In this document: positions 1 through 64,000 of the stretch, piece after piece
Layout: each line of letters opens with the position of its first letter
How positions within the stretch are numbered: position 1 is the stretch's first letter
Origin: Heligmosomoides polygyrus polygyrus
Lineage: Eukaryota > Nematoda > Chromadorea > Rhabditida > Heligmosomidae
Assembly (NCBI GenBank): GCA_947396885.1
Contig: OX377204.1
Span: forward strand, 41,191,975 to 41,255,974
DNA: 64,000 nucleotides
Direction: 5' to 3'
Translations under genes and position numbers: made by a program
The notes under the pieces: model-generated
The model's input: the letters and a program-made list of their open reading frames with translations, nothing else
Database searches by the model: none
Told to the model about the DNA's origin: nothing

Positions 1-2120
1 AAAAGTGCGAAGCAGAATAAGGATTAAGATTCAAAGAGCGCTCCAGTACGTAGCATTTCACAGAATTGTTATGCGGTCTTCGTGTAAGCCAAGATTTGCT
101 TCTGAATTGTATCTTCCTTTAAACTATATTTCCTGTCTAGACGTTCTCTATTTCAGTGGCTATTAGCACTGTAGCTCTAACTTGGTTTCTCACAACTTCT
201 TAACGACAGGACAGGCTTTAGGTTTTCCCATCTCAGTTTAAAGGATTGCAAGGTTCACAGTAATAGGTTACCGAAAGCTTATTCAGTTTTCCCACATCTT
301 GCTTTTCATTTTACAAATGGCTATACCATCGCCACTCCTTAGTAAACTTACTCAGCAATATAAAGTAATTTGGATCCTGTAGTGGACGGGGAACATCGTC
401 GCCAGGGGACATGTGGGACATTTCCGTTTCCATTTTCTGAATTCCGCTTTCTGCCGCTCCGTACTATGCTCCGCTTGTTCTCAACTAGAAGGCGGAAACG
501 GAAATGGGCTGAGTTCAAAACTAATTTTGTATGGAAGATCAATCAACTCGTCTGTTAAATACCATCAACAAAACCTGTCTTCCATGCAACTGGGGGAGGA
601 ATATTGCTTGGAAAATTGAGCAAGACAGGTTAGATCATCACCAAACGAGATTATTACGTCTGAGCGCGATGGGGAAACTGATGTGCTTATGAAGGGTAAG
701 GCTGCGTTCTAAAAAAGTGCGCTTAGAATTTGAGTGATCATGCGAATCTCCACCACAAGCAGTTATTTTGCTTGACTAGGATCACGGTTTGAATTCTAAG
801 GCAAACCTTGTACATTGAGAAGCACACAGCAGTTGTCCAACCATGTCATATCTACATTAGGAAGGTTTCTAAGCTCGTAAATTGCGATTATTCTGGCGGA
901 AATTTCACCACGGCTTGTCAGGCACTTGCATATCCTCTTCGAAACGAAGTCAGAATTAGATCTAACCATAAGTAGAGGTTTGTTATGTAATTCCTAATAT
1001 TGAGTGTGCAGAATGTCTGTTCTGTCACGAATCATCCGTGATGCCACATGTTCCTAACTTTTCCCGGCTACTCAAGCCACTTGGATCTTCTTTCCTAAAC
1101 GGAAAATGACGCCAGTGGCTACTGCACTTTTATCTTTCACCTGAATTAGCTCGCGATTCAGGATCTACTTTTTTCTAAAACTGGTCTTTAATGAACTGCT
1201 ACAACAAAAAGTTTTCAGCGTAAAAGCGGAAAACAGAAAAGCTGTACTACGAACTAGATCAGGGATCAGTAAAAAAGTGTGTCCTCACCCTTCGCAACGC
1301 TCTTTACAAAAATCCGCACGTTTTGAAAAACGACAAGAGTACAATCATGCTCTTTTGGAGCATGTACCTTTACACCCTTGTTTCCAGGCGTCACCACATT
1401 TGTTCTCATGTTGCCGTCCTCGAAAGGGCACAGTTTGAAATTCTGAAAAACCTGGCTTCGCCATTTATAGTAATTGGCTTATGAGGAGTCTGGCTCTTCA
1501 AATTAAATGATGGCTCAACAACGACATCATTAAATATATTAAATACATAGATCGATTTTATATGTAATGAACTTCGGCATTTAGATTTCCGTTCTCCTCG
1601 CTATGAGGCTCCTGCTGCTAACGAATGTTGCAGCAACACTTGCAGGTATTTTTCAAAAATATCCTTCCATCTCATGGCCACAGTCTTATATGTAGATACT
1701 CACAGATCGGAGGTAACTGATCGAAATTTTTCTCTTGCGAGACTTGTTCACCTATGATTATAATAAGCTGGTCCCGAAATAATGTCAGATTTGAACCTCT
1801 ACATTAGATTGAAGTAATGGAGACAAGTTTATCACCTCGAATAAAAACTATGGAATTTTTCGTCTTTTATGATAATCCTCAAGGAAGCTTTCACCACGGA
1901 CGTGAAACAAACACTAGACTTCAGGATTATCGATGAATTCGTGAAGCCTTCACATCGTAGACGAAAACACCGTTAATCCGCATTTTGCGCGTCAGAAAAA
2001 AGCTCCAACAATTAATGAAATTTCAAATCCTTTTGAATGGTCATCAACAGTTTGTCAAGCGAATCCAGCAACAGAATGTTTCAGAATCCTAACGAGATAG
2101 GTAGTTGAACAAAGCATTCT
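1..2120. other. No gene or repeat recognised
   Basis: About 2.1 kb of moderately AT-rich sequence. The only open frames are short (about 60-70 codons), overlap on both strands and show no motif. No transposon ends or tandem repeats are evident. It is read as intergenic or decayed repeat DNA. Confidence 0.5.
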
Positions 2121-3742
2121 TGGCATGGCGCGCGCCGTGAACAGTGCATATTGGCCCTGCAGAATCAATCGAGTGAGCGCGAGAGAGCGGAACGAACAAT
2201 GCAGGTTAGGCATATGCGACACAATTTCTTCCGATTTCGGTCGACGACTACGGTACGACGAGGGGAGCTAGCGGCATGCAAGTTCGTATGCTAGCGGAGC
2301 ACTGAAAGCACTTTAAATTGACCTGCTCACAGCTCCGCAGCTGCATAGACTACCTCAGCCCCATCTGCCATTTTAGAACGGCAGACATAGCGGCGAGCTT
2401 TCTTCCTCCTCTACTCGCCCACATTTGAGTCTACGGCACTTGCGATAGTCCTCTTCTGTTCAGCTCGAAAAGTTCTATCGAGCGATGTCAGTTTTGGAAG
2501 ATTTTCGACCAGTTTTGGAAATATCAGTTTTTTGACAATTTCGCGTCGAGGACGAGGGCCGCATTTGGCCGAGCCTGCGCGGGCGATGATGTTATCGAAA
2601 GTTGCCAAATTTTCTTGTTCATCCTTCGTCCAAAACCATACAGGGGGTTATTTGGGACGCTGATTACGAATCTGACATCCGTTTTGAAAATTCCGCCGAT
2701 TTTGGGATATCACGGCAATTTGAGGTTGTTAGGGTCAGGATCACTGACCACCCTCAGTCATTGATTGGTATGGGTGGTCTTCTGCCGCAATCGGCCAAAT
2801 ATACATCGACACCGTGTTCGCACCCCGATTAACCCCCGCCTCTAGACGAAGTCTGAGCAAAATTGGTGATCCTAACACGACCACCCTTAGTTATCCTGGA
2901 GAAGATCCAAAACTTACTGAGATCGGCGAAATTTTCAAAAACGGACGTCGGATTCGTAAAGAGCGCCCCAAATAACCCATAGACGACTATGAATGAAGTT
3001 TGGACAAGAAAATTTGTAAAGTCTCGAAAACATCGCTTTTCGATGACGTCATCGTCCCTATTAGCTCGACAAAGAGCGCCTTCGTCCCGGATTGGAAATT
3101 GTCAAAAAATCAGTTGTTCCGGAATTGGCCGAGATTTACACGTTCGATAGAGCTTTTCATAGTGAAGCTAATGGTGTTATTCTGAGTGTTGAGAACTCAA
3201 ATGTGGGCGAGTAAGGGCGATGGAGACTTCAACCGCTAAGTCCGCCGCCCTAAAATAGCTGTTAGGGTTAAGGCAGTTTAGTAAGCTGGGAAGTTATGAG
3301 AACGTCAGTGCAAAGTACCTTGACTGTTCTGCTCGCCTTCGCGTTTGTAGGCCGTTGCCTCTCCACGTCTTCCCGCAGAAGTCGACTCAAATCCGAAAAA
3401 ATCGCGTCATACAAGCCTAACCTGCATTTCTTATTTTAAATGTGGCCGAATAAGGGCCGAACAAATTCACCGCTGCCGTCTGTTCGCCGCTGTAAAACGG
3501 CAGCTGTGATTAAGACATTTTAGGGAGTCGAGCAGGTCATCGTAAAGTGCGTTCAGTGCTCTGCTCGCCAACGGATTTTCACGCCGTTAGCTCGTCTCGT
3601 CTTACCGCAGTGGTAGATCAAAATCGGAAAAAATTGGATCGAGCAAGCCTAATTTGCAATGGCACCTCCGCTCTCTAGCGCCCACTCGATTGATTCTGCA
3701 GGGCCTATATGCATTGTTCACAGCGCGCGCCATGCCGGCATG
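2121..3742. repeat. Long palindromic (foldback-type) element A
   Basis: The left half (about 2121-2700) is repeated as a reverse complement in the right half (about 2930-3742). Outer ends pair 2121-2240 with 3640-3742, including a GGCATGGCGCGCGC-type end and the segment around CAGAATCAATCGAGTG. Inner arms pair about 2413-2640 with 2965-3212, and the innermost part pairs around 2650 with 2960. The outer right arm is present twice in direct orientation (about 3213-3425 and 3426-3742), so the palindrome is lopsided. There is no coding capacity. It shares its ends with the element near 36-39 kb, so it is a mobile family and not a local accident. A non-autonomous DNA transposon with very long inverted repeats is the likeliest class. 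Confidence 0.75.
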
Positions 3743-5284
3743 TTGTTCCAAACAGTAGGCCATGCTCATCAAAACGTGCGAATAGGTTCCTTTCATCAGC
3801 CTAACGTCCAAGTTGAGGGTGCCGCGCTCTAACGCAACTTGTCTCATACGCGTGGCGAGCGGAAAACGGTGCTCTCCGGCGCCCTTTTGCGCCCCTCTTC
3901 ATCTTTTGCGCCGCTCGATCCGGTTGGAGAAAGCGCCACGGGCGGTACTGTAGCTGCGGTTTAGATATATGGCCTCTGAAACATTTTTAAAATTTAATTT
4001 TAAAAAACTGATGAGCCGACATTGTGACTGATGATGATCGATACTCTTCATTACGCACACACATCTGGGGCCAGATTCATCTTCCCGGCCGGTAACGATG
4101 TATCGGTTATCGTATCTGTGTCTCTGCATCTTTGTCTCTCTGTATCACTTACTACATAGGCCGATATTGTGAATCCCCCTATAGACGATACCGGCGATAT
4201 CGTTGATGAATCTGGCCTCTTGTGGTTTCGTCTATGTAGGAATGCGTCTAATTGTAAGTGATTCGACTTCGTAGCTCTGGTAGATTAGTGACAAAAGAAC
4301 AAAAAAATAAAAATTAAACGAAAAAAACGATAAATTCGATAAACATAGTTTGAATAGGTCACTATAGTACATAGTCCTGCTTTGAAACGGATGGGTTTAA
4401 GGAGGACTGCTTGGATCCTATAAGCTGCCTTCTTTCTTGTTTTTCCGCTGCATTGAGCGATGAGTTGAACGGACATATGTTGTCGCATCAACACTAGAAT
4501 AAAGAGCAAACAGAATTTAGAGCAATTGGAACAGAGTGCAAGACTAGATTTCGGCTGGAGGTGTTTTCTAAAAGCCATTTCTATGCAAGAACAAATCGAT
4601 GAAGAAATTATTTTGGGGCAGAAGATTGTAAATAGGCGAGAGGAGAATAAGCAGAAAACGGGCAATGAGTTATGGTGAATTCTTATATGAGATATTATCT
4701 AGTTGCAAACAGAAATGATTCTAATTATGGGGGAGGGAAGAAAGTTCAGCCATATCGCTTGTCGCTGAATTGGGTACTACGGGGTTTCAGCAACAGTCTG
4801 CTTCCAGAAAGGGACTCTTCCCTTTTCTTCACCTCTCACCGTTTACCATTGCTTCTTATATAAACTCAGTGAATTTTCATTTATTCCGCTCTCAACAACT
4901 GCCCAATGGCGCCAATCCGCTCTATCGTTCAGCGAGCCACAGATGCTACACCAGACCCCGCAACTCAGATGCAGGTTCGTACTCTTGCTTGCACTTCAAT
5001 AAAAATGCCGGACACCATTATATGTACTTTCACGACTCGAGAGGTCGAAGAAAGTATTTCGTGCAAAACTACACCCACGGATGCAATTTGGGGCGCTAAT
5101 CAAAAATGTGGGCTCCGCCTTTGGTATTTCGTAAGAGTACCGCAGCTCACGGTGGGTACGGTCATGGAACGGTAGTGGGGTCAGAATAACTGATTTCACC
5201 AAAACTTTGCATGGGAGCTGAGTTATTTGGGGTATTCATGGTAAATCTGAGATCCGTTTTTTGGAATTTCGAACGATTACGGTA
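3743..5284. other. No gene seen; one short inverted-repeat remnant inside
   Basis: This interval carries a small inverted-repeat element (4067-4219, listed separately) and otherwise only overlapping small open frames. The longest (126 codons, - strand, 4285-4665) has no recognisable motif. A stretch at 5200-5280 resembles the inner part of palindromic element A (TTATTTGGGG and GATCCGTTTT motifs) and may be a stray piece of it. Confidence 0.45.
4067..4219. mobile_element. MITE remnant with GGGGCC-type inverted ends
   Basis: The left end GGGGCCAGATTCATC is mirrored by GATGAATCTGGCC at the right end, and inner segments with ATCGTTA/CGATACCGG also mirror. The terminal motif is shared with inverted-repeat copies at 17583 and 45825. 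No coding capacity; likely a small non-autonomous DNA transposon copy. Confidence 0.5.
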
Positions 5285-5405
5285 TCACCTGCGTCTGCCG
5301 TCGTCCAGTTGATCATCGAGTTGCTCTGGCGGGCGGCGGCAGCGCCTCCAATGGGTCCTCCTCGCTCGAGGGGCGTCATAGCGTTCGTTCAGGGCTTTTT
5401 TCATG
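5285..5405 (-). mobile_element. RTE-A LINE, 3' end fragment
   Basis: About 120 bp closely matching the 3' terminus of the intact RTE-A copy at 49676-49800, in the same order: CACCTG tail, GTTGATCATCG, the GGGCGGC/CAGCGCCTCC stretch and the CCTCCTCGCTCGAGGG stretch. It is a severely 5'-truncated insertion encoding only the end of the ORF. Confidence 0.75.
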
Positions 5406-5649
5406 ATTAGGGGACTATCGTTTTAGAGGGCTACCACAAGATCACAAAGTCAGTCCAAACTTTACCTAGGAAGTTATAGGTAAAGTTGCACAGCTTTACC
5501 TATAAAAAATATATATAAAAATTAAAAATTAAAAAAAGTTAAAATAAGAGCTCATCTGTTTATTGCTTGTGGCAAGTGCTATATAAGACTGGTGGTGATG
5601 ACCGCTCCTCCACGTGGTGCCACTGGAAACTGCTCGTTTTGCGGGCTAA

Positions 5650-6090
5650 AGGCCCCCGCAGACTTTTGCGGCGTCGCCGCTGCCCTATGCTTAACCATAG
5701 GGCAGAGACGCAGAGCTCGCCGCCAACGGCGCCGCTTGCCGGCCGGCGGCACCGGCGGCACCGGCGGCGTCGCCCAGCGGCACCGGCGGCGTCGCTGGCG
5801 GAAATGACTTGAATCATTCCACCCGGCGGCGCCGCTCCAGCGTCTGTCTGTCTGCGCTCTGCGCTCAGCCCTTTCGCGGCGGGATCCAGAGCGGAGACAG
5901 ACGCGATCGTCACCGGGGCGCGTTATTGTTAAGCACCAGTCGGTCCCGACTAGAAACAGTACGGCGAGAACCGCTCGGCGGCGCCGCTCAGCGGTTTCGC
6001 CGTTCGTCGTCGCCGTTCAGCGGTTTCGCCGTTCGCCGTCGCCGTTCAGCGATTTCGCCCGCCGCTCGCCGCAGAAGTCTGCGGGGGCCT
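5650..6090. mobile_element. GC-rich PIF/Harbinger-like MITE, copy 1
   Basis: 441 bp with inverted ends AGGCCCCCGCAGACTT, flanked by the 3-bp duplication TAA on both sides (5647-5649, 6091-6093). A second copy lies at 32876-33337 with the same ends and a TTA duplication. TWA duplications are the signature of PIF/Harbinger transposases. The interior is extremely GC-rich (CGGCGGC and GCGGTTTCGCCGTTC short repeats) and non-coding. Long open frames here only reflect the GC content. Confidence 0.8.
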
Positions 6091-6275
6091 TAAGCTAATC
6101 ACGGACACTCGATTGCAAGCGACAGGCTATTGTGAAAGGCCGACCTACGAAGACCCTTGTCACATCACATGGTTGATGACGCTTAAGAGATCTCGAGTTA
6201 GTGCTACGTCGTCCGCGGGAGTCGATGCGCACTCGCAAAGCCCGGCAAATGTGAGAAGTATGCGAGGGTCCCTGA

Positions 6276-6491
6276 ATGCAAGGACGGCATCGGGGGGCTA
6301 CCGAGCTAGTCCGAAAGTCCCGTAACATAGGCAAGGCCCGCGTAGCAACGCTAAATGTAGGTACGTTGACGGGCCGCTCGTGCGAGTTGGTTGAAGCACT
6401 GGAGTGTAGAAGAGTTGATTTCTGTGCGGTGCAGGACACGAGGTGTGAAGTGATCCAACACCAAATAATAGCACTGCCACGCGGAATTTGA
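6276..6491 (+). pseudogene. RTE-C endonuclease N-terminus (fragment)
   Basis: A 71-codon frame containing the start of an apurinic-type endonuclease domain: ATLNVGTLTGR, then LVEALE, then VDFCAVQDTR, where the first Asn and the Glu position (here Asp, VQDTR) correspond to metal and active-site residues in RTE endonucleases. The Glu-to-Asp change and the abrupt end mark it as dead. It belongs to the + strand RTE-C copy and is cut from the rest of its domain (resuming near 8340) by later insertions. Confidence 0.75.
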
Positions 6492-6578
6492 GGTATAGAC
6501 TGCGATCACACGCGTTGAAGATCATCTCAAACTTGGGTAATTAACCTTCATCTTTATTCTTCTTCTTATTATTATTCT

Positions 6579-6830
6579 TCAGCGTTTGTCCCGCATCGTT
6601 GCGGGGTCCGCTCTTCTGGTGTTACGACGCCACCTTTCCCGATCCTGCGCTTGATCAGGGTGGACAGCAGCTACTTTCATGGCCTCATCTTCATCGGAGA
6701 ATTCACCAACCGCAAACTTCGAGAACCACTGGTACACAGTACTTCGAGCAGAAGCACTCTCGTTGTAAACATCCTTCAGGCGACGATACGATTCGTTGGC
6801 ATTGAGGCCAGACTGATGCAGGAATAACAT
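6579..6830 (-). pseudogene. Chimeric frame: mariner HTH joined to RTE-C C-terminus
   Basis: An 83-codon frame whose first part (LFLHQSGLNANES, STVYQWFSKFAVGEFSDEDE-like) is the helix-turn-helix DNA-binding start of a mariner transposase, and whose second part (VHPDQAQDRERWR, ADPATMRDKR) is the C-terminal tail of RTE-C. The join near 6685 is the left edge of the mariner fragment inserted into the RTE-C copy. It is a fusion by insertion, with nothing to indicate expression. Confidence 0.7.
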
Positions 6831-7037
6831 GACGTGCCAAATATGCGTCTCAGTTGGGATGAATCGCTTGCCATAATAGCTTACGTTAACAACGCAGAAG
6901 TAAATGTTAGGAACAGTTTTCTAGCCCTTTCCTTTCTCTATCGATCGATCATTTACGCGTTAATACATGTGAGAAATTTGGCGGGAAAATGCGCTTTCAA
7001 TTCATGGGGATCAAATGTCCGAGAACTTGTGCAACGA

Positions 7038-7072
<35 letters not shown>
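6686..7072 (-). mobile_element. Mariner transposase 5' fragment with (TA)n run
   Basis: Sits inside the - strand RTE-C copy. From the right it starts with a (TA)n microsatellite (7041-7070), then a non-coding leader including GGGAAAATGCGCTTT, then the first part of a mariner transposase (SSQLRRIF, frameshift, FLHQSGLNANES...). The (TA)n run plus leader recurs near 39390-39535. Internal and 3' parts of the transposon are absent. Confidence 0.65.
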
Positions 7073-7075
<3 letters not shown>

Positions 7076-7674
7076 ATCGGACCAACGCTGCTTCGGGCGT
7101 CCTCTAGGCCGCTTTCCAGATACTTCCAACTCATACTTCCAACTCAAGGCCTATCTTGCGGACGCTGTCTTTTTCCAACGCAGAACGTGGCCGTACCATC
7201 GCAAGCGAGCTTCGTGCATCTTGTCCGCTATCGGCGCGATACCGAACTTCTGCCGAGTAGCATCACTTCGAATGCGGTCCAAGCGCGTGACTCCAGCCGT
7301 CTAGCGCAGCATCTTCGTCTCCATGACAATGAGGGGCGTTTCAACTTCCTTAGTGGCAGGCCAACACTCAGCGCCGTACATCGCTACTGGGCGCACGACG
7401 GCTCTGTAAATCTTCGACTTCAGGTGCTCTGGTATCTTCTTATCGCAGAGCACGCCAAATATTTAAATACCGAAGTGCGTGCAAGCTCAGTACCGTTAAT
7501 CTTAATGGAGGACTCGTTCACGTCAGTCGTTAAGTACTCGGTCTTCTGGACGTTCAGTTTGAGTCCGAACCTCGCCAGACAGTCGCACCAGGCTTGCACC
7601 TGCCGCTCGAGATCATCTTTGTCTTCGTAAGCGAGCATCACGGTCAAGCATCATCAGCAACCTTCATCTTTATT

Positions 7675-8325
7675 ATTCTCAAAATAATACTCGCGCGAGT
7701 AACTAGTATCATGGTAGAGCATCGATGGTAAAGCAATATATGGGACGATAAACATGAAGAAAACAACTCCACTGCGCGAACAATAAAAAGCAACCATAAT
7801 GAAATTCAATATGCGCAAAACAACACTACTAGAGTTGAGTGAATATACATGAGATAATAGGAATGCGGATTTTAGCGATAAACCACTTTGGGAAGAAAAC
7901 AAACCCCACTTGAGGCTTGGGCAAGGCGAAAACAAGGCAAACAAGAGCCTAAATGAACAAAGAATAACATGACTGCAGAATATATGAAGAACTATGCAAC
8001 ATGAGAACAACATAATAGAGGACAGCAACACTATGACACGTTTACCGCGCAAAGAAACATACATGAGAAACAGCAGAACATGCACAAACTGAACCCACAA
8101 GAAGACGCGGAAGGAGAAGAAGAGAGAAAAAGCTCCCTGCGAAGAAGAACTACGAACTAAACACGCCCAGCATGGCGAGCCCCCTCAAACGAACCACCTC
8201 GGACGCGCACAGCCGCACTTCTGTCCGCGAACCAAAGAACGAAGGCTGGAAGCGCTAGTTAGGAAGAAGACCCCGAAAATCAGGAGGCACAGAGAAATCA
8301 CCCGAGGAAGGAGGAGAGCTCAGAG
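7675..8325. other. Unassigned insert within RTE-C
   Basis: About 650 bp that interrupts the RTE-C endonuclease region (before 6490, after 8330). A 148-codon, very hydrophobic - strand frame (7654-8100) crosses the RTE-C target duplication and therefore is probably not a gene. I recognise no family and see no clear inverted ends. Confidence 0.4.
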
Positions 8326-8326
8326 A

Positions 8327-8918
8327 GTGCCCACGGTCAAATGGGGCGCGGAATCCTCCAATGGAAATGACTTGTCGTCATGCTGCAGGTCCAGGGACAT
8401 AGGACGAGGTTTTAAGGCCGTTCTCTGTGGAAGTCCCAGGACCACCAATGGTGTCGGTATGATCGTCTCTGAACGTTTTCGTGACGCGACAGCAAGCGTA
8501 GAACGTTTCGATGATTACTTGATGAAGATGTTGTCGCCTTAGAAGAGAAACGATGTCGTTTCTTTTCCGCGTATGATCCGCAGACAGGTTGCTCCGAGCA
8601 AACTAATAACGGGTTCTGGTCCCTGCTTGATGAGAAGAGAAGCAGGTGTCGTCACAAGATATGATTGTTGTGACAGGTGACCTTAAAGGTCACGTTGGTG
8701 CAGCGAAAGACAGTTACAGGTGTCAATGTGGTTTTGGCAATCGGTCACGATACGCCGATGATGAGCGCATACTTGTGTGTATACTTGCCCGACCTCACCA
8801 TCGTGAACACCAAATTTTGAAAACGCGACTTCCACCTCATATCTTTTATAGCGGGAACGCCAAAACGCAGATTGACTATGTCCTCCAGTCAATCTGCGTT
8901 TTGGCGTCCCCGCTATAA
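8327..8918 (+). pseudogene. RTE-C endonuclease, middle and C-terminal part
   Basis: Two frames (8327-8542 and 8646-8918) continue the RTE-C endonuclease: [12 protein letters not shown], then [13 protein letters not shown], then VVTGDLKGHVG (equivalent of the GDFN motif, with Asn changed to Lys), ADDERIL-like segment and YSGNAKTQIDYVL. The frameshift between them and the altered GDFN motif show decay. The second frame runs straight into a 77-bp palindrome (8844-8920). Confidence 0.75.
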
Positions 8919-8920
8919 AA
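8844..8920. repeat. 77-bp hairpin palindrome inside RTE-C
   Basis: Starts TTTTATAGCGGGAACGCC and ends with its near-exact reverse complement, with a short CCTCCAG-type centre. One arm is the native RTE-C coding sequence for YSGNAKTQID; the other is an inverted duplicate of it, placed before the element resumes with the continuing coding sequence near 8930. Confidence 0.9.
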
Positions 8921-9436
8921 CTGTATCCTAGGCCTGTCAGACGAAGGCTGACTATGTCCTAGGCGTGTTAGACGAAGGCTTTGCCACAGACGCGAAGACC
9001 GTGCCGAATGAGAGTTGCCACACAGCACCGTCCGCTGATCTGCACTCTTAAGTTTGCCCCTCCGAGGATGAGGCAGATCGAGAGATGCGCCCCAGCAATG
9101 ATTAAGTGGTGGTGATTGAATGAAAAAGATGCAGCTCTTACTCCTCGCATTCAGTTGCCGACGGTAACAACTGTTGACGAAACTTGAAAAGAGGATACCG
9201 AAGCGATAATTCGGGTCATACGCTTCGAACTTGGCACAACGAAACCTGGAAGGAGCTGGGTCGATAAACTGGCATGGCTGTGGATTGACGACGTCAAAGA
9301 AAAGTATTGTGAAAAGAAACAGCTCTATCGTGTGTTTGTTGGTGATAAAACAGCCCATAATTGACGAAATTATCGAGAAGCGAAGAAAGCCGCAAAGAAG
9401 GCAGTTGCCGCTGCTAAAGCCGCACACTACGCTGAT

Positions 9437-10833
9437 GTGATCGAAAAACTGGAGACGTGCGATGGTGAGCGTTATCTTTACCGTCTCGATAAAACTCACT
9501 GTCGCAAAGCGGAAGACATCGAAAAGTTCTTTGGCATTAACGACAAGAACGGTCATCTTTTGATGGATCGTAAGAGGGCTGTGAAGCGATGGCGCGAATA
9601 CTTCGAGGAAGTCTCGTTTGTAGAATTTACACATCCTGCTATTCTTTTTGCATTTCCTGTGTACGGTCTCGTTCAGAAGATCTTGAGCGAAACCGAAGCA
9701 GCACTGTGGAAGATGAAGTCAGGCAAAGCCATTGGTCCCGATAACCTTCCAGCCGACCTGCCGAAGGGTTGTTGTCCTGCTGACTGGCTGACAGAGTTTT
9801 TCAATCAGGTTGTTGCTGGGAAGAGAGTGCCCGAGAGCTGGCAGCAAAGCACGACTATCCCGATTTGGAAGAAGAAGGGCAGTCCTGCGGACTGCGCCAG
9901 ATACCGTCCAATTCGCCTTCTTTCGCACACCATGAAAATCTTCGACCGAATTGTTGATGGACATATCCGGGATGTCGTCCAGCTTTCCACGAATCTGTGT
10001 GGTTTCGTCTCTGGCTGTGGCTTGTTGATGCCATTCACTCTTTTCGTCTTTTGCTAGAGAAGCACCACGAAAAACAGAAACCGGTGCATTTTGCCTTCCT
10101 GGACATGGAGAACGCCTTCGACCGCGTTGCGACAACATGGTACACCTGTCCCCTTCGACCGCGTTGCGACAACATGGTACAGCTTATTTAGTGGGTGCGC
10201 AATCTGTACTCTTGCCCAAGGAGTCAAGTGCGAGCGCTATCGGACACCTCGACGAAATTTCCCATCTCTGTAGAGGTGCACCAGGGATCTGCATTATCCC
10301 CACTGCGCTTAGTGGTCGTGATCTCCAAATGGCGGCACCTTGGACGCTGCTGTATGCTGACGACGTCATGCTTGCATGTGCAGACAAAACCAAACTACTC
10401 GAGCGACACACAGGCGTGGTGCGATCACTTGGCATTGTCCGGTCTCAAGCTCAACGTCAAAAAGACAGAGAACTTGACGACGGATGTGAATGAGCGCGGA
10501 TCCATTAAGACCAATGGTACTGAGCTCTCTTGCGTTACATCTTTCAAGTATTCTGGATCAACCTTATCGTCCGGTGGCAGCCTAAAGTTGGAAGTGAACA
10601 CACCCGTGCGTGCAGCCTGGTCCAAATGGCGCTCGCTAACTGGGGTGCTTTGCGACAGAACAATACCTGAGCACCTCAAATCGGTGGTTTATAGAACACT
10701 CGTACCCAGTCGCGACGTATGGCGCTGGGTGCTAGCCCGTCACAAAGGAAAAGCTAAGGTGAACGGGGGAGTTACGAGTTGGACCGCGTTCACAACGACA
10801 CCATACGACAGAGGTTCAGCGTCGCCCCGATAG
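9437..10833 (+). pseudogene. RTE-C reverse transcriptase (frameshifted)
   Basis: Consecutive frames 9437-10057 and 10195-10833, bridged by decayed sequence, carry RT landmarks in order: KMKSGKAIGPDNLPADL, FFNQV, GKRVPESWQQSTTIPIWKKKGSP, YRPIRLLSHTMKIFDRI, FLDMENAFDRV, VHQGSALSPL, then YADDVM (in a shifted frame near 10350-10365) and LNVKKTE. The catalytic YADD box is present but separated from other blocks by frameshifts and by a local duplication around 10120-10180. It would have copied RTE-C RNA by target-primed reverse transcription; this copy is inactive. Confidence 0.8.
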
Positions 10834-11090
10834 CCGAGAAGCTGCGCGAAGCCCGTCTTCGATGGTACGACCATATCCTTCGCGCTGACGACGACACCGT
10901 TCGTAGGATTGGGCTGAACCTTAATGTCCAGGAAAAGCGGCCCAGAGGACGCCGGAAGCAACGTTGGTCAGATACGTGGCATTTGGACTTAAAGATAGCT
11001 GGTGTGAATCCTGATCAAGCATTTGATAGGAAGAGTTGGCGTCACCATACCAGAAGAGCGGAACCCGCCACTAAACGGGACAGACGCTAA
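10779..11090 (+). pseudogene. RTE-C C-terminal domain
   Basis: A 103-codon frame with the conserved RTE tail: LRWYDHILRADDDTVRRIGL, KRPRGRRKQRWSDTWHLDLK, GVNPDQAFDRKSWRHHTRRA and the terminal KRDRR before the stop. The same tail is found on the opposite strand at 6579-7147. The element ends 20 bp further on, at the (ATG)n tail and TSD. Confidence 0.8.
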
Positions 11091-11123
11091 TCAAAATGAT
11101 GATGATGAATGCTATATAAGACT

Positions 11124-13416
11124 CATTATGGGCCCATCTTACCTACTAATTGGTGTTCCTGACAACTGAGTGAGAACAACAGCATGCCATGAAGATTCTC
11201 TATTAGAAGCTGACTCGGTGCTTCTAGTATCATTGAGGGTCAGATCTTGTTCAGATATAGGTCCAGAAACTAATGCTGGAGCGTGTCTGTCAGTCTCACC
11301 TTACCTCACCGTACTCCACTATAACATTAGGAACGGACCCCAAATTCGTTCATGAACACTACACACAGAAAAGCTTTTACGAATTTTTGATACCACAATG
11401 TACCACACGAGGCTTTTAGACCCTTTTATACAGCAGGGTCTGACGTTCCGACATTTCATCGTTGTCAGAGGCCTACGTCCGCCACTAAAGGCCGATCGAT
11501 TTACACCCTGCACTTGCTCGAGTAGTTAGTCCTTACTGCTCTGAGGGCGAAAATCGCCCCTTAGAGGTGGACCTAGGCCTCTGAAGACGACGGAATGACG
11601 AAAAGTCAGGAAAGGAAAGCTTAAATCATAGCGTTATCAAATGTGTACCAACTGCGATATTTATTCCGCTTCCTTTTCACTGTGGTCTATTTTTTCAGAT
11701 GATTCGAAGGATAATTGAAGACATCTTTGGAGGATCGTGGGGTGTTCTTATTATAAGAAATCCAGCTCTGGTCTCAAGCGGTAAGTAAAAGAATAATGTG
11801 CCGCACAAAGGACAACATTTTTAACTTTTTGCTTGCTGCTCTCGAACGGATCGATTGGACCTTCTGCTTATACGGTGGATTTTCTGCCTATTTCTCAAGA
11901 AAATCTCTGCTGACAGAAATGGCTTCCACTAGGAAATGCCTGAGATGTTGCTTTAAAAATGACCTAACTTAGGCCAAACGCTTAAGTGGAATGATGCTGA
12001 AAACTAACGATAAGTTTATGAAAAAGCGCTCTTGGCTAGTACAATATAATGTACGTGCTCAAAGATTTTGACCCCACTATACTTTCACTTTATCAAATCT
12101 CTGAAAACGAGAGCAAACGTGTTTCAGAAATTCATTGGACAATACCGGATCACAACAACTCGGACGGTTCGCCTGCATTTTGCCTTGCCGTTGTCAAGGG
12201 GTTCTCATCACGGTTTTAAATTCTCCTTAAAGAGGATGTATGAGGTAAATAAATTCAGGTGGCAGTACAACGTTTTCAAGACCGGCTCCAAGGACCAGAA
12301 AGACCGAGTAACAGTGGAAAGCATCGTGAACAGGTTCTCATTTCAAAAGCCTAAGCGGGTATAGAGCTACGTGTGCAACAGCCGCCTCATTCGTCGTACA
12401 AATTCGATCCGTTGTTCACCACGTCTAGACTGTTGACGTCAGCAAAAGTTTTGCTGTCTTGTTTCACTAAAGCTTTGAAGATTAGTCAGCGTTTCAAGCT
12501 GTGCCACCGAAAGGCGCTGCTGGTCCTATTCGCTGCGAATATTGCAGTCTATCGACATTTTCCTCGACAGGAACTTTGCTGTAAAATGTTGGGAACTTAG
12601 AGCATTCCTACCTAACCGTAGAGTGTATATGAATTTATTTGTGGTATTGTTCTACTGTATGTAGTATGACCACAAGAAGTACATTGTCCATCAAATATTT
12701 CAGAATTCGGCAAGCTGATGAGAAGCAAAGGCCGTCCAGAATGACAGTACGACAGTTCGACGAGATGCTTGCAAGGTCGATTCGACTAGAACGCCACGAC
12801 TGATACTGTTACAAACATAAAATTTGTTCTCAAGTTGTTCGAAACTCTCTATGCTAGATCTTTTATTTCGAGTTCAACGCCGGCTATCAGTGCTAATCAA
12901 ATCACATCAAAATGGTTACGAACACCAAACGCACACACCCAACGAGTGTAACCTGCAGTTGTTCATTTAAAAAATATATAGTGCTTTCCGCCGCGTATAC
13001 AGTCCTACTGAAGGCCTCCTTTCATTCACATTAAGGGTGAATAAAAATATAAGCACGAACTAATTCTCAAGCGAGTTTTCACGAAGCATTCCGTTACTGA
13101 TGATGCAGCTGGAATTCAAAGAGTGGCGATAACATTGATAGACGTTTTCATACGAACTGTGACCTACTGTCTCTTCAGTTGCCGTACATTAAAGACGGAA
13201 ATTGAGACAACGTTATTTCTCGATATTGACTGATTTTATATATGCTAGCACAAAGCGCACTGGCACATATCACGCTCATGTTTCAAGGAATGTTTGTGTT
13301 TTACCATGCTTAAGCAGAAATTGTATTCATTAAATGCATCGCTAAGCATTCTTAGTGAGCGGAAATATCGCTCTAGCATTTTATGTGATAGCGTCAGCTA
13401 ACTACATAAATGTGAC
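11124..13416. other. No gene or repeat recognised
   Basis: 2.3 kb between two LINEs. Small frames (for example 98 codons at 12068-12364 and 75 codons at 12373-12600, + strand) have no motif or splice context that would support a gene. No inverted ends or tandem repeats seen. Confidence 0.45.
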
Positions 13417-15550
13417 TGTATAAGTTGTATCACCTGTATCACCTGCCGTCCCGTTGATAATCCTGACCTGTCACCTGTATCACCCGTCGCCCCGTTGATC
13501 CTCGACTTGCTCGAGCGGGCGCTAGCAGCGTCTCTATTCGCCCTGTCGCCTGCCAGAGTGCTCCAATGGATCATCCTCGAATAGCGGACACGAAGAGCGT
13601 CATAGCAGTCGTTCAGAGCTTTCACGAAGAAGTCCGACCAACGCAATGGTGAGCGCCCCCGTGTTCTCTTGACATCCCGCGGAATCCAGTCGGTGATAGC
13701 TCTCGTCCAGCGGGTGTCTGCGAATCGCATTACGTGGCCGGCCCACCTAATTTTCGACAACTTGGTCCATGCGACAGCGTCTCTTATCTTCGAACGTCGG
13801 CGAAGTTCGGAACTCCGGAGGCCTTCTCTCACTTGCGTGAGTCGTGTCACTCCGAGCATCGTCCTCTCGATTCCACGCTGCGCGACGCTGATCGCGTGTT
13901 CATCCTGCTTTCGTATAGCCCAGGTCTCTGAGGCGTGTGTTAGGGCAGGAAGAACAGTGGACTCGAATAGGTGGGCACGGAGTCGGACGTTCTTCGTCTT
14001 CTTCGCGACTTCTTCGACGCTCTTGAAAGCTCCCCAAGCCGCTCGTTTCCTCCTGCTCAGATCTGGCGCTAGGTCGTTGGCCATATTGATTTCGCGACCC
14101 AGATACACGTAGCTGGAGCATTCGGAGATGTTCGTTCCGTTAAGCGAGAATGAAGCATCAGAAACTTGTCCGTTTTTCATGAATATCGTCTTCGTAAGAT
14201 TCAGCTGCAGTCCAACGTTCCCACATACACGATCAAAGTCGGTCAGCATTCGCCCCGCCTGGCTGATGCTCGGTGTTATGAGCACGATGCCGTCAGCGAA
14301 GCGAAGATGATGTAGTTGCCGGCCGTTGACTTTCACTCCCATGTCTTCTCATTCTAGTCCGCGCATGACGTTTTCGAGGGTGGCGCTGAAGAGCTTCGGG
14401 GATATGGTATCCTCTTGCCGAACCCCTCTCTTTACGTCGATAACGACGTCGTTGTAGAATGGTGAGATCTTGGACGTGAATCAACTGTACAACTCTCGAA
14501 AGACTCTGATGAACCGAGCAGAAAGACCTAGTGAGCAGGGCTTCGATGACCGCTTCAGTTTCGACGGAGTTCAATGCCTTCTTCAGGTCGATGAACGTAA
14601 GCCACAGCGGCAGCTTTAACTCTCGCGATACTTCGATGAGCTTCGTAACGGTGTAGCCGGTCGTGCCGAACCGAAATCCTGGCTGTTCGCATGACTGCTC
14701 TTCGTCCAGCGTTCTGCTAATCCTATTCAGGATGTCCCAAGTGAACAGTTTGTAGACTACGGACAGCAGGCAGATCGGGCGATAGTTGCCAATGTCGTGC
14801 ACGTCTCCTTTTTTGTACAGCAAGACGGTCTTGCTGGTCTTCCACTGAGATGGAACCTTGAACTCCGACAGGTAGCGTGTGAAGAGCCACTCCACGGCGT
14901 TGATGAGCGCTGGTGGGAGGTTTTTCAGGTGTTCAGGTCTGATCCTGTCAGAACCAGGTGATGTGCGTTTCTCCACCGACGAGATGTCGTGCCTTATCTG
15001 AAGGACGCATCCATCCTCCGGAAGGTGGCATGGGAGCAGGTGGACGTGGCTACTGAAGAGATCGGTGTAGAAGTCGTGGATGACCTTCTCCAGAGATGAC
15101 GGCTCCATCGGGACCTCAGAGAGCGGTCGTCTTTGTCTTGGAGTGGCGAAGTTCAGATTGGCATTGCGTATGCTCAACCCTGCCTCTGCAGCTTCAGCAA
15201 CACTTTCGCCCTTCTGCCCTTGAGATCTTCCATTATCGCCGCTCTGCATAGCTTCGCAAGCTCGAGACGTCAGTTGGTACATGGTTGCCTGATGCTCGTG
15301 CTTATTCATGCTGGTGTATCAGCTCGAGAGTGTCTGGAAACAGACGCCTCTTGGTGGTTTTCAAGCTCTCGGCTCCATTAGCACTATCGCGAAGATGGTG
15401 CACGAAACGGTCGTATTCTTCGTCAATGTGGTCCATGACGGCGTCTTCCCAAAGGCAGGCAAGAGAGGTATAAAAGTCCCACTTGGTCGTTCTGGGAATC
15501 CTCTTCTTGAACTTTGCGGCCTTCTCTCCTTGACGCGAATACGGAACCAC
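13398..15550 (-). pseudogene. RTE-A endonuclease/RT polyprotein, broken
   Basis: Three frames that together match the intact 971-residue RTE-A protein from about residue 270 to the end. The frame ends overlap by a few codons (15302/15309 and 14293/14342), showing single frameshifts. The RT active-site box reads FADG in place of FADD, replacing a catalytic aspartate, so even a repaired frame would lack polymerase activity. The tail keeps [33 protein letters not shown] and [16 protein letters not shown]. Confidence 0.85.
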
Positions 15551-15746
15551 GCGCGAAGGAGGCGGTGGTCCGATCTCGTGTGGAACTTGAGGACAACGGA
15601 GACGTCGGTCAGGCTATACTTGCGGCTGAAGATGATGTGATCGATCTCATTGTAGAACTGGCCATCGGGGGATTCGCAGGTCCATTGTAGGGTGGGAGGC
15701 TTCTGGAACTATGAGTTTTCAGAAGCCTCCCCCGCTACGATGTGGT
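13417..15746 (-). mobile_element. RTE-A LINE, 5'-truncated copy
   Basis: Colinear with the 3' two thirds of the intact RTE-A at 49676-53079 and highly similar to it. The 3' end carries tandem TGTATCACC-type units (13426-13490), the RTE-A tail. Coding frames on the - strand are broken: 15302-15550 (end of endonuclease), 14293-15309 (linker and RT) and 13398-14342 (RT palm, with FADGIV instead of FADDIV, and the C-terminal tail). The 5' edge at 15682-15746 is an inverted duplicate of the adjoining element sequence. No clear TSD found. Confidence 0.85.
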
Positions 15747-16199
15747 AGGTGTGTCAACTAAGTGGTAACAATCTATAAATTCAGTGCCTTGTGGTCCATC
15801 AAAAAAGTTTATTCTCAGTCATATTGTTCTGAACTCAAACACGAACCAGTGCAGCACTAAATTTTAAATAACCCATTATTTTGTAGAGGTCGCACTCAAG
15901 CCGTCTGACAGCTCCTTAGTGTGTTCATCCTAGCCTCCTTTCGGAGCCGCTTGAGACTTCTAGTAGTTCGACCAGCAGTGCGCGATTTCTTCGTCATGAT
16001 TCTTCTCTTCCCTGCTGTTCACCGTGATACAAACCCATCACGATATATACTTGTAGTCAATCAATTAAAATTGTTCTTCTTATTTGCTTTCAAGAATGTA
16101 TTTTGTACTCTAGAATGCAAAAGCTACATAGGCTTGAAAGCATTGTTTCCCAAAATTTGATAATAAAAACTAAGCTGGGAATGGATAATTAAATTTAAG
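15747..16199. other. No gene recognised
   Basis: About 450 bp of AT-rich sequence with no motif-bearing frame and no repeat structure that I can see. Confidence 0.45.
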
Positions 16200-16990
16200 G
16201 CTCCATCTTATGAAGTACAAGTGCTCCGACACGCCTGTCAGCGTGTCTCGCACTTGCGCGCTTCGCGCGACCTTAGAGAATTGCTAAATCGCTGAGGTAT
16301 GAGCAATAGACACGCCATCTGTGGGACAAAATAGCGCAAATGCACCACACAGCAGAGCTGGGAAGGAACACTGAGGTATGAGCAATAGACACATCTTACG
16401 AAACTATGGGTGTTGTTTGGTGTTGGCGTATAGCCAACAGATACGTCTTGCGAAACCTCGTCATGTGGTTGTCCGCTCCCGTCTGACAGTAGGCTGTCGA
16501 TGAATAGCTTACTGTCAGACGGGATGATACAAGCTACGTCTTCGACAACTCTTAAGCATCCCCAGAAACCTTGGACAAAACTTAGGGTGGACTACAAAGT
16601 AGGATGCTAAGCACTGAGGTAAATTGAGTGCAAAAAGCCTCATCTATGGGGCAAAATAGTGCAAATGCACCTCATAACAGAGCTGGGAAGGAACACTGAT
16701 GTATGTCCTAGACAGGTCTTGCGATACCTCGTCATGTGGTTGTCGCTACCCGTCTGACAGTGTGCCGTCGATGATACGGCAGGCGACGTCTTCGACAACA
16801 CTTACGAATCCCCAGGCGCCTTGGGCGAAATCTAAGGTGGACTACCTCCTTCTCAAGCCGGAGGGTCAATATCGGCTGACTGCGATCGATACCTCTAAAA
16901 CGAACTTCAGATTCGTGTTCGGCGACCTCGATTACTCATAGGGTTGAAGTTGCAGACCGCTTAGTGGATTATTATATTGTATGATATGAT
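16200..16990. repeat. Dispersed repeat with two tandem ~310-bp units
   Basis: Two direct copies (about 16317-16590 and 16625-16845) share CAAATGCACC, CAGAGCTGGGAAGGAACACTGA, CCTCGTCATGTGG, CGTCTGACAGT and ACGTCTTCGACAAC blocks. A third copy lies at 33400-33600. The segment 16865-16990 matches the 128-bp units of 34245-34600, and the end GCTTAGTGGATTATTATAT recurs at 33374 and 34868. One repeat family therefore underlies both regions; its class is unknown. Confidence 0.7.
16478..16523. repeat. 14-bp perfect hairpin
   Basis: CCCGTCTGACAGTA is followed after 18 bases by its exact reverse complement. In the sister units the first arm is present (CGTCTGACAGT/CGTCTGGCAGT) but the inverted arm is not, so the second arm is an addition in this copy. 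Confidence 0.85.
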
Positions 16991-17829
16991 ACCTACAAGT
17001 GGTAGGTGCTTGCATGAATCATCCAGAAATACGCTGGTGCCGGTGAGTAGCACCAATTGATTGACATTAAATAAAATCAGTTATACAGGATACAAGAGCT
17101 ACGACAACCTATGGCCAGGTTCAGAGTCTTGCGGCACCACACCGCCATCATGTCTCTTTCGCTCCTATCGTGTTGGGACCCAAGTTCACCTATAGTGGGA
17201 GCCGTGCCGAGGACGAGTGATCGCAATGCCGCATGACGAACGTGATGCGAGTACAACCATAGTCCACTGCTGAGGGGGATCCGCATGGAACCGCCTGGGG
17301 TAAGATTCGTTCCACTCTACTTTTCTCGATATAACGAAATTTTTGACTGCGCCTTTATCTGTCTACTTGTATTTTAGTATTGCGTTCTTTATATTGTCGG
17401 GATCGGTAACAAGAGGAGGGAGGGAAGGGAAAGTGCACCTTCTGTTTCTTTGGGAAATGTCGTTAGTTTCTTAATTGTGGTTGGTATTTTTCTTCGAAAA
17501 TTCGCGCTGTGCTATATTTATGCATTCATGATAGGAAAGTAATCTGGTTTATTTTGATGAGTTCTGCCCCTCCCCCTTTCCCAGGGGCCAGATACGTCAA
17601 CGACTCATAGCAACTCAACGAAGAAAATACAGCCGAAATCCCTGATGGCGTGGCTTATCGCTGGTGAAACGTTTTACCATATCGCTTGATAGCAATTGTT
17701 ATTAGGGATTTTTCGGTCTATTTTTTTCTAACTCCTGTTTTTGCAAAAAAAAAAGATTGCGATATGGATGTGTTATCTCTTATCGTGCTATTCAACATGG
17801 CACTCGACTACGTAATGAGAAAAACGACA
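16991..17829. other. No gene; one MITE half-copy
   Basis: No protein motif. Contains an inverted-repeat element related to the one at 45825 (about 17583-17725): GGGGCCAGATACGTCAACGAC, ACAGCCGAAATCCCTGATGGCG and CCATATCGCTTGATAGC blocks, with a decayed right half. Confidence 0.5.
17583..17725. mobile_element. MITE, decayed copy of the 45825 family
   Basis: Left half matches the right half (reverse complement) of the MITE at 45825-45997: end GGGGCC, CAACGACT, ACAGCCGAAATCCCTGAT, and the ATATCGCTTGATAG centre. The right half has degenerated to a poly-T-rich tract, so the far end cannot be placed exactly. Confidence 0.6.
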
Positions 17830-17988
17830 GCTGAAGTGCAATGAGGTATTCTTTGGCCTTGAGGAAGTCTTATAGAACTGGGCTTTACTGAGGACATTGC
17901 CATATTCGCTGAGGACAACGATACTCTCCAAAGAAGTACAGAACGCATGAGCCAGGAAGTAGGCAAAATTCCGAACGTTTCCAAATTA
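17830..17988 (+). pseudogene. LINE reverse-transcriptase fragment, left of insertion
   Basis: The frame ending at 17988 reads LGFTEDIAIFAEDNDTLQ, then ERMSQEVGKI and NVSKL: the RT palm segment around the (Y/F)xDD box (here FTED) and the following helix. Joined directly to 30023, it continues in frame with DAKTQ, which is where LINE RTs carry an N/D-x-x-K-T-x motif. The sequence was therefore continuous before the element at 17989-30020 inserted. Family within LINEs not determined. Confidence 0.7.
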
Positions 17989-18322
17989 CAGGGTGCGTAA
18001 AAAGTATTGACGCACTGAACCTAAGCGTTAGAAATGGCAACACATTATAAAATTTAACAAATTTATATACGATAGGTCAACAATGATCTTGCTAACAGAA
18101 TAGCATGACTTGAAGAAATAAAGTCACTCTTTTTAAAACATCTTAAACATAAAGCAAAACTTGTTCTGTATTGTTTACTGACAACAGCTAAATATAACCA
18201 CATACAAAATAAAAACACCACTGTGAAAAAGGATTATTTTAATGTAGTAGTACCTTACTACACACTAAATAGATATAATCAACTTTAACAAAATATTTAA
18301 TAGCATCTACACTATTGAATTT

Positions 18323-18619
18323 ATGAAGACTTTACAATCAAATAAATTATCTTTTAGAGTAGTCTACAAATACGATCCTCCAATGTCAACCAAAACTTTT
18401 AATTACAATAAGTTTCTTAAATCACTAAATAACAACAACATTTCTCACACTTTATCTAATCCTGGTCTATGTGAAACAATTTATGTAAACGATAATAAAT
18501 TTATCAACAAACATCATAATCATATTATAACAGGTAATTTAGAAACTGTTGAAGATACAGCTCTAAGAAAATTATTTAGTAAAGGCCCTAAATATAGGGT
18601 AGGTAAAAAAACTAGATAG
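18323..18619 (+). CDS. Penelope-like element, N-terminal domain frame
   Basis: 98 codons, strongly AT-rich. It contains FNYNKFLKSL, then CETIYVNDNKFINKHHNHIITGNL and LRKLFSKGPKYR. A HVITGDL-then-FSKGPKYR arrangement precedes the RT in a group of metazoan Penelope-like RT proteins that I recognise by pattern. It lies 8 bp upstream of the next frame (18627) and was presumably once continuous with it. No protein motif beyond these is identified. The family assignment depends on the downstream RT. Confidence 0.6.
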   Translation: MKTLQSNKLSFRVVYKYDPPMSTKTFNYNKFLKSLNNNNISHTLSNPGLCETIYVNDNKFINKHHNHIITGNLETVEDTALRKLFSKGPKYRVGKKTR

Positions 18620-18626
18620 AGAAAAA

Positions 18627-18893
18627 ATGAAGGTCACATATAACGACGCTATTGACGCTGTCATCGAAAACATCAAAAATAAATATAAATTGAATGCTGA
18701 CAACATAAATCAAATAAGAAAATATTTTATTTTACAATATGGAAACAAAGTCAAGCCTATATTAAATAATAACCGAGAAAAATCTGAAATTATTCCATAC
18801 AATCAAATAATAGATCACTTTGTCTTTTGCCCGCTTGACAAAGCCTCTAACAACTACGGTATAATATGTAAAAAAAATACTATCTTAAAATAA
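18627..18893 (+). CDS. Penelope-like element, pre-RT domain frame
   Basis: 88 codons. Ends with FVFCPLDKASNNYGIICKK, the conserved segment (xPADKxxNNxxxICKK in relatives) that leads into the RT domain; the next frame opens with MKELGI, which normally follows within a few residues. A single frame slip at about 18893 therefore separates the two. The N-terminal part is Lys/Asn-rich, as expected from the base composition. No independent function is inferred. Confidence 0.65.
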   Translation: MKVTYNDAIDAVIENIKNKYKLNADNINQIRKYFILQYGNKVKPILNNNREKSEIIPYNQIIDHFVFCPLDKASNNYGIICKKNTILK

Positions 18894-18895
18894 CT

Positions 18896-20008
18896 ATGAA
18901 AGAACTGGGAATAGCCATTGATAGACATAATGTACTCTTCACAACAAAAAATCAAGCAGGCAAAGTGTATAGTTACATACCCAACCTTAGCGAATCTGAC
19001 TTCTTACGTAAACACAACCTTTTTAATACGAATAACGGTTTAAGAATTAACAGTAACACCGGAATTTCTATAATCTACTGCCTACCTAAAATGCACAAGG
19101 GCCCAATAAGTTTCAGATTTATTACAGGCGCATCCAAGAGTAGTATTAAAAACCTTGCCCTACAATTACAATGTATATTCACATTTGTTAAGAAGCATTT
19201 CATTAACTACTGTAACATAGTAGCTAACCGAAGCAGATCTACAAAGATATATTGGGCAATTAATAATACAAATATTGCCTACGAACTAAACGCACTACAA
19301 GACGACCATTTAAAACTCTATTCGGCGGACTTTAAAGATATGTTTACTAACCAACTTCATAAGACTATCTTAGACAAAATAGCGATTCTACTCAAAATCT
19401 GTTTCAAAAATGCCAATAAAAATTTCATAGCCTGTAATGGATACAGAACATTTTACACTAATGAAACAAATTTGAATTCTCGATACAAAATATTTAATAT
19501 GCAAGGCATTATGCATTATGTTAATTTCTTACTTAAAAATAGCTATGTGGTATTCAGCTCAACATTTTCTAGACAAAATAAAGGTGTTCCTCAAGGAGGC
19601 AACTTTAGTCCACTACTTGCAGATATCACAGTGTCTATATTGGAATACGAATTCGCTAAATCGTTTGTCGCTAGTAGTAATAACATATTTATACCATACA
19701 GATATATGGATGATCTACTTGTAGTTCATAACTTAAATGAAAAGCATGTGGACGACATTTTAAAGCTAGTCTATAAAGATACTCTGGAATTGAAAAAGGC
19801 GCATATTAATGAACATCACTGCAATTATTTGGACATTACATTAAGAATTATCAATAGTAGAATAGAAGCAAGAATGCACAATAAAACAGATGATTTCAAC
19901 TTTAAAGTTTTAAGGTTTCCACATTTTACGTCAGCAGTCTCCATAAATATCAAAAAAGCCATAATTTTATCGGAAACATTAAGAATAGCAAACATTGTTC
20001 TGACCTAG
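18896..20008 (+). CDS. Penelope-like reverse transcriptase
   Basis: 370 codons. RT landmarks in order: YCLPKMHKGPISFRFI (about residues 62-77), YSADFKDMFTNQ (RT motif with catalytic Asp), GVPQGGNFSPLLADI and YRYMDDLLV (catalytic YxDD box, about residues 270-280), then LDITLRI and LRFPHFTS. The PKxHK block and the QGGNFSP block are those of Penelope-like elements and related RTs rather than LINE or LTR RTs. A frame slip near 20005 moves the C-terminal extension (LEYFLEKVVELKNILKHNG...) to another frame ending at 20197. No GIY-YIG endonuclease is visible. AT content is far above the flanking LINEs. Probably inactive because of three frame breaks, although all RT motifs are intact. Confidence 0.8.
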   Translation: MKELGIAIDRHNVLFTTKNQAGKVYSYIPNLSESDFLRKHNLFNTNNGLRINSNTGISIIYCLPKMHKGPISFRFITGASKSSIKNLALQLQCIFTFVKKHFINYCNIVANRSRSTKIYWAINNTNIAYELNALQDDHLKLYSADFKDMFTNQLHKTILDKIAILLKICFKNANKNFIACNGYRTFYTNETNLNSRYKIFNMQGIMHYVNFLLKNSYVVFSSTFSRQNKGVPQGGNFSPLLADITVSILEYEFAKSFVASSNNIFIPYRYMDDLLVVHNLNEKHVDDILKLVYKDTLELKKAHINEHHCNYLDITLRIINSRIEARMHNKTDDFNFKVLRFPHFTSAVSINIKKAIILSETLRIANIVLT

Positions 20009-20572
20009 AGTATTTTCTAGAAAAAGTTGTTGAATTGAAAAATATTTTAAAGCATAACGGCACATACACAAAAGAGTTCATTGTTTCGAACATAATTAAA
20101 TATTTATATAAACACAGATTTATATATTGTAAGTTCAAATTTCATCAAGTTAAAGACAATCTATCTATATTTTTACGAAAAACTTTTGATGAATGAAGAT
20201 TACATAAAATAAAAATCTGTTAAATCTTTTATTTGCTATAATGCGTAATATATTTATTTAATATACAATATAAATTATTAATACTATCCAATAATTAAAA
20301 CGATACCGTTTTGTTTGGCTGTTAGTTTTATTGCACTCTGTTTTCTACAGTAAGTATAGTTATGCAACCCTTCTCAATGATACAACCAGTTTTGCCATAT
20401 TTGAATTATAAATGAGAATTAGTTTGGATATCACTATATATAACAGTCTACTGACTTCCTTATTTGTAAGTGTACCACTATAGAGTGCGGTGACTGGCAA
20501 AATGACAAGTCGTTCAATTTTGAACAGTGATAAGAATACAATAAGGTATTAATAATAATGATAACTAGAAAT
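20009..20572. other. AT-rich 3' part of the Penelope-like region
   Basis: 20005-20197 encodes, in a shifted frame, the continuation of the RT protein (NGTYTKEF, VSNIIKYLYKHRF) and stops with TGA. From 20198 to the RTE-B target site the sequence is AT-rich and non-coding. The same composition resumes on the far side of RTE-B (28635-29250). Confidence 0.6.
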
Positions 20573-20633
20573 GTTGTGATGTTTACTTTAATACTTTGAT
20601 ACTTTGATGGTCCTTTGTCGGCTGCAGGTCTTC

Positions 20634-21758
20634 TCAGCGGGGACCACAACTCTTCCAGACCGCTCGATCTCTGGCTGCTTGCATCCAGCGAGGGAGACTC
20701 CGCTTTCTGAAAGATCTTGAGAATGAGTCTGCCCATCGCGTTGGCGGTCGTCCCAGTGGTCTCTTATGGTCTCTCGGGAGCCATTCTATGACACGAAGAC
20801 TCCATCTATCGTCCTTTCGTCGAAGCAGGTGTCCGGCCCAGCGATATTTGGACTTCTTCATGTACTGCAGCGGGTCTGCTAATTGCGACTTCTCCCGTAG
20901 CTCCGAGCTTCGTAGGCCTTCTTGCCATTGCGTCGAAGGCTTGCCCTTAGAAGACATCTCTTCAGTGCACGATGCGTAGTTTGCATCGCTCTGGCGATTG
21001 TCTTGTTGTCGGGCCAGGTTTCCGTCGCGTAACACATCGCAGGCAGTACAGAGGCGTTGAATATCGAGGCCCTGAGGCCGGGATCCTTGACCGGTGACTT
21101 CGCGAATCGAACTGAAGGCTGCCCATGCTGCGCGTCTCCTGCGGGCGATTTCAGGAGCGAGGTCGTTATCCATGTTCAGCTCTTTTCCCAGATAGACGTA
21201 GGAGTCGACCTGTTGCAGAGCGACACCATTTAACCTTACGAGTCCCGTGTCACACCACTGGTTGACCATAAATTGTGTCTTGGACATTTTCATGTCCAAT
21301 CCAATCTTCATACCTGCCACATTGAGCTCGTTCAGCATTTCCTCGGCTTCTGCCGTGCTGGTAGAGATGAGAACAATATCGTCGGCAAAGCGAAGGTTGC
21401 TGATCCATTTACCGTCGACAAGGTAGCCTTTTTCGTCCCAGTTCAAGTCTTTCATGGCATCCTGGAGTGCCGCTGTGAATAGCTTGGGAGAAATCGTGTC
21501 TCCCTGCCGTACTCCTTTCCCGATAGGAATTTTAAGCTTTCGATCGAACAACTGGATGGTAGTCGATGTGTTCGAGAAGCATTCGTCGAGAAGTCGGATG
21601 TAGGGCGATGGTATACCAGCGTGCACAAGGGCGTTCAGAACGGCGTTGATTTCCACGGAGTCGAACGCTTTCCGATAATCCTCGAAGACAAGGACAAGTG
21701 GGAGGTGGTATTCGCGGCTCCTTTCGATGAGCTGTGAGACAGTCTGAATATGGTCCAT
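20634..21758 (-). pseudogene. RTE-B reverse transcriptase core and C-terminal tail
   Basis: 374 codons following a TGA directly after GFRKDFS of the preceding frame. Motifs: DHIQTVSQLIERSREY, FEDYRKAFDSVE (FEDYRKAF where RTE-A has FIDLKKAF), [26 protein letters not shown] (catalytic FADD, about residues 123-133), SKTQFM, YVYLGKELNMDND. A segment near 20950-21110 reads out of frame (compensating frameshifts), then the normal tail resumes with LRSSELREKSQ, YRWAGHLLRRKDDRW and WLPRDHKRPLGRPPTRW. Active-site residues persist but the element is broken elsewhere. Confidence 0.88.
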
Positions 21759-22079
21759 TCAGGAGAAATCCTTGCGAAACCCTGCTTGCTCCACTGGCTG
21801 ATATTCATCCAAGCAACGCTCCATGCGGTTAAGCAGTATCTTGGTGAAGATCTTGTACACTACCGAGAGAAGACTGATGGGTCGATAGTTGTTGATATCC
21901 TCCTGCTGACCTTTTTTGAAGATTAAAACTGTTTTTGATTCCTTCCATGAGTCCGGAATCCTACCAATTCGAAGGTAGTGGTTGAAGTGCTTGGCAAGAA
22001 GTGAGCAAACGGCACTGCTACCCGCACGAAGGAGGTCAGCAGAAATGCCGTCCGGTCCGGGAGCAGTGCCCGGCTTCAT
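21759..22079 (-). pseudogene. RTE-B reverse transcriptase, fingers region
   Basis: 106 codons bounded by in-frame stops. Contains PGTAPGPDGISADLLRAG, FNHYLRIGRIPDSWKESKTVLIFKKG, NNYRPISLLSVVYKIFTKILLNRM and QPVEQAGFRKDFS, the RT fingers blocks immediately upstream of the palm. It reads straight on into 20634-21758 apart from one TGA. Upstream of it the frame runs to the LTR element at 22209 through another TGA near 22080. Confidence 0.88.
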
Positions 22080-22208
22080 CCTTCAGATAGCATGAGCAAC
22101 TTCTGATTCCAGAATGGGAGGTACATCCTCAGCTGGTGGCATCAAGCATTTCGGGACAGGGATGGAAGAACGGAACAGATCTGTGTAGAATTCCTGAACG
22201 ATGGCCTC

Positions 22209-22689
22209 TATAATAACTCTGAGCGCGCACTGTGTTCAACAGTGTAGCGGGTGAACGCCCGGTGTTATTACTTGTTATTTATTTTATTTTATGCTCTATA
22301 AATTTGCGAACAAAACGCTTAGTCCTCGCATTAGTTTATTATAATTTCAGACATAAATGTTATGTCCAACGACATCAAAAGTAAAGAGGGCAGGTGTCAG
22401 CCTGACGGCCGAGCACCACCGAGCCCACACACCACTGTCAACCCGGGAGGGCGTTTTCTGTACTCTCTGGGTTGCGGGGCTCTAAGTGATGGCTTAATGG
22501 GGGTCCCGATAGCCAGTGGGCAAACTCCCGCACGGGTAGTTTTAATGGGGCCCAATGGCGTCGGGTAAGACAAGGCTAGGCGTTACTGGGTGACCTAATC
22601 AATCTCCCGTGGATTGGCTATGCTTCTCTTTTACCGTAGCCTACGTCCCATCTCCCTACAGGATTTCATCCCCTTACAATTTCCTTACA
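22209..22689 (-). repeat. 3' LTR of the gypsy element
   Basis: 481 bp, near-identical to 26616-27083. In element orientation it begins TGTAAGG and ends TTATTATA, so the usual terminal CA is absent. Relative to the other LTR it holds an extra 12 bases near 22232-22243. It contains open frames (22362-22568) in both LTRs that reflect sequence identity and not genes. Confidence 0.9.
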
Positions 22690-24102
22690 TCCACGGCGGC
22701 GAAAGAGACCCGGTCGTCGGGTCCTAGTTTATACGGGATGGGATCAGCGGTTGATAGGGCTAATAGAATAAGAGAGAGAGATCAGTGCTGTTCCGATGTG
22801 TAGAAGGTCATCGCAGTTGTGGTGAAGGTGAAAAAGGTGTTGAGTCGTCCTGAGTGGCTGTAAGTATAGGTGAGAGCTGTTACAAGGAACAAAATGCAAA
22901 AACTAAAAAACTCACAACCAGCGGTGTTATCTGTGATACGGTGAATAAGAAACGGAATGAAGATCTTGAAGTATTGATAAAAGATATACGGGATAATTAG
23001 TTGCGCGTAGACTATTTTTTGTTTCAAATAATATTGTTGTCTTGGAGTTTCGACTGCCATTACCCTTGTCTGTCACAGTTGCATGTGCATAGTATCATAT
23101 GTTCCAATAAAGATAAAGATAAAGGAATCTCACACAGTATTAGACTGAGACCGAGTAGTGAGATTTATCATGGCGTCACTGTGCGCGCATTAGAGACGTA
23201 AATAATGCACTCAGATCAAAATCAATGTAGCCCGAGATTAAGGACAGTAACTCGTTAAAAAAAACGACAGTTGTCAAAATACGTACATTTGTTAGACACG
23301 GTGTCCTTATCGTCGCATGTGAAGAAAATTTATGGAACTAGATTCAGTTATATTACACAAAAGGCAGAGTTAAGTAGCGGATGGAGGCCAAAACATGGTG
23401 CTTCGAAGTAAAAGCACTCGTGGTCCGTATAGGTATAAGTGATGAAGGCTGCGAGAAGGAATCCAAAACACTACTCGATATGCATATGCAACTTTCCGGA
23501 TCACAAAACAGCCAACCAGGTGGTGATTTGTTCTTCCCCTGGTGTTGGGATCATGGAACAGGAGCTGGGTTACTTGTTATAGTTGAAACAACTCCTGGTT
23601 GTAGAGCTGCTTTTCTCTTCTAGTTGTATAAAAGTAGTGAGTTTTGGATTTGTTGCAAACGTAAAGCCTTGTTTTTGTATATGAAGCATGGACACGAGTT
23701 CTCTTACTAAATGCAAAGACTGACAGTTTGTCGCCTTGGTTTTGTGCTCGAATAGATACTTAACTGCTAACTTATTATGTAATTTGTGAAGCTGTTCCAT
23801 GAAGGTAGTGTGAACTAGAACGAAGGTGACACTATGTCTGTGATGTACCGTTATAAGAGCGTTTTGCGCTCCTATGTTTATCGATCGCTTCCAACTACAA
23901 GTTTAAATGTCGTTAGTCTGTGGCTGATTACTTGAGTGTTTTAGAGCTGTGTTTAATTGCGTGAAATCGCGTTGCGCAGTGACGGCATGATTTTGTAACG
24001 TAGAAAATTTGCAGAAAGTCGTAAAAAATAGAGAAGAAAGAGAAAATTAGGTTTCGAAGTCTGCAAAAGGGTGCGGGTTTGTGGCTAGAAGAAACTTTGC
24101 AG
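22690..24102 (-). other. 3' non-coding interior of the gypsy element
   Basis: 1.4 kb between the end of the pol remnant and the 3' LTR. No frame with a recognisable motif on either strand; no envelope-like gene is seen. A clear polypurine tract next to the LTR is not obvious. Confidence 0.55.
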
Positions 24103-25016
24103 CTATTCTCCGTCAGAGTTATACAATTTTACCCAGTTCATGTGGACCGTGCGTTCTCTTCGTCCATCGAGAGTGGTAATATTGGGACGCTCTATGTCCA
24201 CAATGACAAAGGGACCTTGAAAACGAGGTGCTATTTTGTTTCCAATGTCTTGCCGTACGAAAACTTGTTGACCTATTTGCAAATTTGAGGGTTGTGTGCG
24301 GTTCCTCAAATCGTAGTGACGTTTTTGTTCTTGCTGTGCTATCTCCAAATTTGCTTGAGTTGTTTTCCAAATAGCACGAAGCATTGGGGTCAGTTGATTT
24401 GCATAGTCTGTTTCTGATGCAAATTTGCGAACAGGTAGTTCCAAGGAATTACGGAAGATGTTGAAGGGATCGTAGCCATGAATCACAGTGTACGGAGAGT
24501 GCTTAGTGGTGGAGTTCTCTGAGCAATTATATGCATGAATAGCTAAGAACATAACATTGTCCCATTCATTGTTACGTGTAGCTATGGCCATGGATATAAG
24601 TTCTTCAATGGTGCGATTTGCGCGCTCGACTTGTCCTTACTTTCATGATGATACAGAGTGCTAGTTTTATGAGCGATTTTAAGGTTTTTAAGAGTAGAAC
24701 GGAAAATGTCACTCATGAAATTTGTGCCTTGATCGGTTACCAAGAGCGCTGGCGGTCCGAAACGAGACACGAAGCGATTCATAAATGTATTTATTATCGT
24801 AAGAGCCTTTTGGTCTGGTATGGGTTCAGCTACTATATATTTCGAGAATACATCGACAAAAACAATTATGAACTTGTTACCATCCAGAGTTTGAGGTAGT
24901 GGTCCAATCACGTCTGAGTGGACTCTTTCCCAAGGACGTACTGGCAGGTCAAAATTGCATAACGGTTCGTTGATTCGATATGCATTGGGGTCTTTACGTT
25001 TCTGACATTGGGGCAC
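24103..25016 (-). pseudogene. Gypsy integrase (frameshifted)
   Basis: Two overlapping frames: 24582-25016 has the integrase core start WERVHSDVIGPLPQTLDGNKF, FVDVFSKYIVAEPI and LLVTDQGTNFMSDIF (first two catalytic Asp), and breaks just after the HHES segment; 24103-24591 continues with NNEWDNVMFLAIHAYNCS, HSPYTVIHGYDP and the GPY/F-type module APRFQGPFVI followed by MNWVKLY. One frame slip near 24640 separates the catalytic Glu region. It would insert element cDNA into chromosomes; this copy is dead. Confidence 0.85.
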
Positions 25017-25044
25017 TGTGGTACCACGGCGGTTACATCGTGGG

Positions 25045-25770
25045 TCATTTTATTCCATATAGCAATTTTCGAAACAGCAGTAAGGGTCTTTCTGACGCCA
25101 AGGTGGCCATTCCCATTTGGGATGAGTGAATTTGTTTGATAAGAGTAATTCTAAGGCTGGAGCTGTCGGGCAAGACTATAACGGGATCTTGGTTTACTTT
25201 CATGGGGACATAGTATAGTATAGCGTTAGCGATGAAATAATTGGAAAATGCGGGATTATTTGGGTTGGTCTGAAGACTTTCTCTAATGAGAGATGTGCGG
25301 GAACAGTTTTGTTGTTCTTCGCATACTTTATCTAAGGTAAATAGTTGGGATGTGACCGCGTTGATTACTATATCCGTGTGGTTAATGGGAAGGTGTCTAG
25401 AAAGTGCGTCACAAACCATGTTGCTCTTACCGGGCCGATAAGTTATCGTGATATCATATTCCTGTATCGCGATTTGGTATTTGGCGAGTCGACCAGTAAG
25501 ATCTCTCCTGTGAAGAAGAGATTTTAATGGCGCGTGGTCTGTTATTACAATTGTTTTCGCGCCGTCAATGTAAGATCGAAATTTTTGAACTGCGAAAACA
25601 AGTCCAAATGATGCGTTAATCAGCACTTCCTTTCTTACCAAAAGTAAGAAGAAATGAAGAAAAAATAAGATGACAAAAAATTTGAGAAGATGAAAAATTT
25701 TAAGTGTAAAGATCACGTTTCCTTTGTCCTTTGTGAAGACTGAGTTGATGCTGGATGAGTCGATTGGCAA
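25045..25770 (-). pseudogene. Gypsy RNase H and integrase zinc-finger region
   Basis: 241-codon frame. The useful part (about 25045-25620) holds VFAVQKFRSYIDGAKTIVITDHAPLKSLL, LAKYQIAIQEYDITITYRPGKSNMVCDALSR (Ty3/gypsy RNase H and its tether) and a decayed H2C2 region (KQIHSSQMGMA). The first 50 codons are a hydrophobic, low-complexity read-through that replaces the expected RT, marking a deletion or insertion breakpoint near 25620. Confidence 0.82.
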
Positions 25771-26597
25771 AATGTCACAGTAAGTTGCTTTTATAGTTGG
25801 TACTATTGTACCTCTAAAATTTATTGAAGACGAAACGAAACGTAAGACAATTCCGGTATATAGAATGTGGATAGTAGAATATGATATGAGAGAACGGTGG
25901 AGAGAGAGACAACTAGTGTTAATCGTGCTTTGCTTGCTCGTTTTTATTTATTCTTAAACTATATATTTTCATCGCCTTAATTCAAAATGAATTTTGGTGT
26001 GCGCTTCATTAACAAATACGACCACAGTACATTTCTTAGTAGTACTTTACCGCGAGGGTGGCGTAGCCTGGCCAGGACTCATCGTAACACTGCTCAAATA
26101 CCGGATTAGAGGGGTTTTTCTCCCTGTCACACAAATGAACGGAATATATAAACTTTTTGCCTCGCGGAATAGAGGTGGAGCAGCGGTGTGACATTGGCGC
26201 TCTCTTTTCTGTAAGAGAAAAGGAACAATAGATCGCAAAAATGGAAAAACGTGGCGGCATAGTATTCAAAACAGGGGACACGAGAGCATTTTGAGCATAA
26301 GCAGAAATATATGAGGTCAGGACAACTTGCTGTGAGATTCAATTCTTGCAAAGGGAACGCCTTTTTTAGATACTGTTACTTCACTAAGTAACAGTATGAA
26401 AAAATTATAAGAAAATATTCTTATGGCCTATTTTTTTATTAAATTGTGCCGGGCACTTACGCAGTGACACTAGAAGGAAGTGTAAAAAACTCATGCAGCA
26501 TTAACATCTTTCCTTTTTTGAAAATTAGAGAGAACACAAATAGAGTGGTGGAAGAAAGGACGAGGAAACCGATCAAAAAATAGGCAAAATAAACTAA
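25771..26597 (-). other. 5' interior of gypsy element, no gag or RT recognised
   Basis: Where gag, protease and RT should lie there are only small frames without motifs. Together with the breakpoint near 25620 this indicates a large internal deletion or replacement. Confidence 0.55.
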
Positions 26598-26615
26598 TGC
26601 GAGCCGGGACCTCCA
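26598..26615 (-). other. tRNA primer-binding site of the gypsy element
   Basis: Immediately inside the 5' LTR the - strand reads TGGAGGTCCCGGCTCG, i.e. complementary to a tRNA 3' end terminating in CCA. The spacing to the LTR is zero. The tRNA identity was not determined. Confidence 0.7.
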
Positions 26616-27083
26616 TATAATAACTCTGAGCGCCCACTAGCGGGTGAACGCCCGCTGTTATTACTTGTTATTTATTTTATTTTATGCTCTATAAATTTGC
26701 GAACAAAACGCTTAGTCCTCGCATTAGTTTATTATAATTTCAGACATAAATGTTATGTCCAGCGACATCAAAAGTAAAGAGGGCAGGTGTCAGCCTGACG
26801 GCCGAGCACCACCGAGCCCACACACCACTGTCAACCCGGGAGGGCGTTTTTCTGTACTCTCTGGGTTGCGGGGCTCTAAGTGATGGCTTAATGGGGGTCC
26901 CGATAGCCAGTGGGCAAACTCCCGCACGGGTAGTTTTAAATGGGCCCAATGGCGTCGGGTAAGACAAGGCTAGGCGTTACTGGGTGACCTAATCAATCTC
27001 CCGTGGATTGGCTATGCTTCTCTTTTACCGTAGCCTACGTCCCATCTCCCTACAGGATTTCATCCCCTTACAATTTCCTTACA
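26616..27083 (-). repeat. 5' LTR of the gypsy element
   Basis: 468 bp copy of 22209-22689. Same ends (TGTAAGG ... TTATTATA in element orientation). It borders the primer-binding site on its inner side and the CCTC duplication on its outer side. Confidence 0.9.
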
Positions 27084-27087
27084 CCTC

Positions 27088-28491
27088 CATCGCTCTTCGA
27101 GACGTTTGCGTTGTTCCATCCTTATCCACAAGGGCTGACATTATTGCCTTCTGATCGCAGAGATCTCGTTTGCAGCGCTTTATGCTTGAACCTTTCCCAG
27201 CCGCTTCTAACAGCTTCAATCTTCTGTAGGCTTGAATGGACTCCTTCACTGCAATTCGACAGGCCTTCGAGATGGTGACTTTTTCCAGATGGGAAGCATT
27301 AGGATCCAGTTTAACAGCTCTTCTTTGCTCCAAGAGTTTAGTCGCATGTGTGCTGGATCATGAAGCAGAAGGTGATGTGGCTCCGCAAGAGCTGCTAGCA
27401 CATTTCAACAGTCCTTTGGAGAGAAGGTCGTAGTCCTCCGATGGATCTTCAAGAAGATTCCAATCATACGACTTTATCGCATATTCCAACTCCTCAGACT
27501 TGAATGTGGGGATCCTCACCGGTGCCGGTTTATGGGTGTCACGCTTGAACATCCTCTTTTTGAGAGTCAGCTTCGCATGGACAAGACGGTGATCCGAGCC
27601 GGTGTCAAATGAAGGCAGCACGGAGACGTCGAACAGACTCCAGCGTCTGTTCGTAAGAACATGGTCGATCTCCGAACGTGTTTCTCCATTTGGGCTTTCC
27701 CAGGTCCATCGTCGGTTTGAAGGCTTCTTAAACATAGAATTTCCATGGTAGAGACGGCACGCGGATAGGAAGTCTATCAGGCGCTCTCCGTTTTCGTTCC
27801 TTGAAGAAGTTCCATGTGGTCCTAGCCTCCATTCGTCGTGATCATTCGTACCGACGATAGCGTTAAAGTCACCAACGACAACTTTGTAGTAGCTCTTCTC
27901 GTCGTTAACAGTCCTTTCGAACAGCTTGTAGAATTCCTCCTTTTCTTCATCTGTGGCCGCAGATGTTGGAGCATATTCATTTATGATGGAGATGGTTCCT
28001 TGATCTTTGGTTTCCAGACGAAGAACAACTACTCGCGGACTGATGATCTTGTAAGAGTCTACTAGGTGGTGCATTGTGGAATTGACGAGAAATCCAACTC
28101 CGCCAATATTCTTTCTGTCCACCTTTGCTCCGATAATGAGAAGCTCGTTGTGGTCGGTCCTTCTTATGGTATCCGTTCTGCCTTTCGTTTCCTGCAGGGC
28201 GATAACGTCGTACTTGATGTTTCGGCTTCTATAAAGCAGTGCCCGAAGATCCTGCTCAGATGCGATCGAACGACAGCTATAAGTGCAGACGAATTTGCAG
28301 TTTTCGCGTCGTGGTGGGAGGGGGCTTCCGGTAGTCCGATTCCAATGACGTCCTGACAGTTTAACTCCGAGATTAGATGGCCCCTCGCCGGAGGTGGATG
28401 CAACCGACGTCGTAGAAGTCCACCTCCGGAGGGCGGAGGACTGGGGCGCGGGTTTAGTTGTTTGAGCCATACCGGTGGTCTGGTTACTCAC
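27088..28491 (-). pseudogene. RTE-B endonuclease and linker
   Basis: Frame 27358-28491 (377 codons) carries an AP-endonuclease-type domain: CTYSCRSIASE, DVIALQETKGR (catalytic Glu), GGVGFLVN, VVVGDFNAIVG (Asp/Asn) and TGSDHRLV (Ser-Asp-His), with the RRWTWESPNGETRSEIDHVL block between. A frameshift near 27345 leads to 27088-27333, the linker with VKLDPNASHLEKV and DGTTQTSRRAME, where the LTR element interrupts it. All recognisable endonuclease active-site residues are kept except the first Asn, replaced in CTYSCRS. Confidence 0.88.
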
Positions 28492-28634
28492 ATGTTCCTA
28501 GCCAGGGATACAGGAGAGCCGCCCATATACGACAAAGCGTCGCGTACTGCGTGACCGTTTGTGCCGTTAGCCATCACAAAGTGATGTTCACCCCTTCACC
28601 GCGGAGGTGGCACATGAAGGGGTTGTGATGTTTA

Positions 28635-29429
28635 TAATAATTATATACTAGATAATTAATCACACATAATAAATTGTAATTATACATACAATAATTAATT
28701 ACATGTAATTGTAGTGATAATTATGAAAAATTATTTTTAAAAATATTAATTATATATAAATACACCTTTTAATTAATGCCATTCAACTTATAAGAGCATC
28801 TTTGATACCTCTTAAAGTTATATCTTTTCATTTACTTAAAAAAATTTCTTTTTCCTCTTTGTTTTTTCTCTTTTGAAATCAAATTTCTCATGTAGATTAT
28901 AGTTCTTTATCCTTTCATATTCATTCTTTCTCTTCTATTCTATTCTTCTTTTACTTCTGACCTCTCCTCCTTTCCTTTTTCCCATCTCTCCTCACACAAA
29001 CAGATTTCAAAGTTATCTTAAAATATTCTCCTCTTCTTCGCTGAAGAGCCACGGGAGGAGCATTACACAAAGGTTCGTCTGAAGGCAGTGGCGAAATGAA
29101 CCTTTTAATGTTTTACAATTTGTGACATATCAATCTTTTAATTAATTTAAAAAATTCTATTATTTTACACCTTTCTTTACTTCTTTGAATTTTACATTTC
29201 GTTATGTTTTATATTACATTATTTATTTATTTTTTTATTTTATATGGGCTTCTGTGCTATGAATGCAGGGCGATGACGACGAGGAGGACATCGACGGTGC
29301 GCCGCAAGTAGTCTACGTCGATTTCGTTCTTTGACCTTCAGTGACATGATACTTTTGTGCATTCAACATGTAAAAGTGTTACATACTCTTCAACAACCTC
29401 CAAACTGCTAATTCTGGCGGAAGGCTTGC
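28635..29429. other. AT-rich segment between RTE-B and the Tc1 remnant
   Basis: Very AT-rich to about 29250, compositionally like 18110-20570 on the other side of RTE-B, so probably the same original insertion (the Penelope-like region). No motif-bearing frame. From 29260 the composition becomes ordinary and soon grades into Tc1-type transposase. Confidence 0.5.
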
Positions 29430-29900
29430 TGCAGGGGAGGCGCATCCGGCCAGTATCATGGTTTGTGCATTCATCACAAGCGTATCTCGTTTTCGTGGAT
29501 ACAGGAGTGAAGATAAATCAGCACAACTATCTGTATTGACGTCCTAAAGAAGCAGTTCCTTGGCTTGAATCCCACCCCGAGAGTAAGCCGTATATCTTCC
29601 AGCAGGATTAGAAACCTGCGCAGAGTCGAGGATTGTTAAGGACTGGTGCCGCGCCAACATGAAGGACTTCATTTCGGCAGAGGAATGACCTCTGTAAAAC
29701 CGTAGTTGAATCCGCTGAATTGCGCTATATGGGAAGTTTTGGAGAACAAGACTTGCGCTACTTCCCACAAGAGTATGAAGTCAGTGAAGGGCGATGTGGT
29801 CAAAGCATGGAGCGAAATCAGCGTGCGGCGCACCGTCGATGCCTTTCCTCGTCGTCTTCGCCCCTGCATTCGCAGCAAAGAAGCCCATATAAAATACAAG
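29430..29900 (+). pseudogene. Tc1-like transposase, C-terminal half, decayed
   Basis: Scattered frames match the C-terminal half of IS630/Tc1-type transposases known from nematodes: HPASIMVCAF near 29450, then EDW-like and NPLNCAIWEVLENKTCATSHKSMKSVKGDVVKAW, and AFPRRLRPCIRSKEAHI near 29850. The catalytic region around the DDE acids is shattered by stops. It sits 20 bp inside the right inverted end of the Tc1-like element at 17989-30020. The N-terminal half has been displaced or lost. Confidence 0.75.
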
Positions 29901-30020
29901 CCATGCTATTCTGTTCGCAGGATCATTGTTGACCTATCGTATATATACTTGTTAAATTTTATAATTTGTTGTCACTTCTAACGCTTAGGTTCAGTGCGTC
30001 AATACTTTTTACGCACCCTG

Positions 30021-30660
30021 TAGATGCGAAAACTCAAGGACAATGCGCGCGGGAAATTTGAGCCCAAGAGACGGCGTCTACGTAAGAGCGGATCGCTTGG
30101 AAGTAAGAGTTTGAGCATCACATACTTCGGAAGTACGATTACCAGTACGATGCTGAGGCTGACGTTCGGTGTAGAATTGCGAAGACGATAGCACTATGCC
30201 GCAGGCTTGAGCTGCTCTGGACCTCCTCTTCATTTTCAAATAACGTCAATCTGTGTTTGAATTCTTCGATAGATGTCCCCACTGCAATGTACGCTAGCGA
30301 AACATGGAATGTGTCAGCTAGTATCGTCGGGCGGGTCAACGGGTCAACGCGTTCCATTGCAAATGCCTGCGACAAATAATGATAGTTTCACGGGATATTT
30401 TACGCAACTCCGACTCCGCCTGGCCGGGCACATACTGTGTTTATCGCACCGCCTGCGAGATAACCCATGCAATGGATATTGCCAGGAAAGCGAACCAGAG
30501 GCCGCTCATGAAACATGTGGCGTCGCGCGTTAATGAGTGACTTGAAAGTTATGTATATTTCTAGGCAGGAGTGCGAAGAAATCGCCAAAGACAGACAGCG
30601 GTGAAAGAGATCCTCGCCCTATGCGCTCGACAGCATGGGAAGAAACAAGTTACTATGTAG
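30021..30660 (+). pseudogene. LINE RT C-terminal fragment, right of insertion
   Basis: Begins DAKTQ in frame with the fragment at 17830-17988. Further on, with frameshifts, it reads YFGSTITS, DAEADVRCRIAKTIALCRRLELLW, PTAMYASETWN, and LRLAGHILCLSHRLRDNP, the usual succession of blocks after the RT palm in LINEs. Heavily decayed. Confidence 0.7.
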
Positions 30661-31539
30661 TTAAGCAACTAAGAAAGGTGGTAGATAAGTAGCAGATTAA
30701 TGAATAGAAATTAAATAGATATAAACATAAATAGATATTATGGAGCATCAATAGATCAATATTTTGTCTCAAAACCTTGGTTTACATTATTCGATGTCAT
30801 TGTTCTTCATTATTTTTTATTTCAATGATGGCCTACCATCTCGTCAGATTTCCGAAATTTTAGTTGTATGCGTTTAGTTTGTTTAGAAAAACTTCAAGGA
30901 CAGCGGGTCAGTGGAGGTTAAAAGCCACGCAAGTTCAGCAAGAATAGCTTCTCATCCCGTCGACAGAAACATTTTGCGAATCGCAAGGAACGACACTTGA
31001 CTTACTGACAGCGACATTCTCCGAAAAGCGAAACCTCGACGCTCGAGGGTTCAAACCATTTCGTAGAAATTGTCAATGTCGCCTTGGAGAAGGTCTGACA
31101 CAGGTCTGTTTAGATCTTGGTCAGCGGAGAAGCATCTGTTTTTCATCAAAAATCATCATCAAAACTCGATCCGGGTCATGCTCACAAGAGCTGGTCCATC
31201 CAACAGCAAGGTCATCTTAAGTGAGGAGTCGATACCTTCGCTCCTTTCCCTTGGATAGATGGTAATATGAGCTCCAAAATGTGCATAAACATTATCAAGA
31301 CTATTAATCCTGCCATGTGCTCGCAGCATTGGTTCCTGTGAGATCACTTTCCAAAGGACAATAACTCGAACACAAAATGAAGCTGCTGATCAACTAATTC
31401 GCCACGTCGCAACAACGCCTTCTGCTGGCGTGCCTTCCCAGTCTGGTGACTTTAATTCCATCGAAATCTGTGGGATGACCTTGAGGGTCAATAGATAGGC
31501 ACCGGACATCTTTTGGAACACTCGAACGCAATTTTTGTA
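30661..31539. other. No gene recognised
   Basis: 880 bp with only short overlapping frames on both strands and no recognised motif or transposon end. It borders a mariner fragment on the right. Confidence 0.45.
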
Positions 31540-32012
31540 TGTCGCGAAAGAACACCCTATGGAGGACTTGAAAATGTGGTTTGATTTTGCAACAGATAAC
31601 CCTAAGCTCGAAAAGTGGGTGCCACATGATTTGAGTGAGCGGCAAAAAATTTCACGTTTCGAGATGTGTTCTTCTCAGTTTTTAGGCTACAAAACTGACC
31701 AGATTCTGGATCGAACCATCACTTGTGATAAAAAGTGGATTCTCCATGATAACAGGAAACGTTCCGTACAGTCGTTGTACGCCGACGAACCCCTAGGCAT
31801 TTTTCGAAGGTGAAGTTCCACCAAAAAAGGTAATGGTCACTGTGTGGTGGTCGGCGGCTGGTGTAATCCATTACAGCTTTTGGCACCAGGCCAAACGATC
31901 ACAACAGATCTGTTTCCTATAGTAAAGAAATCGACGAAGTGCACCGAAAACCGCGTCAACTTCAGCCTCATTAGAGGAGACCCAATTCTTTTGCACACGT
32001 CTCTTTACTGTT
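31540..32012 (+). pseudogene. Mariner transposase middle fragment
   Basis: Frame 31535-31813 reads LEKWVPHDLSERQKISRFEMCSS and DRTITCDKKWILHDNRKRSVQ, the mariner segment around the first catalytic acid; the expected CDEKW reads CDKKW, and the Asp itself is kept. After a frame slip it continues with VTVWWSAAGVIHYS-like, then LIRGDPILLH, and stops where the second catalytic Asp (LLHDN) should be. A second mariner piece starts immediately after, so this copy was truncated. Confidence 0.8.
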
Positions 32013-32017
32013 TTATT

Positions 32018-32400
32018 AGGTTGTCCGGAAAGTTCTCAGCGTTTTGAATGCTTCATTTTCTATATACTCTATTTTTTGCAAGACGTCCAACGGTCTACGG
32101 GCCGCCAAAGGTCTGGTTGGGGGAGTTAGCCCCTAAGCCCGAGAATTTGACACCCCGCCCGTCTTCTTTTCTTTTTTTTGGGCCTTTTTCCTTTAATTAC
32201 AGTGGAAAACTGGTTTTACTATATACAGTCCCCTCTCGTTATAACGCGTCTAAAAGAACCGGAGAAAATCCTTGTTATAAGGGGAACCGCGTCCTGACCA
32301 GAGCTCACCTTTTTTAGACTTTTTTACGCGTAGATTTATTTAGAATCGTATACAACGGCTAAATATAGCTACAGTAAGAGGTAGAGATAGACCTTGAAGG
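32018..32400 (+). mobile_element. Mariner 5' end fragment
   Basis: Starts with the mariner terminal repeat TTAGGTTGTCCGGAAAGTTC and is colinear with the 5' end of the mariner at 43507-44485 (there on the - strand) for about 380 bp, including GTCTAAAAGAACCGGAGAAAATCC and the start of the transposase (GGCTAAATATAGC). It abuts the truncated mariner fragment upstream. Confidence 0.75.
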
Positions 32401-32605
32401 AGCAGTGAGTGAAAGGCTAAATGAAGCCGTAGCCAGAATGTGTAAATGGTCCGTGAATGTCAAATACCCATAAACCTGACTAAAACTCGTATTTTTTCGT
32501 TGAGTTCTCGTCCACTTGAGATCAAATTCCCTGGTGCTCCCATTGTACAGTGTGACCAGATAAAAGATCTAGGTGTCACAACGATGTTTTGTTGCGATCA
32601 AAACT

Positions 32606-32693
32606 TCTAGCGCCAGGCGGGACTCGAACCCGCACCTCCCTCTGACCGGGCGGGAATGCTCTACGCCATTACACCATCGGCGCCGTCTGATCG
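32606..32693 (-). ncRNA. tRNA-derived SINE head (tRNA-like), copy 1
   Basis: On the - strand a tRNA-like fold is visible: 5' GGCGCCG pairs with the 3' TGGCGCT with G-T ends, T stem GCGGG/CCCGC with loop TTCGAGT. Internal Pol III boxes are intact: A box TGGTGTAATGG and a perfect B box GGTTCGAGTCC. The anticodon arm does not form a standard 5-bp stem with a 7-base loop, so it is not a normal tRNA gene. A related copy with shared 3' flank (AGTTTTGAT) lies at 35178, which points to a SINE. Confidence 0.6.
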
Positions 32694-32797
32694 AACGCAA
32701 CATCCACACCTCGTGGGACCGATCAGCACCCACCCGTATCCGGGATGAGATGGCCGCTGATATCGGCATGGGACCAATTAAGCTGATGGTCTTGCCT

Positions 32798-33400
32798 TAA
32801 TTTGTGCCCCGTAACTTCCCCGTAATTTCCCCTATTTATGACTCATCGCCGATCAATAGTGTGACTCATCGCTTAAGGCCCCCGCAGACTTTTGCGGCGT
32901 CGCCGCTGCCCTATGCTTAACCATAGGGCAGAGACGCAGAGCTCGCCTCCAGCGGCGCCGCTGGCCGGCCGGCGGCACCGGCGGCACCGGCGGCGCCGGC
33001 CAGCGGCATCGGCGGCGTCGCTGGCGGAAATGACTTGAATCATTCCCCCCGGCGGCGCCGCTCCAGCGTCTGTCTGTCTGCGCTCTGCGCTCTGCCCTTT
33101 CGCGGCGGGATCCAGAGCGGAGACGGTCGATGCGGGCGCGCGATCGTCATCGGGGCGCGTTATTGTTAAGCACCAGTCGGTCCCGACTAGAAACAGTACA
33201 GTACCTCGCCGTCACCGCTCCCACTGATGATGAGTCAAGCCGCTGAGCGGCGCCGCCGAGCCGCTCGGCGGCGCCGCTCAGCGGTTTCGCCGTTCGCCGT
33301 CGCCGCTCGGCGGCGCCGCAGAAGTCTGTGGCGGCCTTTAGCGGTCGTCGATCGATAGTGTGACTCGTCGCTTAGCGGATTATTATATAGTATGATAGTA
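32798..33400. repeat. Dispersed-repeat terminal module with MITE insertion
   Basis: The module CTTAATTTGTGCCCCGTAA ... GTGACTCATCGCTTA occurs here (32798-32875) and, uninterrupted, at 34794-34890. In this copy it is split exactly at CGC-TTA-GCGG by the Harbinger-like MITE at 32876-33337, and it resumes at 33341 with GCGGTCGTCG and GCGGATTATTATATAG. Confidence 0.75.
32876..33337. mobile_element. GC-rich PIF/Harbinger-like MITE, copy 2
   Basis: 462 bp, same inverted ends as 5650-6090 (AGGCCCCCGCAGACTT; one mismatch at the right end) with TTA duplicated on both sides (32873-32875, 33338-33340). It has a CCGCTC-rich interior and a small extra segment near 33200-33240 (GTACCTCGCCGTCACCGCTC) not present in copy 1. 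Non-coding. Confidence 0.82.
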
Positions 33401-34135
33401 TGATGAGGCAAAATAACGCAAATGCGCCACACGGCAGAGCTGGGAGGGAACAATGAGGTGTGATCCACAAACGCGTCTTGCGAAACCTCGTCATTTGGGT
33501 GTTCCTTGGTCCTGGCATATAGCCAAAAACAAAAGAGACGTCTTTAGATACCTCGCCATATGGCTGCCACCACCCGTCTGGCAGTGAGACTTCGATGGTA
33601 AACTATAGAGGGTGGTAGAGGCGGTTAGGAGTGTCCCAGAAGAGGTGGTTCAGTGGCTTTTTGAGGAAGAGAACGAGCAGACAGAGTAACTACTACGTTT
33701 ATTACGGCAGGCGATATGATAAGTGGTACGAGAGATATATAGGAGAGCGGTAGCCTAGCAGCGGCTATAGTGAGGGGGGAGAAGATAGAAGGGGAAGGAG
33801 CACGGGGAGAGGAGAAAGAAGCCGAGTTGGGGCTCTCGTGAGCAGGGGAGGAGCACTCTATATGCAGTGAGGTCGCCTCTGCACCCTGTAACGGGCGGAG
33901 CGATAACATGACGGAGTTAGGATCGCCGACGACGACGATATAAACAACAGTATGGACAATTGCCAAATATCCCTCAAACTTACAGAAAGAAGTACACAAA
34001 GTCCAAGGGGCTAACTTCGGACCAAAAATCCTTCCTCTTTTATAAATAGGGCGATTTGGTGTCACTCGTTACTCCCCTTAGTAGAACTCGTCCCCGATTA
34101 CTACTGGTCACCCTCAATGATCTCCCTTAGCGGAC
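33401..34135. repeat. Dispersed-repeat unit and adjoining unassigned sequence
   Basis: 33400-33600 is a third copy of the unit seen twice at 16317-16845 (CAGAGCTGGGAGGGAACA, GCGAAACCTCGTCAT, CCCGTCTGGCAGTGAGACTTCGATG). 33623-34080 differs from it and is unassigned; a 146-codon - strand frame there has no motif, and a TTTATT near 33698 with TGTCCC at 33635 would be compatible with part of an LTR, which I could not establish. Confidence 0.5.
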
Positions 34136-34240
34136 GACATGTTCGGCACGTCTTCTGAACCCCCAGGGACGTCGGACAACGTCTTCGGCACGCCTTCTGA
34201 ATCCTCAAGCACGTAGGCGTCATGCTCTGCACGTCTTCTG
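34136..34240 (+). repeat. Degenerate 42-bp minisatellite units
   Basis: Two to two and a half diverged copies of the 42-bp unit also found at 34593-34760. In one + frame they read DMFGTSSEPPGTSD and NVFGTPSESSST, then a stop. Confidence 0.7.
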
Positions 34241-34244
34241 TAAT

Positions 34245-34600
34245 TTGTTCAGTATCGGTTGATGGCAATCGACACTTCAAAACCGAACTTCATAATCGTG
34301 TTCAGCGCCCTCGATTACCCCCATGGCTGAAGTTTCGGACCGCTCGGACGACATCCATAAATAATCGATACTTTGTTCAGTATCGGTTGATGGCAATCGA
34401 CATTTCAACACCGAACCTCATAATCGTGTTCAGCGACCTCGATTACCCCCAGGACTGAAGTTTCGGACCGCCCGGAGGACATCCATAAATAATCGATACT
34501 TTGATCGATATCGATTGATAGTGATCTATGCTTCAAAAACAAACATCATAATCGTGTTCAGCGACCTCGATTACCCCCAGGGCTGAAGTTGGCGACGTGT
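34245..34600. repeat. Three tandem 128-bp units
   Basis: Units start at 34245, 34373 and 34501, each TTGTTCAGTATCGGTTGATGG-like, then CTTCAAAACCGAACTTCATAATCGTGTTCAGCG-like, CTCGATTACCCCCA and GGACATCCATAAATAATCGATACTT. The third unit is the most diverged. A single related unit ends the repeat at 16865-16990. Confidence 0.9.
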
Positions 34601-34760
34601 TCGGCACGTCTACGGCCCACCATGCACGGTCGCAGACGTGTTCGGCACGTCTACTGCATCGCCTGGCACGGTTGCCGACGTGTTCGGCACGTCTACCGAG
34701 TCGTCAGGCACGTTTGGCGACGTGTTCAGCTCGTCTACTGAGTCGCCAGGCACGTATAAG
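34593..34760 (+). repeat. Four tandem 42-bp units
   Basis: Units start at 34593, 34635, 34677 and 34719 with GACGTGTTCGGCACGTCTAC. The length is 14 codons and one frame stays open through all units (DVFGTSTASPGTVA, DVFGTSTESSGTFG, DVFSSSTESPGTYK). No start, promoter or downstream domain supports a gene. Confidence 0.9.
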
Positions 34761-35177
34761 GCGTCTTGGTATTTTTCGCTATTTTCTTGCCTTAATTTGT
34801 GCCCCGTAAATTCCCCGTAATTTCCCCTATTTATGACTCATCGCCGATCGATAGTGTGACTCATCGCTTAGCGGATTATTATATAATATGATATGAAAAG
34901 TGTGAAGGCAAGGAACATCATCGGATTATTAATGAAGTCCTGTTCCCAGAGATTATAGCCAAAATGCGCGCTATTACATAAAGGAACAGTAGGCAAAATT
35001 CTTAACTCAAACAAACTGAACAGTAGACAAAAAATGACTAGAAACTAGAACAAAGCTATTATAAAACTGAAGAACATACATGAGTATGACAGATAGGTGT
35101 AAGGAAAAATAGGTACCAGAAGAAAGTTAGAAGTGATCAACAACAAAACTGTGTAATCTAATGTCGCAGTATATACT

Positions 35178-35265
35178 GCTACCATCAAAACTCTCTCGCC
35201 AGGCGGAACATGGACCTGCACTCTCTACTTTCCAGGCAAGACGCCTGCCCATTACGGTATCAGCG
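35178..35265 (-). ncRNA. tRNA-derived SINE head, copy 2 (decayed)
   Basis: Aligns with 32606-32693 through the acceptor (CGCCAGGCGG), the T-arm region and an ATTAC-GTATCAGCGCGC-type 5' end, and beyond the tRNA-like part into the shared ATCAAAACT flank. The B box is damaged (GGTCCATGTTCC). Sharing extends outside the tRNA part, which is the argument for a SINE. Confidence 0.5.
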
Positions 35266-36072
35266 CGCATCAGCCACATCCTCGTTGCAGTGGCCCCTCA
35301 GCACTCTCCCACGTTATCGGAAGTCGCATGTGATCAAACAGCGCTGTTGCTATAATCCTGCGCGGAAAGCAGAGGATGCAGGTGCAAGTCCTGCATGGCG
35401 CGAGAGTTCTGATCGCAGCAGAACATCAGCATGTGCTCTCTATGTCAGCTGCTCTAGGCTTAAAATGAATGTGTAGGATGCACAATGAATAATCTGAGTT
35501 TTAATCCTCACCTTCTATCATTTCTGATACAGGAAACCCTCCACGACTAAAGGGAGCTTGACATATTGCTGACATGAACAGTTGTGTACCGCGCGTGCTT
35601 GAAAAACGTCTACATACATCTAATACAACAATGGATCTGTAAGTAGCTCAACGTTTGAGGTTTTTGAAAGTTATTTACTTATGTAAACAGTACTCGAAGA
35701 GACGAACCTGGTGGTGCAATAGTCTCTCTAAATAAGCCAACAAGAACAATTCTGTCGCTTCTATGCAGCTAGGTAGGCATCCAATGTTAAGGGTTAAGCC
35801 GTCCGCCGTGTTATGTTTTGCTTTCCTATGCATTCGTAGGCCGTTAACTTGCCGCGTCTTCCCGCAGTGGTCCACCGAAACCGGAAAAAAAAATTCGGTC
35901 GCACAAGCCTCACCTGCATTTTCGCAACGCTGTGACTCATCCGCTTCATGAGCTACACCGCTCTGTTTCAGTGTGCTACAAGAACCCTGGGCTGCCTACA
36001 AAACCTTCGAATTGTAGCCGGAAACTTCGCACCTGACAGTGTTATCGCGTTGCCGGAGAACTGGTCCGCTTG
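35266..36072. other. No gene; partial palindrome-family sequence at 35793-35930
   Basis: 35793-35930 resembles the right arm of palindromic element A (TAGGCCGTTAACTTGCCGCGTCTTCCCGCAGTGGTC, GCACAAGCCTCACCTGCATTT, cf. 3340-3430). The rest holds nothing recognisable. Confidence 0.5.
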
Positions 36073-36769
36073 GCATGGTGCCGAGGCGGCGCGCGGTTTT
36101 TCGTCGTGTCGTCTCTCGCACTCCACGCCTCCCTGCTCGCCACACCCCGGAGTCCCTTCCCTAGCCCAATCTGTGCTCTGTGCTCGAGAGCACAGAAAAG
36201 GCCGGACTCTGCCGTGCGCTCACTCTGCTCATCTGACTCTCGCCGCTCGCGCGTGACGGAATCTTTCGGGGACCAATCGTGTTATCGCCCTGCGTGCACG
36301 CCCGCGCATGCAATTTGCGATGTGAGGGACGTTCTGCCTGGAAGCGGCGCGGGCAAAGACACGGGACAGTGCCTGCGGAGACAATTAGCGTCGACTCGCG
36401 CAGTGACACCCGCCGCTTCGCGCTCAGCCAGACAGCCCTCGCCGCAGAGGCGATGCTGACCCAGCCAACTACGAGAGGCTGTAGGTCGACCAGATTTGGT
36501 GTGATTACACTCGATAGAGGGATAGGAGGCTCAGACGGCTTGCATTGGCAGTCCAGAAATTGGGATTGGTCTGAACCCTACCATCTTCAATATTAGAGTT
36601 TCGAGCTCTATCGAATGAGCCACGAAAGAATCTTGCCTCAATAACTCTTACAACAACTTTTTTCAGGTGCTATTTAACTTTCGTTAAATATCAGTTTTTA
36701 TTTATATCAGAATTAATTGCGAGGCATGCTTCCATACTACTGATGTAAACCCTACCATCTCCTGTACTA

Positions 36770-37681
36770 TTAGGGGGGGGGGCAAAAGTAATGAGACACC
36801 CCATGTCGTGTACATATATCTCGTGGCTGGAGTCTGGTTTCGTGCGTATCGTATTTGTGTGTTTGTATGCTACTTACTAAAGCCCATCTGAGAAGTTACC
36901 ACTTCCGCCCTTTCCAGAAGCATGCCAAAACCCCAGTCTGCCTCATGCCGAAACCCCAGTCTGACGAGTCGACCTGTGTCACGCAAATCTCGCCCAATTC
37001 CCAATCCCGAGCAGCCTGGGCTCAATGTTCACGCAAGATGAGAAGTACGTCTTCTACCTTAACCCTGCCAAGCAGCGAGTCTGGGTGAGGCCCGGTGACC
37101 TGTTACCGACCTTCGTTCGGCGAGATGTTCACGGCGAGAGGCACCTTTGGAGTTTTTGGTTCTGCGCCCATGGATCGGTTTACCGGAAGCTGTTTCCCAA
37201 GAGCACTACGATGAACTCCAAGGCCATGGTGAACGAAATAGAAGAGATGGGCTGGCGACTCGCTCTTATTCATTCGCAGCGCTTCAAGAAGGTTCTCCTC
37301 TTCGACAACGCCGCACCCCATCGGGAACAAGTAGCCACGGATAAGCTTGGCCAGCTGGGCTACGTTCACATGCGACACCCACCGTATTCGCCGAACATCT
37401 CGCCATGCGACTACCACTACTTCTTGAGCCTACAGGACTTCCTGGTCGGAAGGGACACAAGAATCCAAGCAGTCCTTGACAACCATATCGAGCTGTTGAT
37501 CAACACTAGGCCCAAGCAGTTCTGGAAGGATGGGATCAGGAATTTGGCTGAGCGATGGCAGCAAGGTCATTGCCCTTAATGACAAATACATTCCTAAGCA
37601 TCGTTGAGTTGTAATTGAGTTATAAAGAGATAAAGATTTTTTCAATTTGTCTCATTACTTTTGCCCCGCCCCCTCCCCTAA
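36770..37681 (+). mobile_element. Short mariner element with G-rich inverted ends
   Basis: 912 bp, inserted into palindromic element B. Ends are TTAGGGG...GCAAAAGTAATGAGACA in inverted orientation (right copy has a slightly different G/C run), flanked by TA (36768-36769, 37682-37683). Removing it restores the palindrome motif TAC-TA-GAATTTCGAGCTC. It encodes only the C-terminal half of a mariner transposase, so it is an internally deleted copy. Confidence 0.85.
37025..37579 (+). CDS. Mariner transposase, C-terminal catalytic half
   Basis: 184 codons, open throughout. Starts at the segment TQDEKYVFYLNPAKQRVWVRPGD (first catalytic Asp, GDEK-type block), then LLFDNAAPHR (second Asp) and YSPNISPCDYHYF (third Asp). 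The second and third Asp are separated by 34 residues, the DD34D spacing of mariner transposases. Both helix-turn-helix domains expected in the first ~150 residues are absent and the element is only 912 bp against about 1.3 kb for complete mariners. Without DNA-binding domains it should not transpose itself. It is an unusually well preserved frame for a deleted copy. Confidence 0.85.
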   Translation: MFTQDEKYVFYLNPAKQRVWVRPGDLLPTFVRRDVHGERHLWSFWFCAHGSVYRKLFPKSTTMNSKAMVNEIEEMGWRLALIHSQRFKKVLLFDNAAPHREQVATDKLGQLGYVHMRHPPYSPNISPCDYHYFLSLQDFLVGRDTRIQAVLDNHIELLINTRPKQFWKDGIRNLAERWQQGHCP

Positions 37682-38453
37682 TAGAATTTCGAGCTCTATC
37701 GAATGATCCAGAAAATCCCTGCCTCAATAACCCATAAAGCGCATTTTTCGGGCGTTGTTTATTTTTCGCTAAATATCGGTTTTTATTCACATATATCAGG
37801 ATTAAATGCGAGGCTTGCTTCCAGGCTAACATTGCACGAGTTTCTCCAATTAGATAGACGAGAGATCTTTTAACAGAAGTTTAAAGCATTAGTTTCAGCA
37901 TTACATCTCTTTATCATTTCGTAACTGATTTTTCTGTGGAACTTTATAATGCACACACCATATATATCGAGACTAAGACTGGATAGGTGGCTCATCAAAT
38001 CTAGTGTTCACACGTCCAGTCGTTTGTGGCTTCTAGCAGTTTTTTGACCTCGCGTTCCAAAGGCAATGTACCTGCATAGACAATGTCTCCTCCACCAATT
38101 AACGAGTTAGGAAACACTCATAAAATGTTTAGAGAAAACTGGAGTGCTTCGGTGTTCTTAGGAGGTTCACCGACTATCAAATCGAACTCGTTGGGCAATT
38201 TCAGACTGTGAACATGCTCTGCGCATTGAAGGATCATAATGTCGTTTTCAAAAATGTTGAGCACTTGGGGTGCTCTTAGAAGGTCTCTCGTCTATCTAGC
38301 TATATTCCTCGCGCAATTTCAGCCTGGAAGCATGCCTCACAATTAATTCTGATATAAATAAAAACTGATATTTAATGAAAATAAACAACGCCCAAACGCC
38401 ACCTTAAGGGTTATTTAGACAGGATAATTTCTAGCTCATTCGATAGAGATCGA

Positions 38454-38508
38454 AATTCTAATACAGGATATGGTGGGGTTCACACCTACCATATCCTGTA
38501 TTAGAATT
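38454..38508. repeat. Hairpin inside palindromic element B
   Basis: ATTCTAATACAGGATATGGT is followed after 13 bases by its reverse complement. It marks the junction where two inward modules of element B meet. Confidence 0.85.
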
Positions 38509-39030
38509 CACTAGCCTGGAAGCTTGTCTTGCAGTTAATTCTGATATTAATAAAAACTGATATAAACGAAAGTTAAACTGCGCCTGAAAAAAATTGTTGT
38601 AAGCATTATTGAGACAAGATTCTTTCCTGGTTCATTCGATAGAGCTTGAAATTCTGATATAGAAGATGGTAGGGTTCAGATCAATCCCAATTTCTGGACT
38701 GCCAATGCAAGCCGTCTGAGCCTCCTATCCCTCTATCGATTGTAATCACACCAAATCTGGTCGACCTACATCCTCCCGTGGTTGGCTGGGTCAGCATCGC
38801 CTCCGCGGCGAGAGCTGTCTGGCTGAGTGCGAAGCGGCGGGTGTCACTGCACGAGTCGACGCTAATTGTCCCCGCAGGCACTGTCCCGCGTCTTTGCCCG
38901 CGCCGCTTTCAGGCAGAACGTCCCCCTCCCCAATTTGCGAGCGGTCGCGCCCACTTGATTGATAGATCCGACCCTATATGCATTGTGCACGGCGCACTCT
39001 TGGAGGATTCCTGGCATGACGGAGCACTGG

Positions 39031-39390
39031 CAACGTCCGCCATGCTTGAGATACTCCGAAAGCACGCTTGTCCCGGGAAATGAGCTGCTCTAATAGGAAA
39101 AGCCTGCTCAAGTCAATCGTTTTGGCCACCCATTGCGAAAGTGAGGTGGTGTGGTAAAGTTGTATACATGCATGTTTATGTAGATCAAAAAGAGGTGAAT
39201 CGAACGGTACCAAGTGTTTCTCAAAAACCTCAAATTGGAAAAAATGTGAGCATGCAGTGGTTTTCGACGATTTGTTACCGACAACTCGTCCGCGACCGCC
39301 CTACGCAATGGAGCGCAAGTTTTCAATTTCGGACAATTTCATGGATCCATATGAACTATGTAAGCCAAACGACAGAGCTCGATCTCCTGA

Positions 39391-39428
<38 letters not shown>

Positions 39429-39878
39429 TTTTTGAAATGAACAATTTTAGGCGAGTTATATCCGAAGGACGCAGAAGCCGGGAAAATGCGCTTTTTCGGG
39501 ATTTGATCAAAAGATGGTGCCATAACTGCACATAGTAAAAGCCTTGCCGTACCTAGTTTCCTACTGAGATACCAGATTCAGGAACATCAGCAAAGGCTCT
39601 GTCTTTTTAGGTCTGTTTACGAGAAGACAAATCAAACAAGCTTAAGCGAAAACAGCCGTTCCTGTCAATGGAGAAGACTAAATGTTTCTAAGAAATGCGA
39701 GTGGTCAGCAGATCAAAATTTGCTCTCCTGCATGTGCAGTGTCGCCCAACGGGGATTCTTTATCAAACCTCCTTATCGAAGCACCAGGGTGGGTCGCGAT
39801 CCAGTAACAAGGGAAGTAAAGAACGACCTGCGAACTGCCGATAGCAGAGCGCAGTGCTTCTTTCCGCAGTTCGACACC
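39031..39878. other. Lipase upstream region with a (TA)n repeat
   Basis: A (TA)n run at 39393-39426 with a downstream segment (39478-39535: GGGAAAATGCGCTTT, GGGATTTGATCAAA, GCACATA) homologous to the leader of the mariner fragment at 6990-7040. No TATA-type promoter could be assigned for the lipase; an open frame runs in from 39720 in phase with its exon 1, so the upstream boundary is uncertain. Confidence 0.5.
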
Positions 39879-42800
39879 ATGCTGCGTCCATATCTGCTCG
39901 CAGTCCTGTGCACAGTCGCCGCTCGGGCTAAGAAGCAGGAGGACCCGGAGTGCAAAATGACCACTGTGAGTTGACTGCACAAAGCAGTTCAGGCTTAGAT
40001 TTCTCCGACAAGGAGAATACGTGTAATTAGCTTCTCATAAACAAGGACGGAAGTCTTTCATCCAGTCATGTTTCCGCTGGTACCGCATGTGTGTTTTTGT
40101 TCAGTTCTTTTTTGCTAGTTTGTATCGCAAAAACTCATGTCTACGCATGTCTCATGTCTAAATAAATTAAATGAATAAAAATAAAGTACATAGTAAGTCG
40201 TAGATCGATCTTATCTATCACTGACAATTTGTAGGGTAGAAGGCAACGTGGAAGAAGAAACCTTCTTCTTCATTTTGTATGTTTGGTCCATTTGAATGAA
40301 CCTGTTGGAGTACATGATTGGAGCTAGTCGTTCCATTACAAAAATGTCTCAGCAAGGCTTAAATGCTTCAGTTCGCTACCATGGCAGCCCATTAAAAGAC
40401 CAGAATTGAGGAGGAAGAGCATACTGTGTGAAGAACAACTGCAGTGTTAGATTCATATCAATTTTGTGTGATACCGCAGCTCGAGAAAATCCGAATAGAG
40501 GTTTTGGCTGAATTCTTCCCAGTAAACCAAGCTTTCAATTCTGCGGAGTGTGTGAATTCACATCGCAGTTGTCTGGAAGTTATAAAACTGTGTTGTTCTT
40601 ACCACAAGTCATTGTACATTTCAAATGAAAATTCAATTGGCCTTCATGATCTCCCATACAAGTAGACTGCGAGGCGTATCCCACCCAAACGGTGCTTGAT
40701 TAACGCCGTCCTTAATCCTTTATTCCTCATCAGTTTCACGCTGACCACTTGACGATGTGACCGTTAAATTGCTTTGCAATATTCTGTACAATATAAATGT
40801 TTACACTCTTAATCAATAACTGCTAACTCTATTTCAAGTCAGTTTCATTTAGCCGCAAATGATCGAACACTGGGGTTATCCAGCCGAGATATATACAGTT
40901 ACTACCGAGGACGGATACATACTAGAACTGCACAGGATTCCTTATGGAAAGAATGGTACCTCGCTATGGTTCAACTGCACTAAATTCAAATTTAGTCTAA
41001 TTGGAAGACTGATTCAGAACAGAAGCCGACCACTCCCAAGCCGGTGGTTTTCATGCAGCACGGGTTGGAGTGCAGCAGCAGCAACTGGGTAGCGAATTTA
41101 CCGGATGAGAGTGCAGGTGAGTATTTTGGGAAGGCGTTCCATTAGACCTTTGCAATTTGCCCTAGATATGCAACATAACAGCGTCGCAGCTGACAGTGCA
41201 CCTGTGCAGTTCGTATTTACTCTGATGTCCACCGTCAGCTTATAAACATGAGACCCATCATTACTCCGAGCGGAAACGGCACAAACAACATAAAGGAGAA
41301 GCGGGAGTTTCAGAAGCAGCACAGCTTGCTCAGGTCTTCTGTATCGGTGTTTCCCCAATTAGCACTCGGAGCCAGGTCTCAATGTAAGAATGGCTGATCG
41401 CACGGTTCAAAGGGTCTCCACTATAAATTCGTTGTGGCAACACCTTTATGGCAGAAATTTACAAAGTAGCATATAGATCCAATGCGTTGCGAAACACTGA
41501 GGCGTTCCCAGATTTTCTGCATTCTCTATACTGGACTGTTTTTTCTCTGAAGCGAACTGAGGCTTTTAATCTATTAACCGTCATGCATGCCGGTATGATT
41601 TTCAACAAAGATACTCCTTTCCAAAACCGCCGTGGGTTTGTCTCCCTTCTTTCGTCACGGCACACTAAGGTTTTCCGATGCACCTGTGGCTCCTAGCTCC
41701 TTGCTATGTAATTTTCTCTCTTGACTGATTTGCTACAACGCAAAACTACAGTTTAATGGAACTTAGAACGCAGTCCTCCGCTTTGACATAACGTAGTGGT
41801 CAGCATAAAAATTAGTGGGAACTGCATTCACTCAAGTGTCCACAGCTAATCTTCTGCAGGGTTTATGTTCGCCGACGCCGGATTCGACGTCTGGCTAGGC
41901 AACATGAGAGGGAATACATACAGCACTAAACACATCAATCTCAGCCCCAAATACGACAAGTTCTGGCAGTGGACGTAGGTTGTTCGAGAACTCCAATCCT
42001 ATTTGTAAGCGCCAAGAGGGAAGCGCCATTTTTCGCTCTAGAAATGTTAGACGTATAACACTGATGTTTTAGGTGGGACGAGATGACCAAGTATGACTTG
42101 GAATCCATGATCGACAAGGCATTAAATATCTCTGGACAGCAGCAACTTTACTACATGGGCCACTCGCAGGGCACGCTCACCATGTTCTCGAAGCTCTCAC
42201 TGGACCAGGATTTCTCTAAAAAGGTTTTGCTTTTGTGTGTTACTTTAGATAGCTTTGCAGATTTGATCCCTTAATATACTGTATTGGCTTATTCTTTGGT
42301 CGCCTTCACCGCATGCAGATCTCTAATCCAGGGAGTATGTAGAGGGAATCCAGATAAAATAAAAGTGTTTCCTATCTGTAATCTTCGACAATACATTCTC
42401 CATGGCTTTCGGGTGTTGTTGAACTTCTGCTGCATTTTTACTGACTGGTGACTTCTTCGCATTTATGGGAGTCTCTTCGACGACGTACACATTTCGTAAA
42501 AGATTGAAAGACGACGAAAACGAAAGAAAGACGAAGAAAATTCTAAGGGCGCTTTCGAGTTCTTTTAGCTTCCCTTTGCTTTTCTATTGCCATTTTTGTT
42601 TTCGATGGATTCCTTCAGATCCGCAAGTTTTTTGCGCTGGCTCCCGTTGGTTCTGTCAAGCATATTAAGGGCATGCTGAAAGTGATGGCCGACGACTTTG
42701 GTTTGGAGCTTGATGTGAGTTATTCATGATTTGCAGCCTACCGCGGTGATCTTTGCTCAGTGACGAGACCAGCAGTCTTATCAAAGAAGTGAAAGAGTGG

Positions 42801-45800
42801 CGTGTAAATCACAAACTACAGGAAAACCCGGCTTCGGGTAGCATGTAGTTCGTTCCAGCTGAAACAAGACCAACAGCGCAAATGCTGATGAGATGACACT
42901 CACTAAAGCCTCCAACAGTTCTGGCAACTATTCCTAATCTTCTGAATTCCGGGGAGCACATACTGTCTCACGTTTTAGGCGTTCTACGATGTGGTTGGAG
43001 CCGGTGAGTTTCTTCCAAACAACTGGCTAATGAAGATCGTGGCTGAGACGGTATGCGGTGGACTTAAGGTGGAGACTGATCTCTGTGACAATGTACTCTT
43101 CTTGATAGCCGGTCCGGAAAGCAATCAAATGAATCAAGTAGGCCTGTCTTATTTTCGGATTATTTATTTGTTTTTTATTCAAGGCATAGACCAGGGTCTA
43201 GCGCAAACAAATTTACAAACCAACCATTACATCAATACAAGCACTCTAGAATTACAATAACATAGCTAAATCAAAGTATCAGCGGAATAAATCCAAACAA
43301 CTGCACGGCGTATGACATATTACAACACGCCACAATTTTCGTCTTCAGAGACACCTTCTGTAGCTTTGGACAGAGAGTTCCCTCAGATTTTCCTGCTTAC
43401 CAAGCCGAAGGTTTAACATCTTGAGAGCTCTAAAGCTTAGAAAGTCCGATTAGCACCGCAACCACATCACTTATCGGAAACGATGTAGATGTGCTTAAGG
43501 GAAATATTAGGTTGTCCAGAAAGTTGTCAGGGTTTGGTGTTACTATTTCTCATTCGTCCATTGTTAAGTAAAAGTTCAACTTGCATTGCGCATTAACACA
43601 CTGACGACAATACGAGCCACCCGTGGTTCGTACGTGTCTGTCCGCATGGGGCAATATGAGCAACCGGTGGCTCATAATCTTTTGCAAAGCGCTCCAATAA
43701 CTTTCTCAAATCTTATCGGATTTAGCCGAAATAAGCACCGTTCGAATCAGCGCACTCTTACCTGTGGGCCACTAGTCGACTTGTTTCATCAGCGAAAAAA
43801 CTAGGTTATCGAGATTCGACAAATTCCTCGGAAGCTGTTTTGGCTTGGTCCTGATTGGTGAAGGTTTTACCGGCGGAGTGTTCTGAAAGTGCTTCAAAAA
43901 GGGGCAGTCGGCGGTGAGAGGTATAGCGGGTGAGGCAAAACTTCAACTTTGAAGTCGTTCAATTTTCGAATAGTGATTTGTGACACGTGTGGGCGGGCCT
44001 TATCGTGCAAAAGAATCGGGCCTCTTCTGTTGATCAGTGATGGCTGAAGTTGACGCAGTTTTCGGTGCATTTCGCAGGTTTCCTTACAGCAGGACTCTGC
44101 TGTGATCGTTTGACCTTGTGCCAAAAAGCTGAAGAGTCTCCTTCTTCACCGTCTTACTTTAACTCTTACTATAGCTATATTTAGCCATTGTATGCGATTC
44201 TGAATAAATGTACGCGTAGAAGAGTTTTAAGAAACGGTCAGCTTCGGTCGCGGCTGCCGCTATAGTACGAATTTTCTCTGGTCCCTTTAGACGCGCTCTA
44301 ACGAGAAGAAAAAAGCCCAAACAAGAAAAGAAGACGGACAGGGTGTCAAATTCTCGGGCTTGGTGGCTAACCCCCCTCTCCCCAACCAAACTTTGGCGCC
44401 CCTTAGGCCGCTGGACGTCTTGTAAGAAATATAATATATACAAGGTGAAGTACTCAAAACGCTGAAAACTCTCCGGCCAACCTAATAATTCCAGAAAGCC
44501 ATAGATTAGAACAAATAAATAAACAAGTATAGACATGCGTCACGTTCATATCTACTTGCCTTCAACCCTAGCAGATTTCGTAAGAGAAATTTTGGCTTCA
44601 TTTCTATCCCAGTATTGAATATTGCATAGTTTTCAGAAGCAGAACTGCTACTGGTAAAAACGTAGCCCGTGTACTGTAAACGGTAAGCCACGAAGAGAAA
44701 TTAGCAATATATTTGAGTATTTGAGGCATTGGCTCGGCTGAGTTTTAAAGCCCTTCTACTACATATTAGATAGTACATGTTATATGGGTAGTATTGAATA
44801 CAAACAGATATAAGGAACTGTTTATAGATATTGGGTAATACAAATATAGCATTAAATATTAATAGGAATTGAGCGTTGCATACGTTTGTTGCGCCAGTTT
44901 TTTACTCTTTAAAGTGGCAATGGGCATCTCTACTTTTTACCAGACTCGAACTCCAGTGTACTTGTCGCACACTCCAGCTGGAACATCGTCGTTGAACATC
45001 ATGCACTGGCTCCAGATGGTGAAGAAAGGTACCGTAGCGATGTACGACTACGGCACTAAGGAGAACAAGAAAAAATACGGACAGGTGAGCCAGTAGAAGA
45101 ACGTTTGGCTTGGCGAGAAGTAGGAAACACGAGTTGTCGGGGGCTATTATTCAGATCCTTCGTTCAGAGGCTTTTGTTGGTTAAACGTGTTTACAATAGT
45201 TAGGATACATGTGTAATTAGGGCGAAGTATGCTTCTGCGAAAGCATAAAAGTTTGTGGACAAACTCGAATGGGAGCTCGAAAACGCAGTCGGCTGAATGC
45301 CACACTGGAGTGGTATTAGTCTGTAACACTGGCAGAAGCCACTAGACCGGGCATCCGACTCAGCTACCTCGTCGAGTCAGGTGCTCCCCGCTCGACTTAT
45401 TCAGATGGGCACGCCATCTAATGAGTTATCGTTTCAGGCGAATCCTCCCGAATACGACTTCACCAAAATCGAAAACCCTATCTATGTCTACAGCGGAGAC
45501 AGCGATTGGCTTGCCGATCCCGACGATGTGTCAGGGTATCTCATGCCAAGGATCTCCCACACTGTGGTGGTGAGTGCTCCATTTCCAACGCCAGAAGAAG
45601 TGTTGTCTGATAACATGAAATTTCCCATTAGGTGGTGAAATCTCTAAAAAGGTACAAGACTTATACTGTTCAACTTACGGAGCCAGTTAGTGACCTTAAT
45701 GACTTACAGAGCTCTAAAATCCCCATAAAATAACGGCTTTACAAAAGTTCGCTCAGATATGGTTGCCGTCTGAACGAAGTTTTTTTTGGTACAGAAACAA

Positions 45801-48800
45801 CTAGCCTCCGTCATATATGTAACTCCAGGGCGCGGATTCATCAACGACTTACAGCAATTTAACAGAGCAAACACATCCGAAATTCCTGATAGCGGGCGAA
45901 ATGTTTCACCATATCGCTTGATAAGCTGCGCTATCAGGGATTTCGGCTGTATTTTCTCTGTTAAATTGCTGTAAGTTGTTGATGAATTCGGCCCCAGATT
46001 GGACAGTATATTATCGCATGATATATATGATACACAGGGTGTATCAAAAAATATTGTTAAATTTTATGTTAGATTTTACACCTTAAATAAAACACAAATC
46101 AATAGAAAAGGCCACTTTGTGGAGAAATTATAACAAGTATTCAAGCGAAACACAATCAATCGAGTGTAAAATACAAAATTTCATACGAGTTCATGGCGCA
46201 TTCCATGCCGCTCATATGTTGGAATTTTCCTATTTTCTTCAGCTTTCACATGAGCCCTTAACTTTTTCTGTACCTTTACAGCGAGCAAAGTTATCACCTT
46301 TCAAACAGTGTATACATTTTTTTGATGCACCCTGCACATTATATATATATTATTATATTATATTATATTATTATATATATTAATATATATTATATTAATA
46401 CATATGCGCTATAAATATGGTCGCTCAATAAAAACCGAATTATTCACGCGGAATTTGGCAGGGAACAACGAAATTCCCTCAGCAATTTACTAACAACCTA
46501 GTTAACACGCAAAATGGACGCTGAGGGTAGGACTCAACGGCGGCACGCAGGGTTGCTCGTGAAATTTCCTTCCATGCTTTTCCAGTGAAGATTTCAATCC
46601 TCGAATCGTAGGCGCCTTTTAGCGCAGGCGTTTTTCTCCAGAATAGGCCAACGAAGTAATTCATAACATTCAAATCTTACGAGTTTGTGGGCCAATCAGA
46701 AGCAGGGATGAGGTTGCCAAGATTCCTCGCGCGCCACTCCTGAGTCTTCTCGGACTTCTAAGCGTGTACGCCGTCCTTTGAATGATCCATCCTGTATTTC
46801 CAAAGTGTTCTTGAGCCCAGGGAAGCAACTCCTCCATCAAAATGTCGTTCACGCAGACATTGGTGTTGACCTTGGCTCCTTTTTCAACGAAAACTAATCG
46901 TGTCCGTCCTGCGGTGAAGACTCCGGTCCAAACCATCAGAGAAGCTGCATGAGAGTTTTTGTGAACGACGTCTGCATCCTCATCACTTTCGGTCAATAAC
47001 CGCGGTTAAAAGACTGCTCAATTGAGAAAAGTTTCTCAACGGTGAAGAGCGTCGAGCAGTGGTCGTGCCGCTCGAGGTGTTTCGAACATTTGCTCTTTTT
47101 TCCATCTCGGCGGGCGTCAGTCCGTGCAGTTGACGAAACCTGTAGGTGTATAGTCCAAGTTCATTATTATAATAACAACTCGTATCATCGTCGTAGCCGT
47201 TACGTTGAGCTGGTGAGCTCGGATGCCGTCTTTCTCATGCTGCGGCCTGGATTTCGCCTGATTTGTTCTCTCACGATTTTTCGAACACTGCTCGTAGCAA
47301 TGGATACCGGGTGGCCAGGTCGGAGACGATCAATAAGAGAGAGACGTTCCACGCAGCGAAAGACTGTTGTCCTGTGCAGCCTCAGCAGACGAGCGATGTT
47401 GGGAACAGAAGCTCTTGCCCTTCTCAGATCCAAGATTGCGCCTCTTTGACAACAAAACTTTACCATTTCTGATAGAATCAGTGTGAGGGTGCAAAAAAAT
47501 ATTATGTGCGGCTAAGAAGACATGTAGAATCCGAAAAAATAATGAAAACATAAAAACGTTCACAAACAAATACAAAAAATGACGCGCGCAACCATATTTA
47601 GTAACCATATTTATGGCGCACCCTGTATATACGCATATTCCAAAGCGATTTTTTGCGCTTATACGTTCAATTCCAGGTGCTCGTTCTCTAATATAGAGCA
47701 AGAGCACATTGAGAACTGTTTGCTCTCTGGAAAGTGGTGGCATTGTTTTCCAAGAAAAATTCATATCAAATACATTCCTACAAAAACGACGTCTAGTTCG
47801 AGCTGCTGACCAGGACTGTTAGAGGTCCATTTTGGCCCGTCCAAACACTTTTTCGTCATACAGAATGTTCGTTCTAAGGTGAGTTACAAACGAGCTTCTA
47901 ACCGTACAGGTGGCTGTCGAAAAGGACCCCGCTGCAACTCGCAGGTAGCAGTAGACGTTGGTCAATGAGCTTAGCACTGGGACCACACGTCTTAAGTACT
48001 CGGGTGATAGTCGTTAGTCCCGACTCGGATGCGCACTGACGATGCCGACAGTGCCTGTGGTGCCAATTAGCGTCGACTGGCACCGTGCCACCCGCCACTT
48101 CGCGACGATCTCCAAGGCAGCCCTCGCCGCCCTGCGATCGTGACCTAGCCGAGCACGTGAGCCTGCAGATCGACCGCGACCCCACCGAGGCCGAACTTCA
48201 CAGATCGACCAGATTTACAGTTACAGCGGATAACTTATTTAGAGGGTTTACAAAGGCAGAGCACAGAGTCGTACTGGTGCGAGTCCTACACACTTTCATG
48301 TCAGAATTTCGAGCTCTCTCTGATGGGCTGTACAAGAACACTTAAAAACTCCTTTATAGAAATGTTTTGACGCAGGCTTCGAGCCAAAGGCTTCACAAAC
48401 AATTAGGAACGAAATTCGTAGACTTTATAATAAAAATTTTATGGTCTACCTGAAGGGCTGTTCAAGAATGCTTAAAAATTTCCCTGCAGAGACATTTTGG
48501 CGAAGGCCTCCAGATAAAAAGCCCGAACAATCCATTTAGTAGAGAGCCTTTCTAGGAGAATCCTGTTCTAGTTTTTTCATAGTATTCCTCAGGTCTTCCT
48601 AAGATCCTCGACATCTTTATGAACCTTTGTGATACCCAGCAGGATATTTCTCGAAACTAAGACTGAATAGGTAAGAGTAAAAATTCATGGTAATTGAATT
48701 TTATCACATAACATGTCAAATTGTTCTTCCAGTGTATGCCAGTAGAATAAAGTTGCATCCTTCATGAATGAAGGAAAACTTCTGAGGAGGAGCACCGTTA

Positions 48801-51800
48801 TTTTAAGCATCAGTAATCATTTAGCCTCCAAGTCTATGCTGCCCTGGAAAAGCTTTTCTTGCATTGTTCGCGCAGTCTTTATCTAGAGGTTTTCCCCAAA
48901 ATGTCTCTACAGGAAAATTTAAAAGCATTATTGTACAGCCCTAGACCATAAAATTACAAAGCTAGACCAAGGTAGACCATAAATTTTTCATTATAAAGTC
49001 TACGAAATTCATGCCTAATTGCACATGAAGCCTTTAGCTCGAAGCCTGCTCGAAATATCTCTACAGAGGAATTTTTAAGAGTTCTTATACAGCCCATCAG
49101 ATAGAGCTCGAAATTCTGACATGAAAGTGTGTAGGACTCGCACCAGTACGACTCTTTACGCTGCCTTTGTAAACCCTCAGTGGGGTCGCGGTCGACTGCA
49201 TGCTCCCGTGTTCGGCTAGGTCACCATCGCACGGCGGCCAGGGCTGCCTTGGAGATCGTCGCGAAGCGACGAGTGGCACGGTGCGAGTCGACGCTAATTG
49301 GCACCACAGGCACTGTCGGCATCGTCAGTGCGCATCCGAGTCGGGACTAACGACTGCCTCCCTTAAGTACTTTTGTAGTGTGGTCGTGCAGATCGGAATC
49401 CGTAGAGCTCGACAACGGGTGCCAGCTCTTGCTCTTCCGCTAGATGCTCTTCCCTTTCGGTTGACGCGGGGCTTCCAATGTTCTCCGAAAAGATAAACCG
49501 CTTTCTCACGCTAAAATCGACACTGACACAGACACTTGCAACAGCGCGACGGCACTGCACTCTGTGCTCTCCCCAAGGACTCGATATACTCGCCTCCCGT
49601 TGTTACGCGTCCGAATAAGCCGCGACTCCCGATTTAACGAGAACTTTTTCGGGAACCGTGCAGCTTATCATCGATCACCTGTATCACCTGTCGTCCCGTT
49701 GATCATCGTCTTGCTCGAGCGGGCGCCAGCAGCGTCTCCATTCGTCCCTGTCGCGTGCCAGAGTGGTCCAATGGATCCTCCTCGCTCGAGGGACACGAAG
49801 AGCGTCACATCGGTCGTTCAGGGCTTTCACGAAGAAGTCCGACCAACGCGTTGGTGGGCGTCCTGGTGTTCTTTTGACATCTCGCGGAATCCAATCTGTG
49901 ACGACTCTCGTCCAGCGGGTGTCTGCGAATCGCATTACGTGGCCGGCCCACCTAATTTTCGACGACTTGGCCCATGCGACAGCGTCTCTGATCTTCGAAC
50001 GTCGGCGAAGCTCGGAACTCCGGAGGCCTTCTCTCACTTGCGTGAGTCGTGTTACTCCGAGCATCGTCCTCTCGATTCCACGCTGCGCGACGCTGATCGC
50101 GTGTTCATCCTGCTTTCGTATAGCCCAGGTCTCTGAGGCGTATGTTAGGGCACGAAGAACAGTGGAGTCGAATAGGTGGGCACGGAGTCGGACGTTCTTC
50201 GTCTTCTTCGCGACTTCTTCGACGCTCTTGAAAGCTCCCCAAGCCGCTCGTTTCCTCCTGCTTAGCTCTGGTGCTAGGTCGTTGGCCATGTTGACTTCGC
50301 GACCCAGATACACATAGCTGGAGCATTCGGAGATGTTCGTTCCGTTGAGCGAGAATGGGGCATCAGAAACCCATCCGTTCTTCATGAACATCGTCTTCGT
50401 AAGATTCAGCTGCAGTCCAACGCTTCCACATACACGATCGAAGTCGGCCAGCATTCGTTCCGCCTGACTGATGCTCGGTGTTATGAGCACGATGTCGTCA
50501 GCGAAGCGAAGATGGTGTAGTTGCCGGCCGTCGACCTTCACTCCCATGTCTTCCCATTCTAGTTCGCGCATGACGTTTTCGAGGGTGGCGCTGAAGAGCT
50601 TCGGGGATATGGTATCCCCTTGTCGAACCCCTCTCTTCACGTCAATGACGACGTCGTTGTAGAATGGTGAGATCTTGGTCGTGAATCCACTGTACAGCTC
50701 TCGAAGGACCCTGATGTACTGAGTAGGAACGCCCTGGGTGAGCAGGGCTTCCATGACCGCTTCAGTCTCGACGGAGTCGAATGCCTTCTTCAGGTCGATG
50801 AACGTAAGGCACAGCGGCAGCTTGTACTCTCGCGACACTTCGATGAGCTTCGTAATGGTGTGTATGTGGTCGATCGTGCTGAATCCTCTCCGAAATCCTG
50901 CTTGTTCGCATGGCTGTCCTTCGTCCAGCGTTCTACTAATCCTATTCAGGATGACTCGAGTGAACAGCTTGTAGACTACGGACAACAGGCAGATCGGGCG
51001 ATAGTTGCCAATGTCGTGCACGTCTCCCTTCTTGTACAGCAAAACGGTCTTGCTGGTCTTCCACTGAGATGGAACCTTGCATTCGGACAGGTAGCGTGTG
51101 AAGAGCCGCGCCAAGGTGTTGATGAGCGCTGGCGGGAGGTACTTCAGGTGTTCGGGTCTGATCCTGTCGGGACCGGGTGCTGTACGTTTCTTCACCGACG
51201 AGATGGCGTGTCGGATCTCGGAAGGGAGAACAGAGGGGACGACGTATCCATCCTGCGGAAGATGGCATGGGGGCAGGTGGACGTGGCTATCGAAGAGATC
51301 GGAGTAGAAGTCGTGGATGACTTTCTCCATGGTCCTTCTGGAAGAGGTGATGGTTCCGTCAGGACGTCGGAGAGCGGTCATCTTGGTCTTGAAGTTGGCG
51401 AAGTTCCGGCGGGCATTGCGGATGCTCAGCCCTGCCTCTGCTGCTTCAGCCAACACTTCCGCCCTTCTCTCCTTGAGATCTTCCTTTATCGCCGCTCTGC
51501 ATAGCTTTGCAAGCTCGGACGTCAGTTGGTAGTTGCCTGACGCTCGTGCTGCTCCACGCTGGCGTATCAGCTCGAGAGTTTCCGGAGACAGGCGTCTCTT
51601 GGTGGTCTTCAAGCTCTCGGCTCCCTTAGCACTATCGTGGAGATGGTGCACGAAGCGATCGTACTCCTCGTCGACGTTGTCCACGACGGCATCTTCCCAA
51701 AGGCCGACAAGAGAGGTGTAGAGATCCCAGTTGATGGTCGTTCTGGGATTCCTCTTCTTGAACTTCGCGGCCTTCTCTCCTTGACGCGAAAAGCGGAACC

Positions 51801-54800
51801 TCGCGCGAAGGAGGCGGTGGTCCGATCCCGTGTAGAACTTGGGGACAACGGAGACATCGGTCAGGCAATACTTGCGATTGAAGATGATGTGGTCGATCTC
51901 GTTGTGGAACTGGCCACCGGGGGATTCCCAGGTCCATCGTAGGGAGGGAGGCTTCTGGAACTGCGAGTTTCCATGGATGGTCTTGGTCGACATGATAAAC
52001 TCAGACAGCCTTTCACCTTGCTCGTTCCACTCCAAACCGTGGGTTCCGATGTGAAGTTCTTCCGGCGACCTTCGTGGCCCGATCTTGGCGTTGAAGTCGC
52101 CGACGATCACCTTGTAGAAGGTGTGATCTTCCTTATAGAACTTCTCCAGCTCCACGTAGAAGGCCTCAACGTCTTCGTCGTCGTAGTCGGATGTTGGGGC
52201 ATACGCGACGAACACAGTCAAAGCTGGCACGGAGCCACATCGCTTCAGTCGCAGACGTCCGATTCGGCTTGTCAGAGACTCGTACGAATCGATGTTCATG
52301 GCCAAGTGCGTGTTGACGAGGACACCAACGCCGCCTACTCCCCTGCTGTCGCATGTTCCGAGGAACAGTTCTTCTCCGGAGTCGTAGGCGGCGTGTAGAG
52401 GGTGGTGTCTTCTCGTCTCGGTCAGTCCGATGACGTCGTACTTGATCTTCCTGGCTTGCATCATCAGGTCCTCGACGGATGCTTCGGACGCAAGCGTGCG
52501 GGCGTTGTAAGTACAGATCGTCATCCTAGTCCTTCTCAGTTTGCGCAGCCTGGTTAGGCCCTGAGATTTTAGCAGCCTCTCCGTACTCGTCCTTCCCATC
52601 GCTGCAGAAATGGGGGCTCTTTCGGGGTCAGGGGAATGAGGCCCTTTAGTGCTGCTGTGTTTGACTGGAATACAACACGGGTAGCTAGTCAGGCTCTGTC
52701 GTGCGGGCGGGGTACTCCGGGGGACGGGGCGAGACTTAAGGCGGCCTCGAATCGCCTTACATGTACTCCCAGTCTACCGAGTGCAAGCTTTTGGCCGAGC
52801 CGACACAGTTACAATCCGCACAGTCACGGACACATCCGCGCACACTGTGCACGAACATGCCGCTCCCACGCACAAGGAACGCGTCGACCCGACACAGCAG
52901 GAGCAAGGAGTCCATCCCCTGCATCCGACCTGCGTCTCTGGGCAGTACACGGTCGCATTTGGTTCGCGTTTAATTCCCCTATCCACCACCCGGGGACGCG
53001 CCACGTGGCCCTGCGACAAGCGGCCCGAGATCCCTCTTAACAAGAGAGCCCGAAGGCTCTCTATCGAGGGAGATCCGTGGCTTATCATCGATACAATCAT
53101 CAATACAAATCAGCTGTGTTGGACATGATGCTACTCCTCTATGGCGCGACGGGATGCGGACTTTACATTTAGACTCCTGATAGAGCGCGACAAGGACTCA
53201 ATTGCGGTCCACACAAAAACTGAATAGGAGCAAGGAAACTGTATCTGACCAAAGACTTAATCAGACTCACCTTCCTGTGCTTCCTTTTAGTGATAAGCCG
53301 TGCATGCAGCAACGTGCGAGGTGAATATTGCATTCTTCGCGTGCGCAGCCCAAGAAGCGTTCAGACTCAAGTCGGTGTGCGCTTCGTGGCGGCAGAGTAT
53401 TGAGCACAATGCAAAAGACGCACAAGACATTAGAAGCTTTCGTAAACTGGACGATTTTCTGTATAAGGAACTACTGAAGGAGTCGGTGAACACTCAGCAT
53501 ACCGATCTTTGGGTCATCGCGTCTAACTTAGCTAAGGTATTTATTACATGTAGTCTTTTCGTGTGCATGAAATTTTTCACGATAATGGGTAAACCGGAAA
53601 AAACGTCACGATTGACTTATTGGAACTAGCTGTAAACGAGCTAACGTCAATTAATGCTGTGCAATCCCAGTGAGAAGATAAAGGTGAACTAGAGCGGCAG
53701 GTGCAAGCTTGTGCGACCACTTGAAGATGTTCGGGCTAAGGCTGAACGTCAAGAAGACCGAGTATTTAACGACTGACTTAAACGAGTCCGGCTCCAATTA
53801 GATTAATGGCACTGAGCTCGCACGCACTTCAGTGTTTGAATACCTGGGATCAGCAATAGCGATGTACGGTGCTGAGTGCTGGCCTGCGACAAAGGAAACG
53901 GAAAGTCGCCTCAATGTAAAGGAAACGAAGATGCTGCACTGGGCGGCTGGAGTCACGCACCTGGACCGCATCTGAAACGAGGCCATTCGGCAGAAGTTCG
54001 GTGTCACGCCGATAGCTGACAAGATGCGCGAAGTTCGCCTGTGATGCTACGCGGGTCTTATCGAGAGCCGAACGTGGAAGAGTTGATTTCTCTGCGGTAC
54101 AGGAGACGAGGTGGTCCTGCTGTAAATCAAGGGACATAGGACGAGGCTTTAAGGCCGTTCTATGTGGAAGTCCCAGGACCAGCAGTGGTGTCGGTATGAT
54201 CGTCTCCGAACGATTTCGTGACTCGATGGATTGATGAAGATCGTCGTCATCTCGAAGGAGCAGGGTACAGCAGTCATGGTGGTTTGGATGCGGGTCTCGC
54301 AAGTGGAGTCACGCGGTGGTGAACGTATTCTTGAATATAGTCGGAGCGGCCAGGTCACCTGGAATCAATAGGAAGGATGAGTGTGTAGCAGTGACGCAGG
54401 AGCTGGCACCATTTATGGACATCTGTGGGTTTTGCCCTACAAGGTCATGAACCAAGAGGTCCACCAGGAGGGTAGTCCCTGGAGCTTTAGTACGGGGTCA
54501 TGGCGGGTAGTCCCTGGGGCTCTAGCTTCAGCCACCCTCGTTAGACTTCTAGCTGCGGGTGCCCGGTGGACGTCACTAGCCCACTTGCTAAACGTTAGTC
54601 ATCCTGGTCTCTATTCACCGTTTCTTTGGCCTAGTGGTCTCTCAAACAATTTCCGTAAAATGAAATGGCGTTTGGGGGATAGTTTCTCAGATTGATTTCG
54701 TCTCATTACAGGCTCTGAAGAAGGCGAGAACGCCGAAACGTTAGCCGGAGTGCTGTCTGTGTTACCAAACTTGAAGTGGCTTGAGATAAATATTATTTCT

Positions 54801-55660
54801 CTTGCTTTATTTATTTATTTGTTTATTTATTTATTTATTTATTTACGTCACAGAGCACTTCTTAAGTTTTGGGTAGAGAAACAAAATTGAGCTATGCTGC
54901 CAAAAAAGGCGTAGCAGACAACAATACAAAGATTGGCGACGTTAGTAAATCGAATAAAAATGTTAGAAACAATTCATCTGGATTGCGTGGACCAAAATGA
55001 TTGCAGATTCCCCAAAAGTAACCAGCCCAACTAAAAGGTGATAACGATATCCTCCCAGGTAGATTGAAGGAAGCAATCAACTGTCTTTTCTAGTCAACTG
55101 TGTCGGTCCATCAAACGATTTTAGTGAAATGCTTTGCAGGCTTGTGAGTTCACAGTCTTTAAGTGAGCTTTGCCGTGCCCTGCAGTCTTTAAATGTGATG
55201 GTGATCAGTGAGGCCTGCATGTCTGCGCCAGCCAGCTTCGTCGCCCTTTGGTACCGGAACATCGCTACGATGGCAGCCCCAAGGAACCAGCAGCTAGGAC
55301 AAACAACTTTTGGCATTTTACATCAATAGATGGAGCTGTAGCCAACTCGCGACCAAAAAATAGTTCACATATGGGCCCGACACAACTCCATACAATCCAT
55401 GAGAACTGGAGAACAAACGCCACATGCTGGAAATGAACAGAAGCAATATCCTAAGTTCGAATAAGAATGCAAGGAATACTGCTTCATACAATATGGGGAA
55501 CAGGTCTTCAATCACAATCGAGTTTCACTTCACTTCCCTTCAATTTCAGGCAAGTACGGAGCTACACGACTACAACCACTTGGACTTCATTTGGGGCCTG
55601 CGAGCACCAAATGACATCTACACTCCAATCATCGCAATCATTAACGAAGACCTCAAATGA
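39879..55660 (+). CDS. Secreted acid lipase (lysosomal acid/gastric lipase family), 10 exons
   Basis: Spliced exons: 39879-39965, 40853-40955, 41018-41116, 41860-41974, 42073-42223, 42619-42714, 42979-43137, 44944-45084, 45438-45569, 55550-55660; all junctions are GT...AG, phases match and the total is 397 codons plus stop, normal for the family. Residues 1-17 form a signal peptide ([17 protein letters not shown]); the start was chosen for it. Family blocks: [64 protein letters not shown] (nucleophile Ser166), [30 protein letters not shown] (catalytic Asp340 by alignment with gastric lipase) and [10 protein letters not shown] (catalytic His371). It should hydrolyse triglycerides or cholesteryl esters in lysosomes, gut lumen or secretions, as nematode LIPL proteins do. 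Intron 9 is 9,980 bp and full of transposons; intron 7 holds a mariner. Confidence 0.93.
43507..44485 (-). mobile_element. Mariner element, internally deleted, in lipase intron 7
   Basis: 979 bp between inverted ends TTAGGTTGTCCAGAAAG (left) and TTAGGTTGGCCGGAGAG (right, reverse complement), flanked by TA (43505-43506, 44486-44487). In the - orientation the 5' leader and the first codons of transposase (MAKYSYSKS) are followed directly by the C-terminal part (frame 43894-44124: [22 protein letters not shown], with the catalytic Asp of LLHDN kept), so the middle is deleted. The third catalytic region is frame-shifted. It belongs to the subfamily with the fragment at 32018. Confidence 0.85.
45825..45997. 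mobile_element. Palindromic MITE (~173 bp) in lipase intron 9
   Basis: The two halves are inverted copies over nearly the whole length: ends CCAGGGCGCGGATTCATCAACGAC and CTGGGGCCGAATTCATCAAC (reverse complement), followed on both sides by TTACAGCAATTTAACAGAG and CCGAAAT(T/C)CCTGATAGCG. Related copies at 4067 and 17583. Confidence 0.8.
46035..46334. mobile_element. MITE (~300 bp) with CAGGGTG ends
   Basis: Ends CAGGGTGTATCAAAAAA and (reverse complement) CAGGGTGCATCAAAAAAA. The CAGGGTG start is that of the Tc1-like elements at 17989 and 46405, so it could be mobilised by a related transposase. The interior has no motif. Confidence 0.7.
46335..46404. repeat. AT microsatellite
   Basis: TATTA/TATA simple repeat between the MITE and the Tc1-like element; it replaces the first bases expected at the left end of the latter. 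Confidence 0.85.
46479..46996 (-). pseudogene. Tc1-like transposase, catalytic and C-terminal part
   Basis: Frames 46670-46996 and 46479-46673. Landmarks: [61 protein letters not shown] (expected QQDSAPAH-type block with the catalytic Asp changed), and in the second frame [20 protein letters not shown], the C-terminal block of nematode Tc1/IS630-type transposases. The second catalytic acid and DLNPLDY block are lost, so it is inactive. Confidence 0.78.
47200..47466 (-). pseudogene. Tc1-like transposase, DNA-binding part
   Basis: 88-codon frame starting [39 protein letters not shown] is a helix-turn-helix; then the [12 protein letters not shown] hinge (GRPR-type in relatives) and [16 protein letters not shown], the second DNA-binding helix region. 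The frame breaks before the catalytic domain. Same element as 46479-46996. Confidence 0.8.
47626..47982. other. Lipase intron 9 sequence, nothing recognised
   Basis: About 360 bp between the Tc1-like element and palindromic element C; no motif-bearing frame or repeat ends seen. Confidence 0.45.
47983..49380. repeat. Long palindromic (foldback-type) element C
   Basis: The left arm (47983-48560) recurs as reverse complement at about 48840-49380 with very high identity in the outer 350 bp: CAGTCGTTAGTCCCGACTCGG, CATGCCTGTGGTGCCAATTAGCG, GATCTCCAAGGCAGCCCT, GGGTTTACAAAGGCAG and ACACACTTTCATGTCAGAATTTCGAGCTC blocks. The left arm has an extra ~55 bp (CCGAACTTCACAGATCG ... AGCGGATAACTT) missing on the right. 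The arms meet near 48700. It is related to element B through the GTCGACGCTAATTG ... CAGGCACTGTC segment. Non-coding. Confidence 0.85.
49381..49662. other. Lipase intron 9 sequence, nothing recognised
   Basis: Short spacer between palindrome C and the RTE-A target site. Confidence 0.5.
49676..53079 (-). mobile_element. Full-length RTE-A LINE with 13-bp TSD and intact ORF
   Basis: 3,404 bp flanked by GCTTATCATCGAT at 49663-49675 and 53080-53092. The 3' end consists of TGTATCACC-type tail units; the 5' region of 480 bp is non-coding and starts, in element orientation, with a short hairpin (AGAGAGCC/GGCTCTC, 53043-53062). A single uninterrupted ORF fills the rest. It lies antisense inside the lipase intron 9. 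Clean TSD, intact ORF and a complete tail make this the youngest and potentially active retroelement in the window. Confidence 0.95.
49684..52599 (-). CDS. RTE-A endonuclease / reverse transcriptase, intact, 971 aa
   Basis: Single ORF from the first Met in the element to a stop 8 bp before the element end. Residues ~26-270: AP-type endonuclease with all landmarks, CTYNAR (Asn32), LTETRR (Glu61), VGDFN (Asp168, Asn170) and TGSDH (259-261). Residues ~470-760: RT, with APGPDRI (474-480), [14 protein letters not shown] (533-546), [11 protein letters not shown] (600-610), [12 protein letters not shown] and the catalytic FADD (699-702). The tail has [16 protein letters not shown] and [15 protein letters not shown]. 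The protein should nick chromosomal DNA and copy its RNA by target-primed reverse transcription. Length and domain order are normal for RTE. No stop or frameshift was seen. Confidence 0.95.
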   Translation of the reverse strand: MGRTSTERLLKSQGLTRLRKLRRTRMTICTYNARTLASEASVEDLMMQARKIKYDVIGLTETRRHHPLHAAYDSGEELFLGTCDSRGVGGVGVLVNTHLAMNIDSYESLTSRIGRLRLKRCGSVPALTVFVAYAPTSDYDDEDVEAFYVELEKFYKEDHTFYKVIVGDFNAKIGPRRSPEELHIGTHGLEWNEQGERLSEFIMSTKTIHGNSQFQKPPSLRWTWESPGGQFHNEIDHIIFNRKYCLTDVSVVPKFYTGSDHRLLRARFRFSRQGEKAAKFKKRNPRTTINWDLYTSLVGLWEDAVVDNVDEEYDRFVHHLHDSAKGAESLKTTKRRLSPETLELIRQRGAARASGNYQLTSELAKLCRAAIKEDLKERRAEVLAEAAEAGLSIRNARRNFANFKTKMTALRRPDGTITSSRRTMEKVIHDFYSDLFDSHVHLPPCHLPQDGYVVPSVLPSEIRHAISSVKKRTAPGPDRIRPEHLKYLPPALINTLARLFTRYLSECKVPSQWKTSKTVLLYKKGDVHDIGNYRPICLLSVVYKLFTRVILNRISRTLDEGQPCEQAGFRRGFSTIDHIHTITKLIEVSREYKLPLCLTFIDLKKAFDSVETEAVMEALLTQGVPTQYIRVLRELYSGFTTKISPFYNDVVIDVKRGVRQGDTISPKLFSATLENVMRELEWEDMGVKVDGRQLHHLRFADDIVLITPSISQAERMLADFDRVCGSVGLQLNLTKTMFMKNGWVSDAPFSLNGTNISECSSYVYLGREVNMANDLAPELSRRKRAAWGAFKSVEEVAKKTKNVRLRAHLFDSTVLRALTYASETWAIRKQDEHAISVAQRGIERTMLGVTRLTQVREGLRSSELRRRSKIRDAVAWAKSSKIRWAGHVMRFADTRWTRVVTDWIPRDVKRTPGRPPTRWSDFFVKALNDRCDALRVPRARRIHWTTLARDRDEWRRCWRPLEQDDDQRDDR
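53093..53680. other. Lipase intron 9 sequence with an unassigned frame
   Basis: A 109-codon + frame (53300-53629) contains [11 protein letters not shown] and [13 protein letters not shown] cannot assign it. It has neither the splice phases nor the sequence to be a lipase exon. Confidence 0.4.
53690..54260 (+). pseudogene. RTE-C fragments, rearranged
   Basis: 53690-54050 corresponds to the end of the RTE-C RT and beyond ([48 protein letters not shown]) with stops. It is followed at 54068-54230 by endonuclease sequence that should precede it ([17 protein letters not shown], [25 protein letters not shown]), so two truncated copies or a rearrangement abut here. Confidence 0.75.
54711..54746 (+). 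ncRNA. Hammerhead-ribozyme-like motif
   Basis: Stem I GGCT/AGCC encloses CTGAAGA (conserved CUGANGA core), stem II GGCG-AGAA-CGCC with one extra A at its base, GAAA, then a palindromic ACGT that could form stem III only between two copies, then T as the cleavage-site base. Minimal hammerheads with near-absent stem III that act as dimers are known from Penelope-like elements. The extra A and lack of a second copy nearby leave activity doubtful. Confidence 0.4.
54803..54845. repeat. (TTTA)n microsatellite
   Basis: About ten TTTA units with one variant, close after the hammerhead-like motif; it may be the tail of the repeat carrying that motif. Confidence 0.9.
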
Positions 55661-56815
55661 GCTTCCCATTAAATCTTAGATAAAGCGTGCTTTCCATGAT
55701 AATTTTGAGTGCTCTTTGAAGAAAAAAGATCGCGACGCTGCGCCGACAACTAAATAAATAAATAACTCAGATTGCGTGCAGTTGCAAATTCATGTAGATG
55801 GGAAAGCGCTGCACGCATCTGCAAGGCTCTTCAAGGCTCTAGGCTTGAAGTAGTCCCGAAGTCCCGTTTCGTGTGTTTCTACGCCTATGCATTCTACATA
55901 ATGTAGCTGATCAGAGGTTTGGTGAATGACGCACATAACGGAACTCGTGGGGAATAAGATGAGCATGCTTCCGTCACTTCAGACGCACATCACGGTGTGC
56001 CATCTCAGAGTTCGTGACAACAGAAATTCGGTGCTATCGGTGCTTCATCATGCTCCCCTTCGAATGAATTATAAAAATAAACCGCAATTTGTTGTCGCCG
56101 TCAGTTGGCGCCATTTTAGAGCGCGCTAGTTACATCGTGCGGCACAATCACACTGTTCCTTGCGAATTGTCACCAGACTTCCAATATTCTCTTCTACAGT
56201 CAGCACATTGTGATGCACTTGTTAGGGATGCTCTTGGTTGTCACACTGAAGTGGCTGCTGTGTGATCTTTTGCACATCTAGAAGAGCTGCGACACACTTA
56301 ACATTGGACCGCATCCTGTAGTTCTTCATGCAAAGAACGCTCTGCCTCTTTCTTGGAAGAAGCAAGCAATAGGGGTGTTGAAGTATTTGAAGAACCTTTT
56401 GCATGGTGTCGTTCTGATTACTGACGAGAGCCAATTTTAGGTTTAACCTTTTTCGAAACTCGAAAACAGACTGAATATTTGTAGTTGCATGTGGGAAAAT
56501 ATTGGCTCGTTTTCCAGATCCCTTAGGTTGTAAACTCGCTCACCCGGTTGTTGACGTCGGTCTGCACCGTTAGGTAGAAATGGATGGTATTACCGCTTTT
56601 CCACGCTGTTCAGCACTTCCATGCCTATTCGAAAGGAGTTCATCCTTTCAGCCTTTTTCTGGCCTTCCTTTTATTCATTGTTAGAACTTAAAACCGCGAA
56701 GGGAGTTTTTTTATAATTTCTGATGCGGCCGATTCGGAAACCTCTCTTGTGAGCATTCCCCAGAAAAGGGTTTCAACCTACCATGGAACTTTGAAAGATG
56801 ACCTAGGTAGCTGGT
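55661..56815. other. Lipase 3' region and intergenic sequence
   Basis: An AATAAA at about 55753 could be the lipase polyadenylation signal (93 bp after the stop). Nothing else is recognised up to the first 22-bp array. Confidence 0.5.
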
Positions 56816-56937
56816 GCGATCAGGGGAGAAAATGCCCGTGACCAGGTAGAAAATGCCCGCGACTAGGGGAGAAAATGCCCGCGATCGGGGGAGAAAATGT
56901 CCATAGCCAGGGAAGAAGATATCTGTGGCCACTGAAC
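56816..56937 (-). repeat. 22-bp tandem repeat array, left
   Basis: About five units of GAAAATGCCCGCGAC(C/T)AGGGG-type sequence. The same unit occurs in opposite orientation at 58124-58271. Confidence 0.9.
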
Positions 56938-58123
56938 GGTTTCCGATAGGGTCCCCTACAACAACCACTACAACAAAACACATGGTAATTACGTGGACAG
57001 GGATACGGTATTTTTCTCATGCCGTCGAGTAGGGGGCATGAGAAATCGTGGGCGTGGCAACTGAAACTGTGGCACCATCACTTGGATTCCCTAGCAGACT
57101 TGATGGCCTTACCGTGATAGAGAAGCTTTGGAGAATATGAGGAAACATTCTCGTTACAATAGGCATGCTCAACGGTTAAATTAGTACCAACGGTGTTTTA
57201 TGTGAAAAGAACACTTGAAAACACTGAAAGGAGCGAAAGAAGCGTTTTCGCCCAAATCTCAATTTCTAGAACGTAACACTAGAAAACAAACACATGAACG
57301 GAACCTGGTAACTTAGAATTACTTTTCGAAGCATTGAGCTGCGGAACTGTAGGCCACCTCAATTTCTGAGTTTGTTTTTAAGCCGCATGAGCGCCACATG
57401 GAGTGAACAGTAAGGTACATGCACTTCAAAGTCATTAGAGTAGAAAATAAAAAAAATGGCAGAACTTATTTGGGAATTTATTTACAAATTGGTTTTTAGG
57501 TTTTAAAGAGGTTTTACTGAGTCTTTCTGATGAAATCTTTATTTCTGACCAATCATTCCCTTCTTTACTAAAGCAGGATTTGAACATAGATACCTCAACA
57601 TTCATTGCTTTTCAAGTGATTTTCATCTGATACACCCTTGGTATCGTAAATACTTGTTGTGCCCTTTTTTATTAAAGTTTTTCTCAGTACAGGATTTCTA
57701 TTTTGATTCGCTTTGTTGCTGTTTTTCTGATATTCCCACGTATCTGAATAAAGGATTTAAATATCTGAATGGTTAGTTGCAACTTAGGTTTTACCAAAAA
57801 ATGACCAGAACCTATGGTGTAGCACTTCGCCAAAATCTTTCAAGCCACCTTCTCGAAATATAGTGTTTTTCGAACATGAAATTTTGCGATCAACTTCTTA
57901 TTAAAGCTTTGGTACGAATGAAACGTTGCGAAAATAGACCATTGTATAATTAAACTTCTAAAATAACGATACGTCCGGTTAAGACTCTTCTAATGTACGG
58001 TTCTTTCCACAGTTTCAGACTTTTCTTAGTTTCCTAAGTGGTGATTGCCACTCAAAGTTGTTTCCTTTATTACGACGCTTTTGCTATTCACCACATGATG
58101 GTGTGCTATAGATTCTTCTCGTC
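56938..58123. other. Sequence between the inverted 22-bp arrays
   Basis: 1.2 kb, AT-rich, no frame with a motif. Possibly the interior of an element whose ends are the two arrays. Confidence 0.45.
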
Positions 58124-58271
58124 GACCCGGGAGTTTTCTCCCCTGATCGCGGGCATTTTCTCCCTTGGTTGCGCGCGTTTTCTCCCTGGTTGCGGGCATT
58201 TTCTCCCCTGGTCGCGAGCAATTTCTCCGCACGCAACGCGCGCCGTGAGATTCGGGCATTTTCTCCGTAGA
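58124..58271 (+). repeat. 22-bp tandem repeat array, right, inverted
   Basis: About six units of CGGGCATTTTCTCCCCTGGTCG-type sequence, the reverse complement of the left array's unit. Confidence 0.9.
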
Positions 58272-59189
58272 CCGTTGAATCCTGGGATACTTATTATAAA
58301 AAATACACGTCAGTATTGCAAAACGGACATCCTCAACAAGCTTAGAACTGTTAGTATTTATTATTACAATGGATTCTTCTTTTGGTTTGTTCTGTTGGCC
58401 AAAAATTCGACATGAATTTAGCCAGAAAAGGTGCTAAATGCCAGAAAGGGATCAGCACTCCCAATGACCCGCAGTCGCAAATTTTGAGCGAAACCGGTTA
58501 CACGCTACCGTAACCTTCCGATGCTCTTCACCGCCGCGAATTGATGCACGCAAACTACCGATAAACGGGACCCTCGAGGTGCAGTACCATCACCAAACGC
58601 CTCGTGACCTCAGGTGTTGAAACGATTTGAAATACCGAGAGGCGGCAGAATGTGTAGTTAGTGGTCCGGGCAGACTTGGTACTCCTCGAAGATGTTTCGT
58701 CAAGCTCGTTAGTTGAGCGCAAAATGTGCTGCAGTATCAGTGTTTGTTTTGGGTACGATTTTGAGTTCCTTTTCGTCGAGGATAAGATTTGTTGCCTGCA
58801 GCACTCTTCCACATATGAAGAAACATAGTCGCTTTCCTATTCTCATGAACACCGAAGTATTGAGAGTTGGTATCGGTAGGCTGAGCGTGGAGTAAGCGAG
58901 GATGATCGTGATGGGGTCAGGATCACATATTTTGCCCGAATTTGGTATACGGGGCTATTTGGGGTGCCGATCACTAGCCCGAAATTCATTTTTGATCTTC
59001 TTCATAATGAGAAAAAAATTGACTTACAGCACCTTCTCGTTGAAAAACACCTCAGGAAACTTACATTACCTCTAACCATGTTTTTATTTTTTGTTTTTTT
59101 GTTTTTGTTTTGTTTTGTTTTTTGAAGTTTGTGTTGCAAAGGGGAATGCGAAGTGTTGCCGAATACAAACCACATCATGCAAAGCAGAG
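58272..59189. other. No gene recognised
   Basis: Short frames only. A segment at 58905-58960 (GGGGTCAGGATCAC, CTATTTGGGG) resembles the centre of palindromic element A and sequence at 5200-5250, so it is probably a fragment of that family. A T/G-rich tract lies at 59083-59125. Confidence 0.45.
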
Positions 59190-59258
59190 TTCCCCACTGG
59201 GAGCCGAACCCATGCTTTTCTCTCCTAGAGCGAGAACCTCACCACCGGACCACCCGAA
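59190..59258 (-). tRNA. tRNA-like sequence (pseudogene or SINE head)
   Basis: On the - strand: D-arm region GGTGGTCCGGTGGTGAGG, anticodon arm with four pairs around the loop CTCTAGG, T arm ATGGG-TTCGGCT-CCCAG. The acceptor stem pairs poorly (three good pairs) and the B box GGTTCGGCTCC has one deviation. The loop would place CUA as anticodon. Similar to tRNA-Glu/Gly in its arms. Not a normal functional tRNA gene. Confidence 0.4.
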
Positions 59259-60461
59259 CGACGATGCTGTAGTGATAAACTGCGCTTATAAAAAGCTCAA
59301 CGAGCACTCACGCAGTCAGCGACCAGTCGACATGGTAAACATTAAGAGGTCGAAACTCGTTCGGGAGGTGAAATTTGCAATTTTAACTCGGACATCATTA
59401 GTCAGAACCCGAGGCCCTATCCAGCTGCCTAGGCCTCCTTACAGGGTTCCGTTAGAAGTTGAAATCCTTACTTTCAGATATTACCTTGTTGAATAATGCT
59501 CGAGTGTCGTTCTCATGCAATGCGAAAGATTTGGAGAAGGCAGCGTAGGAGTTCCATAAACTCCTGCATACATCATCAAATGCTCTTTGCCCAACTACAA
59601 AACCCGTCACTTTTACATCCCTCTTATGTTTTCCTTGCGTGATTACATAGTTAGGTAAGCAGCAAAATACGATTTCAGACTTGGATTTTACTGGCGAAGT
59701 GGAGAGGCATGCCACTGAGGGAGGTAACTTGCCACTGACAGAATTCTTTTAAATAACCTGAAAACTGAAATATGTTCGAGGACTCGAATGCTGCTTTGAA
59801 AATGAAAAATGAAGGTTTCAGAGCTTTCTGTTATGAGATCTTTCGGGTTTTATTGCGGTCCTGACTATGAGCGTGTCAAATCTGCATTTAGAGCTTCTAC
59901 ATATTGCTACTACTCATCGTTCGTAGAAGAACTTCATCTAATCACTATTTGTAGAAAAGCCGCTCAAGGTAGCTTGCCTCAGAGACTTCGTCATCAGAGC
60001 TCTTAACAGATAGATGGATTTTGCAATATTTATATTCAGAGTGCCTAAATGTCACAAGAGCGATGGTTAGCAAATGTACGCGAAACATCTGGGGCACAGC
60101 GATGGTTCTGTGCCTTTCCGAATGTTCCGTAACATCACGGACGATCACACACCGGTTACCAACGGTACACACAACATAATGTGGAGGCAACGCATTGCCA
60201 CCAATAAAGCTGACAATGCTCGTGCAGGAAGAAATGTGGTAGGATGGGAAATCACGCGGAGCACAACACTGTCCACAAATGCTATCAGAAGAGGTCTTTC
60301 ACATGCGTGAGACGGGAATGTGGGTGCAGACCATCTGGAATGCATATCGAAGGAGAATCATTCGAACACTCTAAGGTATACAAGAGGGGAGACCAGGAGA
60401 ATTCCCAGGGAGTCTCTTGAGTGTCGTGATCACGCGTTGTCGATGAGTGGTTGAGTCGTGT
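59259..60461. other. Intergenic between the convergent lipase and cal-1 genes
   Basis: No motif-bearing frame or repeat found. Would contain the 3' UTR of cal-1; no obvious AATAAA was found close to its stop on the - strand. Confidence 0.5.
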
Positions 60462-63400
60462 TCACCGCTCGGACATCATTTTCACGAACTCCTCGTAGTC
60501 GATCTCGCCGTCTCCTGGAAGGGACAGCTTTAGGCATCCGATAGTGTGTGCAGTACAACAACGAGAACACGATAATGTGGTTCATTTCATGTTTGGTGAG
60601 GTCCACCCGCATCAAATTGCACTGGTCTGGTGGACAGTTTACTCAAGCGTGCCTAGACTAGACCTATCCTTACGTCCGCCAAGTTTCGTAAAACCCCTTC
60701 ATCCAACTTGAACAACGGCTATTATTATTTAGAAGCAGATAAATTATCGGTAAAACGACCCTTAACCACCTCCGCTAATTTTATTCTTGTACGAGAGGAC
60801 TTTCTTCGCACCAGAAATGCTCACTAGAGGTTGGAGCTTCAATTACTTTACCATCAACCAACCAAAAAGCCAAAAAACGGGGTAAGCTATGGTCCTTTAA
60901 TTAATCCCTGCATGGAAAGCACCGGGCATTTTAGTTCTAAGCGTATTATGGAGGCATACTAAAAACAAAAAAAAAGTAAAAAAACCCTGCGTAACTGGAT
61001 AATACATTGAATTATGGTCCTCAACCGATTGACCTCTCACAGCTTCATCTTCAGCAGACGGGAGTAGTACCAGTTTTTCATCTACTGCAACCCCACGGGA
61101 TGCATCTCCATACCTGGGGAAAAGGGGGACTTGGGGAAAAGCGTAAGGTCCAAGACAAGATGTTGCAATTCTAAAAGACTAGTTCGGAAGCAGGATTTTT
61201 CTCACCTAATTTCAAGGAGTTCATGTTGTCTTAACTCCCATCACACAACAACTCCCAACAAGCTATAGTTGACTAAAACCAGCGCTTCACTGCGAAACGG
61301 ATTTGCTTAACTCAAATTAAAGGAGTTAGGGCTTTAAAAACAAACATCAAATGCTCTCTGGAATGCGCCGTGACATTTGGTTGACTGTGATACCGCGGAG
61401 AGACATGTATGTATAAATAGTACCAGCCGGTAAATGGATATGTTTTTCATTCCCAGAAATGATTGGTTGCAATTTTCAAATAATAAGATGGCACCATATA
61501 GGGATGAAAGGCTTCCTTACCCGGTGTGCTATGCGATGCTAGAACAAATCTGCATTGCGTTCGAGACCGGTGTCATTCGCCATTTGCGTTTCATCCTTAC
61601 TGTCTCACGCCTTAGGGTAACAGATGCTCTCAGGGCAATGACCTGGCTTTTCCGCGCTTGCACATATCGTTGAGGGTTTCCATGTTAAGGTATGGGACAC
61701 GGACCTATGAAGGCCTTGGTTAGCTCTAATAGCGTGAATGACCCACAAGCATCACTTTAGCCGAAATTGCTGAAGATTCTTACCGTCAACATCAACTTCC
61801 CGAATCATCTCGTCTACTTCTTCCTCTGAGAACTGCATTCCCATGTGAATCTGAAAGATGAAAGTTACTAGATAGTAACTTTTATATAGTAACGACACTA
61901 AGGTGTACACTGGAATCAGGATTCCTAGATGGGTGAAGAAAGAATAGGAGCTGCGGAATGTTAGTGGGTCATGAATTGTTCCCTTTGCTGCGCATACCGC
62001 ACGGTTTAATGCAAGGTCTTTTGTCGAGAAAGAAAACGGTAAAGTTCAAAATTTTGTTGTACTTAATTTCAGTGCCAACCAACTAATGTTTAACGCTCAA
62101 GTGTTTCTTTTTTCCTTTCACCATATCACAGAATTTCTGCTTTTAATGGGTTTCATCTCCGAAGCAATGAAACATTGATTTCGTATTGAATACCACATGC
62201 AGACGCTTAACTAGGGCCTCTCGTCATTAACAGGTTGATGACCGGGCGATTTTCCGGTGCCTGGCGCGTGGGACCCATCGAGTTTTGCGATGTCGAGCGG
62301 CGTTTGCCGATTGAAGCCACTACTTTTCGAGAAACAGAATGCAGATACCGCAAGTTGTTTTCGTGGACCACGCTTTCCATAATGTCTAAGGATGAAGTAC
62401 ACAAAACACAAGGAAGTTCTTCGAAAGATTTGAAGCCAACTAGAAAAATAAATTACAAAGTTGTGACACGACATCGTGTCACACGGCCCCAGCGTGTCAA
62501 CAAACATGGGATCTGATGATGCCGTTGAACGACTCGCTGCAACAAATGGTTGCAGCTGAAGCACTCACTCCCCTCACTCACTCAAACGAAGTTTCTGTGC
62601 TAGCTCTCTGACATCAATGCCCCGGCTTCGAAGTGCAATGCCCCTGGCCACGTTTTCGCAAATTAAGTTTCCGTTGTGCGGCTGTTAATCCTCGCCGCCA
62701 GTGGGACACATGGCGCGAAAGTCTCTCCGACCCCGTCGCAGATCTCCCGACATGCATTAATCGTGGGAAAACAACTTCACTCAAGCGAAGTGGATTGGTT
62801 CTTGATCACCATACCATGAAGTATCGGAACTCCTGAGCGGTGATCACGCCGTTCCCGTCCTTATCGAACACGCGAAATGCTTCCCGAATCATCTCCGAAT
62901 CGGTTTCCTGCAACAACGAAAATCAGGGCATAGACCGAATACAGAAGGCACTGCAGGCCTGTTTTCTAGAGGGTTATCTGCTGAGGTGTTTTTTCGAAAA
63001 CATCCAACACTGCTATGAGTGTTATATTGTATGTATAAGAATAAGCCGTGAAATATTAAACGGAAGCACAAACCTTCATCATCCTCTTCATCATTACGCA
63101 GAACTCAGGGAACTCGATCTGACCGTTGCCATCCATGTCGACCTCATTGATCATCTCCTGGATCTCCTAAACCCGATGACAATTCTAACGTTCCTCGAGT
63201 GGTATCAAGAAAGGTCAACCATCCCCTCTCACAGATTTCACACGAGACAAGGGAGGTCCAGCTTCCATAAATTGGCAGTTCAAGTGAGATCAACGCTGTG
63301 ACGAGACCTAATCTCGGTGCGACCGACATTATCGACCATCCCAACTTCTCATATCCTCTCCATACGTCTGAACACCACCTATTCCTCCGCAGTGTTGTGC

Positions 63401-63723
63401 AAAGGGGAGCGGAGTTCTTGGCAGATGAGTCTTGGACCTGTTACAGTGGGACCGATGGGACCTGTTGCATACCTGCTCCGTGGGGTTCTGCCCAAGTGAG
63501 CGCATTGCGATCCCGAGCTCCTTAGTGGAGATGGTCCCGTTGCCGTCCTTGTCGAACATCATGAACGCCTCCCGAAACTCGTCCACCTCCTCGGGCGTCA
63601 GCTAAATTACTGCAGTGATTCTCGGTCTCAAGTGCAACGCCGATTGAGGAACCCCACCTGTTTGATAATGTCTTCGTTGAACTGCATCACACCGCGAGCA
63701 GCCGAATTCGATGCGAGCGTCAT
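60462..63723 (-). CDS. cal-1: Calmodulin-like EF-hand protein CAL-1, 6 exons, 166 aa
   Basis: Exons (- strand): 63723-63658, 63601-63473, 63166-63074, 62907-62815, 61850-61784, 60514-60462. All junctions are GT...AG in matching phases. Protein: a 22-residue N-terminal extension ([22 protein letters not shown]) then calmodulin fold with four canonical Ca2+ loops at residues 39-50 ([12 protein letters not shown]), 75-86 ([12 protein letters not shown]), 111-122 ([12 protein letters not shown]) and 147-158 ([12 protein letters not shown]); every liganding position is occupied. The linker [17 protein letters not shown] and the C-terminus VKMMSER are those of nematode CAL-1 rather than of CMD-1. 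It should be a Ca2+ sensor in the cytoplasm; its targets are not evident here. An AG acceptor 12 bp upstream of the ATG suggests trans-splicing or an upstream exon. Confidence 0.96.
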
Positions 63724-63736
63724 TCTTTCTTTCCTC
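63724..63736 (-). promoter_or_regulatory. Splice acceptor just upstream of cal-1 start codon
   Basis: On the - strand CTTCCCTTGCAG is followed by AGGAAAGAAAGA and then ATG. No matching upstream coding exon is seen in the remaining 260 bp of the window, so a spliced leader site or a distant 5' exon are the options. Confidence 0.5.
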
Positions 63737-64000
63737 TGCAAGGGAAGAGAACATTAAAATAGGAGAAGCCATGCTAACGTCCACACACATGCAAGGTCAA
63801 CGGAACTTCTAGACAGAGGTGATCTGGCAAAAAAGGCTCGGATTCGAGCACTTGTTGTGTGACAGCGCCTTTGGTCAGCGTTAAGAAGGAAAGCCAAGTC
63901 ATCGGCAGGGTAATCCGAGCTGTCCCAACGCCCTCGTGCGACAGCCTCCATTCGCCGCATCGCAAATTCCTTTCAACACCTGTTCGGCTCGATATTATGC
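63737..64000. other. Upstream of cal-1, nothing recognised
   Basis: Window edge. Two overlapping - strand frames here lack motifs. Possible promoter or intron of cal-1. Confidence 0.45.

Follow-up and report, generated by a model that had tools for sequence, protein, structure and literature searches.

A clade of Penelope-like elements (PLEs) with a permuted order of domains was reportedly described by Craig et al. in 2021, and the names Naiad and Chlamys belong to this permuted clade. Among LTR elements, non-autonomous forms have kept their LTRs while part of their proteins is missing. The canonical Penelope and Poseidon proteins are described as carrying the GIY-YIG domain at the C terminus (PMC11167929), and the Penelope elements described from Adineta vaga include 5'-truncated copies, partial tandems, a copy within another retrotransposon and some copies without a target duplication (PMC3846280). 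Nested transposable elements have been used for relative chronology, for example in the LTR nests of plants (PMC6911290).

The locus analyzed here is a nest of this kind. It lies, at about 41.2098-41.2226 Mb of contig C52 (genome G000), in a stretch of 64,000 nucleotides (the window) from Heligmosomoides polygyrus polygyrus, in which a LINE remnant was very probably (we would say at about 94%) hit by four insertions in turn: a Tc1/mariner-like element of ~0.9 kb, a permuted PLE, an RTE-type LINE and a short LTR element. It resembles the plant nests in having insertion inside insertion and in taking its order from interruption and target duplications, and it departs from those described there in bringing together five kinds of element and in having nucleotide empty sites for three insertions, the two being alike as a kind of structure (PMC6911290). 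Further copies were searched for in the genome from which the window comes (656 Mb, 1130 contigs); about 40 candidates were scored in each search, so that all copy numbers are lower bounds. The features are as follows.

17785..17988, plus strand: LINE remnant, left half (reverse transcriptase region), ending at the TA target (tblastn with the 792-aa frame of L067; empty site)
17987..17988, no strand: TA target duplication, left copy (sequence)
17989..18112, plus strand: Tc1-like element, outer part of the left inverted repeat (sequence and other copies)
18113..18124, no strand: 12 bp fitting neither Tc1-like nor aligned PLE sequence (alignment)
18125..20585, plus strand: PLE, 5'-truncated, with a reverse transcriptase frame at 18872-20005 that contains frame shifts (RVT_1; 17/17 loci continue upstream)
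20573..20585, no strand: 13-bp target duplication GTTGTGATGTTTA, left copy (exact match; PLE copies with one target)
20586..22208, minus strand: RTE-type LINE, 3' half, with reverse transcriptase and 3' tail (RVT_1; joined frame)
22205..22208, no strand: CCTC target duplication, left copy, also RTE sequence (exact match)
22209..22689, minus strand: LTR, 3' in element orientation (LTR comparison)
24106..25947, minus strand: interior of the LTR element, RNase H and then integrase core (domain matches)
26616..27083, minus strand: LTR, 5' in element orientation (LTR comparison)
27084..27087, no strand: CCTC target duplication, right copy (exact match)
27088..28621, minus strand: RTE-type LINE, 5' half, with endonuclease (Exo_endo_phos)
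28622..28634, no strand: 13-bp target duplication GTTGTGATGTTTA, right copy (exact match; PLE copies with one target)
28635..29216, plus strand: PLE, 3' part (family alignment)
29217..29235, no strand: T-rich stretch of 19 bp separating the usual 3' end of the PLE from the point where Tc1-like sequence resumes (alignment)
29236..30020, plus strand: rest of the Tc1-like element, with the inner left repeat (to ~29306), a middle part with a transposase-like remnant recognized by eye, and the right repeat (~29824-30020) (sequence and copies)
30021..30022, no strand: TA target duplication, right copy (sequence)
30023..30646, plus strand: LINE remnant, right half (tblastn with the L067 frame; empty site)

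Elsewhere in the window, a tRNA-Thr-like gene at 32608-32684 (minus strand) gave the only Rfam match at gathering score, a weak one (31.2 bits), and two arrays of 22-bp repeats (56816-56899 and 58134-58228) lie mutually inverted about 1.3 kb apart.

From oldest to youngest, the layers are LINE, Tc1-like, Penelope-like, RTE-type LINE and LTR element, and both the nesting and this order hold. Containment and boundaries are shown, and so is host continuity, at nucleotide level for every insertion but the last and at protein level for that one: when the check suggested with the initial annotation was run, asking whether host flanks are continuous in related genomic copies, LINE, Tc1-like and PLE sequences proved continuous in nucleotides and the RTE in protein.

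At the outermost level, the joined LINE flanks formed a query of 501 nt with the junction at 209/210, for which 40 of 257 candidates were scored. The flanks run unbroken over the junction in all 39 other scored matches, at 78 to 80% identity (the remaining scored match is the window's own right half), and a single TA, reading AATTAG, occupies the site in the three uninterrupted copies inspected. This nucleotide-level empty site bears out the interruption of the LINE between 17988 and 30023, which had been noticed from a reading frame said to resume in phase from NVSKL to DAKTQ. The frame itself did not hold up. It is open, but the window copy carries a 5-nt difference from its relatives directly ahead of the insertion site, and NVSKL/DAKTQ is therefore not the frame of the LINE; tblastn with the protein of L067, an uninterrupted copy with a 792-codon frame and a reverse transcriptase domain, gives ENSRTMRAGN, from 30028, as the right-hand frame.

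The Tc1-like element spans 17989-30020, and its ends, CAGGGTGCG and CGCACCCTG, each stand beside a TA. The TA duplication and terminal inverted repeats are those of the Tc1/mariner type. Of the initial description, the TA and the place of the element stood, while the inverted ends, given as ~100 bp, are in fact ~190 to 200 bp long (14 differences in 188 compared columns, K2P 0.079), with 29236-29306 being the inner left repeat. A separate small element at 29233-29899, delimited by inverted arms (I2), was considered and rejected, as its arms turned out to be the inner portions of the Tc1-like inverted repeats. A putative transposase-like remnant occupies ~29390-29930, with frames read by eye; searches for DDE transposase support for this remnant gave no Pfam match, no PDB match by phmmer and no homologue. 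The element is apparently non-autonomous.

Joining window positions 17987-18112 and 29233-30022 gave a Tc1-like query of 916 nt, with which 40 of 1315 candidates were scored and 30 loci cut. After removal of the window's own two ends and pairing of L002 with L006, L005 with L010, L007 with L009 and L024 with L029, 24 other elements were left. The joined sequence aligns in one piece over the 18112/29233 junction in 18 of them, and in the remaining 6 (L008, L012, L013, L014, L022 and L024/L029) the two pieces abut, with a short gap in L012. Since other copies are continuous from 18112 to 29233, the stretch 18113-29235 interrupts the left inverted repeat of an element of ~0.9 kb; the apparent 12-kb "element" is an ordinary copy of that size carrying an interruption. 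The uninterrupted target at the PLE site reads GACTTG followed directly by TATTTTATATGGG. The placement of the PLE inside the Tc1-like element, formerly deduced from composition and position, is demonstrated by those Tc1-like copies that run without interruption across the place of the PLE block.

The PLE query (18113-20572) had at least 45 matches, with 40 of 636 candidates scored and the best others at 93%, and 29 loci outside the window were cut. In all 17 loci that match at 18135 or earlier, sequence common to the family extends upstream of 18125, and the window copy is thus truncated at its 5' side at about this position. At the other side, where 25 loci have the 3' part, 17 of them stop matching at 29215-29221, 7 stop before this point and 1 continues past it. 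The AT-rich look of the block comes from a G+C content of 25 to 29%, compared with 46% for the window. We saw no target duplication at the edges of the window PLE, the longest word common to both being 3 bases. These edges, with the unexplained 12 and 19 bp, are what speaks for the block having been carried in by the Tc1-like element as cargo or filler, for example after capture in gap repair. We regard such a joint arrival as very improbable, given that the block is absent at that point from all 24 other Tc1-like elements inspected, that it derives from a multi-copy PLE family, 17 of 25 loci of which stop at the usual 3' end of that family, and that the inspected PLE copies sit in other surroundings. 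A later insertion of the PLE into the Tc1-like element is the reading kept here.

The RTE-type LINE interrupts the PLE between two exact copies of a 13-bp sequence (20573/28622), as first annotated, and PLE copies unbroken over the site confirm this layer. Among the 29 other PLE loci, L037, L038, L059 and L062 cross it free of gaps, with one target copy and 82 to 86% identity; the more distant L047, L054, L056 and L057 do so with small gaps, at 69 to 75% identity, and the remaining 21 gave no match passing the filter. Among 200,000 pairs of positions drawn at random from the window, none gave a direct match of at least 13 bp with an offset of up to 2. Endonuclease, reverse transcriptase and target duplication fit an RTE-type LINE, and the subfamily given initially, RTE-B, is kept as putative. 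The copy contains three in-frame stops and frame shifts (frames read by eye). Two further RTE-like copies in the window (13471-15721 and 49675-51973) are 88% identical to each other; protein identity to the reverse transcriptase of the nested RTE is 45% for the RTE-like 49729-50874 and 38% for 13539-14528.

The innermost element, on the minus strand at 22209-27083, shows LTRs, a short target duplication and RNase H before integrase, all of them gypsy-like features. Its initial assignment to gypsy was retained in part: the order of RNase H and integrase agrees with it, while neither gag nor a polymerase domain, gypsy-type reverse transcriptase included, was found in the five frames searched in the window copy, and we file it as an LTR element with gypsy-like order. 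Its proposed position inside the RTE, with a 4-bp duplication (22205/27084), is supported by the exact CCTC, by the unbroken frame SRRAMEAIVQEFYTDLF obtained when the RTE flanks are joined across the site, and by one related RTE in the window (51588-51202), which is continuous over the site at 38% identity in a protein comparison. The LTR pair differs at 5 of 467 compared sites (K2P 0.011, 15 gap columns). A search with the LTR gave at least 42 matches, forming 14 neighboring pairs within 15 kb, and 10 of the 14, the window's own among them, are spaced 4386 to 4414 bases; in all four other pairs sampled the integrase stretch was found at the expected offset with 98% identity. This constant spacing and offset suggest that it was the short form that multiplied, presumably by means of the proteins of a fuller relative. 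The family is like non-autonomous LTR elements in its same-size short form in several copies and unlike them in that RNase H and integrase are still recognizable. Two LTRs of this family adjoin head to tail at C27:64355412-64356378 and at C39:57112650-57113611 of the same genome (G000).

Target duplications had been taken as proof of three layers. All three are exact; the 4-bp and TA duplications are weak on their own, because 0.4% of the 200,000 random pairs matched over at least 4 bp at a fixed offset. The chronology proposed at the outset is upheld at nucleotide level by uninterrupted copies for each insertion but the last, and for the last by protein. Divergence (LINE, 78 to 80% identity to its kin; Tc1-like repeats, K2P 0.079; PLE, 93% to the nearest copies; LTR pair, K2P 0.011) fits the insertion order at both ends, with the Tc1-like and PLE layers too close to rank by divergence alone. 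That the nest is an assembly artefact of wrongly joined repeats, a thought invited by all five layers being multi-copy repeats, is more improbable still, as misjoins would not be expected to produce exact duplications together with continuous host sequence at four separate sites. The order is valid for the window locus and not for whole families: at L032 (2500-3850; G000 C52, ~48.923 Mb), in a second meeting of the two families, a TA-ended Tc1-like copy adjoins a diverged PLE on its AT-rich 3' side, and the active times of the families may therefore overlap.

As to the enzymes and steps of the four successive insertions, we infer the following course. The ~0.9-kb Tc1/mariner-like element would have entered the LINE remnant at a TA by cut and paste. 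The permuted PLE would then have entered the left inverted repeat of this element by a target-primed process, leaving a 5'-truncated copy with no visible duplication. An RTE-type LINE may next have entered the 3' region of the PLE by target-primed reverse transcription, making the 13-bp duplication, and lastly the short LTR element would have entered the RTE with a 4-bp duplication, its integration aided by the proteins of a fuller relative.

In the PLE family, two of the four loci examined, L040 (G000 C13:70726893-70729261) and L042 (G000 C844:7860-10228), have a 962-codon frame that is open from stop to stop, and in its protein GIY-YIG occupies residues 90-173 and RVT_1 669-838 of 962, which puts the endonuclease at the N terminus. 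The RVT_1 match is present in the window copy and in its relatives, while the GIY-YIG part is absent from the truncated window copy. A first idea, drawn from P0001, of a PLE lacking an endonuclease was rejected, since the relatives have this N-terminal domain. Their arrangement differs from the C-terminal GIY-YIG described for canonical Penelope and Poseidon proteins (PMC11167929). With truncation, tandems, insertion in another element and, in the window copy, no visible duplication, the family is similar to the Penelope elements described from Adineta vaga (PMC3846280).

The relatives show the permuted, endonuclease-first order, and their putative membership of the permuted clade is judged on this domain order, the likeness being that endonuclease precedes reverse transcriptase in one frame in both. 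Compared with the PDB, the PLE reverse transcriptase had weak matches only, to group II intron and retron-type reverse transcriptases. On contig C844, three copies (L041, L042 and L064) are spaced 5037 and 5031 bases, and the DNA that precedes the 5' part of L042 recurs after its 3' end, which indicates a tandem array with a unit of ~5.03 kb (the element alone or with neighboring DNA). In 15 PLE copies with both edges in view, the longest word common to the edges was 4 to 7 bases, the 5' point used not being the element's own end for at least L037, L040 to L043 and L046. Because of these uncertain 5' points and of a possible 5-bp target duplication (TAATT) at L044, insertion without target duplication is not proven as a rule for the family. 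Three weak matches below gathering score, none of them a ribozyme, resulted from a ribozyme search of six loci, most with PLE copies, and nothing useful was found in comparing the PLE with phage records or P0001 and the Tc1-like end with viral contigs. P0005, related to the PLE protein at 31% identity, comes from a genome bin labelled Candidatus Omnitrophica and is possibly eukaryotic DNA in a bacterial bin.

Nests of such a kind are common and ordinary for a repeat-rich genome of 656 Mb; the documentation of this one is unusually good, and what makes it valuable is how complete the evidence is, together with the permuted PLE family, and not the type of nest. Tentatively, and with the odds somewhat against it as a whole, we may be dealing with an endonuclease-first PLE family with open 962-codon frames and a ~5.03-kb tandem array that as a rule inserts without target duplication, so that the nest would bracket the insertion of a retroelement type that is little studied and may still be mobile, alongside an LTR family that has spread without its own gag and polymerase. 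For five families of elements the nest fixes a local order with confidence, and a chronology of the whole genome could be built out from it. It is chiefly useful in pointing to a permuted PLE family that has open frames and inserts by a poorly understood mechanism, and also in pointing to the LTR family that apparently depends on others.
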